Below are positions 1 to 64,000 of a stretch of DNA of 64,000 nucleotides, in pieces. The stretch comes from Leucobacter chromiisoli. Lineage in GTDB: Bacteria > Actinomycetota > Actinomycetes > Actinomycetales > Microbacteriaceae. The stretch lies in assembly GCF_016522505.1 (NCBI RefSeq), contig NZ_JAEHOH010000001.1, positions 310,001 to 374,000 on the forward strand. Direction: 5' to 3'. Positions within the stretch are counted from its first letter, which is position 1; the number at the start of each line of letters is the position of its first letter. The notes beneath the pieces are model-generated. The model made no database searches. It was not told the DNA's origin and saw nothing but the letters and a program-made list of their open reading frames with translations. Position numbers and translations under genes: made by a program.

Positions 1-15
1 GGGACCGAGGTACCG

Positions 16-1128
16 ATGCCAGTTGATTTCATCCCCCCTGCGAAGCCGATCATCGGTGACGAAGAGCGCGAGGCCGTCGATCGGGTGCTGCGATCGGGGA
101 TGATCGCGCAGGGTCCGGAGGTCGCCGCGTTCGAGCAGGAGTTCGCGGAGCACTTCGTGGGCGGGCGTGCCACGGTAGCCGTGAACTCGGGTACGAGCGG
201 GCAGCACCTCGGGCTCCTCGCGGCTGGCGTCGGGCCGGGTGACGAAGTGATCGTGCCGTCGTTCACGTTCGCGGCGACGGGCAACTCGGTGGCGCTGACG
301 GGTGCGACTCCGGTGTTCGTGGACATCGAGCCCGACTACTTCACGCTGGATCCTGCGGCGGTGCGTGCGGCGATCACGCCGAAGACGAAGGGCATCATGC
401 CGGTGCACCTCTACGGTCACCCGTTCCTGGTCGATGAGATCGAGGCGATTGCGAAGGAGCACGGTCTCGGGATCTACGAGGACGCGGCGCAGGCCCACGG
501 GGCGAGCTGGGACGGCCGGCAGGTGGGCACGATCGGCGACTTCGCGATGTTCAGCCTCTACCCGACGAAGAACATGACGTCGGGCGAGGGGGGCATGGTC
601 TCGTGCGCGAACGATGAGATCGCGCGGAACGTGCGGCTGCTGCGCAACCAGGGCATGGAGACGCAGTACGCCAACGAGGTGGTGGGTTTCAACGCCCGTA
701 TGACCGATGTGCACGCGGCGATCGGTCGTGTGCAGCTCACCAGGGTCGATGGGTGGACGGTGCAGCGTCAGCGGAACGCGGCGGCTCTGAACGAGGGGCT
801 CGCCGGGGTGCCGGGCGTGCAGACCCCGGGGGTTGCAGAGGGGGCGGTGCACGTCTATCACCAGTACACGGTCCGCCTCGATGCGGGTGAGCGGGATCGG
901 ATCCGCGAGGCGTTGAAGGAGGAGCACGGGGTGGGGTCCGGTGTCTATTACCCGATCCCGAACCATCGACTGCCCTCACTCGCGGAGTTCGCTCCGGGTC
1001 TGGATCTTCCCGAGACCGAGCGTGCGGCGCGCGAGGTGCTGTCGTTGCCGGTGCATCCGTCACTCAGCGAGGGGGATCTCGACCGCATCGTCGCAGCGGT
1101 GGCCGATGTCGTGCGCGCCGGCGCGTGA
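16..1128 (+). CDS. DegT/DnrJ/EryC1/StrS-family sugar aminotransferase
   Basis: PLP-dependent aminotransferase of the family that turns a keto-sugar nucleotide into an amino-sugar nucleotide for surface glycans. The 370-residue length is normal for the family. The PLP-site stretch SLYPTKNMTSGEGG contains the likely Schiff-base lysine K185, followed by a glycine-rich segment, and an EDAAQAHG motif at about residues 155-162 holds the cofactor-contacting aspartate. The start ATG follows GGGACCGAGG. The next gene, a glycosyltransferase, begins 19 bases after the stop, so the two are probably one operon whose upstream part lies outside the window. The substrate cannot be read from sequence; 3- or 4-keto UDP or dTDP sugars are the usual ones. 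Confidence 0.9.
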   Translation: MPVDFIPPAKPIIGDEEREAVDRVLRSGMIAQGPEVAAFEQEFAEHFVGGRATVAVNSGTSGQHLGLLAAGVGPGDEVIVPSFTFAATGNSVALTGATPVFVDIEPDYFTLDPAAVRAAITPKTKGIMPVHLYGHPFLVDEIEAIAKEHGLGIYEDAAQAHGASWDGRQVGTIGDFAMFSLYPTKNMTSGEGGMVSCANDEIARNVRLLRNQGMETQYANEVVGFNARMTDVHAAIGRVQLTRVDGWTVQRQRNAAALNEGLAGVPGVQTPGVAEGAVHVYHQYTVRLDAGERDRIREALKEEHGVGSGVYYPIPNHRLPSLAEFAPGLDLPETERAAREVLSLPVHPSLSEGDLDRIVAAVADVVRAGA

Positions 1129-1147
1129 TCCGGGGAACCGCAGCAGC

Positions 1148-2308
1148 GTGAGAGTCGCGATCGCGAGCCGCATCTTCGAGCCCGAGCCGAGTGCGGCGTC
1201 GTTCAGACTCGCGGCGCTCGCGAATGCCTTCTCCGAGGCGGGCCACGAGGTCTCGGTGCTCACGGTCAGGCCGGTGCGATCTCAGCGGGACGACTCCGAC
1301 CGCAACCGACGCTACCGAGTTCGGAGATTCCCGGTGCTCAGGGACCGTACCGGGTACGTTCGCGGCTACCTGCAGTACATGAGTTTCGATGTTCCGCTAT
1401 TCTTCCGCGTGCTGTTCGGCCCGAAGCGCGACCTCGTCGTCGTCGAGCCTCCTCCGACGACCGGGTTCTTCGTGAGGCTCGCGACGGCGCTCAGGCGCAC
1501 TCCCTACGCCTACTACGCAGCCGACGTCTGGTCCGACGCCGCAGCCTCGACGGGGGCAGGCGGAGCGGTCGTAACCGTCGTGCGGAGTATGGAGCGGTTC
1601 GCTCTCTCAGGTGCTCGCGGTGTTCTCTCGGTCAATGCCGGAGTGAGCGAGCGCGTGCGGGAGCTGGCTCCTGGGAGCCGTATCCACACCGTCGGCAACG
1701 GCATCGACACGAAGGTGTTCACGGTCGACGGGCCGCGTCATCAGGGCGGCGCCTACGCGATCTATTCGGGCACCGCCTCCGAGTGGCAGGGGGCGGGGGT
1801 CTTCATCGATGCGCTCGAGCGCGTGCTCGATGAGCACCCCGGAGCGAAGCTCGTCTTTCTCGGGCAGGGCAGCGACTGGCCGGAACTCCAAGCCAGGGCC
1901 GCCCGGTTACCTGCAGGAGCAGTGGAGTTCGTGCCCACGGTACCGCCCGCGACGGCAGCCGAATGGATCCGCGGGGCCGTCGTGAGCCTCGCCTCGATCC
2001 GCCCCGACTCCGGGTACGACTTCGCGTTTCCTACGAAGGTCTACGCCTCGCTCGCGTGCGGAACACCCGTCGTCTATGCGGGTGCGGGCGCGGTGCCCGA
2101 GTTCCTTCGCACTCATCAGAAAGATGCGCGTGTCGGTGAGAGCGTGGGATACGAGGTGGACACGGTGGCGAAGGCGCTATCTCGAGCCTTCGCCAATCCG
2201 CCAAGCCGCACGGAACGAGAACGCCTCGGTGTCTGGGTGGCCGAGCGTGTGGGCCTCGACGCTGCTGCGCGGAATGCCGTGCGGGCGCTCGAAGGACACC
2301 CTCAATGA
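1148..2308 (+). CDS. Glycosyltransferase family 4 (WbuB-like)
   Basis: GT-B-fold transferase of 386 residues that probably adds one sugar to the lipid-linked repeat unit at the inner face of the membrane. The N-terminal Rossmann domain begins RVAIASRIFEPEPSAASFR, the pattern of WbuB-like enzymes. The C-terminal nucleotide-sugar domain contains YSGTASEWQG and the FAFPTKVYASLACGTPVVY segment that contacts the donor. The frame stays open well upstream, inside the aminotransferase, but the GTG at 1148 is chosen because it gives the canonical N-terminus, lies just after that gene and has GGGGAA upstream. Donor and acceptor are unknown. Confidence 0.85.
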   Translation: MRVAIASRIFEPEPSAASFRLAALANAFSEAGHEVSVLTVRPVRSQRDDSDRNRRYRVRRFPVLRDRTGYVRGYLQYMSFDVPLFFRVLFGPKRDLVVVEPPPTTGFFVRLATALRRTPYAYYAADVWSDAAASTGAGGAVVTVVRSMERFALSGARGVLSVNAGVSERVRELAPGSRIHTVGNGIDTKVFTVDGPRHQGGAYAIYSGTASEWQGAGVFIDALERVLDEHPGAKLVFLGQGSDWPELQARAARLPAGAVEFVPTVPPATAAEWIRGAVVSLASIRPDSGYDFAFPTKVYASLACGTPVVYAGAGAVPEFLRTHQKDARVGESVGYEVDTVAKALSRAFANPPSRTERERLGVWVAERVGLDAAARNAVRALEGHPQ

Positions 2309-2437
2309 GAACTCGACAGCGGCGTTCCCACACGGATCATTCGTCTCCCGGCGGCGACTAGGGTTGAGTGTTGATGGACGCGGCGTTCGATTCAGACCCG
2401 TAGAACGGGAGACGGCCGTAGGAGAAGGAGACTCTGC

Positions 2438-4243
2438 ATGAGGAACGGGTGGAAGCAACTCCGGGAACTGCTCCCGTATCTGCCGCCGGCGGCCAAGAAC
2501 TACATCCGGTTCTACATCACGATCGCGTGCCTGCTCTCAGTGCTCGACGTCGCCGCTCTGATGCTGCTGGCGCTCTCGCTCTCCTCGATGATGCAGGGTG
2601 TGTCGGTGGACCTTCCCGTGATCGGAGAGATTCCCCCCGATCGCTATGTGTGGCTGTTGCTCGGGGTCTCAGTGCTGGTGCTGCTGAAATCCTTCCTCTC
2701 GTTGCTGCAGAACTGGTTGGCGACTCGCCGATTCGCGGAGTACGAGCTGACCCTCGGGCTGCGTCTGTTCGACGCCTACATCAAGGCTCCGTGGGTGGAC
2801 CGTCTGAGCCGCACGACCTCGCAGCTGGTGCGCATGGCCGATGTCGGAGTGGCCGCGGCGGTCGGAGGCCTGATCCTGCCACTGATGCAGATCCCCGCGA
2901 TGCTCGCCTCCGCGGTGTTGATCCTCGGCACGCTCGTGGTCATCCAGCCGGGCACGGCGTTAGTGGTCGTGGTGTACTTTGGTCTGATCGCCTGGTTGAT
3001 GGCGCGGGTGCTCACCAAGCGCGCGGTCGAGGCGGGCCGGGTGAACCGCGACTATAGCTTCAAAGTCGCGTCTCTGATGACCGACATGGTCGGCGCGCTC
3101 AAAGAGGTCACGCTGCGAGACAAGCTCGACGAGGTGGCCGAGGTGGTCAAGTCGAACCGCAGCCACGCCGCCCGCGCCCGCGCGAACATCCAGTTCCTCG
3201 CGACCGTGCCTCGGTTCATCATGGACAGCGCGCTGATCGGGGGGTTCCTGTTCGTGGGGGTGCTGTCGTTCCTGATCGAGGGGAGCATGCAGGCGGCGAT
3301 ATTCTCCATCGTGCTGTTCGCCGTCGCCGGAATGCGTCTGGTTCCGGCGATGACGACGTTCCAGTCGACGAACAACACGCTGAGCGCCAACCGAGCCCAG
3401 GTGGATGCCGTCATCACCGACATCCACGCGGCCGAGAAGTACCGGGCCGCGACCGAGCAGATCGGGAAGGAGCCGCTGCGCGAGGAGCCGCGCAGAATCT
3501 CGCTCGAGGGGGTCACTTTCCAGTATCCCACAGGGGACCACCCGGCCGTACGCGACGTCTCGCTCGATATCAGGATGGGCAGCAGCGTCGGCTTCGTCGG
3601 CGAGTCGGGCTCGGGTAAGAGCACGCTCGTCGACATCCTGCTGGGCCTGTTGGAGCCCCAGGGCGGGGTGATCCGTGTGGACTCGCAGGATCTCACCGAC
3701 GTGATGGCGGCGTGGCGGAGCCGGGTGGGCTACGTGCCGCAGGACGTGTCGCTCTTCGATGGCACCATCGCTCAGAACGTCGCGCTGTCCTGGAAGGGCG
3801 ACCTCGACACGGAGAAGGTCATCGAGTGCCTGAAGAAGGCCCAGCTGTGGGACGTGGTCCAGGCGCGGCCCGGCGGCCTGAACGCGCGCGTGGGCGAGCG
3901 CGGCATGGCGTTCAGCGGTGGTCAGCGGCAGCGCCTCGGCATCGCCCGTGCGCTCTATACTGATCCGTACGTGCTCATCCTGGATGAGGCCACCTCGGCG
4001 CTGGACACGAAGACCGAGGCCCGAGTTGGTGAAGCGGTCCAAGGGCTTCGAGGTGAGGTCACGCTGATCTCTGTCGCGCACCGCTTGTCCACGGTCAAGG
4101 ACGTCGATGAGTTGTTCTACATGGAGGCCGGCCAGGTGATCGCCCGCGGCACGTTCAGCGAGGTCGTCGACACCGTGCCGAAGTTCCTGGAGCAGGCCCG
4201 CTTGGCGGGCCTGGTGGAGGCCCGCGAGGACGGCGAGTTCTAG
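2438..4243 (+). CDS. ABC transporter with fused membrane and ATPase domains, probable lipid-linked glycan flippase
   Basis: MsbA/PglK-type half-transporter of 601 residues. The first 320 or so residues hold about six hydrophobic segments (TM1 near residues 25-50, TM2 near 70-95). The ATPase half has Walker A GESGSGKST at about residue 389, a Q-loop in GYVPQDVSLF, the signature FSGGQRQR and Walker B VLILDEATSALD, so every catalytic motif is intact. AGGAGAAGGAG precedes the ATG. It sits between glycosyltransferase genes and no Wzx-type flippase is visible in the window. This supports, by inference, a role in flipping the lipid-linked oligosaccharide as PglK does. A general lipid or drug exporter cannot be excluded. 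Confidence 0.87.
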   Translation: MRNGWKQLRELLPYLPPAAKNYIRFYITIACLLSVLDVAALMLLALSLSSMMQGVSVDLPVIGEIPPDRYVWLLLGVSVLVLLKSFLSLLQNWLATRRFAEYELTLGLRLFDAYIKAPWVDRLSRTTSQLVRMADVGVAAAVGGLILPLMQIPAMLASAVLILGTLVVIQPGTALVVVVYFGLIAWLMARVLTKRAVEAGRVNRDYSFKVASLMTDMVGALKEVTLRDKLDEVAEVVKSNRSHAARARANIQFLATVPRFIMDSALIGGFLFVGVLSFLIEGSMQAAIFSIVLFAVAGMRLVPAMTTFQSTNNTLSANRAQVDAVITDIHAAEKYRAATEQIGKEPLREEPRRISLEGVTFQYPTGDHPAVRDVSLDIRMGSSVGFVGESGSGKSTLVDILLGLLEPQGGVIRVDSQDLTDVMAAWRSRVGYVPQDVSLFDGTIAQNVALSWKGDLDTEKVIECLKKAQLWDVVQARPGGLNARVGERGMAFSGGQRQRLGIARALYTDPYVLILDEATSALDTKTEARVGEAVQGLRGEVTLISVAHRLSTVKDVDELFYMEAGQVIARGTFSEVVDTVPKFLEQARLAGLVEAREDGEF

Positions 4244-4260
4244 CTTGGTAGACTGATCCG

Positions 4261-5385
4261 GTGACCAAGCCGACTCTGCTGATCTTGTCGTTTTCCCAAC
4301 TCTATCGAGACGCAAGAGTCCTGAAGCAGGTGAACCTCTTCAAAGACCGCTATCGAGTCGTCACGTGCTCCTACGGGCCGGCGCCCGAGGGCATCGCGGA
4401 GCACATACAGGTTCCCGACTCCGAGTCGATCTCCTACATGAACGGCCGGCTCATCACGCTCAAGATGTACCGGAAGGTGTACTGGGGCACCCCCGCGATC
4501 GCCTGGGCGAAGGAGAAGCTCAAGGGCCGCGCGTTCGACGTCATCCTGGCGAATGACTTCGAGGCGGTTCCGCTCGCCGTGGCGCTGGGGCCGTCTCTCG
4601 GCGTGCACGCCGACCTGCACGAGTACTCGCCGAGCCAGTTCGAGCACAATCCCGACTGGGCGCGCAGAATCCGCCCCTATCGCGAGTGGGTGTGCAAGAA
4701 GTACGTCTCCCGGGCCGATTCCTGGACGACCGTGTGCCAAGGGCTGTCGGACAAGTACTTCGACATGTTCGGCTTCCGCTCCGAGGTCGTCACGAACGCG
4801 GCCCCGTATGCGGCGTTGGCTCCGACCCCGGTTCATGACCCGATCAAGATCGTGCACCACGGAGGAGCCTCGGCGTTCCGCGGCATCGATCGGATGGTCG
4901 AGGCGGTCATGGCGTCCTCCCGCGACCTCCGGTTCGATCTCTATCTGCAGGACGTGGGCGGGTCGGTCATCGAAGCCCTTCGCGAGCTCTCGAAGGACGA
5001 TCCCCGGATCACCGTTCATGATGCCGTGCCCTACGCCGAGCTGATCCCGCTGCTCAACCAGTACGACGTCGGGATCTACTCGCTCCCTCCCGTCTCCTTC
5101 AACCACCTTCACGCACTGCCCAACAAGCTCTTCGACTACGCGCAGGCACGGGTCGGGATCATCGTCGGCCCCAGCCCCGAGATGGCGCGGGTCGTCGAGC
5201 AGAACCTCCTCGGCGAAGTGCTGCCCGATTTCGATGGTTCCTCGCTGACGCACGCGATCGACGCCCTGGATCCTGAACGGATCGCCGAGTGGAAGAAGAA
5301 CGCCGACGCGGCCGCGCGGGCTCTCAGCGCGGAGGCGCAGAACGCCGGCTGGGAGCGGCCGATCGATGCCCTGTTCGCACGGTAG
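4261..5385 (+). CDS. Glycosyltransferase, GT4-like (DARVLKQV family, single domain)
   Basis: Predicted GT-B glycosyltransferase of 374 residues. The N-terminal half has LLILSFSQLYRDARVLKQV and a YRVVTCSYGPAPEGIAEHI stretch. The C-terminal half has the likely donor-binding segment LPNKLFDYAQARVGII, then GPSPEM. The same motifs recur inside the two fused transferases immediately downstream, so this is the free-standing member of a local paralogue set. The GTG start has no Shine-Dalgarno sequence. Instead TAGACT at 4249-4254 ends six bases before it, so the mRNA may be leaderless and the gene may have its own promoter 17 bases after the ABC transporter stop. Sugar specificity is unknown. Confidence 0.85.
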   Translation: MTKPTLLILSFSQLYRDARVLKQVNLFKDRYRVVTCSYGPAPEGIAEHIQVPDSESISYMNGRLITLKMYRKVYWGTPAIAWAKEKLKGRAFDVILANDFEAVPLAVALGPSLGVHADLHEYSPSQFEHNPDWARRIRPYREWVCKKYVSRADSWTTVCQGLSDKYFDMFGFRSEVVTNAAPYAALAPTPVHDPIKIVHHGGASAFRGIDRMVEAVMASSRDLRFDLYLQDVGGSVIEALRELSKDDPRITVHDAVPYAELIPLLNQYDVGIYSLPPVSFNHLHALPNKLFDYAQARVGIIVGPSPEMARVVEQNLLGEVLPDFDGSSLTHAIDALDPERIAEWKKNADAAARALSAEAQNAGWERPIDALFAR

Positions 5386-5427
5386 TCCATGCGGGCGAGG
5401 GATCGTCGTACGAGGAGGGGAACCAGC

Positions 5428-8400
5428 GTGAGGAGCGAGATCGTCGTCCCCGTCCACGATCGGACCAGGCCCATCGGCCGTGCGGTCGAGTCGGTGCTGA
5501 CCGACCCGGAGTCGGGCGTCATCGTCGTGGCCCACAACGTCGACCCGGCCGAACTGGAGATCCCGGACGACCCTCGCGTGAAGACGCTGCACCTGGAGGG
5601 GCACGTCGGCCTCCCGGGAGCGGCGTTCGACCGGGGCATCGCCGCCGCGACGGCGGACTGGGTCGGCATCATGGGGTCGGACGACTGGTTCGAGGCCGGA
5701 GCACTGCGCTCCCTCCGCGCGCACGGCGAGGCCGACGGCGCCGATGGCGTCCTCGCGCCTCTCGCGTACCAGGGGGCCGGGCGGGGTTTCACTCCTCGGA
5801 CCCTGCGCCACCGTCGCCTCCGGGCCGCGCGGGATCGTCTCTTCTACCGCACGGCGCCGCTCGGTCTCTTCCGCCGAGCGATCCTGCAGGATCCCGTCTA
5901 CGCCTTCGGTAGCGACTTCCCGGTCGGAGAGGATCTGGCGGTGAGCACCAGGCTCTGGACCTCCGGACTCTCCCTCTCGTACTACCCGGACGCGCCGGCG
6001 TACGTCGTCGGCTCCGACGCGAAGCAGCGGACGACACTCTCCTCGCGCCCCCTCTCCGAGCACGGCGCGGCGTGGCTCGATATCTGGGACAGACCCTGGG
6101 TCGTGGCCCTCGACGGGCGTACCCGCCACGCGCTCGCGGTCAAGATCCTCCGCGCGCACGTCTGGGGAGCCGTCGCCGCCCGTCCGGAGCCCACCGACTG
6201 GAACGACGGCGACTTCGAGTGGTTGTCGTCGCTGGTGAGGAGGATCCTCGTCGAGGATCCGCGGGCGCTGGCGCCTCTGCGACGTGGCAGTGCGAGGACG
6301 CTGCAGGCGGTTGCGAGCGGGAACCGCCCGGACGCCCTCGCCGCGTACGCCGCGGAGAAGTCCTCGGGCATCGGCGACGCTCTGCGCACTCACGACCCCC
6401 GGGCCGTGCTGGAGCGGGAGGCCCCGCTGCGGTGGAACGCGGTCGGACTCGGCAACACCTTCCGCAGCCGAGCAGGGCGGTTCACCCGCCGGCCCGGATC
6501 GCCGGCCGCGGCAACGGGAGTCCGCGGGTCGAGCGAGGATCGGAGGCCGACCGTTCTGGTCTTCTCGTTCTCGCCCATCGTGGGCGACGCCCGCGTGCTC
6601 AAGCAGGTGAACCTGCTCCGGGGCGAGTACCGGGTCGTGACCTGCGGTTTCGGCGATGCTCCCCACGGGGTGGCCGAGCACATCGAGCTGCCGGCGACGC
6701 TCCTGCCCACGGCCCTGGACGGCCGGCTCATCACGCTGCGCGCCTACACCGCCGCCTACTGGCGGGTTCCGGCCATCGCCCGAGCCTGGCGCACCCTGCG
6801 GGGCAGGGAGTTCGACGCGATCCTCGCCAACGACATCGAGACGGTTCCGATCGCTCTGCGCCTGAAGCCGGCGCACGGGGTGCACGCGGACCTGCACGAG
6901 CACTACCCGAGCATGCACGAGTACAACGAGGCGTGGAAGCGGCGGATCAGCCCCTACCTCTCCTGGCTGTGCGCCCGGTACGCCACACGCGCGAGGTCGA
7001 CGACGACGGTGAGCGCCGGTTTGCAGCGGGCGTATGAGGAGCAGTTCGGCTTCACGCCGGAGGTGGTTCCCAACGCTACGCCCTACGCCGAGTTGGAGCC
7101 CGCGCCCGTCGGCGATCCGATCCGGCTCGTCCACTCCGGGGCCGGCCTGCGGAATCGACGGCTCGAGGTGATGCTCGATGCGGTCCGGGAGTCGCGGGCT
7201 GAGATCACGTTCGACCTGTATCTCACGTTGAACGACCCCGCCTATCTCGAGGAGCTTCGAAGCCGATACGCCGACGAGCCGAGGATCACGTTCCACGACC
7301 CCGTGCCGTACGCAGAGCTGGTCGCCACGCTGAGCGACTACGACGTGGGAGTGTTCGTGCTGCCGCCGACGACCTTCTCGTACGAGTGGGCCCTGCCCAA
7401 CAAGCTCTTCGATTTCGTCCAGGCCCGGCTGGGCGTCCTCATCGGTCCGTCCCCCGAGATGGCCGCCCTGGTCCGCGAGACCGGCAACGGGGAGATCGCC
7501 CCGACGTTCGAGGCCGAGGGACTGCGCGAGCGGATCGAGGCCCTCACTCCCGAAGCCGTCGCCCGCTGGAAGCGCGCATCCAACGAGTCTGCTGTCGGCC
7601 TTTCCGCGGAGCAGCAGTCGCAGGCCTGGCTGACGGCGATCGAGGGACTGTTCGACGGCCGGGAGCGCGGGGGCCGGTCGATGTCGGTCGAAGTGAGCGC
7701 GGGGAGCGAACAGTCCTACCTGGCGCTGCTCTCGGGGAGGTTTCCTGAGATGACGGGTGACTACTCGTTCATCAGACACGAGATAGACGAGCTCGCATCG
7801 CGCTTCGACCATGTCCTGGTCTACAGTTTCCGACCGCTCGACGGGCCGGCGGCCGAGCTGCCTCCGAACGTGCGGTACGCCGGGGCTCTGAGCACCTCGC
7901 CGAAGTTCAATGGCCCGATCGCACTGCTGCGCCCATCGCGTATGCGGGCCGCACTCCGGTCGGTGATGCGCGAGGCGCGCAGCGGGCGCATGCGAGGCCA
8001 CATCCCGCTGGTGCTCGGCAACATCCTCACGGGTGAGCGGTTCGCACTGGCCGTCGAACGCGGGCTGCGCCGCGCCGGAGCCACTCGGGGCAGCCAGGTC
8101 AGCGTGTACTCGTTCTGGGGATCCCACGGCGCCCTGGCGCTCCCGTTCCTCTCTGAGCGCTTCCGCCGTGTCGTTCGGCTGCACCGCTTCGACCTGTATG
8201 AGGGCGTCGGTGGGCGCCTTCCGCTGCGGGCCTCCATCTTCGGCTCCGTCGACGCTCTGCTATCCATCTCGGAGGACGGCCGGCGGCACCTCGACGAGCG
8301 CTTCGGCTCCCTGATTCCCGCGGGCGCCCTCTCGGTGCTGCGCCTGGGCACGGCCGACCACGGGCTCGGTCCGGAACCGGCGCCGATCGCCGAGCGGGGT

Positions 8401-8964
8401 GAGCAGGAGCCGATCCGAGTGGTGTCTTGCTCGTCGGTGATCGACGTGAAGCGAGTGGACTCGCTCATCCCCGCCCTGGAACTGCTCGCTGGCGAGCATG
8501 CGGTGCACTGGACCCATTTCGGTTCGGGGGAGGGCATGTCTGAGCTCGTCGCCGCGACCCTTGCGGCGCGGGCGCGGACACCGGGGCTGGAGATCGACCT
8601 CCGCGGGCAGACGGAGAACAGCGGCGTCCTCGAGCACTATCGGAACACTCCCGTCGATGCGTTCGTCAACGTCAGCGATTCGGAGGGAGTGCCCGTCTCG
8701 ATCATGGAGGCGCTGTCGTTCGGCATCCCCGCGGTGGCGACCGACGTCGGCGGCACGGGGGAGATCGTCGGCGCCCAGCTCGGGTCGGGCGTGCTGCTGC
8801 CGCCCCGGCCGGACGCAGCCCGGCTCGCCGACGCGCTTCTGACCGTCGTCCGGGATCGCGTATCGCTGGACCCGCGGGCCGTCTGGGAGCGGCTCTCCGA
8901 TGCGCGGGTGTCGGCGGCCGGGATCGCCGACCTGCTGACACCGAGGCACGACGGATCTCGGTGA
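5428..8964 (+). CDS. Tri-domain fused glycosyltransferase (GT2 - GT4-like - GT4)
   Basis: A 1178-residue protein with three transferase modules in one uninterrupted frame. Residues 1 to about 367 are a GT2-type domain with VPVHDRTRPIGRAVESV and the metal-site-like MGSDDWFEAGAL. Residues about 373-746 are a GT4-like domain with DARVLKQVNLL and PNKLFDFVQARLG, close to the preceding gene. Residues about 752-1178 are a more distant GT4 domain with SVIDVKRVDSL and the donor-site stretch VSDSEGVPVSIMEALSFG. The frame opens at ATG 5389, but GTG 5428 is preferred because AGGAGGGG lies 7 bases upstream and the GT2 strand starts directly after it. An internal ATG at 7681 begins module three, yet no stop precedes it, so a true fusion is most likely. 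It would add two or three successive sugars. Confidence 0.82.
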   Translation: MRSEIVVPVHDRTRPIGRAVESVLTDPESGVIVVAHNVDPAELEIPDDPRVKTLHLEGHVGLPGAAFDRGIAAATADWVGIMGSDDWFEAGALRSLRAHGEADGADGVLAPLAYQGAGRGFTPRTLRHRRLRAARDRLFYRTAPLGLFRRAILQDPVYAFGSDFPVGEDLAVSTRLWTSGLSLSYYPDAPAYVVGSDAKQRTTLSSRPLSEHGAAWLDIWDRPWVVALDGRTRHALAVKILRAHVWGAVAARPEPTDWNDGDFEWLSSLVRRILVEDPRALAPLRRGSARTLQAVASGNRPDALAAYAAEKSSGIGDALRTHDPRAVLEREAPLRWNAVGLGNTFRSRAGRFTRRPGSPAAATGVRGSSEDRRPTVLVFSFSPIVGDARVLKQVNLLRGEYRVVTCGFGDAPHGVAEHIELPATLLPTALDGRLITLRAYTAAYWRVPAIARAWRTLRGREFDAILANDIETVPIALRLKPAHGVHADLHEHYPSMHEYNEAWKRRISPYLSWLCARYATRARSTTTVSAGLQRAYEEQFGFTPEVVPNATPYAELEPAPVGDPIRLVHSGAGLRNRRLEVMLDAVRESRAEITFDLYLTLNDPAYLEELRSRYADEPRITFHDPVPYAELVATLSDYDVGVFVLPPTTFSYEWALPNKLFDFVQARLGVLIGPSPEMAALVRETGNGEIAPTFEAEGLRERIEALTPEAVARWKRASNESAVGLSAEQQSQAWLTAIEGLFDGRERGGRSMSVEVSAGSEQSYLALLSGRFPEMTGDYSFIRHEIDELASRFDHVLVYSFRPLDGPAAELPPNVRYAGALSTSPKFNGPIALLRPSRMRAALRSVMREARSGRMRGHIPLVLGNILTGERFALAVERGLRRAGATRGSQVSVYSFWGSHGALALPFLSERFRRVVRLHRFDLYEGVGGRLPLRASIFGSVDALLSISEDGRRHLDERFGSLIPAGALSVLRLGTADHGLGPEPAPIAERGEQEPIRVVSCSSVIDVKRVDSLIPALELLAGEHAVHWTHFGSGEGMSELVAATLAARARTPGLEIDLRGQTENSGVLEHYRNTPVDAFVNVSDSEGVPVSIMEALSFGIPAVATDVGGTGEIVGAQLGSGVLLPPRPDAARLADALLTVVRDRVSLDPRAVWERLSDARVSAAGIADLLTPRHDGSR

Positions 8965-9040
8965 GCGCCGCCGCTGGTATCGTTTGCCTATCGAGGCACC
9001 CCCACACCGCGATTCCGGGTGCCCGAGGAAAGGTGGGGTC

Positions 9041-11245
9041 GTGCGGCGACTGCTGATCATCTCGTTCTCGAACATCACGCAGGATGCACGGGTCCTCAAG
9101 CAGGTCGACGAGTTCAGCTCCGATTGGGAGGTGTCCACTTGCAGTTACGGCCCGAAGCCCGACGGTTCCACCCACCACTACACGATCCCCGATGAGGCGA
9201 TCCACTGGGCCTACGACAGGAAAGATCTCATCCTGCGCCGCTACGAGCGCGCGTACTGGACGAACGCCGCCGTCGCGTCCGCGAAGGGGCTCCTCGAGGG
9301 CGGTACGTGGGACGTCGTCCTCGCGGACGACCTCGACACCGTCCCCCTGGCGCTCTCGCTCGACCCGGCGTTCGGGGTCCACGCCGACCTGCACGAGTAC
9401 GCCCCCCGTGAGAAGGAGGACCTGCTCCGCTGGCGGGTGTTCGTGGGACCGTTCAGGAGGTGGCTCTGCCGCGAGTACCTCCCCGGCTGCGCCTCGGTGA
9501 CGACGGTGGGCGCGGCCCTCGCGAGGGAGTACGAGCGAGAGTTCGGCGTCGAGGTGGGCGTCGTCATGAACGCCACCCCCTACGCCGATCTGCCGGTGAA
9601 CCCCGTGAGCAGGCCGATCCGGGTGGTGCACTCGGGCGCCGGGAGAAAGGGACGGGCTCTGGAGGTGATGCTCGAGGCCGCGACCCGGACGGGCGCCGAC
9701 ATCACGCTCGACATGTACCTCACCCCCAACGATCCCGGTTACGTGCAGCAGCTGCGGGAGCGCTTCGGCGACCACCCCAAGATCAACATCAACGATCCCG
9801 TGCCGTACACCGAGCTGATCGCGACGCTGAACCGGTACGACGTCGGCGTGTTCGTGCTTCCACCTCGGACCTTCTCGTACAGGTGGGCGCTGCCCAACAA
9901 GCTCTTCGACTTCGTCCAAGCTCGTCTGGGGATCATCATCGGCCCCTCGCCCGAGATGGCGGCGATCGTGAAGGAGCATCGGCTCGGAGCCGTCGCCGGT
10001 GGATTCGAGGCGCGGCATCTGGTCGAGGCCTTCGACCGCCTCACCCCCGGGGCGGTCGACTCCTGGAAGCGAAACAGCTCCCGCGTCGCCCTGGAGCTCT
10101 CGGCGGCGCCCCAGAATGCTCGCTGGAGGGAGGCCGTCGAGGCGATCGCGGTGAACGGACCTCGGCACGGGAAGACGCAGCCGGAGGCGCTCCCGGTCGA
10201 GATCGTCATCGCCTGCCACTCGCCGGAGCGTCGCATCGACCGCGCGGTCCGTTCCGTCGTCGTCGACAACGGCGATGTCGCGTCGGCCACCGTGGTGTGC
10301 CACAACGTCGACAGGGACGTCATCGCCGAGCGGGTCCCGGAGGGGATCCGAGGCCGGGTGAAGTTCATCGAGCTGCAGGACGGAGTCTCCTCGCCGACCG
10401 GCCCTTTCATGCACGGCCTCGGCCAGGCGACGGCGCCCTGGGCCGGCATCATGGGATCGGACGACTTCTACGAGCCGGGTGCGATCGCCGCGATGCTCGA
10501 GCTGGCCGAGGGCAGGGACGCCGTCATGCCCCGACTGCGACACGACAGCGGGAGTGCCGTGCGGACGCCCCCCGCCCGCCCGGGGCCCCGGGCCGTGCAG
10601 GACGCCGTGCGGGATCGGCTCTTCTACCGCAGCGCGCCGCTGGGGTTGCTCCGCAGGGGGGCCCTCGAGGAGTACGGTCTCGCCCTGGACGCCGGGTTCA
10701 AGGTGGGCGGGGATCTGCGCATGTCGACGCTGCTGTGGTCGCTCGGCTCGGTCGCCGTGCAGAGACGCGGGCCCCGGTACGTCGTGGGCAGCGACGCCGC
10801 CGATCGGGTCACGATGAGCCTCCCGCCGATTGCCGAGGAGATGCGTCACGTCGAGGCCGTGTGGGGGGAGGCGTGCCAATCGCGCCTCACCGACGCACAG
10901 CGTCAGGCGCTCGCGACGAAGTACCTGCGCATCCACATCTTCGGTGCCGCGTACTATCGGGGGGCCGAGGGCGCGTGGCTGCCCGGCGACCGGGAGGCCC
11001 TCGCTCGGGCCGCCTCACGTGTGCTCGAGGCCGCGCCTGCCGCGGCCGAGCCGCTGTCGCGCGCCGACCGCGATCTGCTGGACGCGATCCTCGACCTCTC
11101 CGTTCCCGACGCCGAGGTGGGCGCGCTCGCCGAGTCGAGAAGGAGGTTCGGGCGTCCGAACACCCTGATTCCCCGGTCGGCGAGGTATCTGCTGCATCGC
11201 GAAGCGCCGCCGAGATTCATGGCGGCCTCCGCTCTCGTCCGGTGA
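9041..11245 (+). CDS. Bi-domain fused glycosyltransferase (GT4-like - GT2)
   Basis: A 734-residue protein with the same two module types as the preceding gene in reverse order. Residues 1 to about 373 are the DARVLKQV-type GT4-like domain, ending in PNKLFDFVQARLGIIIGPSPEM. Residues about 385-734 are a GT2-type domain with IVIACHSPERRIDRAV and MGSDDFYEPGAI. Its C-terminal extension shares RDRLFYRSAPLGL, YVVGSDA and an alpha-helical tail with the N-terminal module of the tri-domain protein. The frame opens at TTG 8984, but GTG 9041 gives the canonical VRRLLIISFS start with GAGGAAAGG upstream and is preferred. A duplication followed by domain shuffling explains the pair. Substrates are unknown. 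Confidence 0.83.
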   Translation: MRRLLIISFSNITQDARVLKQVDEFSSDWEVSTCSYGPKPDGSTHHYTIPDEAIHWAYDRKDLILRRYERAYWTNAAVASAKGLLEGGTWDVVLADDLDTVPLALSLDPAFGVHADLHEYAPREKEDLLRWRVFVGPFRRWLCREYLPGCASVTTVGAALAREYEREFGVEVGVVMNATPYADLPVNPVSRPIRVVHSGAGRKGRALEVMLEAATRTGADITLDMYLTPNDPGYVQQLRERFGDHPKININDPVPYTELIATLNRYDVGVFVLPPRTFSYRWALPNKLFDFVQARLGIIIGPSPEMAAIVKEHRLGAVAGGFEARHLVEAFDRLTPGAVDSWKRNSSRVALELSAAPQNARWREAVEAIAVNGPRHGKTQPEALPVEIVIACHSPERRIDRAVRSVVVDNGDVASATVVCHNVDRDVIAERVPEGIRGRVKFIELQDGVSSPTGPFMHGLGQATAPWAGIMGSDDFYEPGAIAAMLELAEGRDAVMPRLRHDSGSAVRTPPARPGPRAVQDAVRDRLFYRSAPLGLLRRGALEEYGLALDAGFKVGGDLRMSTLLWSLGSVAVQRRGPRYVVGSDAADRVTMSLPPIAEEMRHVEAVWGEACQSRLTDAQRQALATKYLRIHIFGAAYYRGAEGAWLPGDREALARAASRVLEAAPAAAEPLSRADRDLLDAILDLSVPDAEVGALAESRRRFGRPNTLIPRSARYLLHREAPPRFMAASALVR

Positions 11246-11263
11246 CCCTCGCAGCCCTGCCGA

Positions 11264-12337
11264 CTACCGCGGCTTGACGCCCGCGATGATCGCCTCGACC
11301 GCGCGCTCGGCCGCTCGGCCGTCGCCGTACGGCGCCTCCTCGGTCGCAGCGGGCGCTGGCCGCGTGAGTGCCGCTGTGATCTCCTCCGAGGTGTTCGCGA
11401 GCACGTTCCAGCCGAGCTCGATCGTCTCGACCCACTCCGTCTCGCGCCGCACGGTGGTGCACGGCACCCGCAACAGGAATGCCTCCTTCTGCAGGCCGCC
11501 GGAGTCGGTCACGACGCCTGCGCTGCCGAGGGCCGCCGCGATCAGCTCGGGGTAGGCGAGCGGATCCCGGGTCACGAGCGAGCCGGCGTCGAGCGAGATC
11601 CCGTGCTCCTCGGCCTTCGCGCGCACGCGCGGGTGGGCGAGCAGCACCACCGGCCTGTCCGCGTCGCCGAGAGCCTGCACCACCTCGCGCAGCCGCTCGG
11701 GGTCATCGGTGTTCTCGGCTCGGTGGATCGTCGCCACGTAGTAGCCGTCCGGCGCATGGAGATCGGCGAGGGGGTTCTCCGTACCACCGGCGAGCACCGC
11801 GTCGCGGACCTGGAAGAGCACGTCGGTCATCACGTCTCCCACCAGGACGGAGCGTTCCGAGAGGCCCTCGGTGGCGAGGTGCCGCATCGCGACCTCGGTC
11901 GGTGCGAGGCACAGATCCGCCGCGTGATCGGTGAGCACGCGGTTGTGCTCCTCGGGCATCGCGCGGTTGAAGGAGCGGAGGCCCGCCTCGAGGTGGGCGA
12001 CGGGGAAGTGGAGCTTCACGGCGCTGACCGCGGCGGCGAGGGTCGAGTTCGTGTCGCCGTAGACGAGCACGCAGTCGGGCCAGAACCGCTCGAGCACCTC
12101 GTCCATCTGCGCCAGCATGGCGCCGGTCTGCACGCCGTGCGAGCCGGAGCCGACACCCAGGTGCGCGTCGGGCTCCGGAATGCCGAGATCCCGGAAGAAG
12201 ACGTCGGAGAGCATCGGATCGTAGTGCTGTCCCGTGTGCACGATGACGTGCTCGTGACCAGCGGCCTGCAGTGCGTGTGCGATGGGAGCCAGCTTGACGA
12301 ACTGCGGGCGCGCGCCCACGACGCTCATGATCTTCAT
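11264..12337 (-). CDS. wecB: UDP-N-acetylglucosamine 2-epimerase (non-hydrolysing)
   Basis: Converts UDP-GlcNAc to UDP-ManNAc in the cytoplasm. Recognisable motifs are SVVGARPQFVKLAP at the N-terminus, HTGQHYDPMLSD, the HLEAGLRSF segment, the MPEEHNRVLTDH active-site region and DSGGLQKEAF near the C-terminus. Its 357 residues match the family. The start is placed at ATG 12337 (MKIMSVVGARPQ) rather than further upstream, because TAGGAT at 12345-12350 sits 7 bases before it, the leaderless pattern seen elsewhere here. It is read against its neighbours, back to back with the glycosyltransferase at 12379, and its metabolic partner WecC is the next gene but one. The pair would supply UDP-ManNAcA. 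Confidence 0.93.
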   Translation of the reverse strand: MKIMSVVGARPQFVKLAPIAHALQAAGHEHVIVHTGQHYDPMLSDVFFRDLGIPEPDAHLGVGSGSHGVQTGAMLAQMDEVLERFWPDCVLVYGDTNSTLAAAVSAVKLHFPVAHLEAGLRSFNRAMPEEHNRVLTDHAADLCLAPTEVAMRHLATEGLSERSVLVGDVMTDVLFQVRDAVLAGGTENPLADLHAPDGYYVATIHRAENTDDPERLREVVQALGDADRPVVLLAHPRVRAKAEEHGISLDAGSLVTRDPLAYPELIAAALGSAGVVTDSGGLQKEAFLLRVPCTTVRRETEWVETIELGWNVLANTSEEITAALTRPAPAATEEAPYGDGRAAERAVEAIIAGVKPR

Positions 12338-12378
12338 ACGGAACATCCTACGGACAACGCCGAGTAGCATGGGGTCCC

Positions 12379-13503
12379 ATGCGCGTGCTGGTCGTCACCC
12401 CGTGGTTCCCGAGTGCGAAGGCTCCGGGGTCCGGGATCTTCAACCTCCGCGACGTCGAACTGCTCGCGCGGGATCACGAGGTGCGCGTGCTGCACCTCAT
12501 CGCGCCTCGTCTGCTCGCCGAGGGGGAGCCCGAGGAGGAGGCTCACGAGACGTTCTCGATCAGACGGGTGCCCTTCCACGCCTCGCGGCCGGCGACGCTG
12601 CTCTCCGCGGCGCGGGCGATCGGCACGGAACTGCGCGCGGCGGACCTGCTGCACACGATGGCGCAACCGGCGCTGATCCCGACCCGGTTGGTGCGCGTCC
12701 CGGTACCCTTCGTGCACACCGAGCACTTCTCGAGCCTGGTGACGCCCGATGCCTCCCGCGTTTCCGCGGTCGTCGGCTCGCTGCTGGCGACGCTGTTCCG
12801 CCGTCCGACCGAGGTGGTCGCGGTGAGCGGGCCCCTCGCCCGGGCGATCGACCGTCACCGCGGACGGCCCTGCACCGTCATCGGCAACCGGGTCATGCTG
12901 CCGGAGCGCGCGCCGACGGGAGGGGCACTCGAGCGCGGACGGCCGCTCAGCCTGATCGCGGTGGGCGGCGCCGTCGAGCGCAAGGGGCCCGTGCAGGCCG
13001 TCGAGACCATGATCGAGCTGCGCAGGCGCGGGATCGAGGCCTCGCTGACCTGGGTGGGCGAGGGGCCCCTGAGCGGCGAGATGCGGACCCGCGCGGAACG
13101 CGCGAACGTCGCCGAGCACTTTCATGACGCGGGATTCGCCGAGCCGTGGCGGCTGTCGCGGCTGCTGCTCGAGTCGGACCTCTTCCTGCTGCCGGTCGAG
13201 ACCGAGACCTTCGGCGTGGCGATCGCGGAAGCGCTGACGCACGGGCTTCCCGTCGTGGCGACCGGAACGGGGGGCCACGAGGAGTTCCTGCCGCCGAAGG
13301 CCTCGCGTCTGATCACCGAGCGCGAGCCGGGCCCCCTCGCAGATGCGGTGGAGGGCCTGCTCGACGACCCGACCCAATGGTCGCGCGCCGAGATCGCGGA
13401 ATACGCCCGGGCGCGGTTCTCGGAGACGGCGCGGCTCGAAGCCTACCGCGAGGTCTACCGGTCGGCGGCGGCGCGGAACGTGCGAGCTCCGCAGGAGGAA
13501 TAG
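12379..13503 (+). CDS. Glycosyltransferase family 4
   Basis: GT-B transferase of 374 residues. The N-terminal half starts MRVLVVTPWFPSAKAPGSG, with HTEHFSSLV in the acceptor domain. The C-terminal half has AVGGAVERKGPVQAVE, WVGEGPLSGEM and the donor-site motif ETETFGVAIAEALTHGLPVVAT, which carries the two glutamates typical of GT4. The gene ends 9 bases before wecC, so it is probably co-transcribed with it. It is therefore a candidate for the enzyme that uses UDP-ManNAcA or a sugar next to it in the repeat, which is inference from position only. TAGCAT lies 8 bases before the ATG and could be a promoter -10 box. Confidence 0.88.
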   Translation: MRVLVVTPWFPSAKAPGSGIFNLRDVELLARDHEVRVLHLIAPRLLAEGEPEEEAHETFSIRRVPFHASRPATLLSAARAIGTELRAADLLHTMAQPALIPTRLVRVPVPFVHTEHFSSLVTPDASRVSAVVGSLLATLFRRPTEVVAVSGPLARAIDRHRGRPCTVIGNRVMLPERAPTGGALERGRPLSLIAVGGAVERKGPVQAVETMIELRRRGIEASLTWVGEGPLSGEMRTRAERANVAEHFHDAGFAEPWRLSRLLLESDLFLLPVETETFGVAIAEALTHGLPVVATGTGGHEEFLPPKASRLITEREPGPLADAVEGLLDDPTQWSRAEIAEYARARFSETARLEAYREVYRSAAARNVRAPQEE

Positions 13504-13512
13504 ACTGTCACT

Positions 13513-14808
13513 GTGAAAATCGCAGTAGTCGCCACAGGCAAGATCGGCCTTCCGCTCGCCACTCAGTACGCGTCGATGGGCCACGAGGTCGTCGGCGTGG
13601 ATGTCAACCAGGCCCTGGTGGACTGCATCAACCGGGGCGAGGAGCCCTTCCCCGGTGAAGCGGGACTGGCCGAGAAGCTCGCCGAGCAGGTGCCGGCGGG
13701 CAGGCTCCGCGCCACGAGCGACTACGCGGACGCGATTCCCGGTGCCGACGCGGTGGTGCTCGTCGTGCCGCTGCTGGTGGACGAGGAGACCTGGCAGCCC
13801 GATTTCGGGTGGATGGATGCCGCGACGCGCTCGCTCGCGGAGCACCTGACCCCCGGCACGCTGGTCTCGTACGAGACCACGCTGCCCGTCGGTACGACCC
13901 GGGGACGCTGGAAGCCGCTGATCGAGGAGGTCTCGGGGCTCGTCGAGGGGGAGGACTTCCACCTGGTGTTCTCGCCCGAGCGCGTGCTCACGGGCCGCGT
14001 CTACGCCGACCTGAAGAAGTACCCCAAGCTCGTGGGGGGTCTGAACGAGGCCGGCACGAAGAAGGCGATCGAATTCTACGAGTCGGTGCTCACCTTCGAC
14101 GAGCGCGACGACCTGCCCCGTCCCAACGGAGTGTGGGACATGGGCACCGCCGAGGCCGCCGAGATGGCGAAGCTCGCCGAGACGACCTACCGCGACGTCA
14201 ACATCGGCCTCGCGAACCAGTTCGCGCGGTACGCCGATACGGCGGGCATCGACGTGTACAAGGTGATCGAGGCGTGCAACTCGCAGCCGTTCAGCCATAT
14301 CCATCGTCCGGGTATCGCCGTCGGCGGCCACTGCATCCCCGTCTACCCGCGGCTGTACCTGTCGACCGACCCCGACGCGGACATCGTTCGCACGGCGCGC
14401 AACTACAACGCGACGATGCCGACCTACGTCGTGGATCGCGTCGAGCAGACGATCGGTGATCTCTCCGGTGTGCGCGTCGTGGTGCTGGGAGCGTCGTATC
14501 GGGGCGGTGTGAAGGAGACCGCGGTGTCGGGTGTGTTCCCGACGGTGGAGGAGCTGGTCACGCGGGGCGCAGTGGTGACGGTGCACGATCCGGTGTTCTC
14601 GGACGAGGAGCTGGCCGGGTACGGTTTCACCGCTCACCGCATCGGGGATCCTGCGGATGTCGCGATCCTGCAGGCCGATCACGCCGAGTACCGTGATCTC
14701 GGCCCTGCTGACTTCCCGGGGATCAAGCTCTTCGCCGACGGCCGCAACTTCACGGATCCGTCGGCCTGGACGGGGGTGCCCCGCATCGTCATCGGTCTGG
14801 GAGGCTGA
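13513..14808 (+). CDS. wecC: Nucleotide-sugar dehydrogenase, probable UDP-N-acetyl-D-mannosamine dehydrogenase
   Basis: Oxidises C6 of a UDP-hexose with two NAD+. The 431 residues contain the dinucleotide-binding start KIAVVATGKIGLPLA, ETTLPVGTTRG, the FSPERVLTGR segment, the catalytic loop GGHCIPVYP with nucleophile C274, and the C-terminal GASYRGGVKETAVSG. UDP-ManNAc is the best guess because wecB lies nearby; UDP-Glc or UDP-GlcNAc dehydrogenase activity is possible. GTG 13513 lacks a Shine-Dalgarno sequence. TAGACT at 13501-13506, whose TAG is also the stop codon of the preceding gene, ends six bases before it, which suggests a promoter inside the gene junction and a leaderless transcript. 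Confidence 0.87.
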   Translation: MKIAVVATGKIGLPLATQYASMGHEVVGVDVNQALVDCINRGEEPFPGEAGLAEKLAEQVPAGRLRATSDYADAIPGADAVVLVVPLLVDEETWQPDFGWMDAATRSLAEHLTPGTLVSYETTLPVGTTRGRWKPLIEEVSGLVEGEDFHLVFSPERVLTGRVYADLKKYPKLVGGLNEAGTKKAIEFYESVLTFDERDDLPRPNGVWDMGTAEAAEMAKLAETTYRDVNIGLANQFARYADTAGIDVYKVIEACNSQPFSHIHRPGIAVGGHCIPVYPRLYLSTDPDADIVRTARNYNATMPTYVVDRVEQTIGDLSGVRVVVLGASYRGGVKETAVSGVFPTVEELVTRGAVVTVHDPVFSDEELAGYGFTAHRIGDPADVAILQADHAEYRDLGPADFPGIKLFADGRNFTDPSAWTGVPRIVIGLGG

Positions 14809-14954
14809 GCCTCCGACTGGGCTGATCGAGGAACCCGTCCACGGCCTGGAAGCGCAACACGGCGGGCCGGGGCTCACGGCAGGTCCGGAGGGCGCCCCGC
14901 CTCACGGCGTATAGAATCTCAGGTGGTCCGGCAAGCCGAAGGAAGTGCGGGTAG
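14809..14954. promoter_or_regulatory. Intergenic region before the DUF2142 gene, possible -10 box
   Basis: A 146-base gap. TAGAAT at 14912-14917 is the only credible -10 hexamer. GAAGGA about 11 bases before the ATG is the ribosome binding site of the next gene. No matching -35 element, hairpin or small reading frame is evident. Confidence 0.35.
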
Positions 14955-16514
14955 ATGAAATCGAGCCGATGGAAGCGGATTGCCGCGACGCTGGCACTCG
15001 GACTCCTCGCATTCGTCGGCCTCGGCAGCTGGGCGGTCGCCTCTCCGGTCGGTGCGGCGCCCGACGACGACTTCCATCTCGTCAGCATCTGGTGCTCGTG
15101 GGGAGACCGTGACGGCCTCTGCGCGCCCGGCGACACCGAGCTCGAGCGGACCGTCTCCGAGCAGCTGAAGCGCTCGGCGGAGTGCTACGCCTTCGACTCC
15201 GACCAGGCCGCGTGCGAGCTGCCCGCCGACCGCACGCTCAGCACGCCCCGCGGCAACTTCTCGGGCATCTACCCTCCGGTCTTCTACACGGCGATGGGCG
15301 CGTTCGCGAGCCCCGACGTCACCGTCTCCACGATGCTGATGCGCCTCGCCAACGGGGCCCTCTTCGTCGGGGCGGTCACCGCGGTGCTCCTGCTCTCGCG
15401 GCCGGGGCAGCGGGGACCGCTCATCTGGAGCTCCGTCGTCACCCTCGTACCGCTCGGCGTCTTCATCATCCCGAGCGTGAACCCCAGCAGCTGGGCGGTG
15501 ATCGCCGGGCTGACCGTGTGGGCCGCGACCACGGCCTACTTCACGGCGACGAGCCGGAAGAGACGTATCGCGCTGGCCATTCTCGCCGTCCTCCTCGTCA
15601 TCATGGGAGCCGGCGCGCGGGGCGATGCAGCGGTCTACGTCTCCTTCGCGGCGGTCGTCGCGGCGATCCTGAGCTACCGGCCGAGCAAGGAGTGGTTCCG
15701 CCTCGCCGTGCTCCCGCTGATCCTCATCGTGGTCGGCGCGACCTTCTTCCTCTCCGCGGGCCAGGCCACGGGCGTCGCGACGTCGGGCGTCGCGACTCAG
15801 AGCTCTCCCGGCGCCGTCGACACCGCCGAGGTCGTGGAGGCCTCCCCGCTGAGTCAGATGTTCCAGAACCTCCGGGAGCTCCCCTGGCTGTGGTCGGGCA
15901 ACCTCGGCACCTGGGGCCTGGGCTGGTTCGACACCATGATGCCGCCCCTCGTCTGGACGGCCATGCTCGGCATGTTCTGCGCGGTGCTCTTCGCGGGCCT
16001 CCGGTCCATGGACTGGCGCAAGGGGCTCGCCCTCTCCCTCTCGCTGCTCGCGCTCATCGCGATCCCGCTCTACGTGCTCTACGGGATGGGCGCCGCGGTC
16101 GGCGACGAGGTGCAGCCGCGATACCTCATGCCGCTGATGCTGGTCTTCGCGGGCGTCGCGCTGCACGGCGCCTCCCGCGACGACCTCGGCCTCACCTGGG
16201 TGCAGGCGGCGGTCGTGTTCTTCACGGTGACCGTCGCGAACTCGCTGGCCCTCCACACGAACCTGCGGCGCTACATCACGGGGCTCGACTACCTGGGGTT
16301 CAACCTGAACCACAACATGGAGTGGTGGTGGTCGATCCCGGTGCAGCCGATGACCGTGTGGTTCATCGGCAGCGCCTCCTTCGCGCTGCTGATGCTCGGA
16401 CTGTACCTGCTCCTCTTCTCACGGCAGGGCCGGGAGATCATGCGCGGCAGCGAGGCGGTCGCCGGCGAGGCGGTCATCGCGAAGCCGGTCGGCACGGCGG
16501 AAGCGGCTCGCTGA
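14955..16514 (+). CDS. DUF2142-family polytopic membrane protein
   Basis: A 519-residue integral membrane protein. The first helix is at about residues 10-32, followed by a large extracytoplasmic loop (about 33-100) with four cysteines (WCSW, LCAPG, ECYAF, ACELP) that could form two disulfides, the YPPVFYTAMGA motif and roughly ten more hydrophobic segments. A GIYPPVFY-type loop, NPSSWA and a YLMPLMLVFAGVAL segment match my recollection of DUF2142 proteins, which sit in polysaccharide loci and resemble GT-C transferases. The cellular role is not established. It precedes a GT2 gene by 4 bases, so the two are co-transcribed. A GT-C-type transferase or polymer-modifying role is an inference. Confidence 0.72.
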   Translation: MKSSRWKRIAATLALGLLAFVGLGSWAVASPVGAAPDDDFHLVSIWCSWGDRDGLCAPGDTELERTVSEQLKRSAECYAFDSDQAACELPADRTLSTPRGNFSGIYPPVFYTAMGAFASPDVTVSTMLMRLANGALFVGAVTAVLLLSRPGQRGPLIWSSVVTLVPLGVFIIPSVNPSSWAVIAGLTVWAATTAYFTATSRKRRIALAILAVLLVIMGAGARGDAAVYVSFAAVVAAILSYRPSKEWFRLAVLPLILIVVGATFFLSAGQATGVATSGVATQSSPGAVDTAEVVEASPLSQMFQNLRELPWLWSGNLGTWGLGWFDTMMPPLVWTAMLGMFCAVLFAGLRSMDWRKGLALSLSLLALIAIPLYVLYGMGAAVGDEVQPRYLMPLMLVFAGVALHGASRDDLGLTWVQAAVVFFTVTVANSLALHTNLRRYITGLDYLGFNLNHNMEWWWSIPVQPMTVWFIGSASFALLMLGLYLLLFSRQGREIMRGSEAVAGEAVIAKPVGTAEAAR

Positions 16515-16518
16515 CCCC

Positions 16519-17547
16519 ATGTCGAACAGAGCAGCACCGCCGCCGGCAGGGGCCTCCCGGTTGCGCGTCTCGGTCGCCCTCGGCACTCACAACGGCGAAC
16601 GGTTCGTCGGCGAGCAGATCGAGTCGATCCTCGCCCAGACCCGTCCGGTCGACGAGATCGTGCTCTCGGACGACGCGTCGACGGATCGCACCGTGGAGAT
16701 CGTCGAGGAGGCGGTGGCCGGGCGCCTGGCCGAGCACGGCTCTGCGCCCGAGCTGGTGGTGCTGCGCAACGATCCTCCGCTCAGGGTCACCAAGAACTTC
16801 GAGCAGGCGCTCCTGCGCACCACCGGCGACGTCGTCGCGCTCTGCGATCAGGACGACGTGTGGCATCCGCAGCGCGTCCAGCGGCTGGCGGCCTACTTCG
16901 ACGACCCGCTGGATCCCGATGCGCTGCTCGTGTTCAGCAACGCGCGCCAGGTCGACGGCGCCGGAAGATCCCTGGGCCACGACCTCTTCGACGCGATCGC
17001 GATGAGCGCGACGGAGCGCGAGCTCCTCGAGTCCGGGCGCGCGTTCGACGCGTTCATGCGCCGCAACCTCGCCACCGGCGCCACCGTGATGCTGCGCCGC
17101 TCCCTCGTCGACGAGGCGGCGCCCTTCCCCGACACCTGGCTGCACGACGAGTGGCTCGCCGTCATCGCCGCCGCGCACGACGGGGTGCGGATGCACGACG
17201 AGCAGCTCACCGACTACCGCCAGCACGGCGGCAACCAGGTCGGCATGACGAAGATCGGGCTGGCGCGCAAGTTCAGGATGTTCGCCCAGCCGCGCACGGA
17301 GCGCAATCGCCGCCTGTACCTGCGAGCGCGCGAGCTGCCCGCCATGCTCGACGGGCTCGCCGGCGTGCCGCAGCGGTACCGTGCCGCGGCGCGCGAGAAG
17401 GTCGCCTTCGAGGAGGCCCGTCAGCGGTACCCGGAGGCCCGGCTGCGGCGGGCGATCCCGATCCTGCGTCAGCTGCGCCTCGGACGCTACGGCCGGTACG
17501 GCACCGGTCTGAAGGACGCGGTGCGCAACCTGCTGCAACCCGTGTAG
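16519..17547 (+). CDS. Glycosyltransferase family 2, rhamnosyltransferase-like
   Basis: A 342-residue GT-A transferase. The nucleotide-binding start RVSVALGTHNGERFVGEQI, LSDDASTDRT and the DQDDVWHP motif are typical of the RfbF/RfbN-type rhamnosyltransferase subfamily, and LHDEWLAV marks the acceptor-side catalytic acid. There are no membrane helices. It starts 4 bases after the DUF2142 stop. dTDP-rhamnose as donor is suggested only by family likeness; no rml genes are in the window. The enzyme would act on the lipid-linked intermediate at the cytoplasmic membrane face. Confidence 0.85.
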   Translation: MSNRAAPPPAGASRLRVSVALGTHNGERFVGEQIESILAQTRPVDEIVLSDDASTDRTVEIVEEAVAGRLAEHGSAPELVVLRNDPPLRVTKNFEQALLRTTGDVVALCDQDDVWHPQRVQRLAAYFDDPLDPDALLVFSNARQVDGAGRSLGHDLFDAIAMSATERELLESGRAFDAFMRRNLATGATVMLRRSLVDEAAPFPDTWLHDEWLAVIAAAHDGVRMHDEQLTDYRQHGGNQVGMTKIGLARKFRMFAQPRTERNRRLYLRARELPAMLDGLAGVPQRYRAAAREKVAFEEARQRYPEARLRRAIPILRQLRLGRYGRYGTGLKDAVRNLLQPV

Positions 17548-17584
17548 CGACGGATTCCCCATCCCGATTCACTAGTCTGAAGGC

Positions 17585-18598
17585 ATGCGCGTTCTTCTCA
17601 CCGGCGGGGCCGGCTACATCGGCTCCCACACCGCACTGGTGCTGCTCGAGCGGGGGCACGAGGTCGTGGTGCTCGACGACTTCTCGAACAGCAGCACGGA
17701 GGCGATCAGGCGCGTCGAGGAGCTCGCGGGTCGCGGCATCCCGGTCGTCCGGGCCGACCTCGCCGACCGGGCGCACGCGATCGCCGCCCTGGACGGCGTC
17801 GACTTCGACGCCGCGATCCACCTCGCGGGCCTCAAGGCCGTCGGCGAGTCGGTGGAGCAGCCGATCCGCTACTACCGCGTGAACCTCGACTCGACGCTCG
17901 TGCTGCTCGAGCTGATGCGGGAGCGCGGGGTGACGAGGCTCGTCTTCAGCTCCTCCGCGACGGTGTACGGGGACCCGGCGTACCTGCCCCAGGACGAGGA
18001 GCACCCGGTCGGCGTCGGCCTGACCAACCCCTACGGCTGGTCGAAGGCCATGAACGAGCAGATCATCCGCGACGCCGGGGCCGCGTGGCCCGAACTCGGA
18101 GCCGTGCTGCTGCGCTACTTCAACCCGGTCGGGGCGCACCCCTCGGGCCGCATCGGCGAGGACCCGGCCGGAGTGCCGAACAACCTCATGCCCTTCATCG
18201 CGCAGGTGGCCGTGGGCAAGCGCGACCGGCTCAGCGTCTTCGGCGACGGGTACCCGACCGTCGACGGCACCGGGGTGCGCGATTACATCCACGTGATGGA
18301 CCTCGCCGAAGGGCACGTGGCGGCCCTCGAGCACCTCTCGGCCGGCGTGACGGCCTACAACCTCGGATCGGGCGTGGGCTCGAGCGTCCTCGAGGTCGTG
18401 CGCGCGTTCGAGGAGGCCTCCGGGCGCTCCGTGCCCTACGCGATCGTCCCGCCGCGGGCGGGCGACGTCGCCGAGGTCGTCGCGGATCCGGCGAAGGCCA
18501 ACGCCGAGCTGGGCTGGCGCACCACGCGCGGTCTCGCCGAGGCGTGCCGGGACTCGTGGGCGTGGCAGTCGGCGAACCCCGACGGCTACCGCGCGTAG
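17585..18598 (+). CDS. galE: UDP-glucose 4-epimerase
   Basis: NAD-dependent extended SDR interconverting UDP-Glc and UDP-Gal (or the N-acetyl forms). Within 337 residues are the glycine motif GGAGYIGSH at residues 7-15, DDFSNSS, the catalytic Y150-x3-K154 in YGWSKAMNEQ, RYFNPVGAHPSG and DYIHVMDLAEGH, all standard for GalE. Adjacent to the polysaccharide genes it would supply galactose or GalNAc residues. TAGTCT at 17573-17578 ends six bases before the ATG with no Shine-Dalgarno sequence, so the message is probably leaderless. It converges with a minus-strand gene 5 bases downstream. Confidence 0.95.
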   Translation: MRVLLTGGAGYIGSHTALVLLERGHEVVVLDDFSNSSTEAIRRVEELAGRGIPVVRADLADRAHAIAALDGVDFDAAIHLAGLKAVGESVEQPIRYYRVNLDSTLVLLELMRERGVTRLVFSSSATVYGDPAYLPQDEEHPVGVGLTNPYGWSKAMNEQIIRDAGAAWPELGAVLLRYFNPVGAHPSGRIGEDPAGVPNNLMPFIAQVAVGKRDRLSVFGDGYPTVDGTGVRDYIHVMDLAEGHVAALEHLSAGVTAYNLGSGVGSSVLEVVRAFEEASGRSVPYAIVPPRAGDVAEVVADPAKANAELGWRTTRGLAEACRDSWAWQSANPDGYRA

Positions 18599-18603
18599 GG
18601 CCG

Positions 18604-18960
18604 CTACTCCACGTCGAGGCGCGAGGCCAGGCTCCACACGGCGCGTGTCAGCTCGGGCACCTGCGCCGCGATCTCGCGCAGCAGCTCGAACTCGACCCGG
18701 TCTGCATCGCGCCGGTGCAGGTCGGCCTCGGGACCTCCCCGATGCGCGGCGAGGCGCGCGAGCCCGAACTCGGCGAGCCGGCCGCGCTCCTCGAGCATCT
18801 CGTCGCGCAGCGCCTGCACCACGAACTCGTCGACCGAGGGCATCTCGGAGATCGACGAGGCCGGATCCTCGCCCATGCGGCCGCGGTGCTCGAGCAGGGT
18901 GTTCCGCTCGAGACGGGCGTCGGCGCGCAGCCGGATCAGCCGCTCGGTGGTCAGGATCAT
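18604..18960 (-). CDS. Small charged protein of unknown function, overlapping the O-antigen ligase-like gene
   Basis: A 118-residue soluble, helix-rich protein with many Arg, Glu and Leu residues and no signal peptide or membrane segment. I do not recognise a family. The start ATG at 18960 overlaps the TGA of the O-antigen ligase-like gene by 4 bases (ATGA), which indicates translational coupling and suggests a partner role. The same frame is open for a long way upstream only as the antisense-type shadow of the coupled gene. Leucine-spaced stretches at about residues 45-75 and 85-110 could form helices or short coiled coils. A regulator of chain length or an assembly partner is speculation. 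Confidence 0.7.
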   Translation of the reverse strand: MILTTERLIRLRADARLERNTLLEHRGRMGEDPASSISEMPSVDEFVVQALRDEMLEERGRLAEFGLARLAAHRGGPEADLHRRDADRVEFELLREIAAQVPELTRAVWSLASRLDVE

Positions 18961-20375
18961 GCGCCCGCTCCCGAGACGGTCTCGGCGGGTGCGGTCGCGC
19001 CGGCTCCGGCGGTCTCCGCGTGCGCCTCGCGCGGGATCGGGACCCGGCGCCACGGCAGCTTCCTCGGCTCCGCGTCCTGGGACGGCAGCTCGAAGTCGAT
19101 GCGCGTCTTCACCGCCAGCATCACGAGCAGCAGCCAGCCCCACTCGATGAGCAGCCGGCTCTCGGTGAGCGACTGCACGAGGAGTGCGATCATCACGAGG
19201 AACGGCCACAGCGCCGACGTCGCGTAGGGCAGGGCCGGCCCGGGGCCGCGCCTCGGCTGATCGACGGCGCGGAACCAGGTGCGCCACAGCGTCAGCACGA
19301 CGAGCGGTGCGAAGACCAGCACGCCGACGATCCCGAGCTGCAGCCAGACGTCGAGCCACGCGTTGTGCGCGCTCATCACCTGCAGGCCGGCCTTCTCGTC
19401 GAGCGAGGCGTACGGTTCGACCCACGGCGCCCAGTAGCTGATCCAGCCCCAGCCGAACCAGGGACGCTGCTGGGCGAGCTCGACGACCTTCTGCCAGGTC
19501 TCCAGGCGTCCGGTCATGTCGCCGCTCTTGCCGAGCAGTCCGAAGAGGAAGTCGCGCGCGAACACGGCGAGCAGGGCGGCGGCGGCCGCGATGCCGGCCC
19601 CGAGCGCGTAGAGCGGCATGCGCCGCTCCTGGCCGATGCGCCTGGCCCAGAGCGCGAAGCCCAGCCCGACGAACACCGCGGCCAGCGCCACCGTGACGGT
19701 CGCGCCGCGGGTGAGGAGCAGGGTCAGCAGCGACATCGTCACCCAGAACCAGCCGGCGAAGCGCCGCACGAGGCCGGCGCGGAGCTGGATCCCGAAGACG
19801 ATGAGGCCGAGCAGGCCGATGAAGCCGAGGATCACGGAACTGCCGACGAGACCCTGGACGGGGCCGCCGGAGAGGAGGAGGTCGCGGCTCCAGTACAGCA
19901 GCTTCGGCGTCTCCCCGTCGGGCGCCTCGAGCCACCAGGGCAGCAAGGGGGCCTGCACGACGAGGGCGACCCAGAGCTCGAACGCGACGGAGAGGCCGAT
20001 GAGATACCGCAGCGCCGACCCCAGCGTGCGCAGCACCTCGTGCCAGGTGAGCACCGCGGCGAGCGACACCGCCACCGCCGTCGTCACCAGCTGCGCGAGC
20101 ACCCCGAGCGCGCTCTCGAGGCGGTAGGCCGACCACAGGATCGAGAGCGCCGCGAGCGCCAGGAACCAGTAGAGGGGAGAGGGCAGGCGATACCACCGGA
20201 AGCGCTCCGGCCGGAGCCTCACGGCCAGGACGACGCCGACGCTCGCGATCAGGAGCGCGAGCGCCAGGAACGCCGGCCAGCCCACGAGATTGCGCACCCC
20301 GTTGCTGCCGAGTGCGAAGACGAAGACGCAGATCGCGTACGCGCTCACGCCGAGTCTGGTTCTGCTCTCCGCCAT
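18957..20375 (-). CDS. O-antigen ligase / polymerase-like membrane protein
   Basis: A 472-residue protein with about eleven hydrophobic segments and one larger loop. The loop includes RLETWQKVVELAQQRPWFG, GWG, and SAHNAWLDVWLQLGIVG, which is the Wzy_C/WaaL signature region where His and Arg residues act on the undecaprenyl-linked donor. Such proteins polymerise repeat units or ligate the finished chain outside the membrane. With an ABC flippase in the same locus, a ligase that joins glycan to a cell-wall or lipid acceptor is as likely as a polymerase. TACCAT at 20383-20388 ends 7 bases before the ATG, so the mRNA may be leaderless. It is divergent from manA. Confidence 0.85.
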   Translation of the reverse strand: MAESRTRLGVSAYAICVFVFALGSNGVRNLVGWPAFLALALLIASVGVVLAVRLRPERFRWYRLPSPLYWFLALAALSILWSAYRLESALGVLAQLVTTAVAVSLAAVLTWHEVLRTLGSALRYLIGLSVAFELWVALVVQAPLLPWWLEAPDGETPKLLYWSRDLLLSGGPVQGLVGSSVILGFIGLLGLIVFGIQLRAGLVRRFAGWFWVTMSLLTLLLTRGATVTVALAAVFVGLGFALWARRIGQERRMPLYALGAGIAAAAALLAVFARDFLFGLLGKSGDMTGRLETWQKVVELAQQRPWFGWGWISYWAPWVEPYASLDEKAGLQVMSAHNAWLDVWLQLGIVGVLVFAPLVVLTLWRTWFRAVDQPRRGPGPALPYATSALWPFLVMIALLVQSLTESRLLIEWGWLLLVMLAVKTRIDFELPSQDAEPRKLPWRRVPIPREAHAETAGAGATAPAETVSGAGA

Positions 20376-20491
20376 AGTCGGTATGGTAGGGCATTGCGCC
20401 TTTACGACGTCCGTGACCGGACCTGCGGAGCGGGCTGCGGCGCCGGTCGCGGATCCGGCCGCAGAAGCCCCGCCAGACAGATGGAGCCCCC

Positions 20492-21757
20492 GTGCTGATC
20501 TTCATCGAGAACACGCCGCGCAGTTATGCGTGGGGGTCGCGCGACGCCCTGCCGCAGATGCTCGGCACGGCTCCGACGGGCGAGCCGCAGGCGGAGCTCT
20601 GGCTGGGGGACCATCCCGGCCATCCCGCGACGGTCGCGAAGGCGACGCCCGGTCAGCGCACGCTCATCGACCTCATCGAGAGCGATCCCGAGCGCTACGG
20701 AGTGGACGGCGGACATCTGCCGTTCCTCCTGAAGGTGCTCGCGATCGGTGCGCCGCTCTCGCTGCAGGTGCACCCCGACGCCGAGCAGGCCGCCGCCGGT
20801 TTCGCGGCGGAGGAGGCCGCGGGGGTCCCGCGCGACGCGAGGGAGCGCAACTACGGCGATCCTCGCCACAAGCCCGAGCTGCTGGTCGCGCTCGGCGAGG
20901 TCACCGCGCTGTGTGGGTTCCGGGATCTGGTCGAGGTGCGGCGGGATCTCTCGCGGATCGCGGCGCACGCTCCCGAGGGCGCGGCCCGCGACGCGCTGTA
21001 CGACGCGGCGGATCGCCTCTCGGGGGGCGATCCGGAGGCCCTGCGCAGTGCGTTCCTCGCCTGGGTCTTCAGCGGCGAGCCGGGCCCGTCGGCGGCGCTG
21101 CGGGCGATCTCCGCAGCGGTGCGCGCCCCCGTCTCCGGCGAGGACGAGGCGCACTCCGCCCGTCTCACGGCCCTGCGCAACCTGACGGCGGCCCATCCCG
21201 GAGACCCCGGCATCCTGGTCTCCCTGCTGCTGCACCTCGTCCACCTCGCCCCCGGCGAGGCGGTGTATCTCGGCGCCAGGCAGCTCCACGCGTACCTCAG
21301 TGGCATCGGCGTTGAGGTGATGGCCTCATCCGACAACGTGCTGCGCGCGGGGCTGACGAGCAAGCACGTCGACATCGAGGAGCTCTGCCGCATCGTCGAT
21401 CTGAGCGAGCTCGCGGATCCGAGGTTCCACGTGGAACTTCGCGGCCCGGGGCTCGTCGCGTGGCAGCCCGACGTGCCCGACTTCCGGCTGATGCGCGCGC
21501 GTCTGCGCGAGCCCGACGATCTCGCCTTCGCGCCCTCGGACAGCGCCGAGCAGGTCGTGCTCGACGCGCCCTTCCCGCTGGTGCTCATCGTGACCGAGGG
21601 GCGGGTCAGGGTCGAACGCCCGGCGGCCGAGCTGGCGGAGGTCGCGAGCGTGCGCCGCGGGCAGTCCCTCTACGTCTCGGCCGGCGAGGCGATCCAGCTG
21701 AGCGGCCGGGGCGAGGTCTTCCTGGCCACCGTCGGGGAGAGCTTCGCGTGCGAGTGA
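20492..21757 (+). CDS. manA: Mannose-6-phosphate isomerase, class I
   Basis: Zinc enzyme interconverting fructose-6-P and mannose-6-P, feeding GDP-mannose synthesis. In 421 residues the family motifs appear in order: YAWGSRDALPQM at the start, AELWLGDHP, FLLKVLAIGAPLSLQVHPD with two metal ligands (Q and H of QVHP), YGDPRHKPELLVAL with the glutamate ligand, and LHAYLSGIGVEVMASSDNVLRAGLTSKHVD in the catalytic core. The GTG has GGAG about 7 bases upstream. It lies next to whiB as in Mycobacterium, where manA (Rv3255c) and whiB2 (Rv3260c) are close. It thus marks the junction between the glycan locus and the conserved core. Confidence 0.95.
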   Translation: MLIFIENTPRSYAWGSRDALPQMLGTAPTGEPQAELWLGDHPGHPATVAKATPGQRTLIDLIESDPERYGVDGGHLPFLLKVLAIGAPLSLQVHPDAEQAAAGFAAEEAAGVPRDARERNYGDPRHKPELLVALGEVTALCGFRDLVEVRRDLSRIAAHAPEGAARDALYDAADRLSGGDPEALRSAFLAWVFSGEPGPSAALRAISAAVRAPVSGEDEAHSARLTALRNLTAAHPGDPGILVSLLLHLVHLAPGEAVYLGARQLHAYLSGIGVEVMASSDNVLRAGLTSKHVDIEELCRIVDLSELADPRFHVELRGPGLVAWQPDVPDFRLMRARLREPDDLAFAPSDSAEQVVLDAPFPLVLIVTEGRVRVERPAAELAEVASVRRGQSLYVSAGEAIQLSGRGEVFLATVGESFACE

Positions 21758-21791
21758 TGCCGGCTCCTCGGCGGCCCTGAGGCGGGCCGAG

Positions 21792-21823
21792 GGCCGGGCT
21801 CGCGTCGCCCGACGGGCCCGGCC
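21792..21823 (+). terminator. Hairpin after manA
   Basis: Arms 21792-21802 and 21813-21823 pair at 10 of 11 positions with a 10-base loop. There is no T-tract, so it is a weak candidate for an intrinsic terminator of the T-less type common in high-GC actinobacteria. Confidence 0.4.
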
Positions 21824-21894
21824 GTATCTCGATCCGGTTCCTCCCAGCGTGTCTTGCACCCTCAAGTCGTTATTGAGGGTTTAGACTTCCCAGC

Positions 21895-21923
21895 TTGACT
21901 TGAGCGAATCACACCGATGTAAT
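21895..21923 (+). promoter_or_regulatory. Sigma-70/HrdB-type promoter of the whiB gene
   Basis: TTGACT at 21895-21900, a 17-base spacer and TGTAAT at 21918-21923 match the -35/-10 consensus with only two mismatches. This is the best-formed housekeeping promoter in the window. The predicted leader is about 45 bases and carries GGAGAAGGGGG before the whiB ATG at 21976. Confidence 0.65.
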
Positions 21924-21975
21924 TATCGGGACGCTTGTGCAGATCGCGCACTCGGAGAAGGGGGCTGGGTAACGT

Positions 21976-22290
21976 ATGTCACGCCACGACGCGAACTCCT
22001 CGGTTCCCGGCAACTGGTTCGTCGACCCGGTGTTCCTCGGGGTCCCCGGCGTTCGTCAGCAGGAGGACGAAGCGCTCGCCTGGCAGGCGGACGCGCTGTG
22101 CGCCCAGACCGACCCCGAGGCCTTCTTCCCCGAGAAGGGCGGCTCGACCCGCGAGGCGAAGCGCATCTGCGAGAGCTGCGAGGTGCGATCCGAGTGCCTG
22201 GAGTACGCCCTGGCCAACGACGAGCGCTTCGGCATCTGGGGCGGGCTCTCCGAACGCGAGCGCCGCAAGCTGCGCCGCGAGGCGATGTAG
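21976..22290 (+). CDS. WhiB-family iron-sulfur transcription regulator (WhiB2/WhmD-like)
   Basis: A 104-residue regulator. The four cluster-binding cysteines are C42, C65, C68 and C74 (C-x22-C-x2-C-x5-C), followed by the beta-turn motif GIWGG at residues 86-90 and a basic C-terminus ERERRKLRRE for DNA contact. The FFPEKGGSTREAKRIC stretch and the manA neighbourhood point to the WhiB2/WhmD subgroup, which controls septation and cell division in Mycobacterium and Streptomyces. The 4Fe-4S cluster and interaction with the principal sigma factor are known for the family. The start follows a GGAGAAGGGGG ribosome site. Confidence 0.93.
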   Translation: MSRHDANSSVPGNWFVDPVFLGVPGVRQQEDEALAWQADALCAQTDPEAFFPEKGGSTREAKRICESCEVRSECLEYALANDERFGIWGGLSERERRKLRREAM

Positions 22291-22386
22291 CGCAACCCCC
22301 TTCGGCGCGACACCGATCGAGTTTTTCCCGGCGCCTGGCATGGCATCAGGGCGATGGCAGCCCGCGGGCATAAGCTTGGGCCCGAT

Positions 22387-25300
22387 ATGCGCACCAGAGT
22401 AACGGCCGTGCTGGTCGCCCATCGAGGCGGCGAGTGGCTAGACCAGACCATCGCGGGGATCGCCGCCCAGACCCGGCGTCCCGAGCGGCTCCTCGCGGTC
22501 GCCAACGGCGGCTCTCGCGACCTCACCGAGCAGCTGCGATCCGCCGCGCCCGAGCGCATCATCTCGGTGCCGGATCGCGTCTCGTTCGGCCGGGCCGTGC
22601 AGCACGCCGTCGAGACCATGCCCCGCGAGACGGGCGACACGAGCGAGACCGGGTCGATCGTCGAGGAGTGGATCTGGCTGCTCACCGAGGACTCCTGCCC
22701 CGAGCCCGAGGCGCTCGAGCGCATCCTCTCCATCGTGCAGCGCGCGCCCTCCGTCGCGATCGCCGGCCCGAAGCTCGTCGACTGGGACCGCCCCGAGCGC
22801 ATCATCGAGCTCGGACAGAGCCTCACCCGCTACGGCAGCCGCTGGCTGCTGCGCAGGCAGGAGCTCGATCAGCAGCAGTACGACCACATGCAGGACGTGC
22901 TGGGCGTCGGGCCCGTGGGCATGCTGGTGCGGCGCGACGTCTGGGAGCAGCTCGGCGGATTCGACCCCGCACTGCCCGTCTACGACGACGGCCTCGACCT
23001 GAGCGTGCGCGCCCGCCTCGCCGGCTACCGCGTCGAGGTGGCTCCGGGATCCCGGGTCAGGTTCGCGCAGAGCGGGATCGCCGGCCCGCGGGTGGACCGT
23101 TCGCGCTCGGTGATGCGGGCCGCACATCGTCAGGGGCGCGCCTCCCATCTGCACCGGCGCATCGTCTACGCGCCCGCCCTCTTCGCGTTCTTCATGTGGC
23201 TCGGCCTGCCGCTGCTCGGCGTGGCCCGCGTCTTCTGGTCGCTGATCAGGGAGCAGCCCGGCCAGATGCTCGGCGAGTTCACCTCGGCGATGCGGGTGTT
23301 CTTCCATCCGGCTGCGATCATCGCGTCGCGTCGACGGATCAGACGCCACTCGAGCGCCGGCTGGGCGGCGATCCGGCCGCTGCGCGTCGACCCCAAGAGC
23401 GTGCGCACCGCGCGCATGATCGACCGCGAGGCCATTCTCGCGGCGCAGGGGCGACGCGCACCCGAGATCCACTTCATCTCGAGCGGCGGCCTCGCCGTGC
23501 TCATCGGGGCGGTCGTGCTCGCGGCGGCCCTCTGCTGGTGGACGCTCGCCCAGACGAGCCTCAGCGGCGGCGCGCTCGCCCCGCTCAGCCCGATCGGCGA
23601 GCTCTGGATGCACACGCGCACCATCGACGGGGTTCCCGCGGACCCCTTCGCCTGGGTGCTCGCGGTGCTGGGGACCCTCACCTTCTGGAATCCGTCCCAC
23701 GCGGTCGTGCTGCTCTTCGTCGCCTCGATCCCGCTCGCGGCCCTCGGCGGCTGGATCTGGGCCGCGCAGCTCACCGGCTCCCGCGCGGGGAGGGCGCTGC
23801 TCGGCCTCGGCTGGGCGATCAGCCCGGTGCTGCTCGGCTCGCTCGACTCGGGGCGGCTGCCGACGCTGATCCTCGCGGTCGTGCTGCCCTGGCTGCTCCT
23901 CGCCGCCACGCGATGCCGTGAGTCCTGGAGCTGGGCCGGCACCGCCTCGCTGCTCGCCGCCGTCGCGCTGGCGTGCGCACCCGTCCTGATCCCCGCCGCG
24001 GTCGTGCTGCTGATCGTGGGCCTCTTCAGCTCGCTGCGCGGCGTCACGCGGGTGCTTGCGACGGCGATCGCCCCGGCCGTGCTGTTCGCGCCCAAGGCCG
24101 TGCAGCTCGTGCTGAACGGCCGCGCGCTCGACCTGCTGCTCGACCCCGGCATCACGCCCGACTACCAGCCGGGAACGGCATGGCACCTGCTCATCGGGTT
24201 CCCCGAGTTCGGGCTCGAGGGCTGGGCCGGGATCCTCGACGCCCTCGGCCTGGGCGGGCCGCCGGCCACGCTGCTGGTGGGCGTGCTGCTCGTGCCGATC
24301 GCGCTGCTCGGGCTGCTCGGCCTCTTCACCTCGCGCGTGCCGGTGACGATCCTGAACACCCTGCTCGGCGGGCTCGGCATGATCACGGCGCTCGCGGCGT
24401 CGCAGCTGCGACTCGTCACGGAGGGCGCCGTCAGCGTGCCGCTGTGGACTGGCTCGGGGCTCGCCCTCTTCTGGATCGCGCTCCTGAGCCTGGCAGCGGT
24501 CGGCTGCTCGGCCCTGCGCAGGGCCACGACGCCCGTCGCCGTGACGGCGCTCCTCGCCGCGGCGATCGCGGTCGCGCCGCTCGGGTTCCAGCTCGCCACC
24601 GCGAACACCGGGTTGCGGCCGGGAGCCGAGCAGATGCCCGCGCTCGTGCAGGCGGCCGGCGTCTCCGATCCCAGCCTCCGCACGCTGGTGCTGAGCGCCG
24701 AGGGCGAGCACGCGGTGCGCGCCCGGCTCGTCTCGGGCACCGGCCTCCGCCTCGACCAGCTGCGCACGGCCGCCAAGTCGACCGAGCCGACCGAGGAGGA
24801 CCGCTGGGTCGCCGACCTCGTCGGCGGGCTCGCGAGCACCACCGACGCCGACCTCACCGAGGAGCTGCAGGAGCGGCACGTCGGCTTCGTGCTGCTGACG
24901 GCCGAGGGCGATCCCGGTGAGCGGGCCCAGCTGCAGTCGGTGTTCGACCAGCAGCGCGCGCTCACGAGCGCGGGCCAGACCGAGCACGGCCTGCTGTGGC
25001 GAGCCGAGATCGCGGACTCGGGCGCCGCCGCGGAGGACACGGGCGCCCGCCTCGCGGGCACCTCGCTGAGCAGCAGCACGCTGTGGTGGGCCCAGCTGAT
25101 CGTGCTGCTCGGGATCGTGCTGCTCGCCCTGCCGACCGGGGAGGTCGTCGAACGGCCTCGCCGCCGCAAGCGGCCCTCCCGCCGGCGTCAGCGGGTGCCC
25201 GCGGCGGGCGCCGGCTCCGGCGGGGGCATCGGCGGCGCCGGGGATTCCGAGGTCGCCGGGAGCGACGGCCCGAGGTCCGAGGATCCCGGAGCCGCGGATC

Positions 25301-25479
25301 CCGGCCCCGAGAATCCCGGATCCGCGGATCCCGACCCCGAGAATCCCGGCGCCGACGCTCCCGGCGCGGCCGAGACCCTCTCGGGGGAGACCGACTCGGG
25401 CGTCGACGAACCCGCCCCCGACGGCGGGGCGGAGAACGGCGGGATCCATCCCGGGAACGCGAACGGAGGAACGCGATGA
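22387..25479 (+). CDS. Large membrane glycosyltransferase, GT2 domain plus polytopic domain
   Basis: A 1030-residue protein. Residues 1 to about 250 are a GT2 domain: TAVLVAHRGGEWLDQTI, a poorly conserved DXD region, GPKLVDW and YDDGLDLSVRARLAGY. After that come two helices near 260-290 and about ten hydrophobic segments from about 360 to 740, an extracytoplasmic part at 740-890, one more helix near 900-918, then a basic stretch PRRRKRPSRRR and a low-complexity Pro/Gly/Asp tail. The tail includes two copies of a 30-base unit at 25288-25347. The stop overlaps the DUF5719 gene by 4 bases, so the two are coupled. The start ATG 22387 gives the canonical MRTRVTAVLVAH and no strong Shine-Dalgarno sequence is visible. 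An envelope glycan role is likely; the substrate is unknown. Confidence 0.85.
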   Translation: MRTRVTAVLVAHRGGEWLDQTIAGIAAQTRRPERLLAVANGGSRDLTEQLRSAAPERIISVPDRVSFGRAVQHAVETMPRETGDTSETGSIVEEWIWLLTEDSCPEPEALERILSIVQRAPSVAIAGPKLVDWDRPERIIELGQSLTRYGSRWLLRRQELDQQQYDHMQDVLGVGPVGMLVRRDVWEQLGGFDPALPVYDDGLDLSVRARLAGYRVEVAPGSRVRFAQSGIAGPRVDRSRSVMRAAHRQGRASHLHRRIVYAPALFAFFMWLGLPLLGVARVFWSLIREQPGQMLGEFTSAMRVFFHPAAIIASRRRIRRHSSAGWAAIRPLRVDPKSVRTARMIDREAILAAQGRRAPEIHFISSGGLAVLIGAVVLAAALCWWTLAQTSLSGGALAPLSPIGELWMHTRTIDGVPADPFAWVLAVLGTLTFWNPSHAVVLLFVASIPLAALGGWIWAAQLTGSRAGRALLGLGWAISPVLLGSLDSGRLPTLILAVVLPWLLLAATRCRESWSWAGTASLLAAVALACAPVLIPAAVVLLIVGLFSSLRGVTRVLATAIAPAVLFAPKAVQLVLNGRALDLLLDPGITPDYQPGTAWHLLIGFPEFGLEGWAGILDALGLGGPPATLLVGVLLVPIALLGLLGLFTSRVPVTILNTLLGGLGMITALAASQLRLVTEGAVSVPLWTGSGLALFWIALLSLAAVGCSALRRATTPVAVTALLAAAIAVAPLGFQLATANTGLRPGAEQMPALVQAAGVSDPSLRTLVLSAEGEHAVRARLVSGTGLRLDQLRTAAKSTEPTEEDRWVADLVGGLASTTDADLTEELQERHVGFVLLTAEGDPGERAQLQSVFDQQRALTSAGQTEHGLLWRAEIADSGAAAEDTGARLAGTSLSSSTLWWAQLIVLLGIVLLALPTGEVVERPRRRKRPSRRRQRVPAAGAGSGGGIGGAGDSEVAGSDGPRSEDPGAADPGPENPGSADPDPENPGADAPGAAETLSGETDSGVDEPAPDGGAENGGIHPGNANGGTR

Positions 25480-26864
25480 GCCAACGGTCCGAAGTGCTGC
25501 GGGTCGGCGTCCGGGCGACGGTCGGCCTGCTCGTGACGGGGATCGCCGCGACCGCGATCGTGCTGCTCGGCAACGTGCCGCTGCCCGGCGTCGAGCGCAC
25601 GCCGCTCGCGATGACGGTCGACACGTCCCAGGACTCCGAGCGCACCTACGTCTGCGCGGGATCCTTCGCGGAGCTGGGCGCCGACCCGACGCGATCCGGC
25701 GTCGCCGTGCCCCTCGGCACCGCGGCCGTGACCATCGCGGGCGATCCGACGGAGACGACCGAGCTGGTTCGCCAGGAGGAGGGCGGCAGCGCGCCCGCCG
25801 TGGTGCAGGGGCCCGCCGACGCGCCGCTCGTCGCGGCTCAGACCCAGCGGCTCTCGACGCCCACGCTGAGCGGGCTCTCGGCGAGCGCCTGCACCGAGCC
25901 GGTGAACGAGCAGTGGCTCGTCGGCGGCAGCACCGCCGTCGGCGCCTCGAGCACGCTCAGCCTCGGCAACCCGGGCCAGGTGCCCGCCACCGCGCGGGTG
26001 ACGGTGTACGACGCCGAGGGGCCGGTCGACGCCGGGCAGACGACGGGCGTGCTCGTGCCGCCGGGATCCGAGCGCACCGTGTCGCTGAACGGCTACGCCG
26101 CGGACCGGGAGCAGCTGGCCGTGCGGGTCGTGAGCACCGGGGCGACCGTCACGGCGACGATGGGCGTCAGCCAGATCGAGACCCTCGACCCCTTCGCGGT
26201 GGACACGGTGACGAGGCAGCTCGAACCGCAATCCACGCTCGTGATCCCCGGTGTGACCAACATCTACGACCACGTCGACAACCACGGCGACCAGGAGGGG
26301 GACTACTATCCGGTGCAGGTGCGCCTGCTCGCGCCGGACGCCTCCGGCCGGGCCACCGTGCGCGCGGTCGACAAGAAGGGCGAGAGCACCGAGCTCGGCA
26401 GCGTCGAACTGGAGGCCGGCGCGGTCGCGGAGCTGCGGCCCGAGCGGTGGCCGGAGGGGGCGAACGCCGTGATCGTGGAGGCCGACGTTCCCGTGGTGGG
26501 AGGGGTGCTCGGCACCGCCGTGAGGGACGAGGACCGCGACTACGCCTGGTTCGCGCCCGGCGGGGAGATCCCGGCCGAGACGCCGACGGCGGCGGCCGTC
26601 GTCTCGGGCGGCGGGCTCGTGCTCGTGAACCCGGGCGCCGAGGACGCCGAGGCGGAGATCGCGGAGGCGGGATCGGACGACGAGCCGCGAACGGTGAAGA
26701 TCCCGGCGGGTGCGGCCGTGACGTCGCGGGCCCCGGCCTCCGCCGAGATCACGAGCACGGCCCCGATCTTCGTGGGAGTCCGCATGGCGCGCAACGGCAT
26801 CGCCGGATACCCCGTGCTGCCCGCCGAGTCGCGCTCGGGAGAGCTGACGGTCTACACGCGATAG
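25476..26864 (+). CDS. DUF5719-family exported protein
   Basis: A 462-residue protein with an N-terminal signal-anchor at about residues 12-34 (VGLLVTGIAATAIVLLGNV) and a long beta-rich extracytoplasmic region. The C-x(n)-C pair (TYVCAGSFAEL, SASACTEP) is consistent with one disulfide. The start ATG sits in the ATGA overlap with the preceding GT2 membrane protein and has GGAGGA upstream. DUF5719 proteins are commonly encoded beside that transferase and whiB in Actinobacteria. The function is unknown; translational coupling suggests a complex with the transferase at the outer face of the membrane. Confidence 0.75.
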   Translation: MSQRSEVLRVGVRATVGLLVTGIAATAIVLLGNVPLPGVERTPLAMTVDTSQDSERTYVCAGSFAELGADPTRSGVAVPLGTAAVTIAGDPTETTELVRQEEGGSAPAVVQGPADAPLVAAQTQRLSTPTLSGLSASACTEPVNEQWLVGGSTAVGASSTLSLGNPGQVPATARVTVYDAEGPVDAGQTTGVLVPPGSERTVSLNGYAADREQLAVRVVSTGATVTATMGVSQIETLDPFAVDTVTRQLEPQSTLVIPGVTNIYDHVDNHGDQEGDYYPVQVRLLAPDASGRATVRAVDKKGESTELGSVELEAGAVAELRPERWPEGANAVIVEADVPVVGGVLGTAVRDEDRDYAWFAPGGEIPAETPTAAAVVSGGGLVLVNPGAEDAEAEIAEAGSDDEPRTVKIPAGAAVTSRAPASAEITSTAPIFVGVRMARNGIAGYPVLPAESRSGELTVYTR

Positions 26865-26891
26865 GGAGCCCCACGGGCTAGACTGGGCGGC

Positions 26892-27410
26892 ATGTTCGGA
26901 CGTGCGCGGAGGGGCTCCCGCGGAGGCGCTGGAGCGAGCGGCGGCGCCGGTGCGCCGGGCCGCGTCGGCGGCGCGTCGGGCCCGGCGCGCAGGCACGGCA
27001 GGCGCCCCATACGGTCGTCGCTCACGGGGCCGGGGTTGCCCGACCCCGACGGCCGCGTCGTGCGCTTCGAGGTCGACGCCCGGGCGACGGTCGAGCTGCT
27101 GCAGTCGGTCCTCCCGGAAGAGCTCGAGGGCGTGAACATCGGCTTCGCGACGGTCCCGGTCGCCGGGCTATCCGGCGCTCCGCGGCGCGTGTCCGCGGAC
27201 GCGAGCACCCAGCCCATGTACTACTCCGTGGATCGCGGCGCCCGCACCATCATGCTCTACCGCATGCCGATCCAGCGCGCGCCCGTGCTGCACGTCGACG
27301 ACCCCGATCATCGCCGCTTCTTCGTGCAGCACTGCGTCTACCGCGCGGTCTGCGACTACCTGGGCCGCGAGCCGTGGGAGCTGCTGCCGGGCCGGTTCGA
27401 CCACTACTGA
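26892..27410 (+). CDS. Zincin-like metallopeptidase-family protein lacking the HExxH motif
   Basis: A 172-residue protein whose last 115 residues resemble the short Zincin_1-type metallopeptidases (the likely counterpart is Rv3259 in the mycobacterial manA-whiB2 cluster). The TIMLYRMPIQRA strand and the following helix align with that family, but where HExxHxxG is expected the sequence reads HCVYRAVCDYLG, so zinc ligands and the catalytic glutamate are missing. The N-terminal 50 residues are Gly/Ala/Arg-rich and probably disordered. TAGACT at 26879-26884 ends 7 bases before the ATG with no Shine-Dalgarno sequence. A non-catalytic, binding role is inferred; the family assignment is moderate. 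Confidence 0.68.
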   Translation: MFGRARRGSRGGAGASGGAGAPGRVGGASGPARRHGRRPIRSSLTGPGLPDPDGRVVRFEVDARATVELLQSVLPEELEGVNIGFATVPVAGLSGAPRRVSADASTQPMYYSVDRGARTIMLYRMPIQRAPVLHVDDPDHRRFFVQHCVYRAVCDYLGREPWELLPGRFDHY

Positions 27411-27452
27411 CCCCGACGGGGCGCCGCTCGGGCGGCGAGCAGGGAATGCGGC

Positions 27453-27458
27453 CATAAT
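27453..27458 (+). promoter_or_regulatory. -10 box of a probable leaderless mtrA transcript
   Basis: CATAAT ends six bases before the mtrA ATG at 27465, and there is no Shine-Dalgarno sequence between them. Transcription would start at or next to the start codon. No good -35 hexamer is visible. Confidence 0.45.
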
Positions 27459-27464
27459 GGTGGC

Positions 27465-28148
27465 ATGAGCGCTCGCATTCTGGTGGTTGACGACGACAGG
27501 GCTCTGGCCGAGATGCTCGGCATGGTCCTCGAGGGGGAGGGGTTCAGCACCGAGCAGTCCGCCGACGGGGCCGAGGCGGTCGAGAAGTTCCGCAAGATGC
27601 GCCCCGATCTCGTGCTGCTCGACGTCATGCTGCCGGGCCTCGACGGCATCGAGGTGTGCTCGCGCATCCGGGCCGAATCGGGCACGCCCATCATCATGCT
27701 CACCGCCCGCACCGACACGACCGACGTCGTGCGCGGGCTCGAGGCCGGCGCCGACGACTACGTGGTGAAGCCGTTCAACCCGGCCGAGCTCGTCGCGCGG
27801 ATCCGCGCCCGCCTGCGCGAACCGCAGCAGGAGGTCGTCGAGACCCTGCGCATCGGCGACCTCGACATCGACGTCGCCGCGCACGAGGTGCGGCGGGGCT
27901 CCCAGCTGATCCCGCTCACGCCGCTCGAATTCGATCTGCTGGTGATCCTGGCGCGCAAGCCGCAGCAGGTGTTCACGCGGGAGGTGCTGCTCGAGAAGGT
28001 CTGGGGGTACCAGTACAAGGCCGACACCCGCCTCGTGAACGTGCACGTGCAGCGGCTGCGCGCCAAGATCGAGCAGGATCCCGATCACCCCACGATCGTG
28101 ACGACCGTCCGCGGCGTCGGCTACCGCGCCGGCGCCCCGAGCGACTGA
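27465..28148 (+). CDS. mtrA: Two-component response regulator MtrA
   Basis: OmpR-family regulator of 227 residues. The receiver domain (1-120) has acidic residues D9-D11, phospho-acceptor D53 in LVLLDVMLPG, the conserved T in MLTART and K in YVVKPF. The winged-helix DNA-binding domain (about 130-225) includes LTPLEFDLLVILARKP, RLVNVHVQRLRAKIE and TVRGVGYR. With MtrB it senses envelope state and controls peptidoglycan-related genes, cell division and osmoprotection in Actinobacteria. It is followed 20 bases later by mtrB and then lpqB, the canonical order. Confidence 0.97.
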   Translation: MSARILVVDDDRALAEMLGMVLEGEGFSTEQSADGAEAVEKFRKMRPDLVLLDVMLPGLDGIEVCSRIRAESGTPIIMLTARTDTTDVVRGLEAGADDYVVKPFNPAELVARIRARLREPQQEVVETLRIGDLDIDVAAHEVRRGSQLIPLTPLEFDLLVILARKPQQVFTREVLLEKVWGYQYKADTRLVNVHVQRLRAKIEQDPDHPTIVTTVRGVGYRAGAPSD

Positions 28149-28168
28149 CCCGCTGCCAGACCCGCACC

Positions 28169-29875
28169 ATGTCATCCCCGCACGGCCGCTCGCGTCTCGG
28201 ACTGAGACTGCGCCGTCTCCACCTGCGCTGGGTGCGGATCAGCCAGCCGCTGCTGGGGCCGTTCCGGGCGCGCTGGCGGCGGTCGCTGATGCTGCGCACG
28301 ATGGCGATCACGGCGCTCATCACGGGGTTCATGATCCTCGTCTCGGGCATCTACCTGCTGACCAGCATCGGCGACGACCTCTACTCCTCGCGGCGCGATC
28401 GGGCGCTCCAGGACTCGGCGCGCGCGACCCTCGCCGCGCAGCGGGAGATCGACGCCTTCGACACCACCGACCGCGGCGGCATCTCGTCGCTCTTCACCTC
28501 CGTGCGGCAGACGGTGCAGAACACCTCCGAGAGCTCGATGATCTACGTGCGCCGGCAGCCCGGCCAGGCCCCGTTCTCGGAGGGCAGCGACGACTTCATG
28601 ACCTCGTCCACGCTCGTGAAGTCGGTGACCCCCGACCTCGCGGCGGCCGTCGCCTCGGGCGAGGAGGAGCAGTACTGGCAGCCCGTGGCGATCCAGAACG
28701 AGACGGAGGGCACCTCCGGCCCCGGGATCGTGGTCGCCTCGAGCCTGAGCTTCCCCTCGGGCGCCGGCACCTACGACCTCTTCATCGGCTACGACCTCAC
28801 CGACACCCAGGACACGCTCGGGTTCATCCAGCGCACGCTCGCGATCGCGGCCATCATCCTCATGCTGTTCATCGGCGTGCTTGTGTGGACCATGTCGCGC
28901 ATCGTGTTCCGCCCCATCCGAGCCGCCGCCGACACCAGCAGGCGCCTCGCCTCCGGCGAGAGCGAGGCCCGCATGTCGATGCAGAACGACGAGCACTTCG
29001 ACGAGATGTCGGTGAACTTCAACGACATGGCCGACACCCTGCAGGCCCGGATCCAGGAGCTCGACCACCTCTCGGAGATGCAGCAGCGGTTCGTCTCCGA
29101 CGTCTCGCACGAGCTCCGCACCCCGCTCACCACGATCCGCCTCGCCTCCGAGGTGCTGCGCGGTCAGAGCGACGGCCTCGAACCCGCGCAGGCCAGGGCC
29201 GTCGAGGTGCTCGGCACCCAGGTCGACCGCTTCGAGGTGCTGCTCGGAGACCTCCTCGAGATCTCGCGCTACGACGCGGGACGGGTGACGCTCGAGACCG
29301 AGCCGACGAACCTCGTGAAGCTCGTGCAGGGCGTCGTCGACGGGCTGCAGCCGCTCTCGGCCAGCCTGATCGAGGTGCGACCGCTCGGCGGCTACGCCCC
29401 CGTCGACGTCGACGCGAGGAGGATCCGGCGGATCGTCTCGAACCTCGTCGGCAACGCGGTCGAGCACGGCGAGGGGCACCCCATCGTCGTCACCATCGAC
29501 TCGAACGCGGCGGCCGTGGCGATCTCGGTGCGCGACTGGGGCGTCGGCATGCGGACCGAGGACGTCGAGCACGCCTTCGACCGGTTCTGGCGCGCGGACC
29601 CCTCGCGCAAGCGCACCCTCGGCGGCACCGGGCTCGGGCTGGCGATCGCGCGGGAGGACGCCGCCGTGCACGGAGGCCTGCTCGAGGCGTGGTCGCGACC
29701 GGGCGAGGGGTCGAACTTCCGGCTCACCCTGCCCCGCGGCGACGACACGGCCGAGTTCGTGTCGCCGCTGCCGCTGATCCCCGAGGACGTCGTGGTCGAG
29801 AGCGGGGATCCGCAGGCCACCGGGGGCTGGCTGCGGCGCCCCAAGCGCAGGGTATCGAAGGCGAGGAAGCCATGA
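28169..29875 (+). CDS. mtrB: Sensor histidine kinase MtrB
   Basis: A 568-residue membrane kinase. TM1 is near residues 45-70, followed by an extracytoplasmic sensor region (about 70-220) and TM2 near 222-245. Then come HAMP, the HisKA phospho-acceptor H314 in FVSDVSHELRTPL, and the ATPase domain with the N box NLVGNAVEHGEG, G1 DWGVGM, F box DRFWRAD and G2 GGTGLGLAIA. The frame is open back into mtrA, but ATG 28169 lies just after the mtrA stop and gives the normal N-terminus with a basic cytoplasmic stretch. Its TGA overlaps the lpqB ATG. It phosphorylates MtrA; LpqB is known to modulate it in Mycobacterium. Confidence 0.96.
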   Translation: MSSPHGRSRLGLRLRRLHLRWVRISQPLLGPFRARWRRSLMLRTMAITALITGFMILVSGIYLLTSIGDDLYSSRRDRALQDSARATLAAQREIDAFDTTDRGGISSLFTSVRQTVQNTSESSMIYVRRQPGQAPFSEGSDDFMTSSTLVKSVTPDLAAAVASGEEEQYWQPVAIQNETEGTSGPGIVVASSLSFPSGAGTYDLFIGYDLTDTQDTLGFIQRTLAIAAIILMLFIGVLVWTMSRIVFRPIRAAADTSRRLASGESEARMSMQNDEHFDEMSVNFNDMADTLQARIQELDHLSEMQQRFVSDVSHELRTPLTTIRLASEVLRGQSDGLEPAQARAVEVLGTQVDRFEVLLGDLLEISRYDAGRVTLETEPTNLVKLVQGVVDGLQPLSASLIEVRPLGGYAPVDVDARRIRRIVSNLVGNAVEHGEGHPIVVTIDSNAAAVAISVRDWGVGMRTEDVEHAFDRFWRADPSRKRTLGGTGLGLAIAREDAAVHGGLLEAWSRPGEGSNFRLTLPRGDDTAEFVSPLPLIPEDVVVESGDPQATGGWLRRPKRRVSKARKP

Positions 29876-31566
29876 CGCAACGGCGACCGAACGGCGGATG
29901 GCGCCGAGGATCCCGGATCGCGGCGACCTCGGCGCTCGCCGCGGCACTGCTCACGGGCTGCCAGGCGATCCCAGACTCCGGGCCCGTCGAGGCGGGCCTC
30001 TCCTCCCTCCGTCAGGCGGATCAGCCGGTGCTCTTCGTGCCGAACGGCCCGAGGGAGGGCGACAGCCAGGCCGACATCGTGCGCAACTTCGTGCGGGCGG
30101 GCTCGTCGAACACCGACGACTACGCGATCGCGCGCGAGTTCCTGACCCCCGACTACGCCGAGCAGTGGGACCCGTTCGCCGGGGTGCTCGTCGACGAGGG
30201 CACGAGGCCCTATCGGACGACCGAGGACGACGTCGGCGTGCTCTCGCTCTCGGCGACGGCCTCCGTGAGCGCCGGGGGCGTGCTCACCCCCATCGCCCCG
30301 GGGCCGACGACGGAGGTGCGTTTCGAGCTCGAGCAGGTGGACGGGGAGTGGCGCATCTCCTCGGCGCCGACCGGGATCATCCTGGATCGCGACACCTTCT
30401 CGGCGGTCTGGTCGGCCCATCAGCTCTACTTCCTCGGCGCGGACGACGTGCTCGTGCCGGAGACGCGGTGGTTCCTGAACCGGTCGACCAAGGCCACGAG
30501 GATCGTCAACGAGCTCATCGAGGGCCCGGCGCCGAGCATGCGGGAGTCGCTGCGCACCGCGTTCCCCGCCGGAACGCACCTCGTCTCGCCCTCCGTGCCC
30601 ATCTCGGAGGGTACGGCGCGCATCGACCTCTCCTCTGAGATGCTCGAGGCCGGCGACGAGGAGCAGGAGGACCTCCTGCGTCAGCTCTCCGCGAGCCTCC
30701 AGGCGGTGTCGAACGTCAGCCGCTACGAGCTGCTCGCCGACGGCGCGTCCGTCGCCTCCGAGTTCGTCGGCAGAAGCGATGAGGCGCCCCGGGGCGCCGA
30801 GGCCTCCGGCACCGCGGTGATGCGCGACGGGGCCTTCGGGCTCCTCGCATCGGGCGACATCGAGCCGGTTCCCGGGCTGAGTGAGAAGATCGCCGGGGCG
30901 AACCCCTCCGCGGTCGTGCTCGATCGGAGCCTCACGGGGGCGGCCGTGCGGAACGGCGAGGGGACGTACTGGGTCACGGAGACCGAGTCCGTCCTCGTCG
31001 ACGGGCGGTCCGGTCAGCTCGACCCGACCGTCGACCCGTTCGGCTACGTGTGGACCTCCCCCGTCGGCGGCACCGCGCAGATGCTCGCCACCCTGCCGGG
31101 GAGCGGCGCGCAGGCCGTCGCGACCCCCTGGTTGGCGGGCCGCGACACGGCGGCGATCCGGATCTCGCCGGACGGCAACCGCATCGCGGCGCTCGTCTCC
31201 GAGCAGGATCTCAGCGCCGTGCTGGTCGCCGGGATCGTCCGCGACGAGCAGGGCGCGCCGGTGGCGACGGAGGACGAGGCCGTCGTGCAGCTGTGGACGA
31301 CGGGGGAGCCCATCGACTTCGACTGGATGGACGAGCAGCGCTTCGCCGTGCTCACGAGCGCCGGGACCGGCAGCCGGGCCACCATCGGCGGTCCCGGCGT
31401 CTTCGCTACAGAGGCGGGCTCGGTGCAGGGCGGGGCGAAGATCAGCGGCGACGGCAACCGCTCGCAGCTGCGGGTGCTGAGCGAGGACGGCACGCTGTTC
31501 GCGCCCCAGGGCAGCGGGTGGCAGCCGCAGGAGACCGGCGTCGACCTGCTCGCGAAGCTGGACTAG
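29872..31566 (+). CDS. lpqB: Lipoprotein LpqB, MtrAB modulator
   Basis: A 564-residue lipoprotein. A twin-basic N-terminus and hydrophobic stretch lead to the lipobox LLTGC at about residue 27, so it is anchored outside the membrane. DSGPVE and PREGDSQADIVRNFVRAG are typical of LpqB, followed by a GerMN-like domain (about residues 190-320) and a beta-propeller-like C-terminal half. In Mycobacterium LpqB binds the MtrB sensor domain and affects MtrA phosphorylation. The ATG overlaps the mtrB stop by 4 bases. Its own stop overlaps the convergent hydrolase stop by 4 bases (31563-31566). Confidence 0.95.
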   Translation: MTQRRPNGGWRRGSRIAATSALAAALLTGCQAIPDSGPVEAGLSSLRQADQPVLFVPNGPREGDSQADIVRNFVRAGSSNTDDYAIAREFLTPDYAEQWDPFAGVLVDEGTRPYRTTEDDVGVLSLSATASVSAGGVLTPIAPGPTTEVRFELEQVDGEWRISSAPTGIILDRDTFSAVWSAHQLYFLGADDVLVPETRWFLNRSTKATRIVNELIEGPAPSMRESLRTAFPAGTHLVSPSVPISEGTARIDLSSEMLEAGDEEQEDLLRQLSASLQAVSNVSRYELLADGASVASEFVGRSDEAPRGAEASGTAVMRDGAFGLLASGDIEPVPGLSEKIAGANPSAVVLDRSLTGAAVRNGEGTYWVTETESVLVDGRSGQLDPTVDPFGYVWTSPVGGTAQMLATLPGSGAQAVATPWLAGRDTAAIRISPDGNRIAALVSEQDLSAVLVAGIVRDEQGAPVATEDEAVVQLWTTGEPIDFDWMDEQRFAVLTSAGTGSRATIGGPGVFATEAGSVQGGAKISGDGNRSQLRVLSEDGTLFAPQGSGWQPQETGVDLLAKLD

Positions 31567-32804
31567 GAGCCGGCCTCGGCGTGTTCGGCTCGCTCCGGAT
31601 CGAGTGCGCCGGATGCCCCCTCCTGCACCTCGCCGGGGATCTCGCCCTCGGAGATCTCGGGCGGCTCGAAACCGAGCTGCTCGAGGCTGCGCAGCCCCTC
31701 GCCGTCCCCGCCGGTCCGCAGCTCGTGCATCAGCTCGGCCTGCTCCATGTCCAGCTGCGCTGAGGGTCGGAGTTCGCCGAAGGTCGCCCGGTAGGCGTCG
31801 GCGGTGCGCTCGGGCATGGTGTGCACGGCGCCCGGGACGTCGCGGATCTCGCAGCTGATCCCGTACAGGGCGGCGTAGCGGCAGATGCGCTTCGAGGAGA
31901 CCTCGTCGTTCACCATGTAGTCCCTGCCGGGCGGAGCGGTGCCGAGATACAGCACGGTGGGCAGCGGCTCCACCATCCGGCTCTCCTCCGCGATCGTGCG
32001 GAGCGCTCCGTCGAGATCGGCGTTGGCGATGGCGAACGCCTGGTCGACGAGCAGCCACGTGCCCGGCAGCCGGGGGCGGCCGACGTAGTCCTTCGCGATC
32101 CCGAGCACCTCGACGAAGTTCGAGGCCCGGGTGCCGAGGTCGCCGTCTGAGTACCGATCCCGCATGAAGTACACCTCGCCGATGAAGCGCAGGAACGTCG
32201 AGTACTGCGCCCCCGGCACGCGGGCGAAGGTCTGGGCGAACTCGAGCTCCTTCTTCTGGTGCGGGCGCAGCCCGTCGAGCCCGTCGGGCGTGGAGACGAG
32301 CGTGATGTTGCGCACCGTCACCTCGGGCGATCCGGCGAGGTAGGCGGCGACCTCGAGGTCGATGATGCCGCCCATGCTGTAGCCCACGAGCGCGAGGTCC
32401 GTCACGCCCCGCTCGTGCGCGAGGTCGAGGATGAGCTCACCGATGCGCTCGGATGCGAGCGGGGCGTTGCCGTAGCTCACCGACCAGGTCTCCCCGTCCA
32501 GGATCTCCTTGTAGCCGGCGGCGAGCGTGTCGGAGAGGTGATCGGCGTCGTAGGTGCCGAAGCCGTCGAAGAAGACGACGGCCGACGAGTCGTGCGCGGG
32601 ATCGGCGGGCTCGCCGTGCACGTTCACGGAGATCTCGGCGGCCTCCCGCTTCTCGAGGTTCGCCCGCACGTCGGTCTGATAGGCCCAGACGAGGGTGATG
32701 AGCACGAGGAGCAGCGTCTGCACCGTGATGAGGCGTCGCCGACGTCGCCGGGCCTTCCGTTCGAGAAGCGCGGGGAGGTCGGGGCTGGATCGCGTGCTCG
32801 GCAT
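31563..32804 (-). CDS. Membrane-anchored alpha/beta hydrolase
   Basis: A 413-residue protein with a basic N-terminus (RKARRRRRRL) followed by one membrane helix at about residues 27-42, so the hydrolase domain faces outside. The nucleophile elbow GYSMGG is followed by a helix, and VVFFDGFGTYDADHL marks the first strands. The ATG at 32804 is preferred over GTG 32825 because GAAAG lies upstream of it. The gene is encoded against lpqB, with the two stop codons overlapping by four bases. The C-terminal 50 residues are acidic and low in complexity. Ester or lipid substrates are possible; none can be assigned. Confidence 0.8.
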   Translation of the reverse strand: MPSTRSSPDLPALLERKARRRRRRLITVQTLLLVLITLVWAYQTDVRANLEKREAAEISVNVHGEPADPAHDSSAVVFFDGFGTYDADHLSDTLAAGYKEILDGETWSVSYGNAPLASERIGELILDLAHERGVTDLALVGYSMGGIIDLEVAAYLAGSPEVTVRNITLVSTPDGLDGLRPHQKKELEFAQTFARVPGAQYSTFLRFIGEVYFMRDRYSDGDLGTRASNFVEVLGIAKDYVGRPRLPGTWLLVDQAFAIANADLDGALRTIAEESRMVEPLPTVLYLGTAPPGRDYMVNDEVSSKRICRYAALYGISCEIRDVPGAVHTMPERTADAYRATFGELRPSAQLDMEQAELMHELRTGGDGEGLRSLEQLGFEPPEISEGEIPGEVQEGASGALDPERAEHAEAGS

Positions 32805-32981
32805 CTGCTTTCGGACTGGGGTCACGGGGCGTCCGCACCGGTGCGCCGGTGCAGATCTTCGATTCTACGGCGGCGCCGCGGTCGAGCCTGGGAGCCGCCG
32901 GCAGAGCGCGTTCGCGCCCCGAGTCGGGTCATCCCTGTGGAGAACCGCGAATGGTCCCGGAGAGGGGCGCAGACTGACGGC

Positions 32982-33749
32982 GTGGGTGCGGAACAGGGTG
33001 CGGTGCGCGGCTCCGCGCGCGGTGCGGTGCGCGGCGAGGCGCCGATCCGAGCGCTGCTGCACGATCTCGCGGCGCTCGTGTGGCCGACCTGCTGCGTCGC
33101 CTGCGGGGCTCCCGACCGGGACTGCTGCGCGGCCTGCCTCGCCGAGGTCCGCGCGCCGGTCGACCTGCTGCGCCGTGAGCTGCCCGGGCCGTCGCACGGG
33201 CCGGTCGCGTGGGCGGCCGGCCCGTACGAGGGTCCCGTGCGCTCGATGCTCGTCGCTCTGAAGCACGGAGGCCGCACCGGGTTCGCTCGGGATCTCGGCA
33301 GGCGGCTCGGCGCCCCGATCGCCGCGGCGCTCGAACTCGCGAGCGGCGGGCCGCCTCCCGTGGTCGTGACGGTGCCCTCCCGACCGGGGCGGGTGCGCGA
33401 GCGGGGATTTCGGCACGTCGAGGTGCTCGTCGACGCCGCGCTCCGAGGCCTCCGCGCGGAGAGGCCGGGAAGCCGCGTCCGGAGGATGCGGGCGCTGCGG
33501 ACGCTGCGAGGGCGCTCCAGCCAGGTCGGCCTCACGGCCGACGAGCGCCGGCGCAACGCGGAGCTGGTGGCCGTCCGCTCCCGGCTGGCCGCTGCGCTGC
33601 GGGGGAGGGAGGTGGTCCTCGTCGACGACGTCATCACGACCGGAGCCACCGTCGCCGCGGCCCGCCGGGCGCTCGAGCGGGCGGGAGCGCGAGTGCTCGC
33701 GGTCGCGGCCCTCTGCGAGGTGCGCCGCTCGACACACCCGAACGTGTGA
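32982..33749 (+). CDS. comF: ComF-family phosphoribosyltransferase-like protein
   Basis: A 255-residue protein. The N-terminal zinc-ribbon-like segment has cysteines in WPTCCVACGAP and CCAACL, followed by the phosphoribosyltransferase domain ending in the PRPP-binding motif VVLVDDVITTGAT. ComF helps DNA processing during competence in some bacteria, but in Actinobacteria its role is open. The frame is open far upstream. GTG 32982 is chosen because it is near a GGAGAGGGG sequence and gives a normal length; GTG 33003 and 33027 are alternatives. It precedes hpf as in Mycobacterium (Rv3242c next to Rv3241c). Confidence 0.85.
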   Translation: MGAEQGAVRGSARGAVRGEAPIRALLHDLAALVWPTCCVACGAPDRDCCAACLAEVRAPVDLLRRELPGPSHGPVAWAAGPYEGPVRSMLVALKHGGRTGFARDLGRRLGAPIAAALELASGGPPPVVVTVPSRPGRVRERGFRHVEVLVDAALRGLRAERPGSRVRRMRALRTLRGRSSQVGLTADERRRNAELVAVRSRLAAALRGREVVLVDDVITTGATVAAARRALERAGARVLAVAALCEVRRSTHPNV

Positions 33750-33857
33750 ACTTCGTCGGAGGAGTGGCACCGTCCGCTTTCGAGGCGATACAGTTCGTGA
33801 AAGGCGTGACGGTGCGCCCCTCAGAGGCCACCCGCCTGAGTCACCAGGGAGGTCACC

Positions 33858-34490
33858 ATGGACGTGAACATCCGCGGACGGAATGTCGGTATCACCGATC
33901 GCTTCGAGAACTACGTGGACTCGAAGACCGAGAAGGTGGCGGGGCTGCTGCCCAAGGCGCAGTCGTTCGAGGTGCGTGTTTCGCGACTCAGCGATCGCAG
34001 TCCGCAGAACGGGGATCGCGTCGAGATCACCGTGATCGGCCCGGGCCCGGTGATCCGCGCCGAGTCCACGGGCGGCGACAAGTACTCCGCGTTCGATGTC
34101 GCGTACGGCCGGGTGCTCGAGCGCATCCGCCGCATGAAGGACAGGCGCAAGGTGTCCAAGGGGCGGGGCCTGACCTCGCTGAGCCAGGCGGCGGCGGGCG
34201 ACTTCGGCGGCGTCGACATCACGCCGGCGTCGGTCGAGACCCTGCAGGCGGTCGCCACCGGTGCGATCCCCGTCGCGGGATCCGAGGAGAACGAGGAGCA
34301 GTACAGCCCCGTCGTCATCCGCACCAAGGAGTTCCCCGCGGAGAAGCTCTCGGTCGATGAGGCCGTCGATCAGATGGAGCTGGTCGGCCACGACTTCTTC
34401 CTCTTCGTCGACGTCGAGACCAGCAAGCCGAGCGTCGTCTACCGGCGCAAGGGCTGGAACTACGGCGTCATCTCGCTCTTCGAGGGGTAG
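33858..34490 (+). CDS. hpf: Ribosome hibernation-promoting factor, long form
   Basis: A 210-residue protein. Residues 1 to about 105 form the S30AE domain (MDVNIRGRNVGITDRFENYV, FEVRVSRLSD) that binds the decoding centre of the 30S subunit. Residues about 150-205 are the dimerisation domain with VVIRTKEFPAEKLSVDEA, DFFLFVD and VYRRKGWNYGVI, which brings two ribosomes together into inactive 100S particles. GGAGGT precedes the ATG. It lies between comF and, across a terminator, the catalase gene; in other Actinobacteria secA follows directly, so the catR-katA pair looks inserted here. Confidence 0.95.
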   Translation: MDVNIRGRNVGITDRFENYVDSKTEKVAGLLPKAQSFEVRVSRLSDRSPQNGDRVEITVIGPGPVIRAESTGGDKYSAFDVAYGRVLERIRRMKDRRKVSKGRGLTSLSQAAAGDFGGVDITPASVETLQAVATGAIPVAGSEENEEQYSPVVIRTKEFPAEKLSVDEAVDQMELVGHDFFLFVDVETSKPSVVYRRKGWNYGVISLFEG

Positions 34491-34529
34491 CGTCGGCGAG
34501 GCCGGCGCCGAACCGTCGGCCGAGACGGG

Positions 34530-34561
34530 AACGGGGCCGATCCGTGCGGATCGGCCCCGTT
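34530..34561. terminator. Perfect hairpin between hpf and katA
   Basis: Arms 34530-34544 and 34547-34561 are perfectly complementary over 15 bases with a 2-base loop (effectively 4). It lies between two convergent genes, starting 40 bases after the hpf stop and ending 21 bases before the katA stop, so it can serve both strands. The right arm ends in GTT and is followed by CGTCGT, so there is no real T-tract. Confidence 0.8.
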
Positions 34562-34582
34562 CGTCGTGTCACGACCTCCGGC

Positions 34583-36082
34583 TCACGTGTTCTCGTGCGA
34601 GTCGGTCGCGGGCTCGACCGCTCCCTGCGCGTAGCCGTCGCGAAGGATCTGGCCGAGGCCTGCGTCGACGTTCGTCCAGTACTGGAAGAAGCGCTCGCGG
34701 ATCTCATCGATCGTGATCGCCTGCGCCTGGCCGCCGAGCACCTGGTGGAAGCCCTCCCGCTCCTCGGGGGAGAAGACCTCGCGGTAGAGGATGCCGGGCT
34801 GCACGAAGTCGCCGTCGTCGCTGCGCAGCGTGGAGGCGGTGCGCACCAGCTCGCCGTCCGACTCCCAGCTCGCCTCGACGCCGGCCTGCGGGTCGGCGGC
34901 CGGTCCGCCGTCGCCGCCGAACGAGTTCGGGTGGTAGACGCGGTGGGCGGCCGGCGGGAAGTGGTACTGCATGTTGCCCTGGTGCATGTAGTTGTCCACC
35001 TCGGCGGCATGCGGCTGGTTGACCGGCAGCTGGTTGAAGTTGGTGCCGATCCGGTGGCGCTGCGCGTCGGGGTAGGAGAACACCCTGGCCATGAGCATCT
35101 TGTCGGGCGAGATGCCGGTGCCGGGCACCTGGTTGCCGGGCGAGAAGGCGGCCTGCTCGATCTCGGCGAAGAAGTTGACCGGGTTGCGGTTCAGCGTGAA
35201 GGTGCCGACCTTGATGCGCGGGTAGTCCTTCTTCGACCAGGTCTTGGTGAGGTCGAAGGGGTTGAAGCGGTAGGTCTTCGCCTCCTCGTACGGCATGACC
35301 TGTACGTAGACGTCCCACGACGGGTAGTCGCCGGCCGCGATCGAGTCGAAGAGGTCGCGACGGTAGAAGTCGGCGTCCTCGCCGGCGATGCGCTCGGCGT
35401 CGGCGGGGGACATGGGCTCGACGCCCTGCTGGGAGATGAAGTGGTACTTCACCCAGAAGCGCTCGCCGTCGGCGTTGATCCACTGGTAGGTGTGCGATCC
35501 GTAGCCGTTGAGGTGGCGCCAGGTCTTCGACAGGCCGCGCGGGCCCATCAGATAGGTGACCTGGTGGGCCGACTCGGGCGAGAGGGTCCAGAAGTCCCAC
35601 TGCATGTCGGAGTCGCGCAGGCCGGAGTCGCCGAGGCGCTTCTGCGAGTGGATGAAGTCGGGGAACTTCATCGCGTCGCGGATGAAGAAGGTCGGGGTGT
35701 TGTTGCCGACGATGTCGAGGTTGCCCTCGGTCGTGTAGAAGCGCAGGGAGAAGCCGCGCACGTCGCGCCAGGTGTCGGGGGAGCCCTGCTCGCCGGCGAC
35801 GGAGGAGAAGCGGATCAGGGTCTCGCTCTTCGCGCCGGGCTGGAACACCGCCGCGCGGGTGTACTGCGAGACGTCCTCGGTGACGACGAACTCGCCGAAG
35901 GCGCCTGCGCCCTTGGCGTGGGGGTTGCGCTCCGGCACGCGCTCGCGGTTGAAATGCGCGAGCTTCTCGACGAGGTAGCGGTCGTGGAGCACGGTGGGGC
36001 CGTTGGCGCCGACGGTGAGGGAGTGCTCATCGCTGGCGATCGGCGTACCGGTCTCGGTCGTGGTCAGCTTTTGCTCGGACAT
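34583..36082 (-). CDS. katA: Monofunctional haem catalase
   Basis: Breaks hydrogen peroxide down to water and oxygen in the cytoplasm. At 499 residues it is a small-subunit catalase. Catalytic H55 lies in [12 protein letters not shown]128 in [10 protein letters not shown], and the proximal haem ligand Y337 in [15 protein letters not shown] 36082 has AAAGGA upstream. The longer open frame upstream is the antisense shadow of the regulator gene. It follows the Fur-like regulator by 59 bases on the same strand. The pair matches catR-catA of Streptomyces, in which CatR represses both genes until peroxide is present. Confidence 0.97.
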
Positions 36083-36141
36083 AGTGTCCTTTCTCTGGGA
36101 GTGGGTGGGAGTGTGTGAGTCTGGTGCGCGGGATCGGGGCG

Positions 36142-36624
36142 TCAGGCGCCGGACGCCCTGCCGGCGTCGTCGGTCTCGGCCGCCCCAGCGGCGTCGGCCG
36201 CGCGGCAGTCGGGGCAGGTGCCGAGGAAGGTGACCTCGGCCGCCTCGACGGTGAAGCCGTGATCCTCGCTCGGCACGAGGCAGGGGGCGGCTCCGATCGC
36301 GCACTGCACGTCCTCGATGCGACCGCATTCGCGGCACACCATGTGATGGTGGTTGTCGCCGACCCTGGCTTCGTAGCGCGCCGCGCTGCCGCCGGGTTCG
36401 ATCTTGCGCACCAGGCCGGCCTCGGTGAGCGCTCCGAGCACGCCGTAGACGGCCTGCAGCGAGGTGCCGGGCAGCTCGCTCTTCACCGCCTCGAAGATCT
36501 CGGATGCATCGAGGTGCCCGCCGGGGGCGAGCGCCTCGAGGGCTGCGCGCCTCGGGGCCGTCGAGCGCAGGCCCGCGTCGTGCAGGCGCTCGGCCGTGCT
36601 CGAGAGGGGTCGCGTCGTGGTCAC
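36142..36624 (-). CDS. catR: Fur-family peroxide-sensing repressor (CatR/PerR-like)
   Basis: A 160-residue metalloregulator. The winged helix (about residues 15-85) includes [10 protein letters not shown] and [14 protein letters not shown], the latter holding the recognition helix. The C-terminal dimer domain has the regulatory histidines HHH and two CxxC pairs (CREC, CPDC) for structural zinc. As catalase lies directly downstream, a peroxide-sensing role like Streptomyces CatR is the best reading; general iron Fur function is less likely. The GTG start at 36624 has no Shine-Dalgarno sequence and TAGAAT six bases upstream, so the mRNA should be leaderless. A matching palindrome overlaps the -35 region, which predicts autoregulation. 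Confidence 0.9.
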
Positions 36625-36630
36625 GCTCCG

Positions 36631-36659
36631 ATTCTAGCGTTGTTTTGAATGAATCAAAA
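36631..36659 (-). promoter_or_regulatory. catR promoter with overlapping Fur/CatR operator
   Basis: Read on the minus strand, TTTTGA (36659-36654), a 17-base spacer and TAGAAT (36636-36631) form the promoter. The perfect inverted repeat TTTTGA-N5-TCAAAA (36643-36659) includes the -35 hexamer and 6 bases of spacer on each side of the dyad, so bound repressor would block polymerase. The start codon is six bases beyond the -10 box. Confidence 0.78.
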
Positions 36660-36813
36660 GAACATCTGATGAAGTCCCGTGGGCCGCGCGGGGGTCGGAG
36701 GTCCCGCTCAGCCAGCCGACACGCCGCCTTGCTAAGCTGAAGCGTTGTCGCATTCTGGCAACTCTCGGCCGCTCGACCTCCGGGCGGCCCACGTACGGTA
36801 CAGGAGAGAAGAC

Positions 36814-39630
<2,817 letters not shown>

Positions 39631-39703
39631 CCCCCGCCTTCCCCCACACGCAGGCTGCCCGGCATCGCGCAGCTCGGCACAGCAGAGACCGATGGAGAGA
39701 CGC

Positions 39704-40669
39704 ATGGCGAACGAGAACAATCCTCGCCCCACCAAGAACGAGCGGCGCAACCAGGCCCGCGAGCAGGCCAGGATCGCCCGCGAGAAGGAGAAGCGCCGCG
39801 AGAAGCGCAACCGCCTGTTCATCCAGGGCGGTGTGGTGCTCGGCGTCATCGCCATCCTGGCGGTCGTGGGCGTCGTGCTGATGCAGACCATGAAGCCCGC
39901 GGGCCCGGGCCCCCGGAACATGGCGTCGGGCGGCGTCGTCTTCGGCCAGGATCTCCAGGTCGTCGAGGGCCCGGCGCTCGAGTCGGGCGAGGACCGTCAG
40001 GCCCCCGAGGTCAACCGCGACGAGTTGCCCCTCGACGTCACGGTGTACGTCGACTACATGTGCCCGGCCTGCGGCAGCTTCGAGCAGAACTTCGGCTCGA
40101 TGCTCGAGCAGTACGTCGGCAGCGGCGACATCACCCTGCAGGTCTACCCGATCAACTTCCTCGACGGCGCCTCGCTCGGCACCAAGTACTCGACGCGCGC
40201 CGCGAACCTCTTCGGCTGCGTCGTTGAGCAGCAGCCCGACGCGGCGTTCGAACTCCACACCCGCCTGCTCAGCGCCGATGTGCAGCCCGCCGAACAGACC
40301 GCCGGCCTCACCGACGACGAGCTGCTCGAGCAGGCCGAGCAGGCCGGCGCCGAGCCGACCGGCGAGCTGCGGCAGTGCGTGGCCGACAAGCCGTTCGCCG
40401 ACTTCGTCGCATCGAACACCAAGGCCGCCACCGAGACCGGCATCGTCGGCCTCGCCGACGGCGCGCAGCTGCTCGACTCGAACGGCCAGCTGCAGGCCGA
40501 GGGCGGGCCGCAGCGCCTCGTCTCGACCCCGCTCGTCATCGTCAACGGCGAGCAGTGGAACCCGCAGCGCGACGGCGACCTCGAGACCTACCTGCTCAAG
40601 GTGAAGGCCGACGTCGAGAAGGACGCGGCGGCCCAGGAGGAGACTGACAACGTCGAGGAGTCCGAGTAG
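39704..40669 (+). CDS. Membrane-anchored DsbA-like thiol-disulfide oxidoreductase
   Basis: A 321-residue protein. A highly charged cytoplasmic N-terminus (about 36 residues) is followed by one membrane helix at about residues 39-62 and an extracytoplasmic thioredoxin-fold domain of the DsbA/DSBA-like type. The active site is YMCPACGSF with C120 and C123, and the cis-proline loop is in STPLVIVNG near residues 272-280. It would oxidise or isomerise disulfides in exported proteins. It starts 73 bases after secA, which fits a role in handling newly exported proteins. ATG 39704 gives MANENNPRPTK and follows GGAGAG; an upstream open extension lies inside secA. Confidence 0.9.
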   Translation: MANENNPRPTKNERRNQAREQARIAREKEKRREKRNRLFIQGGVVLGVIAILAVVGVVLMQTMKPAGPGPRNMASGGVVFGQDLQVVEGPALESGEDRQAPEVNRDELPLDVTVYVDYMCPACGSFEQNFGSMLEQYVGSGDITLQVYPINFLDGASLGTKYSTRAANLFGCVVEQQPDAAFELHTRLLSADVQPAEQTAGLTDDELLEQAEQAGAEPTGELRQCVADKPFADFVASNTKAATETGIVGLADGAQLLDSNGQLQAEGGPQRLVSTPLVIVNGEQWNPQRDGDLETYLLKVKADVEKDAAAQEETDNVEESE

Positions 40670-40702
40670 ACTTTCCCGGGTGGCCCGGACGGGCCGCCCC
40701 TC

Positions 40703-40778
40703 GCCGCCTTAGCTCATCCGGTAGAGCAGCGCCCTTGTAAAGCGCAGGTGGTCGGTTCGAGTCCGACAGGCGGCTCCA
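40703..40778 (+). tRNA. tRNA-Thr, anticodon TGT
   Basis: Acceptor arms GCCGCCT (40703-40709) and AGGCGGC (40768-40774) pair perfectly. The D-arm is GCTC/GAGC, the anticodon loop CTTGTAA reads TGT, and the T-arm GTCGG/CCGAC encloses TTCGAGT. The discriminator is T and CCA is encoded (40776-40778). The last pair of the anticodon stem is a C-A mismatch. It reads ACA and wobble threonine codons. Confidence 0.95.
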
Positions 40779-40789
40779 CGAAGAACGCG

Positions 40790-41821
40790 TCAGCGTGTCG
40801 CGCCGGAGCCATCCGGCGCCTCCGGCGGGGCTCCGTCCGGGTCGCCCTCGCCGCCGGCACCGCGGGGCGCGCTGCCGGGCGCACCGCCGGGGGCTGATCC
40901 CCCGCCGGGGCCCGATCCTCCGCCGGGCGCCGATCCTCCGCCGCCGGGCGCCGATCCGCCGCCGCCGGCCTCCGTGCGGGTGTCGACGAGCACCGCGAGG
41001 CCGACCTCGTAGCCGCTGCTCTCGTCTCCGCTCACCGTCGCCATCTGCAGCTCGCCCCCGTCGTCGCCGAAGACGTTGTCGTTCTCCAGGCTCACTCCCG
41101 CGAGGTTCCGGCTGGACTCCGGGTAGTCGCTGCGCCGGTAAACGGCGGAGCAGATCTCCTCGGGCAGCGCGACCTGGGAGGTGGCGATGGCGTTCGCGGA
41201 GTCCGTGATGGACGCGAGATCCGGGTAGACCTCGAAGTGGATGTGCGGCCACCGTCCGGAGTAGCAGGCGGGGAAGATCGACGTGAAGGCCACCTTCCCG
41301 TCGGCATCGGCGACCTGCACGCCCCGCAGGTAGGTCACGTTCTCCAGGCCCTCGGAGTACATCGAGTAGCCGCCGTCGCGGTCGCACTGCCACACGTACA
41401 CGGCGACGCCCTCGAAGGGGCGATCCTGCGCCTGGTCCGTGATCTGCAGCGTCAGCGTCATCGGAACGCCTTCGGCGGTCGCGCCGCCGTCGATGCTCGG
41501 CCGAATGTCGCTCCGCACGATGCCCGTGTCCTGCAGCACGTTCACGCCGTTGGACCCGTCGCCGGGGTAGGGGCCGGCGGTCTCCTCGGGGATCTCTCCC
41601 GCGGCGGCCGCCCGTGCGGAGGCCGTCGAGCCGCTGCTGCACGCCGCGAGGCCGAGGCTCGCGGCGCCGATCCCGAACATCGCGAGCACGCTGCGGCGGC
41701 TGAGCAGCGTGGTGACGTCGAAGCGGAGGCCCTGATCGACGACCTCCTCGTCCTGGTGAGCGAGGAGTCGGCCCTCGTAGCGCAGGCCCTCTGGCGTGGA
41801 CTGGGGTTCGGGGAAGGTCAT
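40790..41821 (-). CDS. Intradiol dioxygenase-like exported lipoprotein
   Basis: A 343-residue protein. The N-terminal 40 residues are cytoplasmic-like, followed by RRSVLAMFGIGAASLGLAAC, a twin-arginine-type signal ending in a lipobox, so it is predicted to be exported folded and lipidated. The catalytic domain (about residues 85-270) has the intradiol fold signatures, with the non-haem iron ligands in FPACYSGRWPHIHFEV (one Tyr and the H-x-H pair); such proteins normally cleave catechols. The last 60 residues are a Gly/Ser/Ala/Pro repeat tail. Extracytoplasmic members of this family are common in Actinobacteria but their substrates are unclear. It ends 12 bases from tRNA-Thr. Confidence 0.83.
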   Translation of the reverse strand: MTFPEPQSTPEGLRYEGRLLAHQDEEVVDQGLRFDVTTLLSRRSVLAMFGIGAASLGLAACSSGSTASARAAAAGEIPEETAGPYPGDGSNGVNVLQDTGIVRSDIRPSIDGGATAEGVPMTLTLQITDQAQDRPFEGVAVYVWQCDRDGGYSMYSEGLENVTYLRGVQVADADGKVAFTSIFPACYSGRWPHIHFEVYPDLASITDSANAIATSQVALPEEICSAVYRRSDYPESSRNLAGVSLENDNVFGDDGGELQMATVSGDESSGYEVGLAVLVDTRTEAGGGGSAPGGGGSAPGGGSGPGGGSAPGGAPGSAPRGAGGEGDPDGAPPEAPDGSGATR

Positions 41822-41888
41822 CGGGTTCTCCTCTGGTCGGTGAGCGTCGCGCTCTTCCCTGACCGTACGGAGCCGAGCTATCGGGAGC

Positions 41889-42539
41889 CTATGGAATCGC
41901 TGGAGCGGCGCCGGGAGCCGCTGCGATCGCGGCGGCGATCTCCCGGATCTCCGCGGTGGCGCGGGAGAGCTCGGCCGCGGCGAGGTCGGCGCCCAGTTCG
42001 GGCAGGAGCGACGCCAGGGTCCGCCTCACGCCGATCGTCCGCAGTTCCATGCCGAGCCCACCGCCGAGCGCCAGCCGCAGGGGGCCGAAGACGTGCTCGA
42101 AGGCCCCGTCGTCGTCGGTGCCGCCGCGCGCGCTCACCACGATCACCGGCTTGCCCCGCAGCGGCTGCGTCGCCGTGTCGAAGGGCGCGGTGCGGCCCGG
42201 CACGTGCAGCAGGTCGAGCCACGTCTTCAGCGTGGACGGCATGCCGTAGTTGTACATGGGCGCACCCACGACGAGCACGTCGGCGGAGATCGCCTCGTCG
42301 ATGAGGCGATCCTGCAGGGTCGCCGCCGCGCGGGGAATCTCCGCGCCCCCGCGCAGGTGCTCGGGCCAGTGCTGGGCCGCGGTGCGCAGGTGGGGCACCG
42401 GATCCTCGTGCAGATCGCGGGCGACCACCGTATGGTCGTCCCCGCGCGCACGCCAGGTCTCGGCGAACGCGCCGGTGAGCATGCGGGTGACGGAGTGCTC
42501 TCCGGATGCTGATGAGTCGATGTGCAGCAGAGTCGGCAT
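41889..42539 (-). CDS. azoR: FMN-dependent NADH azoreductase
   Basis: A flavodoxin-like quinone or azo-compound reductase of 216 residues. HIDSSASGEHSVTRMLT is the phosphate-binding loop that holds FMN, and APMYNYGMPSTLKTWLDL is the flavin contact and dimer region typical of AzoR/AcpD. ATG 42539 follows GAAAGG. It would use NADH to reduce quinones two electrons at a time, a detoxifying function. It is transcribed towards the dioxygenase-like gene 67 bases downstream and may share its transcript. Confidence 0.9.
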   Translation of the reverse strand: MPTLLHIDSSASGEHSVTRMLTGAFAETWRARGDDHTVVARDLHEDPVPHLRTAAQHWPEHLRGGAEIPRAAATLQDRLIDEAISADVLVVGAPMYNYGMPSTLKTWLDLLHVPGRTAPFDTATQPLRGKPVIVVSARGGTDDDGAFEHVFGPLRLALGGGLGMELRTIGVRRTLASLLPELGADLAAAELSRATAEIREIAAAIAAAPGAAPAIP

Positions 42540-42887
42540 GGAGCGCCTTTCTCGTGGATCGGTCGGGTGTCTCGTGGATCGGGTCGTGCGGCTGTCCCCG
42601 GGCGGGAGCCTCAGGTTCTTGCGATGTCGGGTCGTGCGATGTCGGGTCGTGCGATGTCGGGTCGTGCGATGTCGGGTCGTGCGGATCGGCCGGCGGCGGT
42701 TCGCCGCGGCGCCCCCTTCACTATCCCGCACTCGGCGACCTTCGAGGGAGTCCGGGCGGTGGAATTGCCCTCGCGCCGTCGCGCCTTTCGTGCCTCGGGG
42801 CCGTCCTCGAGGCCGACCGCCCCCGAGCCTCTCGGAATTCCGGCGCCGTACGCCGTGACAGGCCTCCGCATGGCCTAGGGTTGTCAG
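42540..42887. other. Intergenic region with no gene, between azoR and the YdcZ-like gene
   Basis: A 348-base divergent gap. It holds the 15-base tandem repeat array (separate entry), a related non-tandem GTGGATCGGGTCGTG just upstream of it, and possible promoters for both genes. Short open frames exist on both strands but lack Shine-Dalgarno sequences and are mostly the translated repeat. Confidence 0.5.
42621..42680. repeat. Four perfect copies of a 15-base tandem repeat
   Basis: The unit GCGATGTCGGGTCGT occurs four times head to tail without mismatches, then trails off into GCGGATCGG. As the unit is a multiple of three, it also reads through as a repeated pentapeptide in several frames, but none looks like a gene. 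It lies in the divergent promoter region 82 bases before azoR. Confidence 0.95.
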
Positions 42888-43850
42888 GTGGCGAACGCGA
42901 GAACGAGCATTCCGGTGTGGGCGGCGCTGCTCGGCTCCGGCCTGGCGGGCATGCTGGTCGGCGTGCAGTCGCGGGCCAACGGCGGACTGAGCCAGCAGAT
43001 CGGTGACGGCTATCTGGCGGCGGTGGTCTCGTTCGGCTCGGGGCTCCTGCTGCTCTCGATCCTGACGCTCTGCTCGCCGGCCGCGCGCGCGGGGCTCGGC
43101 CGGCTGCGCGAGGAGGTGCGCAGCGGCGGCTATCCCGTCTGGGGCCTGCTGGGCGGCACCTGTGGGGCGTTCTTCGTGCTGAGCCAGGGGCTCGTGGCGT
43201 CGGTTATCGGCCTCGCGCTGTTCACGGTGGGCATCGTCGCGGGCCAGGTGCTCGGAGGCCTCGTGATGGACCGGATCGGGTTGGGCCCGGGCGGTCGGGT
43301 CAACCCGACGCCGCAGCGGATCGTCGGCACCGTGCTCGCCGTCGTGGCCGTGGCGATCGCCGTCTCCGCGGACATCGGCGGAGGAAACGCCGTTTGGCTC
43401 GCGGTCGTCCCGCTGGTCGCGGGCGTCGGCATGGCGTGGCAGTCGGCGGTCAACGGTCTGGTCAGGGCTGCCGCCCGGAGTGCGATCGCCGCGACGTTCG
43501 TGAACTTCGTCGTCGGCACGGCCCTGCTGGCGGTGCTCGCCGGCGTCTCGATCGCGATCCGCGGCTGGCCGGCCGCGTGGCCGGCGTCTCCCTGGCTCTA
43601 CATCGGCGGTCTGCTGGGAGTGCTCTTCATCGCCCTGGCGACGATCCTCGTGCGCACGGCGGGCGTGCTGCTGCTCAGCATGTCGAACGTCGCCGGGCAG
43701 CTGATCGCGGCGGTGCTGCTCGAGGCCGGCCTGCCGCTCGCGGGCGGGGTGACCGTCGGGCTGCTCATCGGCGCCGCCGTCGCCTTGGCCGCCGTCGTGA
43801 TCGCCGCGATCCCGGGGCGCCCGAGCCCGCGGCGGCCGTCGTCGGAGTAG
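42888..43850 (+). CDS. YdcZ/DUF606-type DMT-superfamily transporter
   Basis: A 320-residue membrane protein with about ten hydrophobic segments arranged as two similar halves of five. The first half has GVQSRANGGLSQQIG and the second has WQSAVNGLVRAA, the internal duplication expected of a fused YdcZ pair. Function in the family is poorly defined; small-metabolite export has been suggested. TAGGGT at 42876-42881 ends six bases before the GTG with no Shine-Dalgarno sequence, so a leaderless transcript is likely. It converges with the nitroreductase gene 16 bases downstream. Confidence 0.85.
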   Translation: MANARTSIPVWAALLGSGLAGMLVGVQSRANGGLSQQIGDGYLAAVVSFGSGLLLLSILTLCSPAARAGLGRLREEVRSGGYPVWGLLGGTCGAFFVLSQGLVASVIGLALFTVGIVAGQVLGGLVMDRIGLGPGGRVNPTPQRIVGTVLAVVAVAIAVSADIGGGNAVWLAVVPLVAGVGMAWQSAVNGLVRAAARSAIAATFVNFVVGTALLAVLAGVSIAIRGWPAAWPASPWLYIGGLLGVLFIALATILVRTAGVLLLSMSNVAGQLIAAVLLEAGLPLAGGVTVGLLIGAAVALAAVVIAAIPGRPSPRRPSSE

Positions 43851-43865
43851 ATCGGAGCGAAGCGA

Positions 43866-44471
43866 TCAGAGCGAGCTGAGATGCTCGGCAGGATCCAGAG
43901 GCCTCCGCGGCTTGTCGCGCTGCTGCCCCTCGGCGATCCCGCCGATGTAGAGCCACCCCATGAGCTCCTCGTTCTTCGCGAGCCGGTGGGCTCTGCGCAG
44001 GGGCGCCGACCGTGCGAGGACGCCCGTGCGCCACATGGAGCCCCAGCCGGCCTCGTGCAGCAGCAGGCCGAGGTAGTGGGCGACGCCGGCCGCGACGGCC
44101 TCCTGCTCCCAGCGCGGAACCTTCTCGCTCTCGCGCTCGCACACGACGACGGCGAGCACGAGCGGGGCGCGCTGCGCCTTCCCGAGGTACCGCTCCTCGC
44201 CCTCGGGGGTCGTCTCTCCCGCGGCCTCGGCGAGGGCCTCGCCCAGGATCCGCCTCCGGTCACCCCGGATCTCGATGAGGCGCCACGGCCGCAGGCCGGA
44301 GTGATCGGCGACGGCGGACATGGCGGAGACGAGTTCGGCGAGCTCGGCGCTGCTCGGAGCCTGCTCGGTCACCCTGGAGTGCGAGCGGCGACCGCGGAGG
44401 GTCTCGAGGGTCGCGCGACGGGCTTCGGAAGCGGGTTGCGGCGCTGCCGGGGCGCCGGTCGCTCGGGTCAC
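43866..44471 (-). CDS. Nitroreductase-family FMN oxidoreductase
   Basis: A 201-residue flavoprotein of the nitroreductase fold. RRSHSRVTEQAPS is the N-terminal FMN phosphate-binding arginine pattern, LRPWRLIEIRG is the substrate-channel strand, and MGWLYIGGIAE holds the C-terminal flavin contacts. It uses NAD(P)H on nitro-aromatics or quinones. The GTG start overlaps the msrB stop by 3 bases, so it is translated after msrB from the same message. The pairing with a repair reductase suggests a response to oxidative or electrophile stress. Confidence 0.87.
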   Translation of the reverse strand: MTRATGAPAAPQPASEARRATLETLRGRRSHSRVTEQAPSSAELAELVSAMSAVADHSGLRPWRLIEIRGDRRRILGEALAEAAGETTPEGEERYLGKAQRAPLVLAVVVCERESEKVPRWEQEAVAAGVAHYLGLLLHEAGWGSMWRTGVLARSAPLRRAHRLAKNEELMGWLYIGGIAEGQQRDKPRRPLDPAEHLSSL

Positions 44472-44983
44472 TCGGCGTCGCCTTCGGGTGCGGTGCGCTC
44501 GGGCGCCGTGCGCTCGGGCGCGGCGCGCTCAGCGCCCTGCGGTGCGTCGTCCTCGGGAGCCGCGCCCTCGTCGAAGGCGAGTGCGACCGAGTTCATGCAG
44601 TAGCGGTTGCCGGTGGGCGTGCCGAAGCCGTCGGGGAAGACGTGGCCGAGGTGGGATCCGCAGGCGGCGCACCGCACCTCCGTGCGCACCATGCCCAGGC
44701 TGCGATCCTCGATGTACTCGACCGCCTCGGGGCGCACGCTCTCGTAGAAGCTCGGCCAGCCGCATCCGGAGTCGAACTTGGTGCCGGCGACGAACAGCTC
44801 GTTGCCGCAGGCTCGGCAGCGGTAGAGGCCGTCGCGATCCTCGTGGAGGAGTTCGCCGGTGCCCGCGCGCTCGGTTCCGGCCTGCCTGAGGACGGCGTAC
44901 TCCTCGGGGCTGAGCTTCGCCCGCCACTCGCTGTCGCTCAGCTGGACCTCGTAGTCGGCGTCTGCGTCGATCGGCTTGCTCAC
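44468..44983 (-). CDS. msrB: Peptide-methionine (R)-S-oxide reductase
   Basis: Repairs methionine-R-sulfoxide in proteins. In 171 residues the zinc-binding pairs CRAC and CAAC, the GCGWPSFY motif, SHLGHVFPDG and the catalytic C129 in RYCMNS are present. The C-terminal 30 residues are a Glu/Pro/Ala repeat tail (several ERTAPE units) not seen in most MsrB proteins. The GTG start follows GAGGAGG. It is the first gene of a two-gene unit with the nitroreductase. Confidence 0.95.
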   Translation of the reverse strand: MSKPIDADADYEVQLSDSEWRAKLSPEEYAVLRQAGTERAGTGELLHEDRDGLYRCRACGNELFVAGTKFDSGCGWPSFYESVRPEAVEYIEDRSLGMVRTEVRCAACGSHLGHVFPDGFGTPTGNRYCMNSVALAFDEGAAPEDDAPQGAERAAPERTAPERTAPEGDAE

Positions 44984-45075
44984 GGGAACCTCCTCGTCGC
45001 GGGATGTGACGCCGACAGTCTACGCCCGCGATCCGTCCCCACCCCGCACCCGTCTCGCCCCCACCCGCGCAACTG

Positions 45076-45129
45076 CGCTCGACAGTAGATGTCCTGGATC
45101 CTCGATCTTTGAGCATCTACTGCCGAGCG
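45076..45129. repeat. Long inverted repeat, 16-base arms
   Basis: Arms 45076-45091 and 45114-45129 match at 15 of 16 positions. The inner nine bases CAGTAGATG/CATCTACTG are perfect and the loop is 22 bases. There is no T-tract and both neighbours point away from it, so a terminator is unlikely. A regulator site or a dispersed palindromic element is possible. Confidence 0.8.
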
Positions 45130-45270
45130 GAGGCTGGAGGAGAGGGCTGCGGCGTCGAGGGGCTCGCGGGTGCACGCGCCCCGGGATCCGCGTGAATACG
45201 CCGGCGGACACGGCTCGGGAAACTCCGGACTTGCATCATCAGACGATATTCATCAGACTAGAAGGCGGTA

Positions 45271-45293
45271 ACTGAGGTATGCCTTACCTCAGT
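45271..45293. promoter_or_regulatory. DtxR/IdeR-type iron box upstream of the surface haem protein
   Basis: ACTGAGGTA and TACCTCAGT form a perfect inverted repeat with a 5-base spacer. The central 19 bases match the DtxR consensus TTAGGTTAGCCTAACCTAA at 14 positions. It ends 80 bases before the ATG, so repression when iron is plentiful is expected. Confidence 0.8.
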
Positions 45294-45373
45294 TCGATCC
45301 GATGAGGGGTCCGGGAGCGCGCTGCGAGGCACGAACCGGGCCCTTCGAACGCTCGACAAGGAGTGCGAATCGC

Positions 45374-48300
45374 ATGTCTGCACACAGGGGTTTCCGCGGA
45401 GCGCTCTCCGCGTTGCTCGCCTCGGCGCTGGTAGTGGGCGGCGCGCTGCTCACGGCCCCCGCCGCGTCTGCCGAGGAGGCCGCTCCCGGCGACCAGACGG
45501 TGCAGACCGTACCGGAGACCCAGGCTCCGGCCGAGGCGCCCGCCGAGCCGACTCAGCCCGAAGCCCCGGGCGCTCCGGAGCAGCCCGCGGCCCCCGAAGC
45601 CCCGAGCACTCCGGAGGCGCCCGCCGCAGAGAGCCCCGCTGAGGCGCCCGCCGCAGAGAGCCCCGCTGAGGCGCCCGCGGTGGAGAGTCCCGCGGCGCCC
45701 GAGGACGCCTCGACGGAGCCGGCGCTGACGGTGTCGCCGTCGTCGGGTCTGTCGGATGGTGACACGGTGACGGTGCGCGGCACGGGGTACAACCCTGCTC
45801 AGGCGATCTACGTGACGACGTGCATGGATGTTCCGCTCGAGGAGGTCGACTTCGCGTTCATCAACAACGGCTGCGCTGATGGGGCGAAGCTCGTGTGGCA
45901 GCACGGGTCGGGTCGTGGTCTCGAGTTCGCGGCGGATGGTTCGTTCGAGGTCGAGATGGCCGTGACGGAGCGTGCGGGTTCGACGGCGATGTACACGATC
46001 GCGAATCACACCGCGATGCAGGATCGTTCCCAGGACGCGAAGGCGCCACTCGAGTTCAAGGCTGCCGAGCCGGCCGGCCCTCAGGGCACCGCGACCGTCT
46101 CCGCGGCGACGGAGAACAGCCTGACGGTCTCCGCTTCGCTGACCGGGGTCGATCCGGCTTCCCAGCCGAACGGCGTGCACGTCGGGGTGGTGCTGCGCGG
46201 CACGGCGGACGGTGCGACGCAGAGCGACTTCCTCGGGGCGACCGCATCGGTGAAGAGCGTGCCCGAAAGCGGCGAGTTCGACGCCGAGGTGACGATCCCC
46301 GGTGAGCAGCTGGATCGATCGCAGCAGTACGAGGTCGTCGTGTGGCCGCGACGCTCCAACCCCTCGGCGGCGAACATCGTGAAGGTGCTCGAGTTCGAGG
46401 TGACCGAGGCGCAGTGGGACGCGGTGTTCCCGCCCGCCGCTCCGCAGGCGACGGTGACCGCCGACGTCGCGAGTGCGGCGGAGGGCGAGCTGAGCATCGC
46501 GGCCAAGGCCGAGGGCGTGACGCTGCGCACCGACGGTACCCAGGTTCCGGACACCGGCAAGCCGGACGCCGGTGTCTACTTCTCGGTGATCGAGAAGGGG
46601 ACGTCGGACGAACTGGCCGCCGGAGGGCAGGGGCTCAAGGCCGCCTTCGTCTGGAAGGGCATGATGAACGGCGATGTCGCGGAAGCGACGATCGAGCTCG
46701 AGGCGGCCCAGCTCGACCGGACCAAGGAGTACGAGGTCTACTCCTGGCGGGCGCACGGGAACATGACCCCCGAGCGGCTGCTCGGCAGTTCAGCCCTCGA
46801 GATCACGGAAGAGCAGTGGGATGCGGTGTTCCCGCCCGCGCCGGCCGGCGAGGCCAAGGTGCTCGGGGCGTCCGAGGCGGGGCTCTCGCTGACCGCGAAC
46901 CTGACCGGACTGGACCCCGAGAAGCTGCCGAACGGCGTGTACGTCGGGCTGATCGAGGCGGGCAGCGCCGAGTCGGCGACGATCGACACGATCCTCGGCA
47001 CGAAGTGGGTGCGCTCGATCCCGAGCGATGGCGCGGTCAGCCAGGCGCTCACGGTGGGCGCGGACCAGCTGGATCGTGCGAAGCAGTACGAGGTGCTGGT
47101 GTGGAAGGGGCACACGAATCCGGGTGCCGATACGAACGTGCTGGTGCTGCCGCTGGAGGTGACCGAGGCGCAGTGGGACGACGTGTTCCCGCCGCAGCCC
47201 GCCGGCCCGAGGGGCGAGGCAGAGGTGACCGCAGCTACCGCCGCCGGGCTCTCGCTCACGGCGAAGCTGACGGGTCTGGATCCCGCAGAGCTGCCGCAGG
47301 GGGCCTACGTCGGGCTGATCGAGGCGGGCACGGCGGAGTCCGCGACGACCGATACCATCCGGGGCACGATGTGGATCCGCACGATCCCCGCCGAGGGCGA
47401 GGTCAACCCGGCGCTGACGGTGCCCGCGGACCAGCTGGACCGCACGAAGCAGTACGAGGTGCTGGTGTGGAAGGGGCACACGAACCCGAGCGCCGAGACC
47501 AACATCCTGGTGCTGCCGCTCCAGGTCTCGGAGAAGCACTGGGACGCGATCTTCGGTCCCGTGGATCCGGACAAGACCCACATCTCGGCGCGCATCGCGA
47601 AGGTGGAGCCCGGGAAGCACATCACGGTGGGCATCGAGGGCACGAACCTGCCCGCCGACGCCAAGAACGCCTACGTCGCGATCATCGAGGAGGGCACAGC
47701 GGGCGAGCTCGTCGACCAGGAGACCGCCGACTACGTCGCGATGGAGCCCTTCGCCGAGGTGCGGGCGGGCAAGCTCAAGATGAACCTGAACGCTCCGGCC
47801 GCGAAGCTGGTCGAGGGCAAGCGGTACGAGGTCCTCGTCTGGAAGCAGCACTCCGTGGCGACCCCGCAGAACATCTACGGCTCCGCGGCGCTCGGCATCA
47901 CCCAGACCGACTGGGACAAGCTGTTCTCGCGCGAGGTCGTCAAGCCGCAGCCCAAGCCCACGCCCCGTCCCGCCGTCACCGGCGGTGCCGAGCAGGCGGG
48001 CTCCCTGACCTGGGGCGTCTCGTCCCGATTCGCCGCGTACGTCACCGGACCGATCGCGAAGGGGACCGTCAGCACCTCCGGCGTCGGCGGGGGCCCGGGC
48101 GGGTACGTCTTCCCCCAGGCGACCGGGGGCTCCTGGAACAAGACCAGCCAGACGGGGTCCGTGCGCTACTCGGGCGTCGTGACCTTCACGGGTCACAAGG
48201 GCCAGCTCAACGAGGTCTACGCCAACCCCGTCATCACGGTGACGAGCGCGTCCAGCGGCACGATCTCGGCCGGCGGTCACTCCTACGGCCTGAACCTCGC

Positions 48301-48985
48301 CGCGGGTTCCAAGTCCGTCGGGCCGAACGGCGAGGTCACCTGGAGCGGCGTCCCCGTGCAGGGCGCCATCAGCGGCGGCGGCAACGGCGGCGGAGGATCG
48401 CTGCCCATCGATCCGATCAGCTTCACCGTCGGGGCGGCGAGCGGAGCCAGCTACGGCTCCACGAGCGTCGGCGCCGAGACGAAGAAGCGCACCGCAGCCG
48501 AGACCCCGCCGGCGACCACCGGCATCCGGGTGATCACGCCCGCGGAGGACATCGTGCCCGGCGGCGAGATCGAGTTCGAGGCCTCGGGCTTCGAGTCGAA
48601 GGAGCGCGATGTGCTCGTGGTGCTCTACTCCGATCCCGTGGTGCTCGACGACGCGGCCGGTGCGAACGCGAACGGCGTGGTGCGCTGGATCGGCAACCTC
48701 CCCGAGGACACTGAGCTCGGCGAGCACACGATCACCCTGCAGGGCAGCGTCGACGCCGGCGCCGTGATCGAGGTCGTCGAACCCGAGGAGGAGAAGGACG
48801 CGACCGGGTCGAAGGAACGGGTCGCCGCGCTCGACGCGGAGAGCCTCGGCGAGTCGGCTCCGCAGAGCGCCGGCGTCGCCGAGGGCGCACCCGGCTGGCT
48901 GTGGTGGGCCGGCGCGATCGCCCTGCTCGCGGTGGCCGGGGCCATGAGCGGCCTGGTCGTCGTGCAGCGCCGCAACAACTCGTAG
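45374..48985 (+). CDS. Giant cell-surface haem-binding protein with an HtaA domain and five tandem repeats
   Basis: A 1203-residue anchored surface protein. Signal peptide at residues 1-33 (cut after PAASA). A Pro/Ala/Glu-rich stalk follows (34-115) with three 9-residue repeats. An Ig/neocarzinostatin-like domain (about 117-230) carries two cysteines. Five repeats of about 115-130 residues follow (about 235-356, 357-490, 492-609, 611-731, 732-854), each with a QLDR..QYEV.VW core and a W-D-x-x-F ending. A PKPTPRP linker leads to an HtaA domain (874-1026) with candidate haem ligands Y889 and H941, then an Ig-like domain (1044-1139) and a membrane anchor (about 1174-1198) ending RRNNS. HtaA proteins of Corynebacterium pass haem to HmuT. 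The repeats are not a family I know. Confidence 0.85.
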   Translation: MSAHRGFRGALSALLASALVVGGALLTAPAASAEEAAPGDQTVQTVPETQAPAEAPAEPTQPEAPGAPEQPAAPEAPSTPEAPAAESPAEAPAAESPAEAPAVESPAAPEDASTEPALTVSPSSGLSDGDTVTVRGTGYNPAQAIYVTTCMDVPLEEVDFAFINNGCADGAKLVWQHGSGRGLEFAADGSFEVEMAVTERAGSTAMYTIANHTAMQDRSQDAKAPLEFKAAEPAGPQGTATVSAATENSLTVSASLTGVDPASQPNGVHVGVVLRGTADGATQSDFLGATASVKSVPESGEFDAEVTIPGEQLDRSQQYEVVVWPRRSNPSAANIVKVLEFEVTEAQWDAVFPPAAPQATVTADVASAAEGELSIAAKAEGVTLRTDGTQVPDTGKPDAGVYFSVIEKGTSDELAAGGQGLKAAFVWKGMMNGDVAEATIELEAAQLDRTKEYEVYSWRAHGNMTPERLLGSSALEITEEQWDAVFPPAPAGEAKVLGASEAGLSLTANLTGLDPEKLPNGVYVGLIEAGSAESATIDTILGTKWVRSIPSDGAVSQALTVGADQLDRAKQYEVLVWKGHTNPGADTNVLVLPLEVTEAQWDDVFPPQPAGPRGEAEVTAATAAGLSLTAKLTGLDPAELPQGAYVGLIEAGTAESATTDTIRGTMWIRTIPAEGEVNPALTVPADQLDRTKQYEVLVWKGHTNPSAETNILVLPLQVSEKHWDAIFGPVDPDKTHISARIAKVEPGKHITVGIEGTNLPADAKNAYVAIIEEGTAGELVDQETADYVAMEPFAEVRAGKLKMNLNAPAAKLVEGKRYEVLVWKQHSVATPQNIYGSAALGITQTDWDKLFSREVVKPQPKPTPRPAVTGGAEQAGSLTWGVSSRFAAYVTGPIAKGTVSTSGVGGGPGGYVFPQATGGSWNKTSQTGSVRYSGVVTFTGHKGQLNEVYANPVITVTSASSGTISAGGHSYGLNLAAGSKSVGPNGEVTWSGVPVQGAISGGGNGGGGSLPIDPISFTVGAASGASYGSTSVGAETKKRTAAETPPATTGIRVITPAEDIVPGGEIEFEASGFESKERDVLVVLYSDPVVLDDAAGANANGVVRWIGNLPEDTELGEHTITLQGSVDAGAVIEVVEPEEEKDATGSKERVAALDAESLGESAPQSAGVAEGAPGWLWWAGAIALLAVAGAMSGLVVVQRRNNS

Positions 48986-48991
48986 TCTGTT

Positions 48992-49019
48992 CCGGGGCCG
49001 GCTCTCGGGCCGGCCCCGG
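48992..49019 (+). terminator. Hairpin between the two HtaA-domain genes
   Basis: Perfect 11-base arms (48992-49002 and 49009-49019) with a 6-base loop start six bases after the stop codon. No T-tract follows, so it may only partly stop transcription and lower expression of the second gene. Confidence 0.5.
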
Positions 49020-49170
49020 CCGCGGCCCTCTCCGGGGCAGGCGGGGAGGATCCCGAACACGGGACGCCGAACCGCCGCTCGACCAGTCGGATATCCCGGG
49101 CCGGTCGGATGCGAACAGCCCCCGAACTGCAGCATCGATACCGCTCGACAGCGAGACAAAGGACATCACC

Positions 49171-50079
49171 GTGACATTCCGCCCCCTCAACCGTGCAGCA
49201 CGAACGGGCGCCCTGCTCGGCGCCGCGATCCTCGGCGGCGGGCTGCTGCTGGCCCCCGCGACGGCGCAGGCGGCGCCCCTGGTGGCTGAGGAGACGACAA
49301 GCGCCGACTGCACCGTGACGAGCTCCGAACTGCGCTGGGGTGTGAAGGAGAGCTTCCGCTCGTACATCAGCGGCAGCATCGCGAACGGCGAGTGGACTAC
49401 CGACAACGGTGCGGGCTACGAGACTCCCGAGTTCATCTGGAGCACCGACGCCGGCGAACTCTCGAGCGACCTCGAATCGGGCACCATCTCCTTCACCGGC
49501 GGGGTGCACTTCACCGGGCACGGCGGCGCGCTCGCCATGGACCTCGCCAACCCCTCGATCCAGTTCGAGGGGGATGCCGCGTACCTGCTGCTCGACTTCG
49601 GGGCCACCGACACCGCGCAGGAGGGGGCGCCCGCCTCCTCTCAGCTGCGAGCGGCGAAGATCGAACTCGGCGAGGCGCTCTCGACCGAGGGGGACGCCCT
49701 CACCATCTCGGGCGCGACGACGCGGCTCACGTCGGAGGGGGCGGCGGCCTTCAACGGCGACTACGGTGACTACGCCGCAGGCGACGAGATGGACCCGGTC
49801 AGCCTCACCGCCGCGGTCAGCGGATGCGAGCTCGGCGCCGTCGAGATCGCGGCTCCGGCGGAGCCCGACGAGGAGGAGCCCGCACCCGCGCCGGCCGAAC
49901 CGGTCGCGCAGCAGCAGGTCCCGTGGATCCCCATCATCGTGGGCGGGGTCGCGATCCTCGTCATCGGCGTCACCGCCGGCATGCTGATCGCGGGTCGCGG
50001 CAAGGGCAAGAGCGCCGGCGCGGGCGCTCCCGACGGGGCGGCAGCGTCGCAGGATCCCGAGCAGACCCCCGGCGGCTAG
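49171..50079 (+). CDS. HtaA-domain haem-binding surface protein
   Basis: A 302-residue anchored protein. Signal peptide at about residues 1-32 (cut after AQA). One HtaA domain covers about residues 40-225, with candidate haem ligands Y65 in SFRSYISG and H117 in FTGHGG, and two cysteines (SADC, SGCELG) at the domain ends that could close it with a disulfide. A Pro/Glu/Ala linker is followed by a membrane helix (about 250-272) and a short Gly/Ala/Lys tail. It corresponds in layout to HtaB/ChtB-type proteins that relay haem between a surface receptor and HmuT. GTG 49171 has AAAGGA upstream. The open frame before it is the other gene's shadow. Confidence 0.88.
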   Translation: MTFRPLNRAARTGALLGAAILGGGLLLAPATAQAAPLVAEETTSADCTVTSSELRWGVKESFRSYISGSIANGEWTTDNGAGYETPEFIWSTDAGELSSDLESGTISFTGGVHFTGHGGALAMDLANPSIQFEGDAAYLLLDFGATDTAQEGAPASSQLRAAKIELGEALSTEGDALTISGATTRLTSEGAAAFNGDYGDYAAGDEMDPVSLTAAVSGCELGAVEIAAPAEPDEEEPAPAPAEPVAQQQVPWIPIIVGGVAILVIGVTAGMLIAGRGKGKSAGAGAPDGAAASQDPEQTPGG

Positions 50080-50161
50080 CTCGACGCGCAACCGACGGGC
50101 GCGCAGTTGACAGACGCCCCCGACGGACGCCACCGGCGAGACGCACCTGGCGAGGCGCCGT

Positions 50162-50196
50162 CGGAGCGGGATCCGGAGCGGATCCGGAGCGGGATC
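50162..50196. repeat. Three short tandem repeats of an 11/12-base unit
   Basis: CGGAGCGGGATC, CGGAGCGGATC and CGGAGCGGGATC follow one another between the convergent HtaA-domain and hmuV genes. The middle copy lacks one G. No hairpin or gene is associated with them. Confidence 0.6.
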
Positions 50197-50210
50197 GGTA
50201 TGGCGAGCGT

Positions 50211-51029
50211 TCAGAGCGCGCGCAGGGGAAGCACGATCCCCTTGCCGGTGAGCGGGTGGAGGATCACCTCGACCGGCGTGCGGTAGACCTCCGACACGAT
50301 CTCCGCCGTGAGCACCCGATCCGGCGCGTCGCACGCCACCACCGCTCCATCCCGCAGCAGCGCGATCCGATCGGCGTACGCCGCGGCGAGGTTGAGATCG
50401 TGCAGCACGATCAGCACGGCGTCGCCCGCGAGCGCGCGATCCCGGGCGAGACCGAGGACGGCCTCCTGGTGACCGAGGTCCAGCGCCGCGGTCGGCTCGT
50501 CGAGCATGAGCACGCCCGTGCGGCCGGCCATGACACGGGCGAACGCGGTGCGGGCGCGCTCGCCACCCGAGAGCGATGGCACGCGGCGGTTGCCGAGGTG
50601 CGCGACGTCGGCGGCGTGGATCGACTCGGCGATCGCCTCGTTGTCCTCGTCCTCGCGCGGGGTGCGGCGCCAGGGCGCCCGGCCCATCTCGACCACCTGG
50701 TGCACCGTGAACGGGAAGAGCAGCTGGTTGTCCTGCAGCAGCACGCTGCGCCGCCGCGAGAGCTCGATGAGCGACCAGTCGGAGATCTCGCGCCCGAAGA
50801 ACCGCACCGATCCGTCGTCGGGGGCCACATCCCCCGAGAGCAGGCTGAGCAGCGTCGACTTGCCGGCGCCGTTGGGCCCGAGCAGTGCGAGCACCTCGCC
50901 GGCGCGCACCTCCAGCGAGACGTCGTCGAGCAGCGCCCGGCCGCCGCGCACCACGCGCACCGACTCGGCGGCGCAGACGACCTCCCCGGCGGCGGCTCGC
51001 GAGGGCAGGATGATCTGACGGGCGGCCAT
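50211..51029 (-). CDS. hmuV: Haem ABC importer, ATP-binding subunit
   Basis: A 272-residue ATPase. Walker A is GPNGAGKST, the Q-loop follows in RSVLLQDNQLLFPF, the signature is SLSGGERAR, Walker B is VLMLDEPTAALD and the switch histidine is in IVLHDLN. It powers the HmuU channel. The ATG overlaps the last base of the hmuU stop codon, so the two are co-translated. It converges with the HtaA-domain gene. The close pairing with HmuU, HmuT and HtaA proteins supports haem rather than ferric siderophore as substrate. Confidence 0.93.
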   Translation of the reverse strand: MAARQIILPSRAAAGEVVCAAESVRVVRGGRALLDDVSLEVRAGEVLALLGPNGAGKSTLLSLLSGDVAPDDGSVRFFGREISDWSLIELSRRRSVLLQDNQLLFPFTVHQVVEMGRAPWRRTPREDEDNEAIAESIHAADVAHLGNRRVPSLSGGERARTAFARVMAGRTGVLMLDEPTAALDLGHQEAVLGLARDRALAGDAVLIVLHDLNLAAAYADRIALLRDGAVVACDAPDRVLTAEIVSEVYRTPVEVILHPLTGKGIVLPLRAL

Positions 51030-52096
51030 CAGCCCCACCCCCCGCTGCGCTTGCGGGTGCGCCGCAGCAGCCAGAAGAAGAACGGCCCGCCGACGAGCGA
51101 GGTCAGCATGCCGATCGGCATGTCCGCCATCGGCACGATCGTGCGCGCGGAGAGATCGGCGAGCGTGAGCAGGAGCGCCCCGCCCAGCGCCGAGGCCGTG
51201 ACGAGCGGTAGATGCGCGGGGCCCAGGATCATGCGCATGAGGTGCGGGATCACGAGGCCGACGAAGGCGATGATGCCCGCGAACGCGACCGATGCGCCCA
51301 CCAGCAGGGCGACCAGCACGATCACGCAGATCCTGAGAGCCTCGACGTTGACGCCGAGGTGACGGGCGTTCCGCTCGCCGAGCGAGAGCAGGTCGAGCTT
51401 GCGGGCGACGACGTAGGAGACGACGAGGCCCAGGGCGATCACCGGCGTCACCACGAGCACCTGCGACCAGCGGCTCCCCGCGATGCTGCCAAGCTGCCAG
51501 AACACGATCTGCTCGCGGGACTGCGTGTCGCCGAGGAAGGTGAGCAGGGCGATCGCGGCGCCGGCGACCGCGTTCACGGCGATACCGGTGAGCACGAGGG
51601 TGACGACCTCGGTCTTCCCCTCCGCGCGGCTCATGCCGTAGACGATGAGCGTGGCGCCGAGGCCCGCCGCGAAGGCGAACACAGCCGTCGTCCACTCCCC
51701 GAAGACGGTGAGGCCGAACACGATGCACAGGCCGGCGCCCACGGCCGCGCCCGACGAGACCCCGATCACGCCCGGCTCGGCGAGCGGGTTGCCGAAGATC
51801 GCCTGCATGAGCAGACCGGAGACCGCGAGTCCCGCTCCGACGAGCGCCGCCATGGCGACCCGCGGGAAGCGGATCGCCCAGAGCGTCTGGTCGCCGGTCG
51901 GGTGGGAGGGCAGCGGCAGCCAGTCGAGCCCCACCCGGTGCAGCAGCGATCCGAGCACCTCCTGCGGCGGGATCGCGAGCTGCCCGGTGCCGGCCGAGGC
52001 GAGGAGGGCCACGACGAGTGCGATCGAGAGCGCCGTGAAGAGCGCAACCGCAGTCGCGGTGTGCCGCGAGGACGCGGCCTGGCTGCGAGATGTCAT
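51029..52096 (-). CDS. hmuU: Haem ABC importer, permease subunit
   Basis: FecCD-family permease of 355 residues with about ten hydrophobic segments. Family motifs include LWAIRFPRVAMAALVGAGLAVSG, MQAIFGNPLAEPGVIGVSSGA and AGIIAFVGLVIPHLMR, the last being the coupling-helix region that meets the ATPase. It forms the inner-membrane channel as a dimer. It is first of the two-gene unit with hmuV, divergent from hmuT across a DtxR box, so importer and binding protein are iron-controlled together. Confidence 0.94.
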   Translation of the reverse strand: MTSRSQAASSRHTATAVALFTALSIALVVALLASAGTGQLAIPPQEVLGSLLHRVGLDWLPLPSHPTGDQTLWAIRFPRVAMAALVGAGLAVSGLLMQAIFGNPLAEPGVIGVSSGAAVGAGLCIVFGLTVFGEWTTAVFAFAAGLGATLIVYGMSRAEGKTEVVTLVLTGIAVNAVAGAAIALLTFLGDTQSREQIVFWQLGSIAGSRWSQVLVVTPVIALGLVVSYVVARKLDLLSLGERNARHLGVNVEALRICVIVLVALLVGASVAFAGIIAFVGLVIPHLMRMILGPAHLPLVTASALGGALLLTLADLSARTIVPMADMPIGMLTSLVGGPFFFWLLRRTRKRSGGWG

Positions 52097-52179
52097 ACGC
52101 GCTGAAGCTGCTTTCTGAGCGATGCGTCGCCGAATGGGGCGGGTGCTGGAGGAACGCGTTCGGGTTCCTCATACCTATC

Positions 52180-52198
52180 TTAGGGTAGGCTAACCAGG
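52180..52198. promoter_or_regulatory. DtxR/IdeR-type iron box between hmuU and hmuT
   Basis: TTAGGGTAGGCTAACCAGG matches the DtxR consensus at 14 of 19 positions. It lies 84 bases from the hmuU start and 30 bases from the hmuT start. TAGGCT within it could be the hmuT -10 box and TAAGAT on the other strand the hmuU -10 box, so bound repressor would cover both. Confidence 0.78.
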
Positions 52199-52227
52199 TC
52201 TTGCCGAACACGTCCCGAAGGGTTCAT

Positions 52228-53349
52228 ATGCCGCGCTCTCGTACCGCTCGCGGGCTCAGGGCCGCGACCCTCGCGATCGTCGCCCTCCTCGGTCTCGGGC
52301 TGACGGCCTGCCAGACCGGCGCGGCGGTGCAGGGCGAGGCGGCGGACGCGCCCGTCCAGCTCCCGCCGCTCTCCGAGATCACGCCAGCCGAGGATCCGAC
52401 CGCCCTCGAGGGCCCCACGACGGCCGTCATCGGCGGTCCCACCATGGAGCCGGTGGCCGACGGACCCGAGCCGGATCTCCCCGTGACCGTGGTCTCCCAC
52501 GACAAGTCGGGCGACACGGAGATCGAGGTCACCGACACCTCCCGGGTGCTCGCGCTCTCCCTGAGCGGATCGCTGGCCGAGCTGGTCCACGCGTACGGGC
52601 TCAGCGACACCCTCGTGGGGCGGGACGTCTCCACGAACCTGCCAGGCCTCGAGGAGCTGCCCGTGGTGACCCGCGACGGGCACTCCATCGACGCCGAGAG
52701 CGTCCTCGGGCTGAACCCGAGCCTGATCCTCACCGACGGATCCATCGGGCCGATCGACGTGGTCCTGCAGCTGCGCGACGCCGGCATCCCCGTCGTGATG
52801 GTGACGCGCGCCGTGGACCCGGAGACGACGTACCAGACCGCGCGGGAGATCGCCGCCGCGCTCGGCGTCGCTCCGCTGGGGGAGGAGCTCGTGACGGAGC
52901 TCACCCAGGCGATCGCCGACAAGGAGGAGGAGATCGCGGAGCTGGTGCCCGCCGACGAGGCGAAGCGGCCCCGGGTCGCATTCCTCTACGTCCGCGGCAC
53001 CGGGATCTTCTACCTCTTCGGGGAGGGGAGCGGGATCGACAGCCTGATCCGCTCCATCGGGGCGGTCGACGTGGCCCGGGAGATCGGATGGGTCGGCGAG
53101 AAGCCGATGACCGACGAAGCCCTCATCGCGACGGATCCCGATGTGATCCTGGTGATGACCAAGGGACTCGAGAGTGCGGGCGGGGTCGACGGCCTGCTCG
53201 CGGCCCAGCCCAGCATCGGACTGACCTCGGCGGGCGAGAAGCGCCGCATCATCGACGTCGACGACACCCTGCTGTTCGCGGGAGGCACCCGGATCCCCGA
53301 CGTGATGGACGGCCTCGCGCGCGCGATCTACGCGCCAGACTCGCTGTAG
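52228..53349 (+). CDS. hmuT: Haem-binding lipoprotein of the HmuTUV importer
   Basis: A 373-residue periplasmic-binding-fold lipoprotein. The signal ends in a lipobox LTAC at about residue 28, followed by a disordered Pro/Glu/Ala linker (about 30-90) and two lobes. H152 in TRDGHSIDAE and Y254 in FLYVRGTG, with R256 two residues later, correspond in spacing to His136, Tyr235 and Arg237 that hold haem in Corynebacterium diphtheriae HmuT. Hence the substrate is probably haem. ATG 52228 is preferred over upstream in-frame codons because it directly precedes the basic signal-peptide start. It is divergent from hmuUV. Confidence 0.93.
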   Translation: MPRSRTARGLRAATLAIVALLGLGLTACQTGAAVQGEAADAPVQLPPLSEITPAEDPTALEGPTTAVIGGPTMEPVADGPEPDLPVTVVSHDKSGDTEIEVTDTSRVLALSLSGSLAELVHAYGLSDTLVGRDVSTNLPGLEELPVVTRDGHSIDAESVLGLNPSLILTDGSIGPIDVVLQLRDAGIPVVMVTRAVDPETTYQTAREIAAALGVAPLGEELVTELTQAIADKEEEIAELVPADEAKRPRVAFLYVRGTGIFYLFGEGSGIDSLIRSIGAVDVAREIGWVGEKPMTDEALIATDPDVILVMTKGLESAGGVDGLLAAQPSIGLTSAGEKRRIIDVDDTLLFAGGTRIPDVMDGLARAIYAPDSL

Positions 53350-53491
53350 ACGGCGGAGATGTCGCCCGCCGGGCGCCGCGCGGCGCCCGGCCGGCACTCA
53401 CGATGATGCCAGCGACCGCATGTAGTCTGGTCTGCGGTTATGCCGCCCGCGATACGCGGGCAGCCCCAGCGAGAACCCGGAGGAGAAGAGC

Positions 53492-54199
53492 GTGGTGCAA
53501 GGACAGGACGACGCCGACGCGCGTCGCGGCTCGCACCAGGACTACCCGGAGGATCGCTTCGACCGCCCCACCGCTGGCGGTCGAGTCGGCGCGCACCGCT
53601 TCGCCGCCAGGCAGCGGTACGTCTGGCAGTACCTCGTCGCGGCCGCGGTGGGCTTCGTGCTGCTGACGGGCCTCGGCATCATCGGCGTGCAGAGCCTCGG
53701 CGGCGATCGCGTGGATCACCTCTCCGACGGGCGGCCCTCGGCGCCCGCGTCCGAGGAGGTGGAGGCCGTGCTCGACCCCGCGGCGACCGTCGCGGTGTTC
53801 AACGGCACCGAGATCCCGAACCTCGCCGCCGGCGTCGACGGCGTCATCACGGCGAACGGGTGGGGGCAGATCGTGCTCTCCGACAACGCGGCGGCCTCGG
53901 ACGTCGACATCTCCGCCGTGTTCTACGCCGCGCCCGAGGACGAGGCCGCCGCGGAGGGCCTCGCCGCCGAGCTCGGGGGCCTCTCCACCTACGAGGCGCC
54001 GCCGGAGTACGGGGAGTACGGGGCCCGCCTCGTGGTGCTGCTCGGCGCCGACTACCAGGGCCCGGGCATCGCGGAGGCGGAGCAGATGACCCAGGAGGGG
54101 CAGAGCGAGGCTCCGCCCACGGAGGAGGCGCTGCCCGAGGAGGGGCAGACGCCCGAGGAGAATACCCTGCCCGAGGGCGGCGAGGCGCCCGTGCAGTAG
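53492..54199 (+). CDS. LytR_C-domain membrane protein
   Basis: A 235-residue protein with a charged cytoplasmic N-terminus (about 45 residues), one membrane helix at about residues 47-68 and an extracytoplasmic LytR_C-like domain (about 90-180) starting [17 protein letters not shown] Glu/Pro-rich tail with EEALPEEGQ units follows. LytR_C domains often accompany LCP-type enzymes that attach glycopolymers to peptidoglycan, but here there is no LCP catalytic domain. GTG 53492 follows GGAGGAG. It lies 195 bases before groL and reads the same way. A role in wall-glycan attachment is inference. Confidence 0.78.
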
Positions 54200-54271
54200 C
54201 CGGCGGCATCCCGGCCGCGGACGCGCATGATCCGGCCGTCGCCCGCTGTTCGCTGAGCGCGAGCATCCCCG

Positions 54272-54298
54272 CTTGCACTCCCCGTGCGTGAGTGCCAA
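54272..54298. promoter_or_regulatory. First CIRCE element upstream of groL (imperfect)
   Basis: CTTGCACTC-N9-GAGTGCCAA. The left arm matches the CIRCE consensus TTAGCACTC at 7 of 9 bases and the right arm matches at 8 of 9. It lies 7 bases before the second CIRCE. HrcA repressor would bind it. Confidence 0.72.
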
Positions 54299-54305
54299 GA
54301 TTGTC

Positions 54306-56014
<1,709 letters not shown>

Positions 56015-56027
56015 GAGTCCGTACTCG

Positions 56028-56061
56028 AGCGGGGGTCGCGTGTTTCGCGGCCCCCGCTTTT
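56028..56061 (+). terminator. Intrinsic terminator of groL
   Basis: Arms 56028-56040 and 56046-56058 pair over 13 positions (one G-T pair) with a TGTTT loop, followed by TTTT (56058-56061). It begins 13 bases after the groL stop. Confidence 0.92.
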
Positions 56062-56105
56062 GCATGCCCGGGGTGCGGGCCGCCCCGGTAGGCGGCTGCC
56101 AGCCG

Positions 56106-56177
56106 CCGGCGGCGGATCTGCCGTCAGAGGAAGCAGAACCCCGGTTTCGGTTCCGCTGACGGCAGATCTCCCGCCGG
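56106..56177. repeat. Long imperfect palindrome between groL and the ABC permease gene
   Basis: Arms 56106-56132 and 56151-56177 match at 24 of 27 positions, with the inner GATCTGCCGTCAG/CTGACGGCAGATC perfect. The 18-base loop contains a minor hairpin. A smaller hairpin (56091-56107) lies directly left. The genes on both sides converge, so it may be a bidirectional terminator or a palindromic intergenic element. Confidence 0.85.
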
Positions 56178-56239
56178 GGGAGGGGCACCCAGGTGCTCAG
56201 ACACCTCGAACACCCGGGGGGCCCGAGAAACGTGCGAAC

Positions 56240-57127
56240 CTACTCCCAGCGGAAGAAGAGTGCCGCCACGGCCGCGCCGACCACGGCGGATACGGCGAGG
56301 CTGACGAGGTGCGCCGGATCGGCAGGCATGCCGGCCCACGCGGCGGAGAGCGCTTCGACGCCCGCCCCGAACGGCAGGGCCTCGCCGACCGTCGCCATCC
56401 ACCCGGGCAGGGCGTCGCGGGATCCGAACATGCCGCCGAGCGCTCCGAGTCCGAGGAATCCGATCAGTCCGAGCGCGACCGCGGCGTTCGGGGTCGGTGC
56501 GAGCGAGGCCACGATCATGCCGATCCCGTACATCGCGAGCATCGTCAGCAGCAGCACTCCGAGCGCGGTCCACGCGTGGATCGGCGGGCGCGCCCCGAAG
56601 AAGGCGGCGGCGACGCCGAAGGCGAGGGCGATCCCGAGGAGCGCCTGCACGAAGCTCACTGCGACCTGGGCGGCGAGCACCGCGAGCGGCGACAGGGGAG
56701 TGGTCGCGAGGCGGCGCAGAATGCCCGAGCGGCGGTAGTAGGCGAGGAAGCTCGGCATGTTGAGCACGCCGATCATGGTGACCACCATGACGGAGACGAG
56801 CGGCAGCACGAACAGGTCGAGCGCGCTGCGCCCGTTCGCGACGATCTCCGTGCTCGCCGTCGACGCCGAGGTCAGGAGGATGATGATCGGCAGGCCGAGC
56901 GGGATCACGAGGCCAGCGGTGTCCCGCACGGTCATCTTCGCCTCGCAGACGCACAGGCGCCACCAGGCCGCCAACGAGGGGGAGCGCCGGGCGGCGCCGC
57001 TCTCGACCGAGTCCGCGGAGACGGCGATGCTCGCGTCCGCGCTGAGGTGCTCGTGGTCGTGACGGTCGCGGTGCTCGCGGCCGAGGTGATCGTGCTCGCG
57101 GTGCTCGCGGTCGACGGGCGGGTTCAT
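56240..57127 (-). CDS. ABC exporter permease with a histidine-rich N-terminus
   Basis: A 295-residue ABC-2-type permease with six predicted hydrophobic segments. The pair forms an exporter, probably of a lipid, antibiotic or peptide. The first 30 residues are unusually His/Asp/Glu/Arg-rich (several HD, HE and HR pairs) and cytoplasmic, a possible metal-binding patch. SLAAWWRLCVCEAKMTVRD is the usual N-terminal amphipathic start, and ALPFGAGVEAL is typical of ABC-2 permeases. The ATG overlaps the ATPase stop by 4 bases (ATGA). Open frame upstream of 57127 belongs to the shadow of the ATPase gene. Confidence 0.88.
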   Translation of the reverse strand: MNPPVDREHREHDHLGREHRDRHDHEHLSADASIAVSADSVESGAARRSPSLAAWWRLCVCEAKMTVRDTAGLVIPLGLPIIILLTSASTASTEIVANGRSALDLFVLPLVSVMVVTMIGVLNMPSFLAYYRRSGILRRLATTPLSPLAVLAAQVAVSFVQALLGIALAFGVAAAFFGARPPIHAWTALGVLLLTMLAMYGIGMIVASLAPTPNAAVALGLIGFLGLGALGGMFGSRDALPGWMATVGEALPFGAGVEALSAAWAGMPADPAHLVSLAVSAVVGAAVAALFFRWE

Positions 57128-57906
57128 GCTGCCTCCTCCTCGGAGTGCTCCTCGAACGGGTCTTCGGGGCGCCTGCCCGTGAGCGTCACGAACGCCTCGT
57201 CGAGGTCGCGCGCCCCGGATCGTTCGACGAGGGCCGCAGGGGTGCCGCTCGCGATGACGCGTCCCGCATCGAGCAGCGCGACGCGATCGCAGAGGCGCTC
57301 GACCTCCTCCATCGCGTGGCTGACGAGCAGGATCGTCGTCCCCTCCCCGCGCAGGTGCTCGATGGCGGCCCACATCCGCCGCCGCGCCCGCGGATCGAGG
57401 CCCGTCGTGAGCTCGTCGAGGATCACGACCCGCGGACGCCCCGCGAGCGCGAGAGCGATGGAGAGGCGCTGCTGCTGACCCCCGGAGAGCCGCTCGAAGC
57501 GGGTGCGCCGCTGGCCCCCGAGTCCCACCAGCTCGACGAGGTCGTCGGCGGGGCGCGGATCCGAGTAGAAGCCCCGGTAGAGCCCGATCAGCTCCTCCAC
57601 CGTGAGGGCGCCGTGCAGGTACGCGCTCTGCAGCTGCACGCCGAGCACTCGACGCAGGGCCGCGCGATCCCGACGCGGATCGAGGCCGAGCACGCGCACG
57701 GTGCCGCGATCCCGCCGGCGCAGCCTGCGGAGTCCGGCGATCACCTCGACCGTCGTCGTCTTGCCCGCCCCGTTCGCGCCGAGGATTCCGAAGACCTCCC
57801 CGGAGCCGACGCGCAGGTTGACGTCCTCGACGGCGATCTTGCGCCCGTACCGCTTGTGCAGGCCCTCGACGCGCACCGCCGCGTCGCCACTCCGATCCGT
57901 ATCCAT
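57124..57906 (-). CDS. ABC exporter ATP-binding subunit
   Basis: A 260-residue ATPase of the drug-resistance/ABC-2 type. Walker A GANGAGKTTT, signature RLSGGQQQR, Walker B VVILDELTTGLD and the switch histidine in LLVSHAME are present. Walker B is followed by Leu (DELTTGLD) where most relatives have Pro. It is the first gene of a unit with the permease. TAGCGT at 57913-57918 ends six bases before the ATG, so a leaderless transcript is plausible. A NarL-type two-component system is divergent from it, an arrangement typical of BceAB/LiaRS-like antibiotic-response loci. Confidence 0.9.
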   Translation of the reverse strand: MDTDRSGDAAVRVEGLHKRYGRKIAVEDVNLRVGSGEVFGILGANGAGKTTTVEVIAGLRRLRRRDRGTVRVLGLDPRRDRAALRRVLGVQLQSAYLHGALTVEELIGLYRGFYSDPRPADDLVELVGLGGQRRTRFERLSGGQQQRLSIALALAGRPRVVILDELTTGLDPRARRRMWAAIEHLRGEGTTILLVSHAMEEVERLCDRVALLDAGRVIASGTPAALVERSGARDLDEAFVTLTGRRPEDPFEEHSEEEAA

Positions 57907-58017
57907 GCTTCCACGCTAGGAGCGGTTCTGCGCGTGGCGCCCGTGCCGGACGTCATCGTCTCGACCGTGACTTCCGGCACCTGTACACGCCCGGGCCGCG
58001 CGCTCTACCCTGAGAGG

Positions 58018-59352
58018 ATGCGCCGCTTCAATCCCGAGCTCTGGGCGGGAATCGCGATGCTCGCCGTCATGCTCATCGCGGCCGGTCCCGTACTGCTCGG
58101 CGCCCCGACGGCGATCCCGCACCTCGCCTGGGTCGGGCTCTTCGTCCTGATGCTCGTCGCGATGATGGGCGCCCTCTGGAGCGGTGAGGATCCGCGGAGC
58201 CCGGGCTGGCGCACGGGGCTGCTGCTCGGGATCGCCGTGCTCGCATCGTGGGGGCTCGTGCTGGGGGCGCGCGGTGCGGGACTGGTGGCGATCCTGCTCG
58301 TCATCACGGTCGCCGTGAGTCCGTACCTGGTGCCGATCCGGGTCGGCTGGGCGCTCATCGTCCTCAATCTGGCCGTGCTCCTCGGGGCTCTCGCCCCGAG
58401 GTCGGGCGAGCCGGGCTGGCTCGTGGAGATCTCGATCATGCTGGGGTTCTACCTGCTGATCCAGGCGGCGTCGCTGCTGAGCTCGGTGGCGCTGCTGCGC
58501 GAGCAGCGGGCGAGGCGGGAGCTGACCGAGGCGCACGTGGATCTGCAGGCGGCGGCCGTGCTGCTCGCGGACTCGGCCCGCACGAGCGAGCGGCTCCGGA
58601 TCTCGCGCGACCTGCACGATCTCATCGGCCACCAGCTGACGGTGCTGGCGCTCGAGCTGGAGGCGGCGAAGCACCGGATGCCGGGAGGCGACGGCGCGGC
58701 GGCGGACACGGGGGAGGCCGGTGACCCGGCCGCCCCGCGCGGCGACGGCGCTGCCCCGCACATCGAGCGGGCCGCCGGTGTGGCGCGCGAGCTGCTGTCG
58801 AGCGTGCGAGCGACCGTGGGCGAGCTGCGGAACGACGGGGGCGAGCTGCGCGAGACGCTGCAGCGGGTGGTGCAGGATCTCACCGAGCCGCGAGTGGTGC
58901 TCGAGGTCGATGACGCCCTGAGGCTCGACGAGGATCGCACCGTGCTGCTGGTGCGCGCGGTGCAGGAGATCGTGACGAACACGATCCGGCACGCGCGCGC
59001 CGGGGAGCTGAGGATCGAGGTGCGGAGGACCCGTGACGGCGTCGTGCTGTGCGCGCGAGACGACGGCTGGGGATCGCGCGGGACGGTGCTCGGCAACGGA
59101 CTGCTGGGGCTGCGCGAGCGCTTCGAGGGGTTCGGCGGCAGCGCCGTGTTCATGGGAGGCGGCGCCGGGTCCGGCCCGGGCGCCGGGTCCGCCCCGGGCG
59201 CCGAACCGAGCCCGGGCGCCGAACCGACCCCGGGCGCCGGGTCGACCCCTGCCGGCTCGTCGGCCCGTGCCGTCGAGCCGGCCGGAACGGCCGGTTTCCG
59301 CGGGTTCGGCGTGACCGCGCGACTGCCGGTGCCGGAACGGAGCCCGGGATGA
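58018..59352 (+). CDS. NarL-family sensor histidine kinase
   Basis: A 444-residue membrane kinase. Five or six hydrophobic segments fill the first 155 residues with no large extracytoplasmic loop, as in intramembrane-sensing kinases. The HisKA_3 phospho-acceptor is H200 in RDLHDLIGHQLTVL, followed by the N box EIVTNTIRHARA and ARDDGWG. Between GLRERFEGFGG and GFRGFGVTARL an insertion of about 45 residues carries five 6-residue Gly/Ala/Pro/Ser repeats. TACCCT at 58006-58011 ends six bases before the ATG, a leaderless pattern. The stop overlaps the response regulator start by 4 bases. It is divergent from the ABC exporter. Confidence 0.9.
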   Translation: MRRFNPELWAGIAMLAVMLIAAGPVLLGAPTAIPHLAWVGLFVLMLVAMMGALWSGEDPRSPGWRTGLLLGIAVLASWGLVLGARGAGLVAILLVITVAVSPYLVPIRVGWALIVLNLAVLLGALAPRSGEPGWLVEISIMLGFYLLIQAASLLSSVALLREQRARRELTEAHVDLQAAAVLLADSARTSERLRISRDLHDLIGHQLTVLALELEAAKHRMPGGDGAAADTGEAGDPAAPRGDGAAPHIERAAGVARELLSSVRATVGELRNDGGELRETLQRVVQDLTEPRVVLEVDDALRLDEDRTVLLVRAVQEIVTNTIRHARAGELRIEVRRTRDGVVLCARDDGWGSRGTVLGNGLLGLRERFEGFGGSAVFMGGGAGSGPGAGSAPGAEPSPGAEPTPGAGSTPAGSSARAVEPAGTAGFRGFGVTARLPVPERSPG

Positions 59353-59990
59353 CCCGGGTCGTGGTGGTCGACGACCAGGCGCTCGTGCGCCAGGGGATCC
59401 GCACGCTGCTCGAGCTCGCCGGCCTCGAGGTGGTCGGCGAGGCCGGCGATGGAGAGGAAGCGCTCGCCGTCGTCGCCGAGACACGACCGGAGGTGCTGCT
59501 GCTCGATCTGCGGATGCCGCACCGGGACGGCCTCTGGACCCTGCGTCGGCTGCGGGACGACGGGAGCGACCTGCCCGCGCTCGTGCTCACCACCTTCGAC
59601 GACGACGCCCTCGTGCTCCAGGCGCTGCACGCCGGCGCCCGAGGCTACCTCCTCAAGGACGTCACGCTCGAGCAGCTCACGCGGGCCGTCAGCGTGCTCG
59701 CGGGCGGAGGCACCTTCATCGCACCGTCGATCACCGACCGGTTGCTGCGTGCGATCCGCTCCGGACCGTCGCCGGTCGACACGGGATCGCCGGTGGAGGA
59801 GCTCACCGGACGGGAGCTCGAGGTGCTGCGCCTCATGGCCGAGGGCTACAGCAACCGCGAGATCGCCGCCGCGGTGTTCCTCGCGGAGGGCACCGTGAAG
59901 AACCACGTCTCGACGATCCTGCAGAAGCTCGGCACCCGGGATCGCACGAGGGCCGTGCTGCGCGCGCTCCACGAGGGGATCCTGCGCTGA
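59349..59990 (+). CDS. NarL/LuxR-family response regulator
   Basis: A 213-residue regulator. The receiver domain (1-120) has D8-D9, phospho-acceptor D53 in LLLDLRMPH, T in LTTFDDD and K in YLLKDV. The LuxR-type helix-turn-helix (about 145-210) has LTGRELEVLRLMAEGYSNREIA and VKNHVSTILQKLG. Partner of the overlapping kinase gene; the divergent ABC exporter is the most likely target. Translation starts at the ATGA overlap. Confidence 0.94.
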   Translation: MTRVVVVDDQALVRQGIRTLLELAGLEVVGEAGDGEEALAVVAETRPEVLLLDLRMPHRDGLWTLRRLRDDGSDLPALVLTTFDDDALVLQALHAGARGYLLKDVTLEQLTRAVSVLAGGGTFIAPSITDRLLRAIRSGPSPVDTGSPVEELTGRELEVLRLMAEGYSNREIAAAVFLAEGTVKNHVSTILQKLGTRDRTRAVLRALHEGILR

Positions 59991-60011
59991 GGAGGCGGCC
60001 GGCGTCGGCGG

Positions 60012-61073
60012 CTAGGCGCCCGCTCGCACCAGGACCTTCATGCGCTTGCCCGCGCGCAGGTCGATCATCGCCTCGACGACGCCCTCGAGCGGCACCTCGG
60101 ACACCCACCCCTCGGAGGTGTAGCCGCCCGAGGACATGGCCTGAATCACCGCGTCGAAGTCGGACTGCAGGTAGCCGAGTGTGCCCCGGATCGCCGTCTC
60201 CGACATCACGAGCTGCGTCGGCATGAGCTCGAGCGGGCGCTCGTGGATCGCGACCACCACGACCTCGCCGCCGGGCGTCAGCTCGCCGAGGGCGCTCGTC
60301 ACGGCGACGCCCACGCCGGCCGCGTCGAATGCGACGTCGACGCCGCGGCCGCCGGTCTCGGCCTGCACCCGCGCCGTCAGATCCTCCTCGGCGGGATTCA
60401 CGACCGTCGTCGCCCCCACTCCCTCGATCGCGGCCCGGCGCTCCGCACTGGGTTCGGAGACGATGACCGTCTCGACGCCGCGCGCCCGCAGAGCGAACCA
60501 GACGCCGATGCCGATGGGCCCGGCGCCGGCGACGAGGGCGGTCTGCCCCGCCTCGATTCCGCTGCGTTCCACCGCGTGCCAGGCGACCGCCATGGGCTCG
60601 ACGAGAGCTCCCATGCGCAGGTCGACGTCGTCGGGCAGCACGTGGAGCTTCGAGGCGGGCACCGTGGTGTACTCCGCCATCCCGCCGCCGTTGGACATGA
60701 CGCCGTGGAACGAGATCATCCGGCAGACGTTGACCATTCCCTTCTCGCACGCGGGGCACTCGCCGCAGTAGTAGATCGGCCACACGGCGACGCGGTCGCC
60801 CACCTGCACCGAGTCGACTCCCTCGCCGAGCTCGACGACGGTTCCGGAGAACTCGTGCCCCAGCACCTGCGGGGGCAGCGAGCCCGTGAGGGGGTGCGGC
60901 TCGTCGAAACTGATCCCGGCGGACTCGGGAGCGAAGTAGATGTGGAGGTCCGATCCGCAGATGCCCGAGTAGGCGTTGCGGATCTTCACCTCGCCGGGGC
61001 CGGGAGTCGGCTCCTCGATGTCCTCGATGCGGACGTCTTCCTTCGCGTGGAACCGTGCTGCTTTCATCTTCAT
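60012..61073 (-). CDS. Zinc-dependent alcohol dehydrogenase, (R,R)-butanediol dehydrogenase-like
   Basis: A 353-residue medium-chain dehydrogenase. Catalytic zinc ligands are in GICGSDLH and GHEFSGTV (with a Glu), the structural zinc has four cysteines in CGECPACEKGMVNVC, and AGAGPIGIG is the NAD-binding glycine motif. The RLTGSLPPQVLGHE-like loop resembles 2,3-butanediol dehydrogenases. Two ATG codons are possible, at 61073 and 61067; the second is better spaced from GAAGGA. It lies 94 bases after the SDR gene on the same strand. The pair would oxidise an alcohol or diol; the substrate is not fixed by sequence. Confidence 0.9.
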   Translation of the reverse strand: MKMKAARFHAKEDVRIEDIEEPTPGPGEVKIRNAYSGICGSDLHIYFAPESAGISFDEPHPLTGSLPPQVLGHEFSGTVVELGEGVDSVQVGDRVAVWPIYYCGECPACEKGMVNVCRMISFHGVMSNGGGMAEYTTVPASKLHVLPDDVDLRMGALVEPMAVAWHAVERSGIEAGQTALVAGAGPIGIGVWFALRARGVETVIVSEPSAERRAAIEGVGATTVVNPAEEDLTARVQAETGGRGVDVAFDAAGVGVAVTSALGELTPGGEVVVVAIHERPLELMPTQLVMSETAIRGTLGYLQSDFDAVIQAMSSGGYTSEGWVSEVPLEGVVEAMIDLRAGKRMKVLVRAGA

Positions 61074-61167
61074 CGCTCCTTCGTTCGGTTTCGGTTCGAG
61101 GATCGGTGCCGCCGTGAGACCGGGGCCCGCAGGGCGGGCGGACGGTCGCGGGGCAGGGGGCCGGTTC

Positions 61168-61959
61168 CTATCCCTCGGCGCCGCCGAGGAACGGCCGCAG
61201 GTCGGGGTATCCGGAGGTCGACCAGGCGCCGTCCACGACGAGGTTGTCCCCCGAGATGTAGGAGGCGTCGTCGCTGGCGAGGAAGAGGGCGGCCGCGGCG
61301 ATCTCCTCGGGCTGCGCGGGGCGGCGCATCGGGATCCGCTCGGCGTATGCCTCGGTCACTCCGGGGATGCTCGTCAGTCCGCTGGTCAGCGGCGTCGAGA
61401 CGAGTCCGGGCGAGACGGCGTTGACGCGGATGCCCGCCTCACCGAGTTCCAGCGCCGCCTGCTTGGTGAGCATCACCGTCCCCGCCTTGGAAGCGGTGTA
61501 GCCCACCCCGTAGAACATCGGCACGAGGGAGTTGAGCGAGGCGACGTTCACGATCGAGCCCTGCTTGCCCTCGCTGAGCATCTGGCGGGCGCCGAGGCGG
61601 GTGCCGTTGAAGGCGCTGTAGAGGTTCAGCCGCACGGTGAAATCCCAGTCCTCGAACGAGATGTCGGTGAGGGATCCCGACTTCGAGCCGCCGGCGACGT
61701 TGAAGACCAGGTCGAGCGTGCCGAAGCGCTCGACCGTCTCATCGACGAGAGCGGCGAAGTCGCGCTCATCGGTGACATCGGTGCGGCGGCCGGCCGCGTT
61801 CGGTCCGAGCGTGTCGCCGATTCCGGCTATCGCCTGCTCGTTGATGTCGGCGATCATGACGGAGCCGCCTTCGGCGATCAGGCGTTCCGCGATCTTCGCC
61901 CCGATCCCGGAGACGCCTCCGGTGACGATGGCGACCTTTCCTGCAAATCTGTCTGACAC
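61168..61959 (-). CDS. Short-chain dehydrogenase/reductase
   Basis: Classical SDR of 263 residues. The cofactor motif TGGVSGIG lies at about residues 14-21, the catalytic serine is in NVASLNS, Y-x3-K is in GYTASKAG, and the PG motif is in VNAVSPGLV. D39 after the second strand suggests NAD rather than NADP. GTG 61959 with GAAAGGA upstream gives the normal SDRFAGKVAIVTGG start; the longer open frame runs through the promoter region into the TetR-type gene. It is first in a unit with the zinc dehydrogenase, divergent from the TetR gene that probably controls it. Confidence 0.92.
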   Translation of the reverse strand: MSDRFAGKVAIVTGGVSGIGAKIAERLIAEGGSVMIADINEQAIAGIGDTLGPNAAGRRTDVTDERDFAALVDETVERFGTLDLVFNVAGGSKSGSLTDISFEDWDFTVRLNLYSAFNGTRLGARQMLSEGKQGSIVNVASLNSLVPMFYGVGYTASKAGTVMLTKQAALELGEAGIRVNAVSPGLVSTPLTSGLTSIPGVTEAYAERIPMRRPAQPEEIAAAALFLASDDASYISGDNLVVDGAWSTSGYPDLRPFLGGAEG

Positions 61960-62021
61960 GGTTCGCGTCCTTTCCGTCGGGCCCCGTCGCCCCTCGATCC
62001 GGGAGAGCCCGGCAGCTCCAA

Positions 62022-62050
62022 CTATAGGGCAGTTGTCTGATAAATAGAAT
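62022..62050. promoter_or_regulatory. Divergent promoter and possible TetR-type operator
   Basis: An imperfect palindrome CTAT-N4-CAG-TTGT-CTG-N4-ATAG (62022-62047) lies between the SDR and TetR-type genes. TAGAAT at 62045-62050 ends six bases before the TetR-type ATG, so that message may be leaderless and the operator would overlap its promoter. TATAGT on the minus strand (62026-62021) may be the SDR -10 box. Confidence 0.5.
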
Positions 62051-62056
62051 GGGGGA

Positions 62057-62695
62057 ATGGATCCGAGACAGCTGCGCACGCGCAACAAGCTTCGGCAGAC
62101 CCTGCACCGCCTCGCCGCCGCGAAGCCGATCAGCCGGGTGACGGTCGCCGAGATCGCGAGAGACGCGGGCGTCACGCGAGATACCGTGTACCGGCACGGC
62201 TCGGACCCCGTGCAGCTCCTCGCCGACTTCCTCGGAGAGGAGCTGCGCGCGCTCGGCGCCGGCGCGGAGCCACTGCCCGCGATCGCGCCCCCGGGCCGCA
62301 CGGTCTTCGACGACGGTGAGCGGGAGCTGCTCGAGCACATCACCCGGCACGCCGCGATCTATCGCAACGCTCTCTGCCCGCGCCTCATCGGACCGGTGCG
62401 CGACATCCTGATCGACCGCCTCTCGGAGGGGCTGCGCGCCCATCTCGATGCTCACCCGGAGATCGCCCCGGCCGCCGCGATCCCGCCCGAGACCGCCCCG
62501 GCCGCGACCGCCCCGCCGCCCGGCGGGGGCTCCCTCGACGACGAGACCCGCACGCGGATGCTCGTCGCATACGCCGCCGCGGGCACCGTGGCCGCGATCG
62601 AGGAGTGGCTGCGTGCGGGCGACCTCGACGCACCGGAGGCCGCCGCGTCCGCGGTCATCGCGGCGTCCCCGGAGTGGTGGCTCGGCCGACGATAG
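62057..62695 (+). CDS. TetR-family transcription regulator
   Basis: A 212-residue regulator. The N-terminal helix-turn-helix (about residues 10-55) has VTVAEIARDAGVTRDTVYRH. The ligand-binding part has no helix-to-helix match that I recognise, and a Pro/Ala-rich insertion (about residues 136-158) breaks the usual helical core. The start lacks a Shine-Dalgarno sequence. It is divergent from the SDR and zinc dehydrogenase genes with only 97 bases between, so it most likely represses them and itself in the absence of an alcohol, aldehyde or related inducer. The inducer is unknown. Confidence 0.85.
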   Translation: MDPRQLRTRNKLRQTLHRLAAAKPISRVTVAEIARDAGVTRDTVYRHGSDPVQLLADFLGEELRALGAGAEPLPAIAPPGRTVFDDGERELLEHITRHAAIYRNALCPRLIGPVRDILIDRLSEGLRAHLDAHPEIAPAAAIPPETAPAATAPPPGGGSLDDETRTRMLVAYAAAGTVAAIEEWLRAGDLDAPEAAASAVIAASPEWWLGRR

Positions 62696-62720
62696 GTCCC
62701 GTCGCCCCGGCCGTCGGCGC

Positions 62721-64000
62721 TCAGCCCTGCTTGATCACGGGAACGGTGTCGGTGGGCGGCGGGGCGGAGGGCAGGTCGACGCGGAAGGTCGCGCCTCCGC
62801 CCGGGGTCTCCCGCACGCTCACGCGGCCGCCGTGCGCATCGACGATCGACCGCACGATCGCGAGCCCGAGGCCCGAGCCGCCGGTCTCGCGGTTGCGCGA
62901 GCTGTCGGCGCGCCAGAACCGGTCGAAGATCTTGGAGCGGATCTGCTCCGGCACGCCGTCACCGTGATCGACGATCTCGAAGCTCGACATCCCCGTGTCC
63001 GACGATGACGACACGACGATCTCGATGGGGCTGCCCTCGGGAGTGTGGCGCAGCGCGTTGCCGAACAGGTTCGTCATGAGCTGGCGCACCTTGTGCTCGT
63101 CGCCCGTCACGACGGGGGCGGCGGGGTCCTCCACAGCGGTCACCGCGCGGTCGGGCGCCTGCGCCCCGGCGTCCAGCGCCGCGTCGTGCGCGAGCTCGTT
63201 GAGGTTCAGGCTGGTCAGCTGCAGCGGGCGCCGCTCGTCGAGACGCGCGAGGGCCAGCAGATCCTCGACGAGCGAGGTCATGCGGATCGCCTCCTTCTCG
63301 ATGCGATCCATCGCCTGCCCCACCTGCTCCTCGTCCTGCAGCGCGCCCATGCGGTACAGCTCCGCGTATCCGCGCACCGACACGAGGGGTGTGCGGAGCT
63401 CGTGGCCGGCGTCTCCGACGAAGCGCCGCATCTTCTCGATGGTCGCCGCCTGATCGGCGAGGGATCCGTCGAGGCGGTCGAGCATCACGTTGAGCGATTC
63501 GCCGAGGTGCCCCACCTCGGTGTGCGGGCTCTCCACCATGATGCGCTTCGAGAAGTCGCCGCGCGAGATCTCGAGCGCCGTCTGCTCGACCTGGGCGAGC
63601 GGCAGGAACGTCGTGGTGACGAGGATCCGCGTGAGGGCGGCGCCGAGCAGGATCACGGCGATCCCGAACCCCGAGAAGATGACGATGTACTTCGCCATCA
63701 CCTGGTTGACGGCGGCCGTGGATGCGGCGATGAGCAGCGTGCCGCGCGGCTCGCCGTCGGCGCTGATGGGGGTGGTCACGAAGTGCCACTTCACGCCCTC
63801 GGGGCTCGAGAGCTGCCGCACCCCGTCCCCGTTCTCGACCACCCAGTCGAGCGACAGGGGCAGGACGGTGGGGGGTGAGACCCGCATCGTGCGCTCGTTG
63901 TCGTACAGCACCTCGCCGTCGGCGCTCAGCACGGCGACGTAGTACTGCGGGCCGGCGTTCAGCACGTCGGGCCGCGTGAGCGCTCCCGAGTCGGCCCCCG
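62721..64000 (-). CDS. Sensor histidine kinase, 5' end outside the window
   Basis: At least 425 residues of a membrane kinase whose start lies beyond 64000; the frame is open from the edge, and GTG 63965 is inside the sensor domain. Visible parts are an extracytoplasmic sensor region up to about 63710, a membrane helix (GFGIAVILLGAALTRIL region), HAMP, the HisKA phospho-acceptor His in FVGDAGHELRTPL, N box NLFGNALRHTPEG, D box DHGDGVP, F box DRFWRAD and G2 GGSGLGLAIV. This is the OmpR-linked, TcrY/PrrB-like class. The response regulator gene should lie just upstream, outside the window. It converges with the TetR-type gene. Confidence 0.9.
   Translation of the reverse strand, partial: GADSGALTRPDVLNAGPQYYVAVLSADGEVLYDNERTMRVSPPTVLPLSLDWVVENGDGVRQLSSPEGVKWHFVTTPISADGEPRGTLLIAASTAAVNQVMAKYIVIFSGFGIAVILLGAALTRILVTTTFLPLAQVEQTALEISRGDFSKRIMVESPHTEVGHLGESLNVMLDRLDGSLADQAATIEKMRRFVGDAGHELRTPLVSVRGYAELYRMGALQDEEQVGQAMDRIEKEAIRMTSLVEDLLALARLDERRPLQLTSLNLNELAHDAALDAGAQAPDRAVTAVEDPAAPVVTGDEHKVRQLMTNLFGNALRHTPEGSPIEIVVSSSSDTGMSSFEIVDHGDGVPEQIRSKIFDRFWRADSSRNRETGGSGLGLAIVRSIVDAHGGRVSVRETPGGGATFRVDLPSAPPPTDTVPVIKQG

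Follow-up and report, generated by a model that had tools for sequence, protein, structure and literature searches.

Probable fusions of neighbouring glycosyltransferase genes in a recurring Micrococcales surface-glycan locus of Leucobacter chromiisoli

Introduction

Proteins that carry two or three glycosyltransferase (GT) modules on a single chain are already known from O-antigen biosynthesis. In the sections of PMC11231755 drawn on here, WbbB has three such modules (GT99, GT102 and GT103) and WbdA two, and ORF6 of K. pneumoniae O7 is a further case. Like the Leucobacter locus described below, these systems, as those sections present them, place several GT modules on one chain, divide the work over single- and multi-module proteins in related loci and, in the ABC-transporter-dependent pathways, include an ABC transporter. 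They are however Gram-negative and use a coiled-coil chain-length ruler and a terminator, whereas Leucobacter belongs to the Actinobacteria and combines GT2 with GT4 modules; its transporter is MsbA/PglK-like by best matches. The first-pass annotation of this DNA knew of no named family with such fusions. Their exact architecture is indeed absent from Pfam and NCBIfam, and the literature searched yielded no fused GT2/GT4 proteins of matching architecture; multi-module polysaccharide glycosyltransferases as such had nevertheless already been described (PMC11231755, same sections).

Among proteins of solved structure, the best sequence relatives of the GT2 module are TarP and TarS of S. aureus, GT2 enzymes of wall teichoic acid (phmmer E 3e-4 and 6e-3). 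These are also among the best fold matches of GT2 length to the predicted model of the 1178-residue protein (target-normalised TM 0.64-0.75), pointing to a GT-A fold, but they differ in their low identity (~14-16% in the fold alignments), in having no GT4 fusion and probably in their acceptor. The best matches of GT4 length include Anabaena HepE, Pseudomonas WaaG and BshA (GT4, GT-B; target-normalised TM ~0.65-0.75), which differ in being one-module chains of ~9-15% identity, and for which we infer the module matched. A GT4a profile run against PDB sequences gave no match at E 0.01.

Micrococcus luteus belongs to the same bacterial order as Leucobacter. In the part of PMC3005890 used here, its teichuronic acid synthetase makes a polymer with ManNAcA, a sugar that Leucobacter could obtain through WecB together with a WecC-like enzyme. 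Its glucosyl- and ManNAcA-transferases work as one complex and can in this respect be likened to fused modules, although they are two subunit kinds of an octamer, unlike the one-chain Leucobacter fusions (PMC3005890, same part).

Three consecutive genes and their modules

In the window (the whole stretch of 64,000 nucleotides analysed), three consecutive genes had been reported to carry a GT4-like module alone, in the middle of a long protein and at the N-terminus of a third, together with two GT2 modules and one more distant GT4 domain. The three reading frames do run without internal stops, encode 374, 1178 and 734 aa, and hold that set: three GT4a modules, two GT2 and one GT4c.

4261..5385, + strand: stand-alone GT4a (P0001, 374 aa; Pfam and BLASTP)
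5428..8964, + strand: predicted three-module glycosyltransferase GT2-1/GT4a-1/GT4c (P0002, 1178 aa; Pfam, profiles and predicted structure)
5428..6471, + strand: GT2-1 module of P0002 (profile match 14-362 of the frame starting at 5386)
6547..7662, + strand: GT4a-1 module of P0002 (profile match 388-759 of the frame starting at 5386)
7693..8961, + strand: GT4c module of P0002, a GT4 of canonical type (residues 998-1143 match Pfam PF13692)
9041..11245, + strand: two-module glycosyltransferase GT4a-2/GT2-2 (P0003, 734 aa; profiles, and an 81% full-length match in the sister species G049)
9044..10159, + strand: GT4a-2 module of P0003 (profile match 36-407 of the frame starting at 8939)
10187..11242, + strand: GT2-2 module of P0003 (profile match 417-768 of the frame starting at 8939)

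Pairwise comparison by BLASTP, as had been suggested, gave 45-51% identity among the GT4a modules and 38% between the GT2 modules. Residues 3-372 of P0001 are 51% identical to residues 373-742 of P0002 and 45% to residues 4-369 of P0003, while the middle GT4a-1 and the N-terminal GT4a-2 share 51%. The similarity of the GT2 modules (P0002 residues 4-338, P0003 residues 387-728; E ~1e-43) is, to judge by this alignment, far above chance. The motifs quoted earlier are present, the GT2 one differing by a letter between copies (RDRLFYR-TAPLGL in GT2-1, RDRLFYR-SAPLGL in GT2-2), and both GT2 modules retain GSDD, which we take to be the metal-binding acidic motif of the GT-A fold.

PF00535 (GT2) is passed by P0002, at its N-terminus, with 44.2 bits and by P0003 with 29.6, against a gathering score of 23.3. 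PF13439 is also passed by P0002 (40.3 bits, residues 416-550, within GT4a-1), P0001 scores under the Pfam gathering cutoffs, and P0003 has no GT4 Pfam match at E 1. The third domain of P0002, thought to be a distant GT4, turned out to be a canonical one, with PF13692 and PF00534 above gathering score. P0002 and P0003 each carry at least two GT modules, intact and within a single open frame, and the two-module forms recur in a second species. By eye, a Shine-Dalgarno-like stretch lies closely 5' of each GTG codon, AGGAGGGG before the one at 5428 and AGGAAAGG before that at 9041.

The surrounding locus

941..2308, + strand: GT4d, GT4-type glycosyltransferase heading the locus (PF13692/PF13579 above cutoff)
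2438..4243, + strand: MsbA/PglK-type ABC transporter, TMD and NBD on one chain (ABC_tran above cutoff, ABC_membrane below)
11264..12370, - strand: WecB, UDP-GlcNAc 2-epimerase (TIGR00236 wecB, 261.9 bits against a cutoff of 210.15)
12379..13503, + strand: GT4b, GT4-type glycosyltransferase (in six further loci its relatives are joined to GT2-2)
13513..14808, + strand: WecC-like nucleotide-sugar dehydrogenase (TIGR03026 above cutoff)

The usual order in related Micrococcales is GT4d, ABC transporter, GT2-1, GT4a-1, sometimes GT4c, GT4a-2, WecB, GT4b, GT2-2 and WecC, with the GT genes mostly separate, abutting or overlapping; the Leucobacter genes are, by these sequence comparisons, part of a recurring Micrococcales polysaccharide or surface-glycan locus. 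GT4d precedes the ABC gene in many annotated loci. Its start codon is uncertain, as a start at 941 would overlap a DegT gene. The transporter, whose best NCBIfam matches are of the NHLM, MsbA and PglK types, none of them reaching its equivalog cutoff, is probably a flippase for a lipid-linked glycan. The WecC-like dehydrogenase passes the general TIGR03026 model only, the UDP-ManNAc dehydrogenase models of NCBIfam falling below cutoff.

Ancestry of the modules

Did the two opposite fusions arise by copying within the locus, as the first-pass annotation had proposed? It had read them as duplication plus order swap, a two-module ancestor being copied and its domains exchanged to give GT2-GT4a and GT4a-GT2. 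The modules are recognisably homologous (38-51% identity) and lie in consecutive genes, as such an origin would have it, but the trees make it most improbable. A single clade was rejected for GT2-1 and GT2-2 with their G049 copies (AU p = 1.5e-8), for the fused GT4a-1 and GT4a-2 with theirs (p = 5e-12, a four-row test added after the trees had been seen) and for the three GT4a modules of the window taken together (p = 1.5e-4). Once G049 is set aside, each module has its nearest relatives in other genera, and several of these are single genes that are similarly placed. The trees indicate instead two old lineages, each with its own usual position, for the two GT2 modules and likewise for the fused GT4a modules. 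In the GT2-1 clade 23 of 30 rows come after the ABC gene and 7 do not; in the GT2-2 clade 41 of 62 follow GT4b (26) or GT4a (15) and 21 follow neither. GT4a-2 falls in another clade than GT4a-1, whose clade has 23 of its 42 rows after a GT2. The agreement between lineage and position is therefore partial, and looser in the GT4a clades than in the GT2 clades; the position labels denote the nearest detected modules among eight profiles rather than all genes. In the quick tree the stand-alone P0001 lies within the GT4a-2 clade; in the careful tree, where the bootstrap had not settled, it lies outside.

On the GT2 tree fused forms are interspersed with single ones, and it needs at least 7 changes with 17 of 103 rows fused when L059 and L081 are set as single, and 9 changes with 19 of 103 when they are left fused. 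The GT4a tree needs at least 3 (10 of 107 rows fused), and these counts are blind to gain versus loss. GT4a matches below 440 bits and GT2 matches below 240 bits were excluded from the trees, and the careful trees cover 47 of the 103 GT2 rows and 46 of the 107 GT4a rows, from hand-picked loci.

Fused and separate neighbours

The first-pass annotation had named homologues that are always separate genes as evidence against it; they are mostly separate, though not always, some being fused. Among 111 loci, 8 duplicates having been removed (L073, L086, L090, L092, L098, L110, L111 and L116), the fused and separate adjacent pairs number 8 and 14 for GT2>GT4a, 6 and 22 for GT4b>GT2, 2 and 14 for GT4a>GT2, and 1 and 3 for GT4a>GT4c, so each fused pair also occurs as separate neighbours; the loci represent the best 80 of at least 542 confirmed relatives, a sample biased to close ones. 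Microbacterium aoyamense (L060) has GT2, GT4a, GT4c and GT4a as separate neighbours in the same order, as does L062; in both, 8 bases part the GT2 stop from the start of the GT4a match, and the GT4c match begins 19 bases within the GT4a gene. With duplicates kept, 80 of 109 close pairs of separate genes share the frame offset of an ATGA overlap, 24 have the other offset and 5 the same frame. Separate GT4c homologues are 38-42% identical in L060, L062, L070, L087 and L133 and 74% in G049. Microbacterium gallinarum has a three-module protein of different make-up. In the plasmid collection, 6 records had one matched piece each, covering 11-31% of P0002 at <40% identity.

Several apparent fusions were rejected. 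In other Leucobacter (L043-L046, L048), frames of ~1000 aa give the impression of an upstream domain joined to GT4a, but their G+C pattern by codon position reverses close to where GT4a begins, Pfam matches nothing in the upstream part, and the ABC gene there occupies another frame. GT2-GT2 (L059, L081), GT4d-GT4d (L045, L089) and GT4a-GT4a (L045) are single domains split in two by the search.

The fusion junctions

G049 has both two-module fusions, GT2-1 with GT4a-1 and GT4a-2 with GT2-2. Because they are common to the two species, they are real and maintained, and the concern that stops might be hidden near 6540 and 10170 is answered by a frame kept at dS ~1. Between the window and G049, the modules show dS 0.88-1.14 and dN 0.09-0.20, and the two linkers dN 0.67 and 0.79 with the frame kept; every fused module is, by these rates, under purifying selection. 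It is accordingly very unlikely that the modules in the fusions are copies in decay, or redundant ones, that lack a catalytic role of their own: dN is far under dS in each, GSDD is intact in both GT2 modules, and the P0002 model gives confident GT2 and GT4a folds between low-confidence linkers (354-369, 747-760). No stand-alone GT4a counterpart was found in G049, which fits such a view to the extent that at least this copy is dispensable.

7640..7700, + strand: GT4a-1/GT4c junction, open in Leucobacter chromiisoli only (DNA comparison with G049)

The third junction, near 7680, fared differently, for it is absent from G049. An ATG at 7681 (Met752) inside P0002 is a possible start of a separate GT4c. 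The junction adjoins a run of five G in a draft genome of 42 contigs, and a one-base error here would yield two overlapping genes. We regard it as a distinct possibility, though we lean against it, that the three-module protein stems from a fault in assembly or sequencing, or that two proteins are made instead, GT4c being a separate overlapping gene from that ATG. In its favour are the TAG that ends GT4a in G049, where GT4c lies in another frame, the GGGGG and internal ATG, and the lack of any other genome with a match across the join among 54 of the genus, 396 of the order and 394 of the class (overlapping sets; the order and class searches scored two candidates per genome). Against it, the assembly shows an open frame here, similar linkers occur in other fusions, and the L060 and L062 genes already overlap at this junction. 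GT4c is poorly modelled, so its assignment rests on Pfam; the first folding alignment gave lone GT4c rows only 19-20% identity, and four such rows, probably aligned onto GT4a, were dropped.

What the fusions may mean

Very probably, neighbouring glycosyltransferase genes of a recurring Micrococcales surface-glycan locus were fused, a reading that includes consecutive steps and one sugar per module. Tightly packed GT genes, often overlapping by a few bases, would have fused repeatedly with their direct neighbours. In Leucobacter the adjacent pairs GT2-1 with GT4a-1 and GT4a-2 with GT2-2 became two-module proteins, and GT4c, the next gene, would further have been brought into frame in the Leucobacter chromiisoli genome only. 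The opposite orders are, on the sequence evidence, these neighbour fusions. Each module would still add one sugar, and the fused partners, whose pairing gives a hint of consecutive steps, would be plausible multi-step enzymes adding several sugars. The product would be a lipid-linked glycan flipped by the ABC transporter, probably containing ManNAc or ManNAcA, given WecB and the WecC-like enzyme.

The graph of fusions has two sides, a second GT2, GT2-1, GT4a-1 and GT4c on one and GT4a-2, GT2-2 and GT4b on the other. It is rather doubtful that this graph reflects the order of sugar addition and that the 1178-aa protein genuinely carries out three steps, making three consecutive linkages; if so, natural fusions would reveal the order in which an uncharacterised Micrococcales wall polymer is assembled. 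Opposite domain orders can arise without a domain swap, and where the same neighbouring transferase genes fuse again and again, nature offers evidence of enzymes acting together, from which an uncharacterised glycan locus of many Micrococcales gains a testable scheme of GT2-1/GT4a-1/GT4c steps and GT4a-2/GT2-2/GT4b steps. Apart from this, the case is one of ordinary polysaccharide-locus evolution, the fusions being real but of a fairly ordinary kind.

Modules and genes

The first-pass annotation had described three genes with shared GT4-like (GT4a) and GT2 modules, plus a third GT4 domain, and this module set was borne out:

4261-5385: stand-alone GT4a, 374 aa
5428-8964: 1178-aa protein, GT2-1/GT4a-1/GT4c
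9041-11245: 734-aa protein, GT4a-2/GT2-2

In pairwise comparison, the three GT4a modules are mutually 45-51% identical and the two GT2 modules, one from each fused protein, 38% identical. A canonical GT4 (GT4c) forms the C-terminus of the 1178-aa protein. These three are the GT4a copies of the Leucobacter genome (3.35 Mb) from which the window comes, a search at E 0.001 across its 42 contigs having found no fourth.

An antisense open frame of 1314 aa (4240-8184, - strand) runs across the fused genes; it is probably a high-G+C artefact, since the + strand genes there show the normal codon-position G+C pattern. Further along, a 1041-aa frame (22354-25479, + strand) has an N-terminal GT2 domain; another long frame (24996-26864) overlaps it.

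The structural model of the 1178-aa protein, built from 28 sequences, reached a mean pLDDT of 75 and a low pTM of 0.44, so that its domain arrangement is not firm. The GT2 and GT4a domains are confident, the linkers are of low confidence, and the third domain is poorly modelled because too few relatives could be aligned. Among the top 50 of 377 fold-search matches (E 0.001), those of GT2 length include TarP/TarS and those of GT4 length HepE, WaaG, and BshA; the first in rank was the capsule multienzyme 8qoy, with an overall TM of just 0.2.

Ancestry of the modules

Duplication plus an order swap within one locus had been proposed as the origin of these proteins, and one-clade tests reject it. 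Forcing the GT2 modules of the window and of the sister-species genome (G049) into a single clade is 181 log-likelihood units worse (p = 1.5e-8). The same constraint on the two fused GT4a modules with their sister-species copies costs 84 units (p = 5e-12), and 114 units once the stand-alone GT4a is added (p = 1.5e-4).

In the quick GT2 tree, GT2-1 belongs to a clade of 30 (support 86), 23 of which follow an ABC transporter gene, and GT2-2 to a clade of 62 (support 97), with 26 following GT4b, another GT4-type gene of the locus, and 15 following GT4a. Counted by neighbour, 23 of the 27 ABC-following GT2s lie in the GT2-1 clade and all 26 GT4b-following ones in the GT2-2 clade. The careful tree (47 rows) kept the latter clade (23 rows, 99/99), its remainder being partly unresolved.

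In both GT4a trees, GT4a-1 and GT4a-2 likewise fall into separate clades. The quick tree gives them clades of 42 (support 99) and 25 rows (support 95), respectively; the careful one has a GT4a-2 clade of 25 rows (95/100), the rest again partly unresolved. These clades track position more loosely, with 23 of 42 in the first following GT2 and 12 of 25 in the second following GT4a or GT4c. Placement of the stand-alone GT4a differs between methods: the quick tree puts it within the second clade, next to a GT4a that neighbours the ABC gene in an Actinomycetaceae MAG (94), and the careful tree puts it outside that clade.

Fusions as joins of neighbouring genes

The window's fusions read as joins of direct neighbour genes. 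Microbacterium aoyamense and M. flavescens have GT2, GT4a, GT4c, and GT4a as four individual genes, in the order that the modules take across the two fused proteins. There the match to GT4a sets in 8 bases past the GT2 stop, and that to GT4c 19 bases before the GT4a gene ends. The first-pass annotation had considered that homologues might always be separate genes. Over 111 loci (8 duplicates removed), separate adjacent pairs do outnumber fused ones, but fused forms are also found: 8 fused vs 14 separate for GT2>GT4a, 6 vs 22 for GT4b>GT2, 2 vs 14 for GT4a>GT2, and 1 vs 3 for GT4a>GT4c. One frame offset is common to 80 of 109 close separate-gene pairs (summed counts, duplicates still in), and a short indel near the stop codon would suffice to fuse such abutting genes. 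The fewest fused/single changes, gain and loss not being distinguished, number 7 on the quick GT2 tree (17 of 103 rows fused) and 3 on the quick GT4a tree (10 of 107).

Other combinations occur as well. GT4b-GT2 fusions at L036:7034-9217 (same family as the window), L068, L075, L083, L104, and L134 pair a GT2-2 type module with a GT4 partner other than the window's. M. gallinarum has a different three-module protein, with GT4c and a second GT4a as separate genes:

L133:12208-15672 (L133 = L073), on the other strand from ABC, GT4c, and the second GT4a: GT2-GT2-GT4a transferase

The sister species carries both two-module proteins, at 81% identity to the 734-aa protein and 72% to residues 1-777 of the 1178-aa protein. 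Sequence errors at these junctions had been a concern; both fusions recur there with the frame kept. The modules are under purifying selection between the two species (dN 0.09-0.20, dS 0.88-1.14), and in the linkers the frame is kept with residues free to change.

The GT4a/GT4c junction near 7680 fared differently: it is open in the window's assembly, but in the sister species GT4a stops at a TAG, and GT4c is encoded separately, in a different frame. No junction-spanning match was found in other genomes among 54 of the genus (E 1e-60), nor, with two candidates scored per genome, in the order (396 genomes, E 1e-90) or the class (394 genomes, E 1e-100), these sets overlapping. Because of this split and the lack of a spanning match in the sets searched, the three-module frame may stem from a base error in the GGGGG next to this junction.

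A recurring locus

We annotated 79 named loci (the best of at least 542 confirmed relatives) and 40 fetched stretches, using profiles for the modules and for the genes around them. The recurring gene set comprises GT4d, an ABC transporter, GT2-1, GT4a-1, in some GT4c, GT4a-2, WecB, GT4b, GT2-2, and WecC. It is present in Agromyces, Microbacterium, Oerskovia, Cellulosimicrobium, Ornithinimicrobium, Serinicoccus, Brachybacterium, the Actinomycetaceae MAG, and others; order and strand differ, and many loci are without some genes. An Ornithinimicrobium-type version lies on a contig filed as an Acidobacteria MAG (L064), which is probably misbinned.

WecB scores above the curated wecB cutoff, the WecC-like dehydrogenase above that of a general nucleotide-sugar dehydrogenase model only, and MsbA and PglK are among the transporter's best matches, at scores under the equivalog cutoffs. 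A DegT aminotransferase lies upstream of the window's locus; downstream are a DUF2142 membrane protein, a further GT2, an epimerase that we read as GalE-like, and a Wzy_C-type ligase. One of the fetched stretches, L034, is the region directly upstream of the window, and holds a second polysaccharide gene group (862-16692). Its transferases are two GT2s and a GT4; the other members are an ABC-2 type membrane protein, a gene resembling nucleotide-sugar dehydratases, and a large protein with LGFP repeats.

Beyond the sister species, the nearest relatives are in M. gallinarum for GT2-1 and GT4a-1, the Actinomycetaceae MAG for GT2-2, and Agromyces and others for GT4a-2. Since these belong to other genera, and most other Leucobacter GT4a copies form groups apart, horizontal transfer of the locus is suggested.

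Putative function

In the most likely scheme, every module transfers a single sugar to a lipid-linked glycan, and modules joined in one protein work at successive steps. WecB, the WecC-like enzyme, and the ManNAcA-glucose polymer on record for Micrococcus luteus (PMC3005890) would point to ManNAc or ManNAcA in the product. Among the open-access papers listed in our searches, none described fused GT2/GT4 proteins from loci of this kind. In Klebsiella O-antigen pathways (PMC11231755), the same catalytic work is split among single and multi-module proteins, WbbB being a single chain with three GT modules. Both systems place several GT modules on one chain, but the window's proteins use other modules, in another phylum; they are a further case of multi-module glycosyltransferases.
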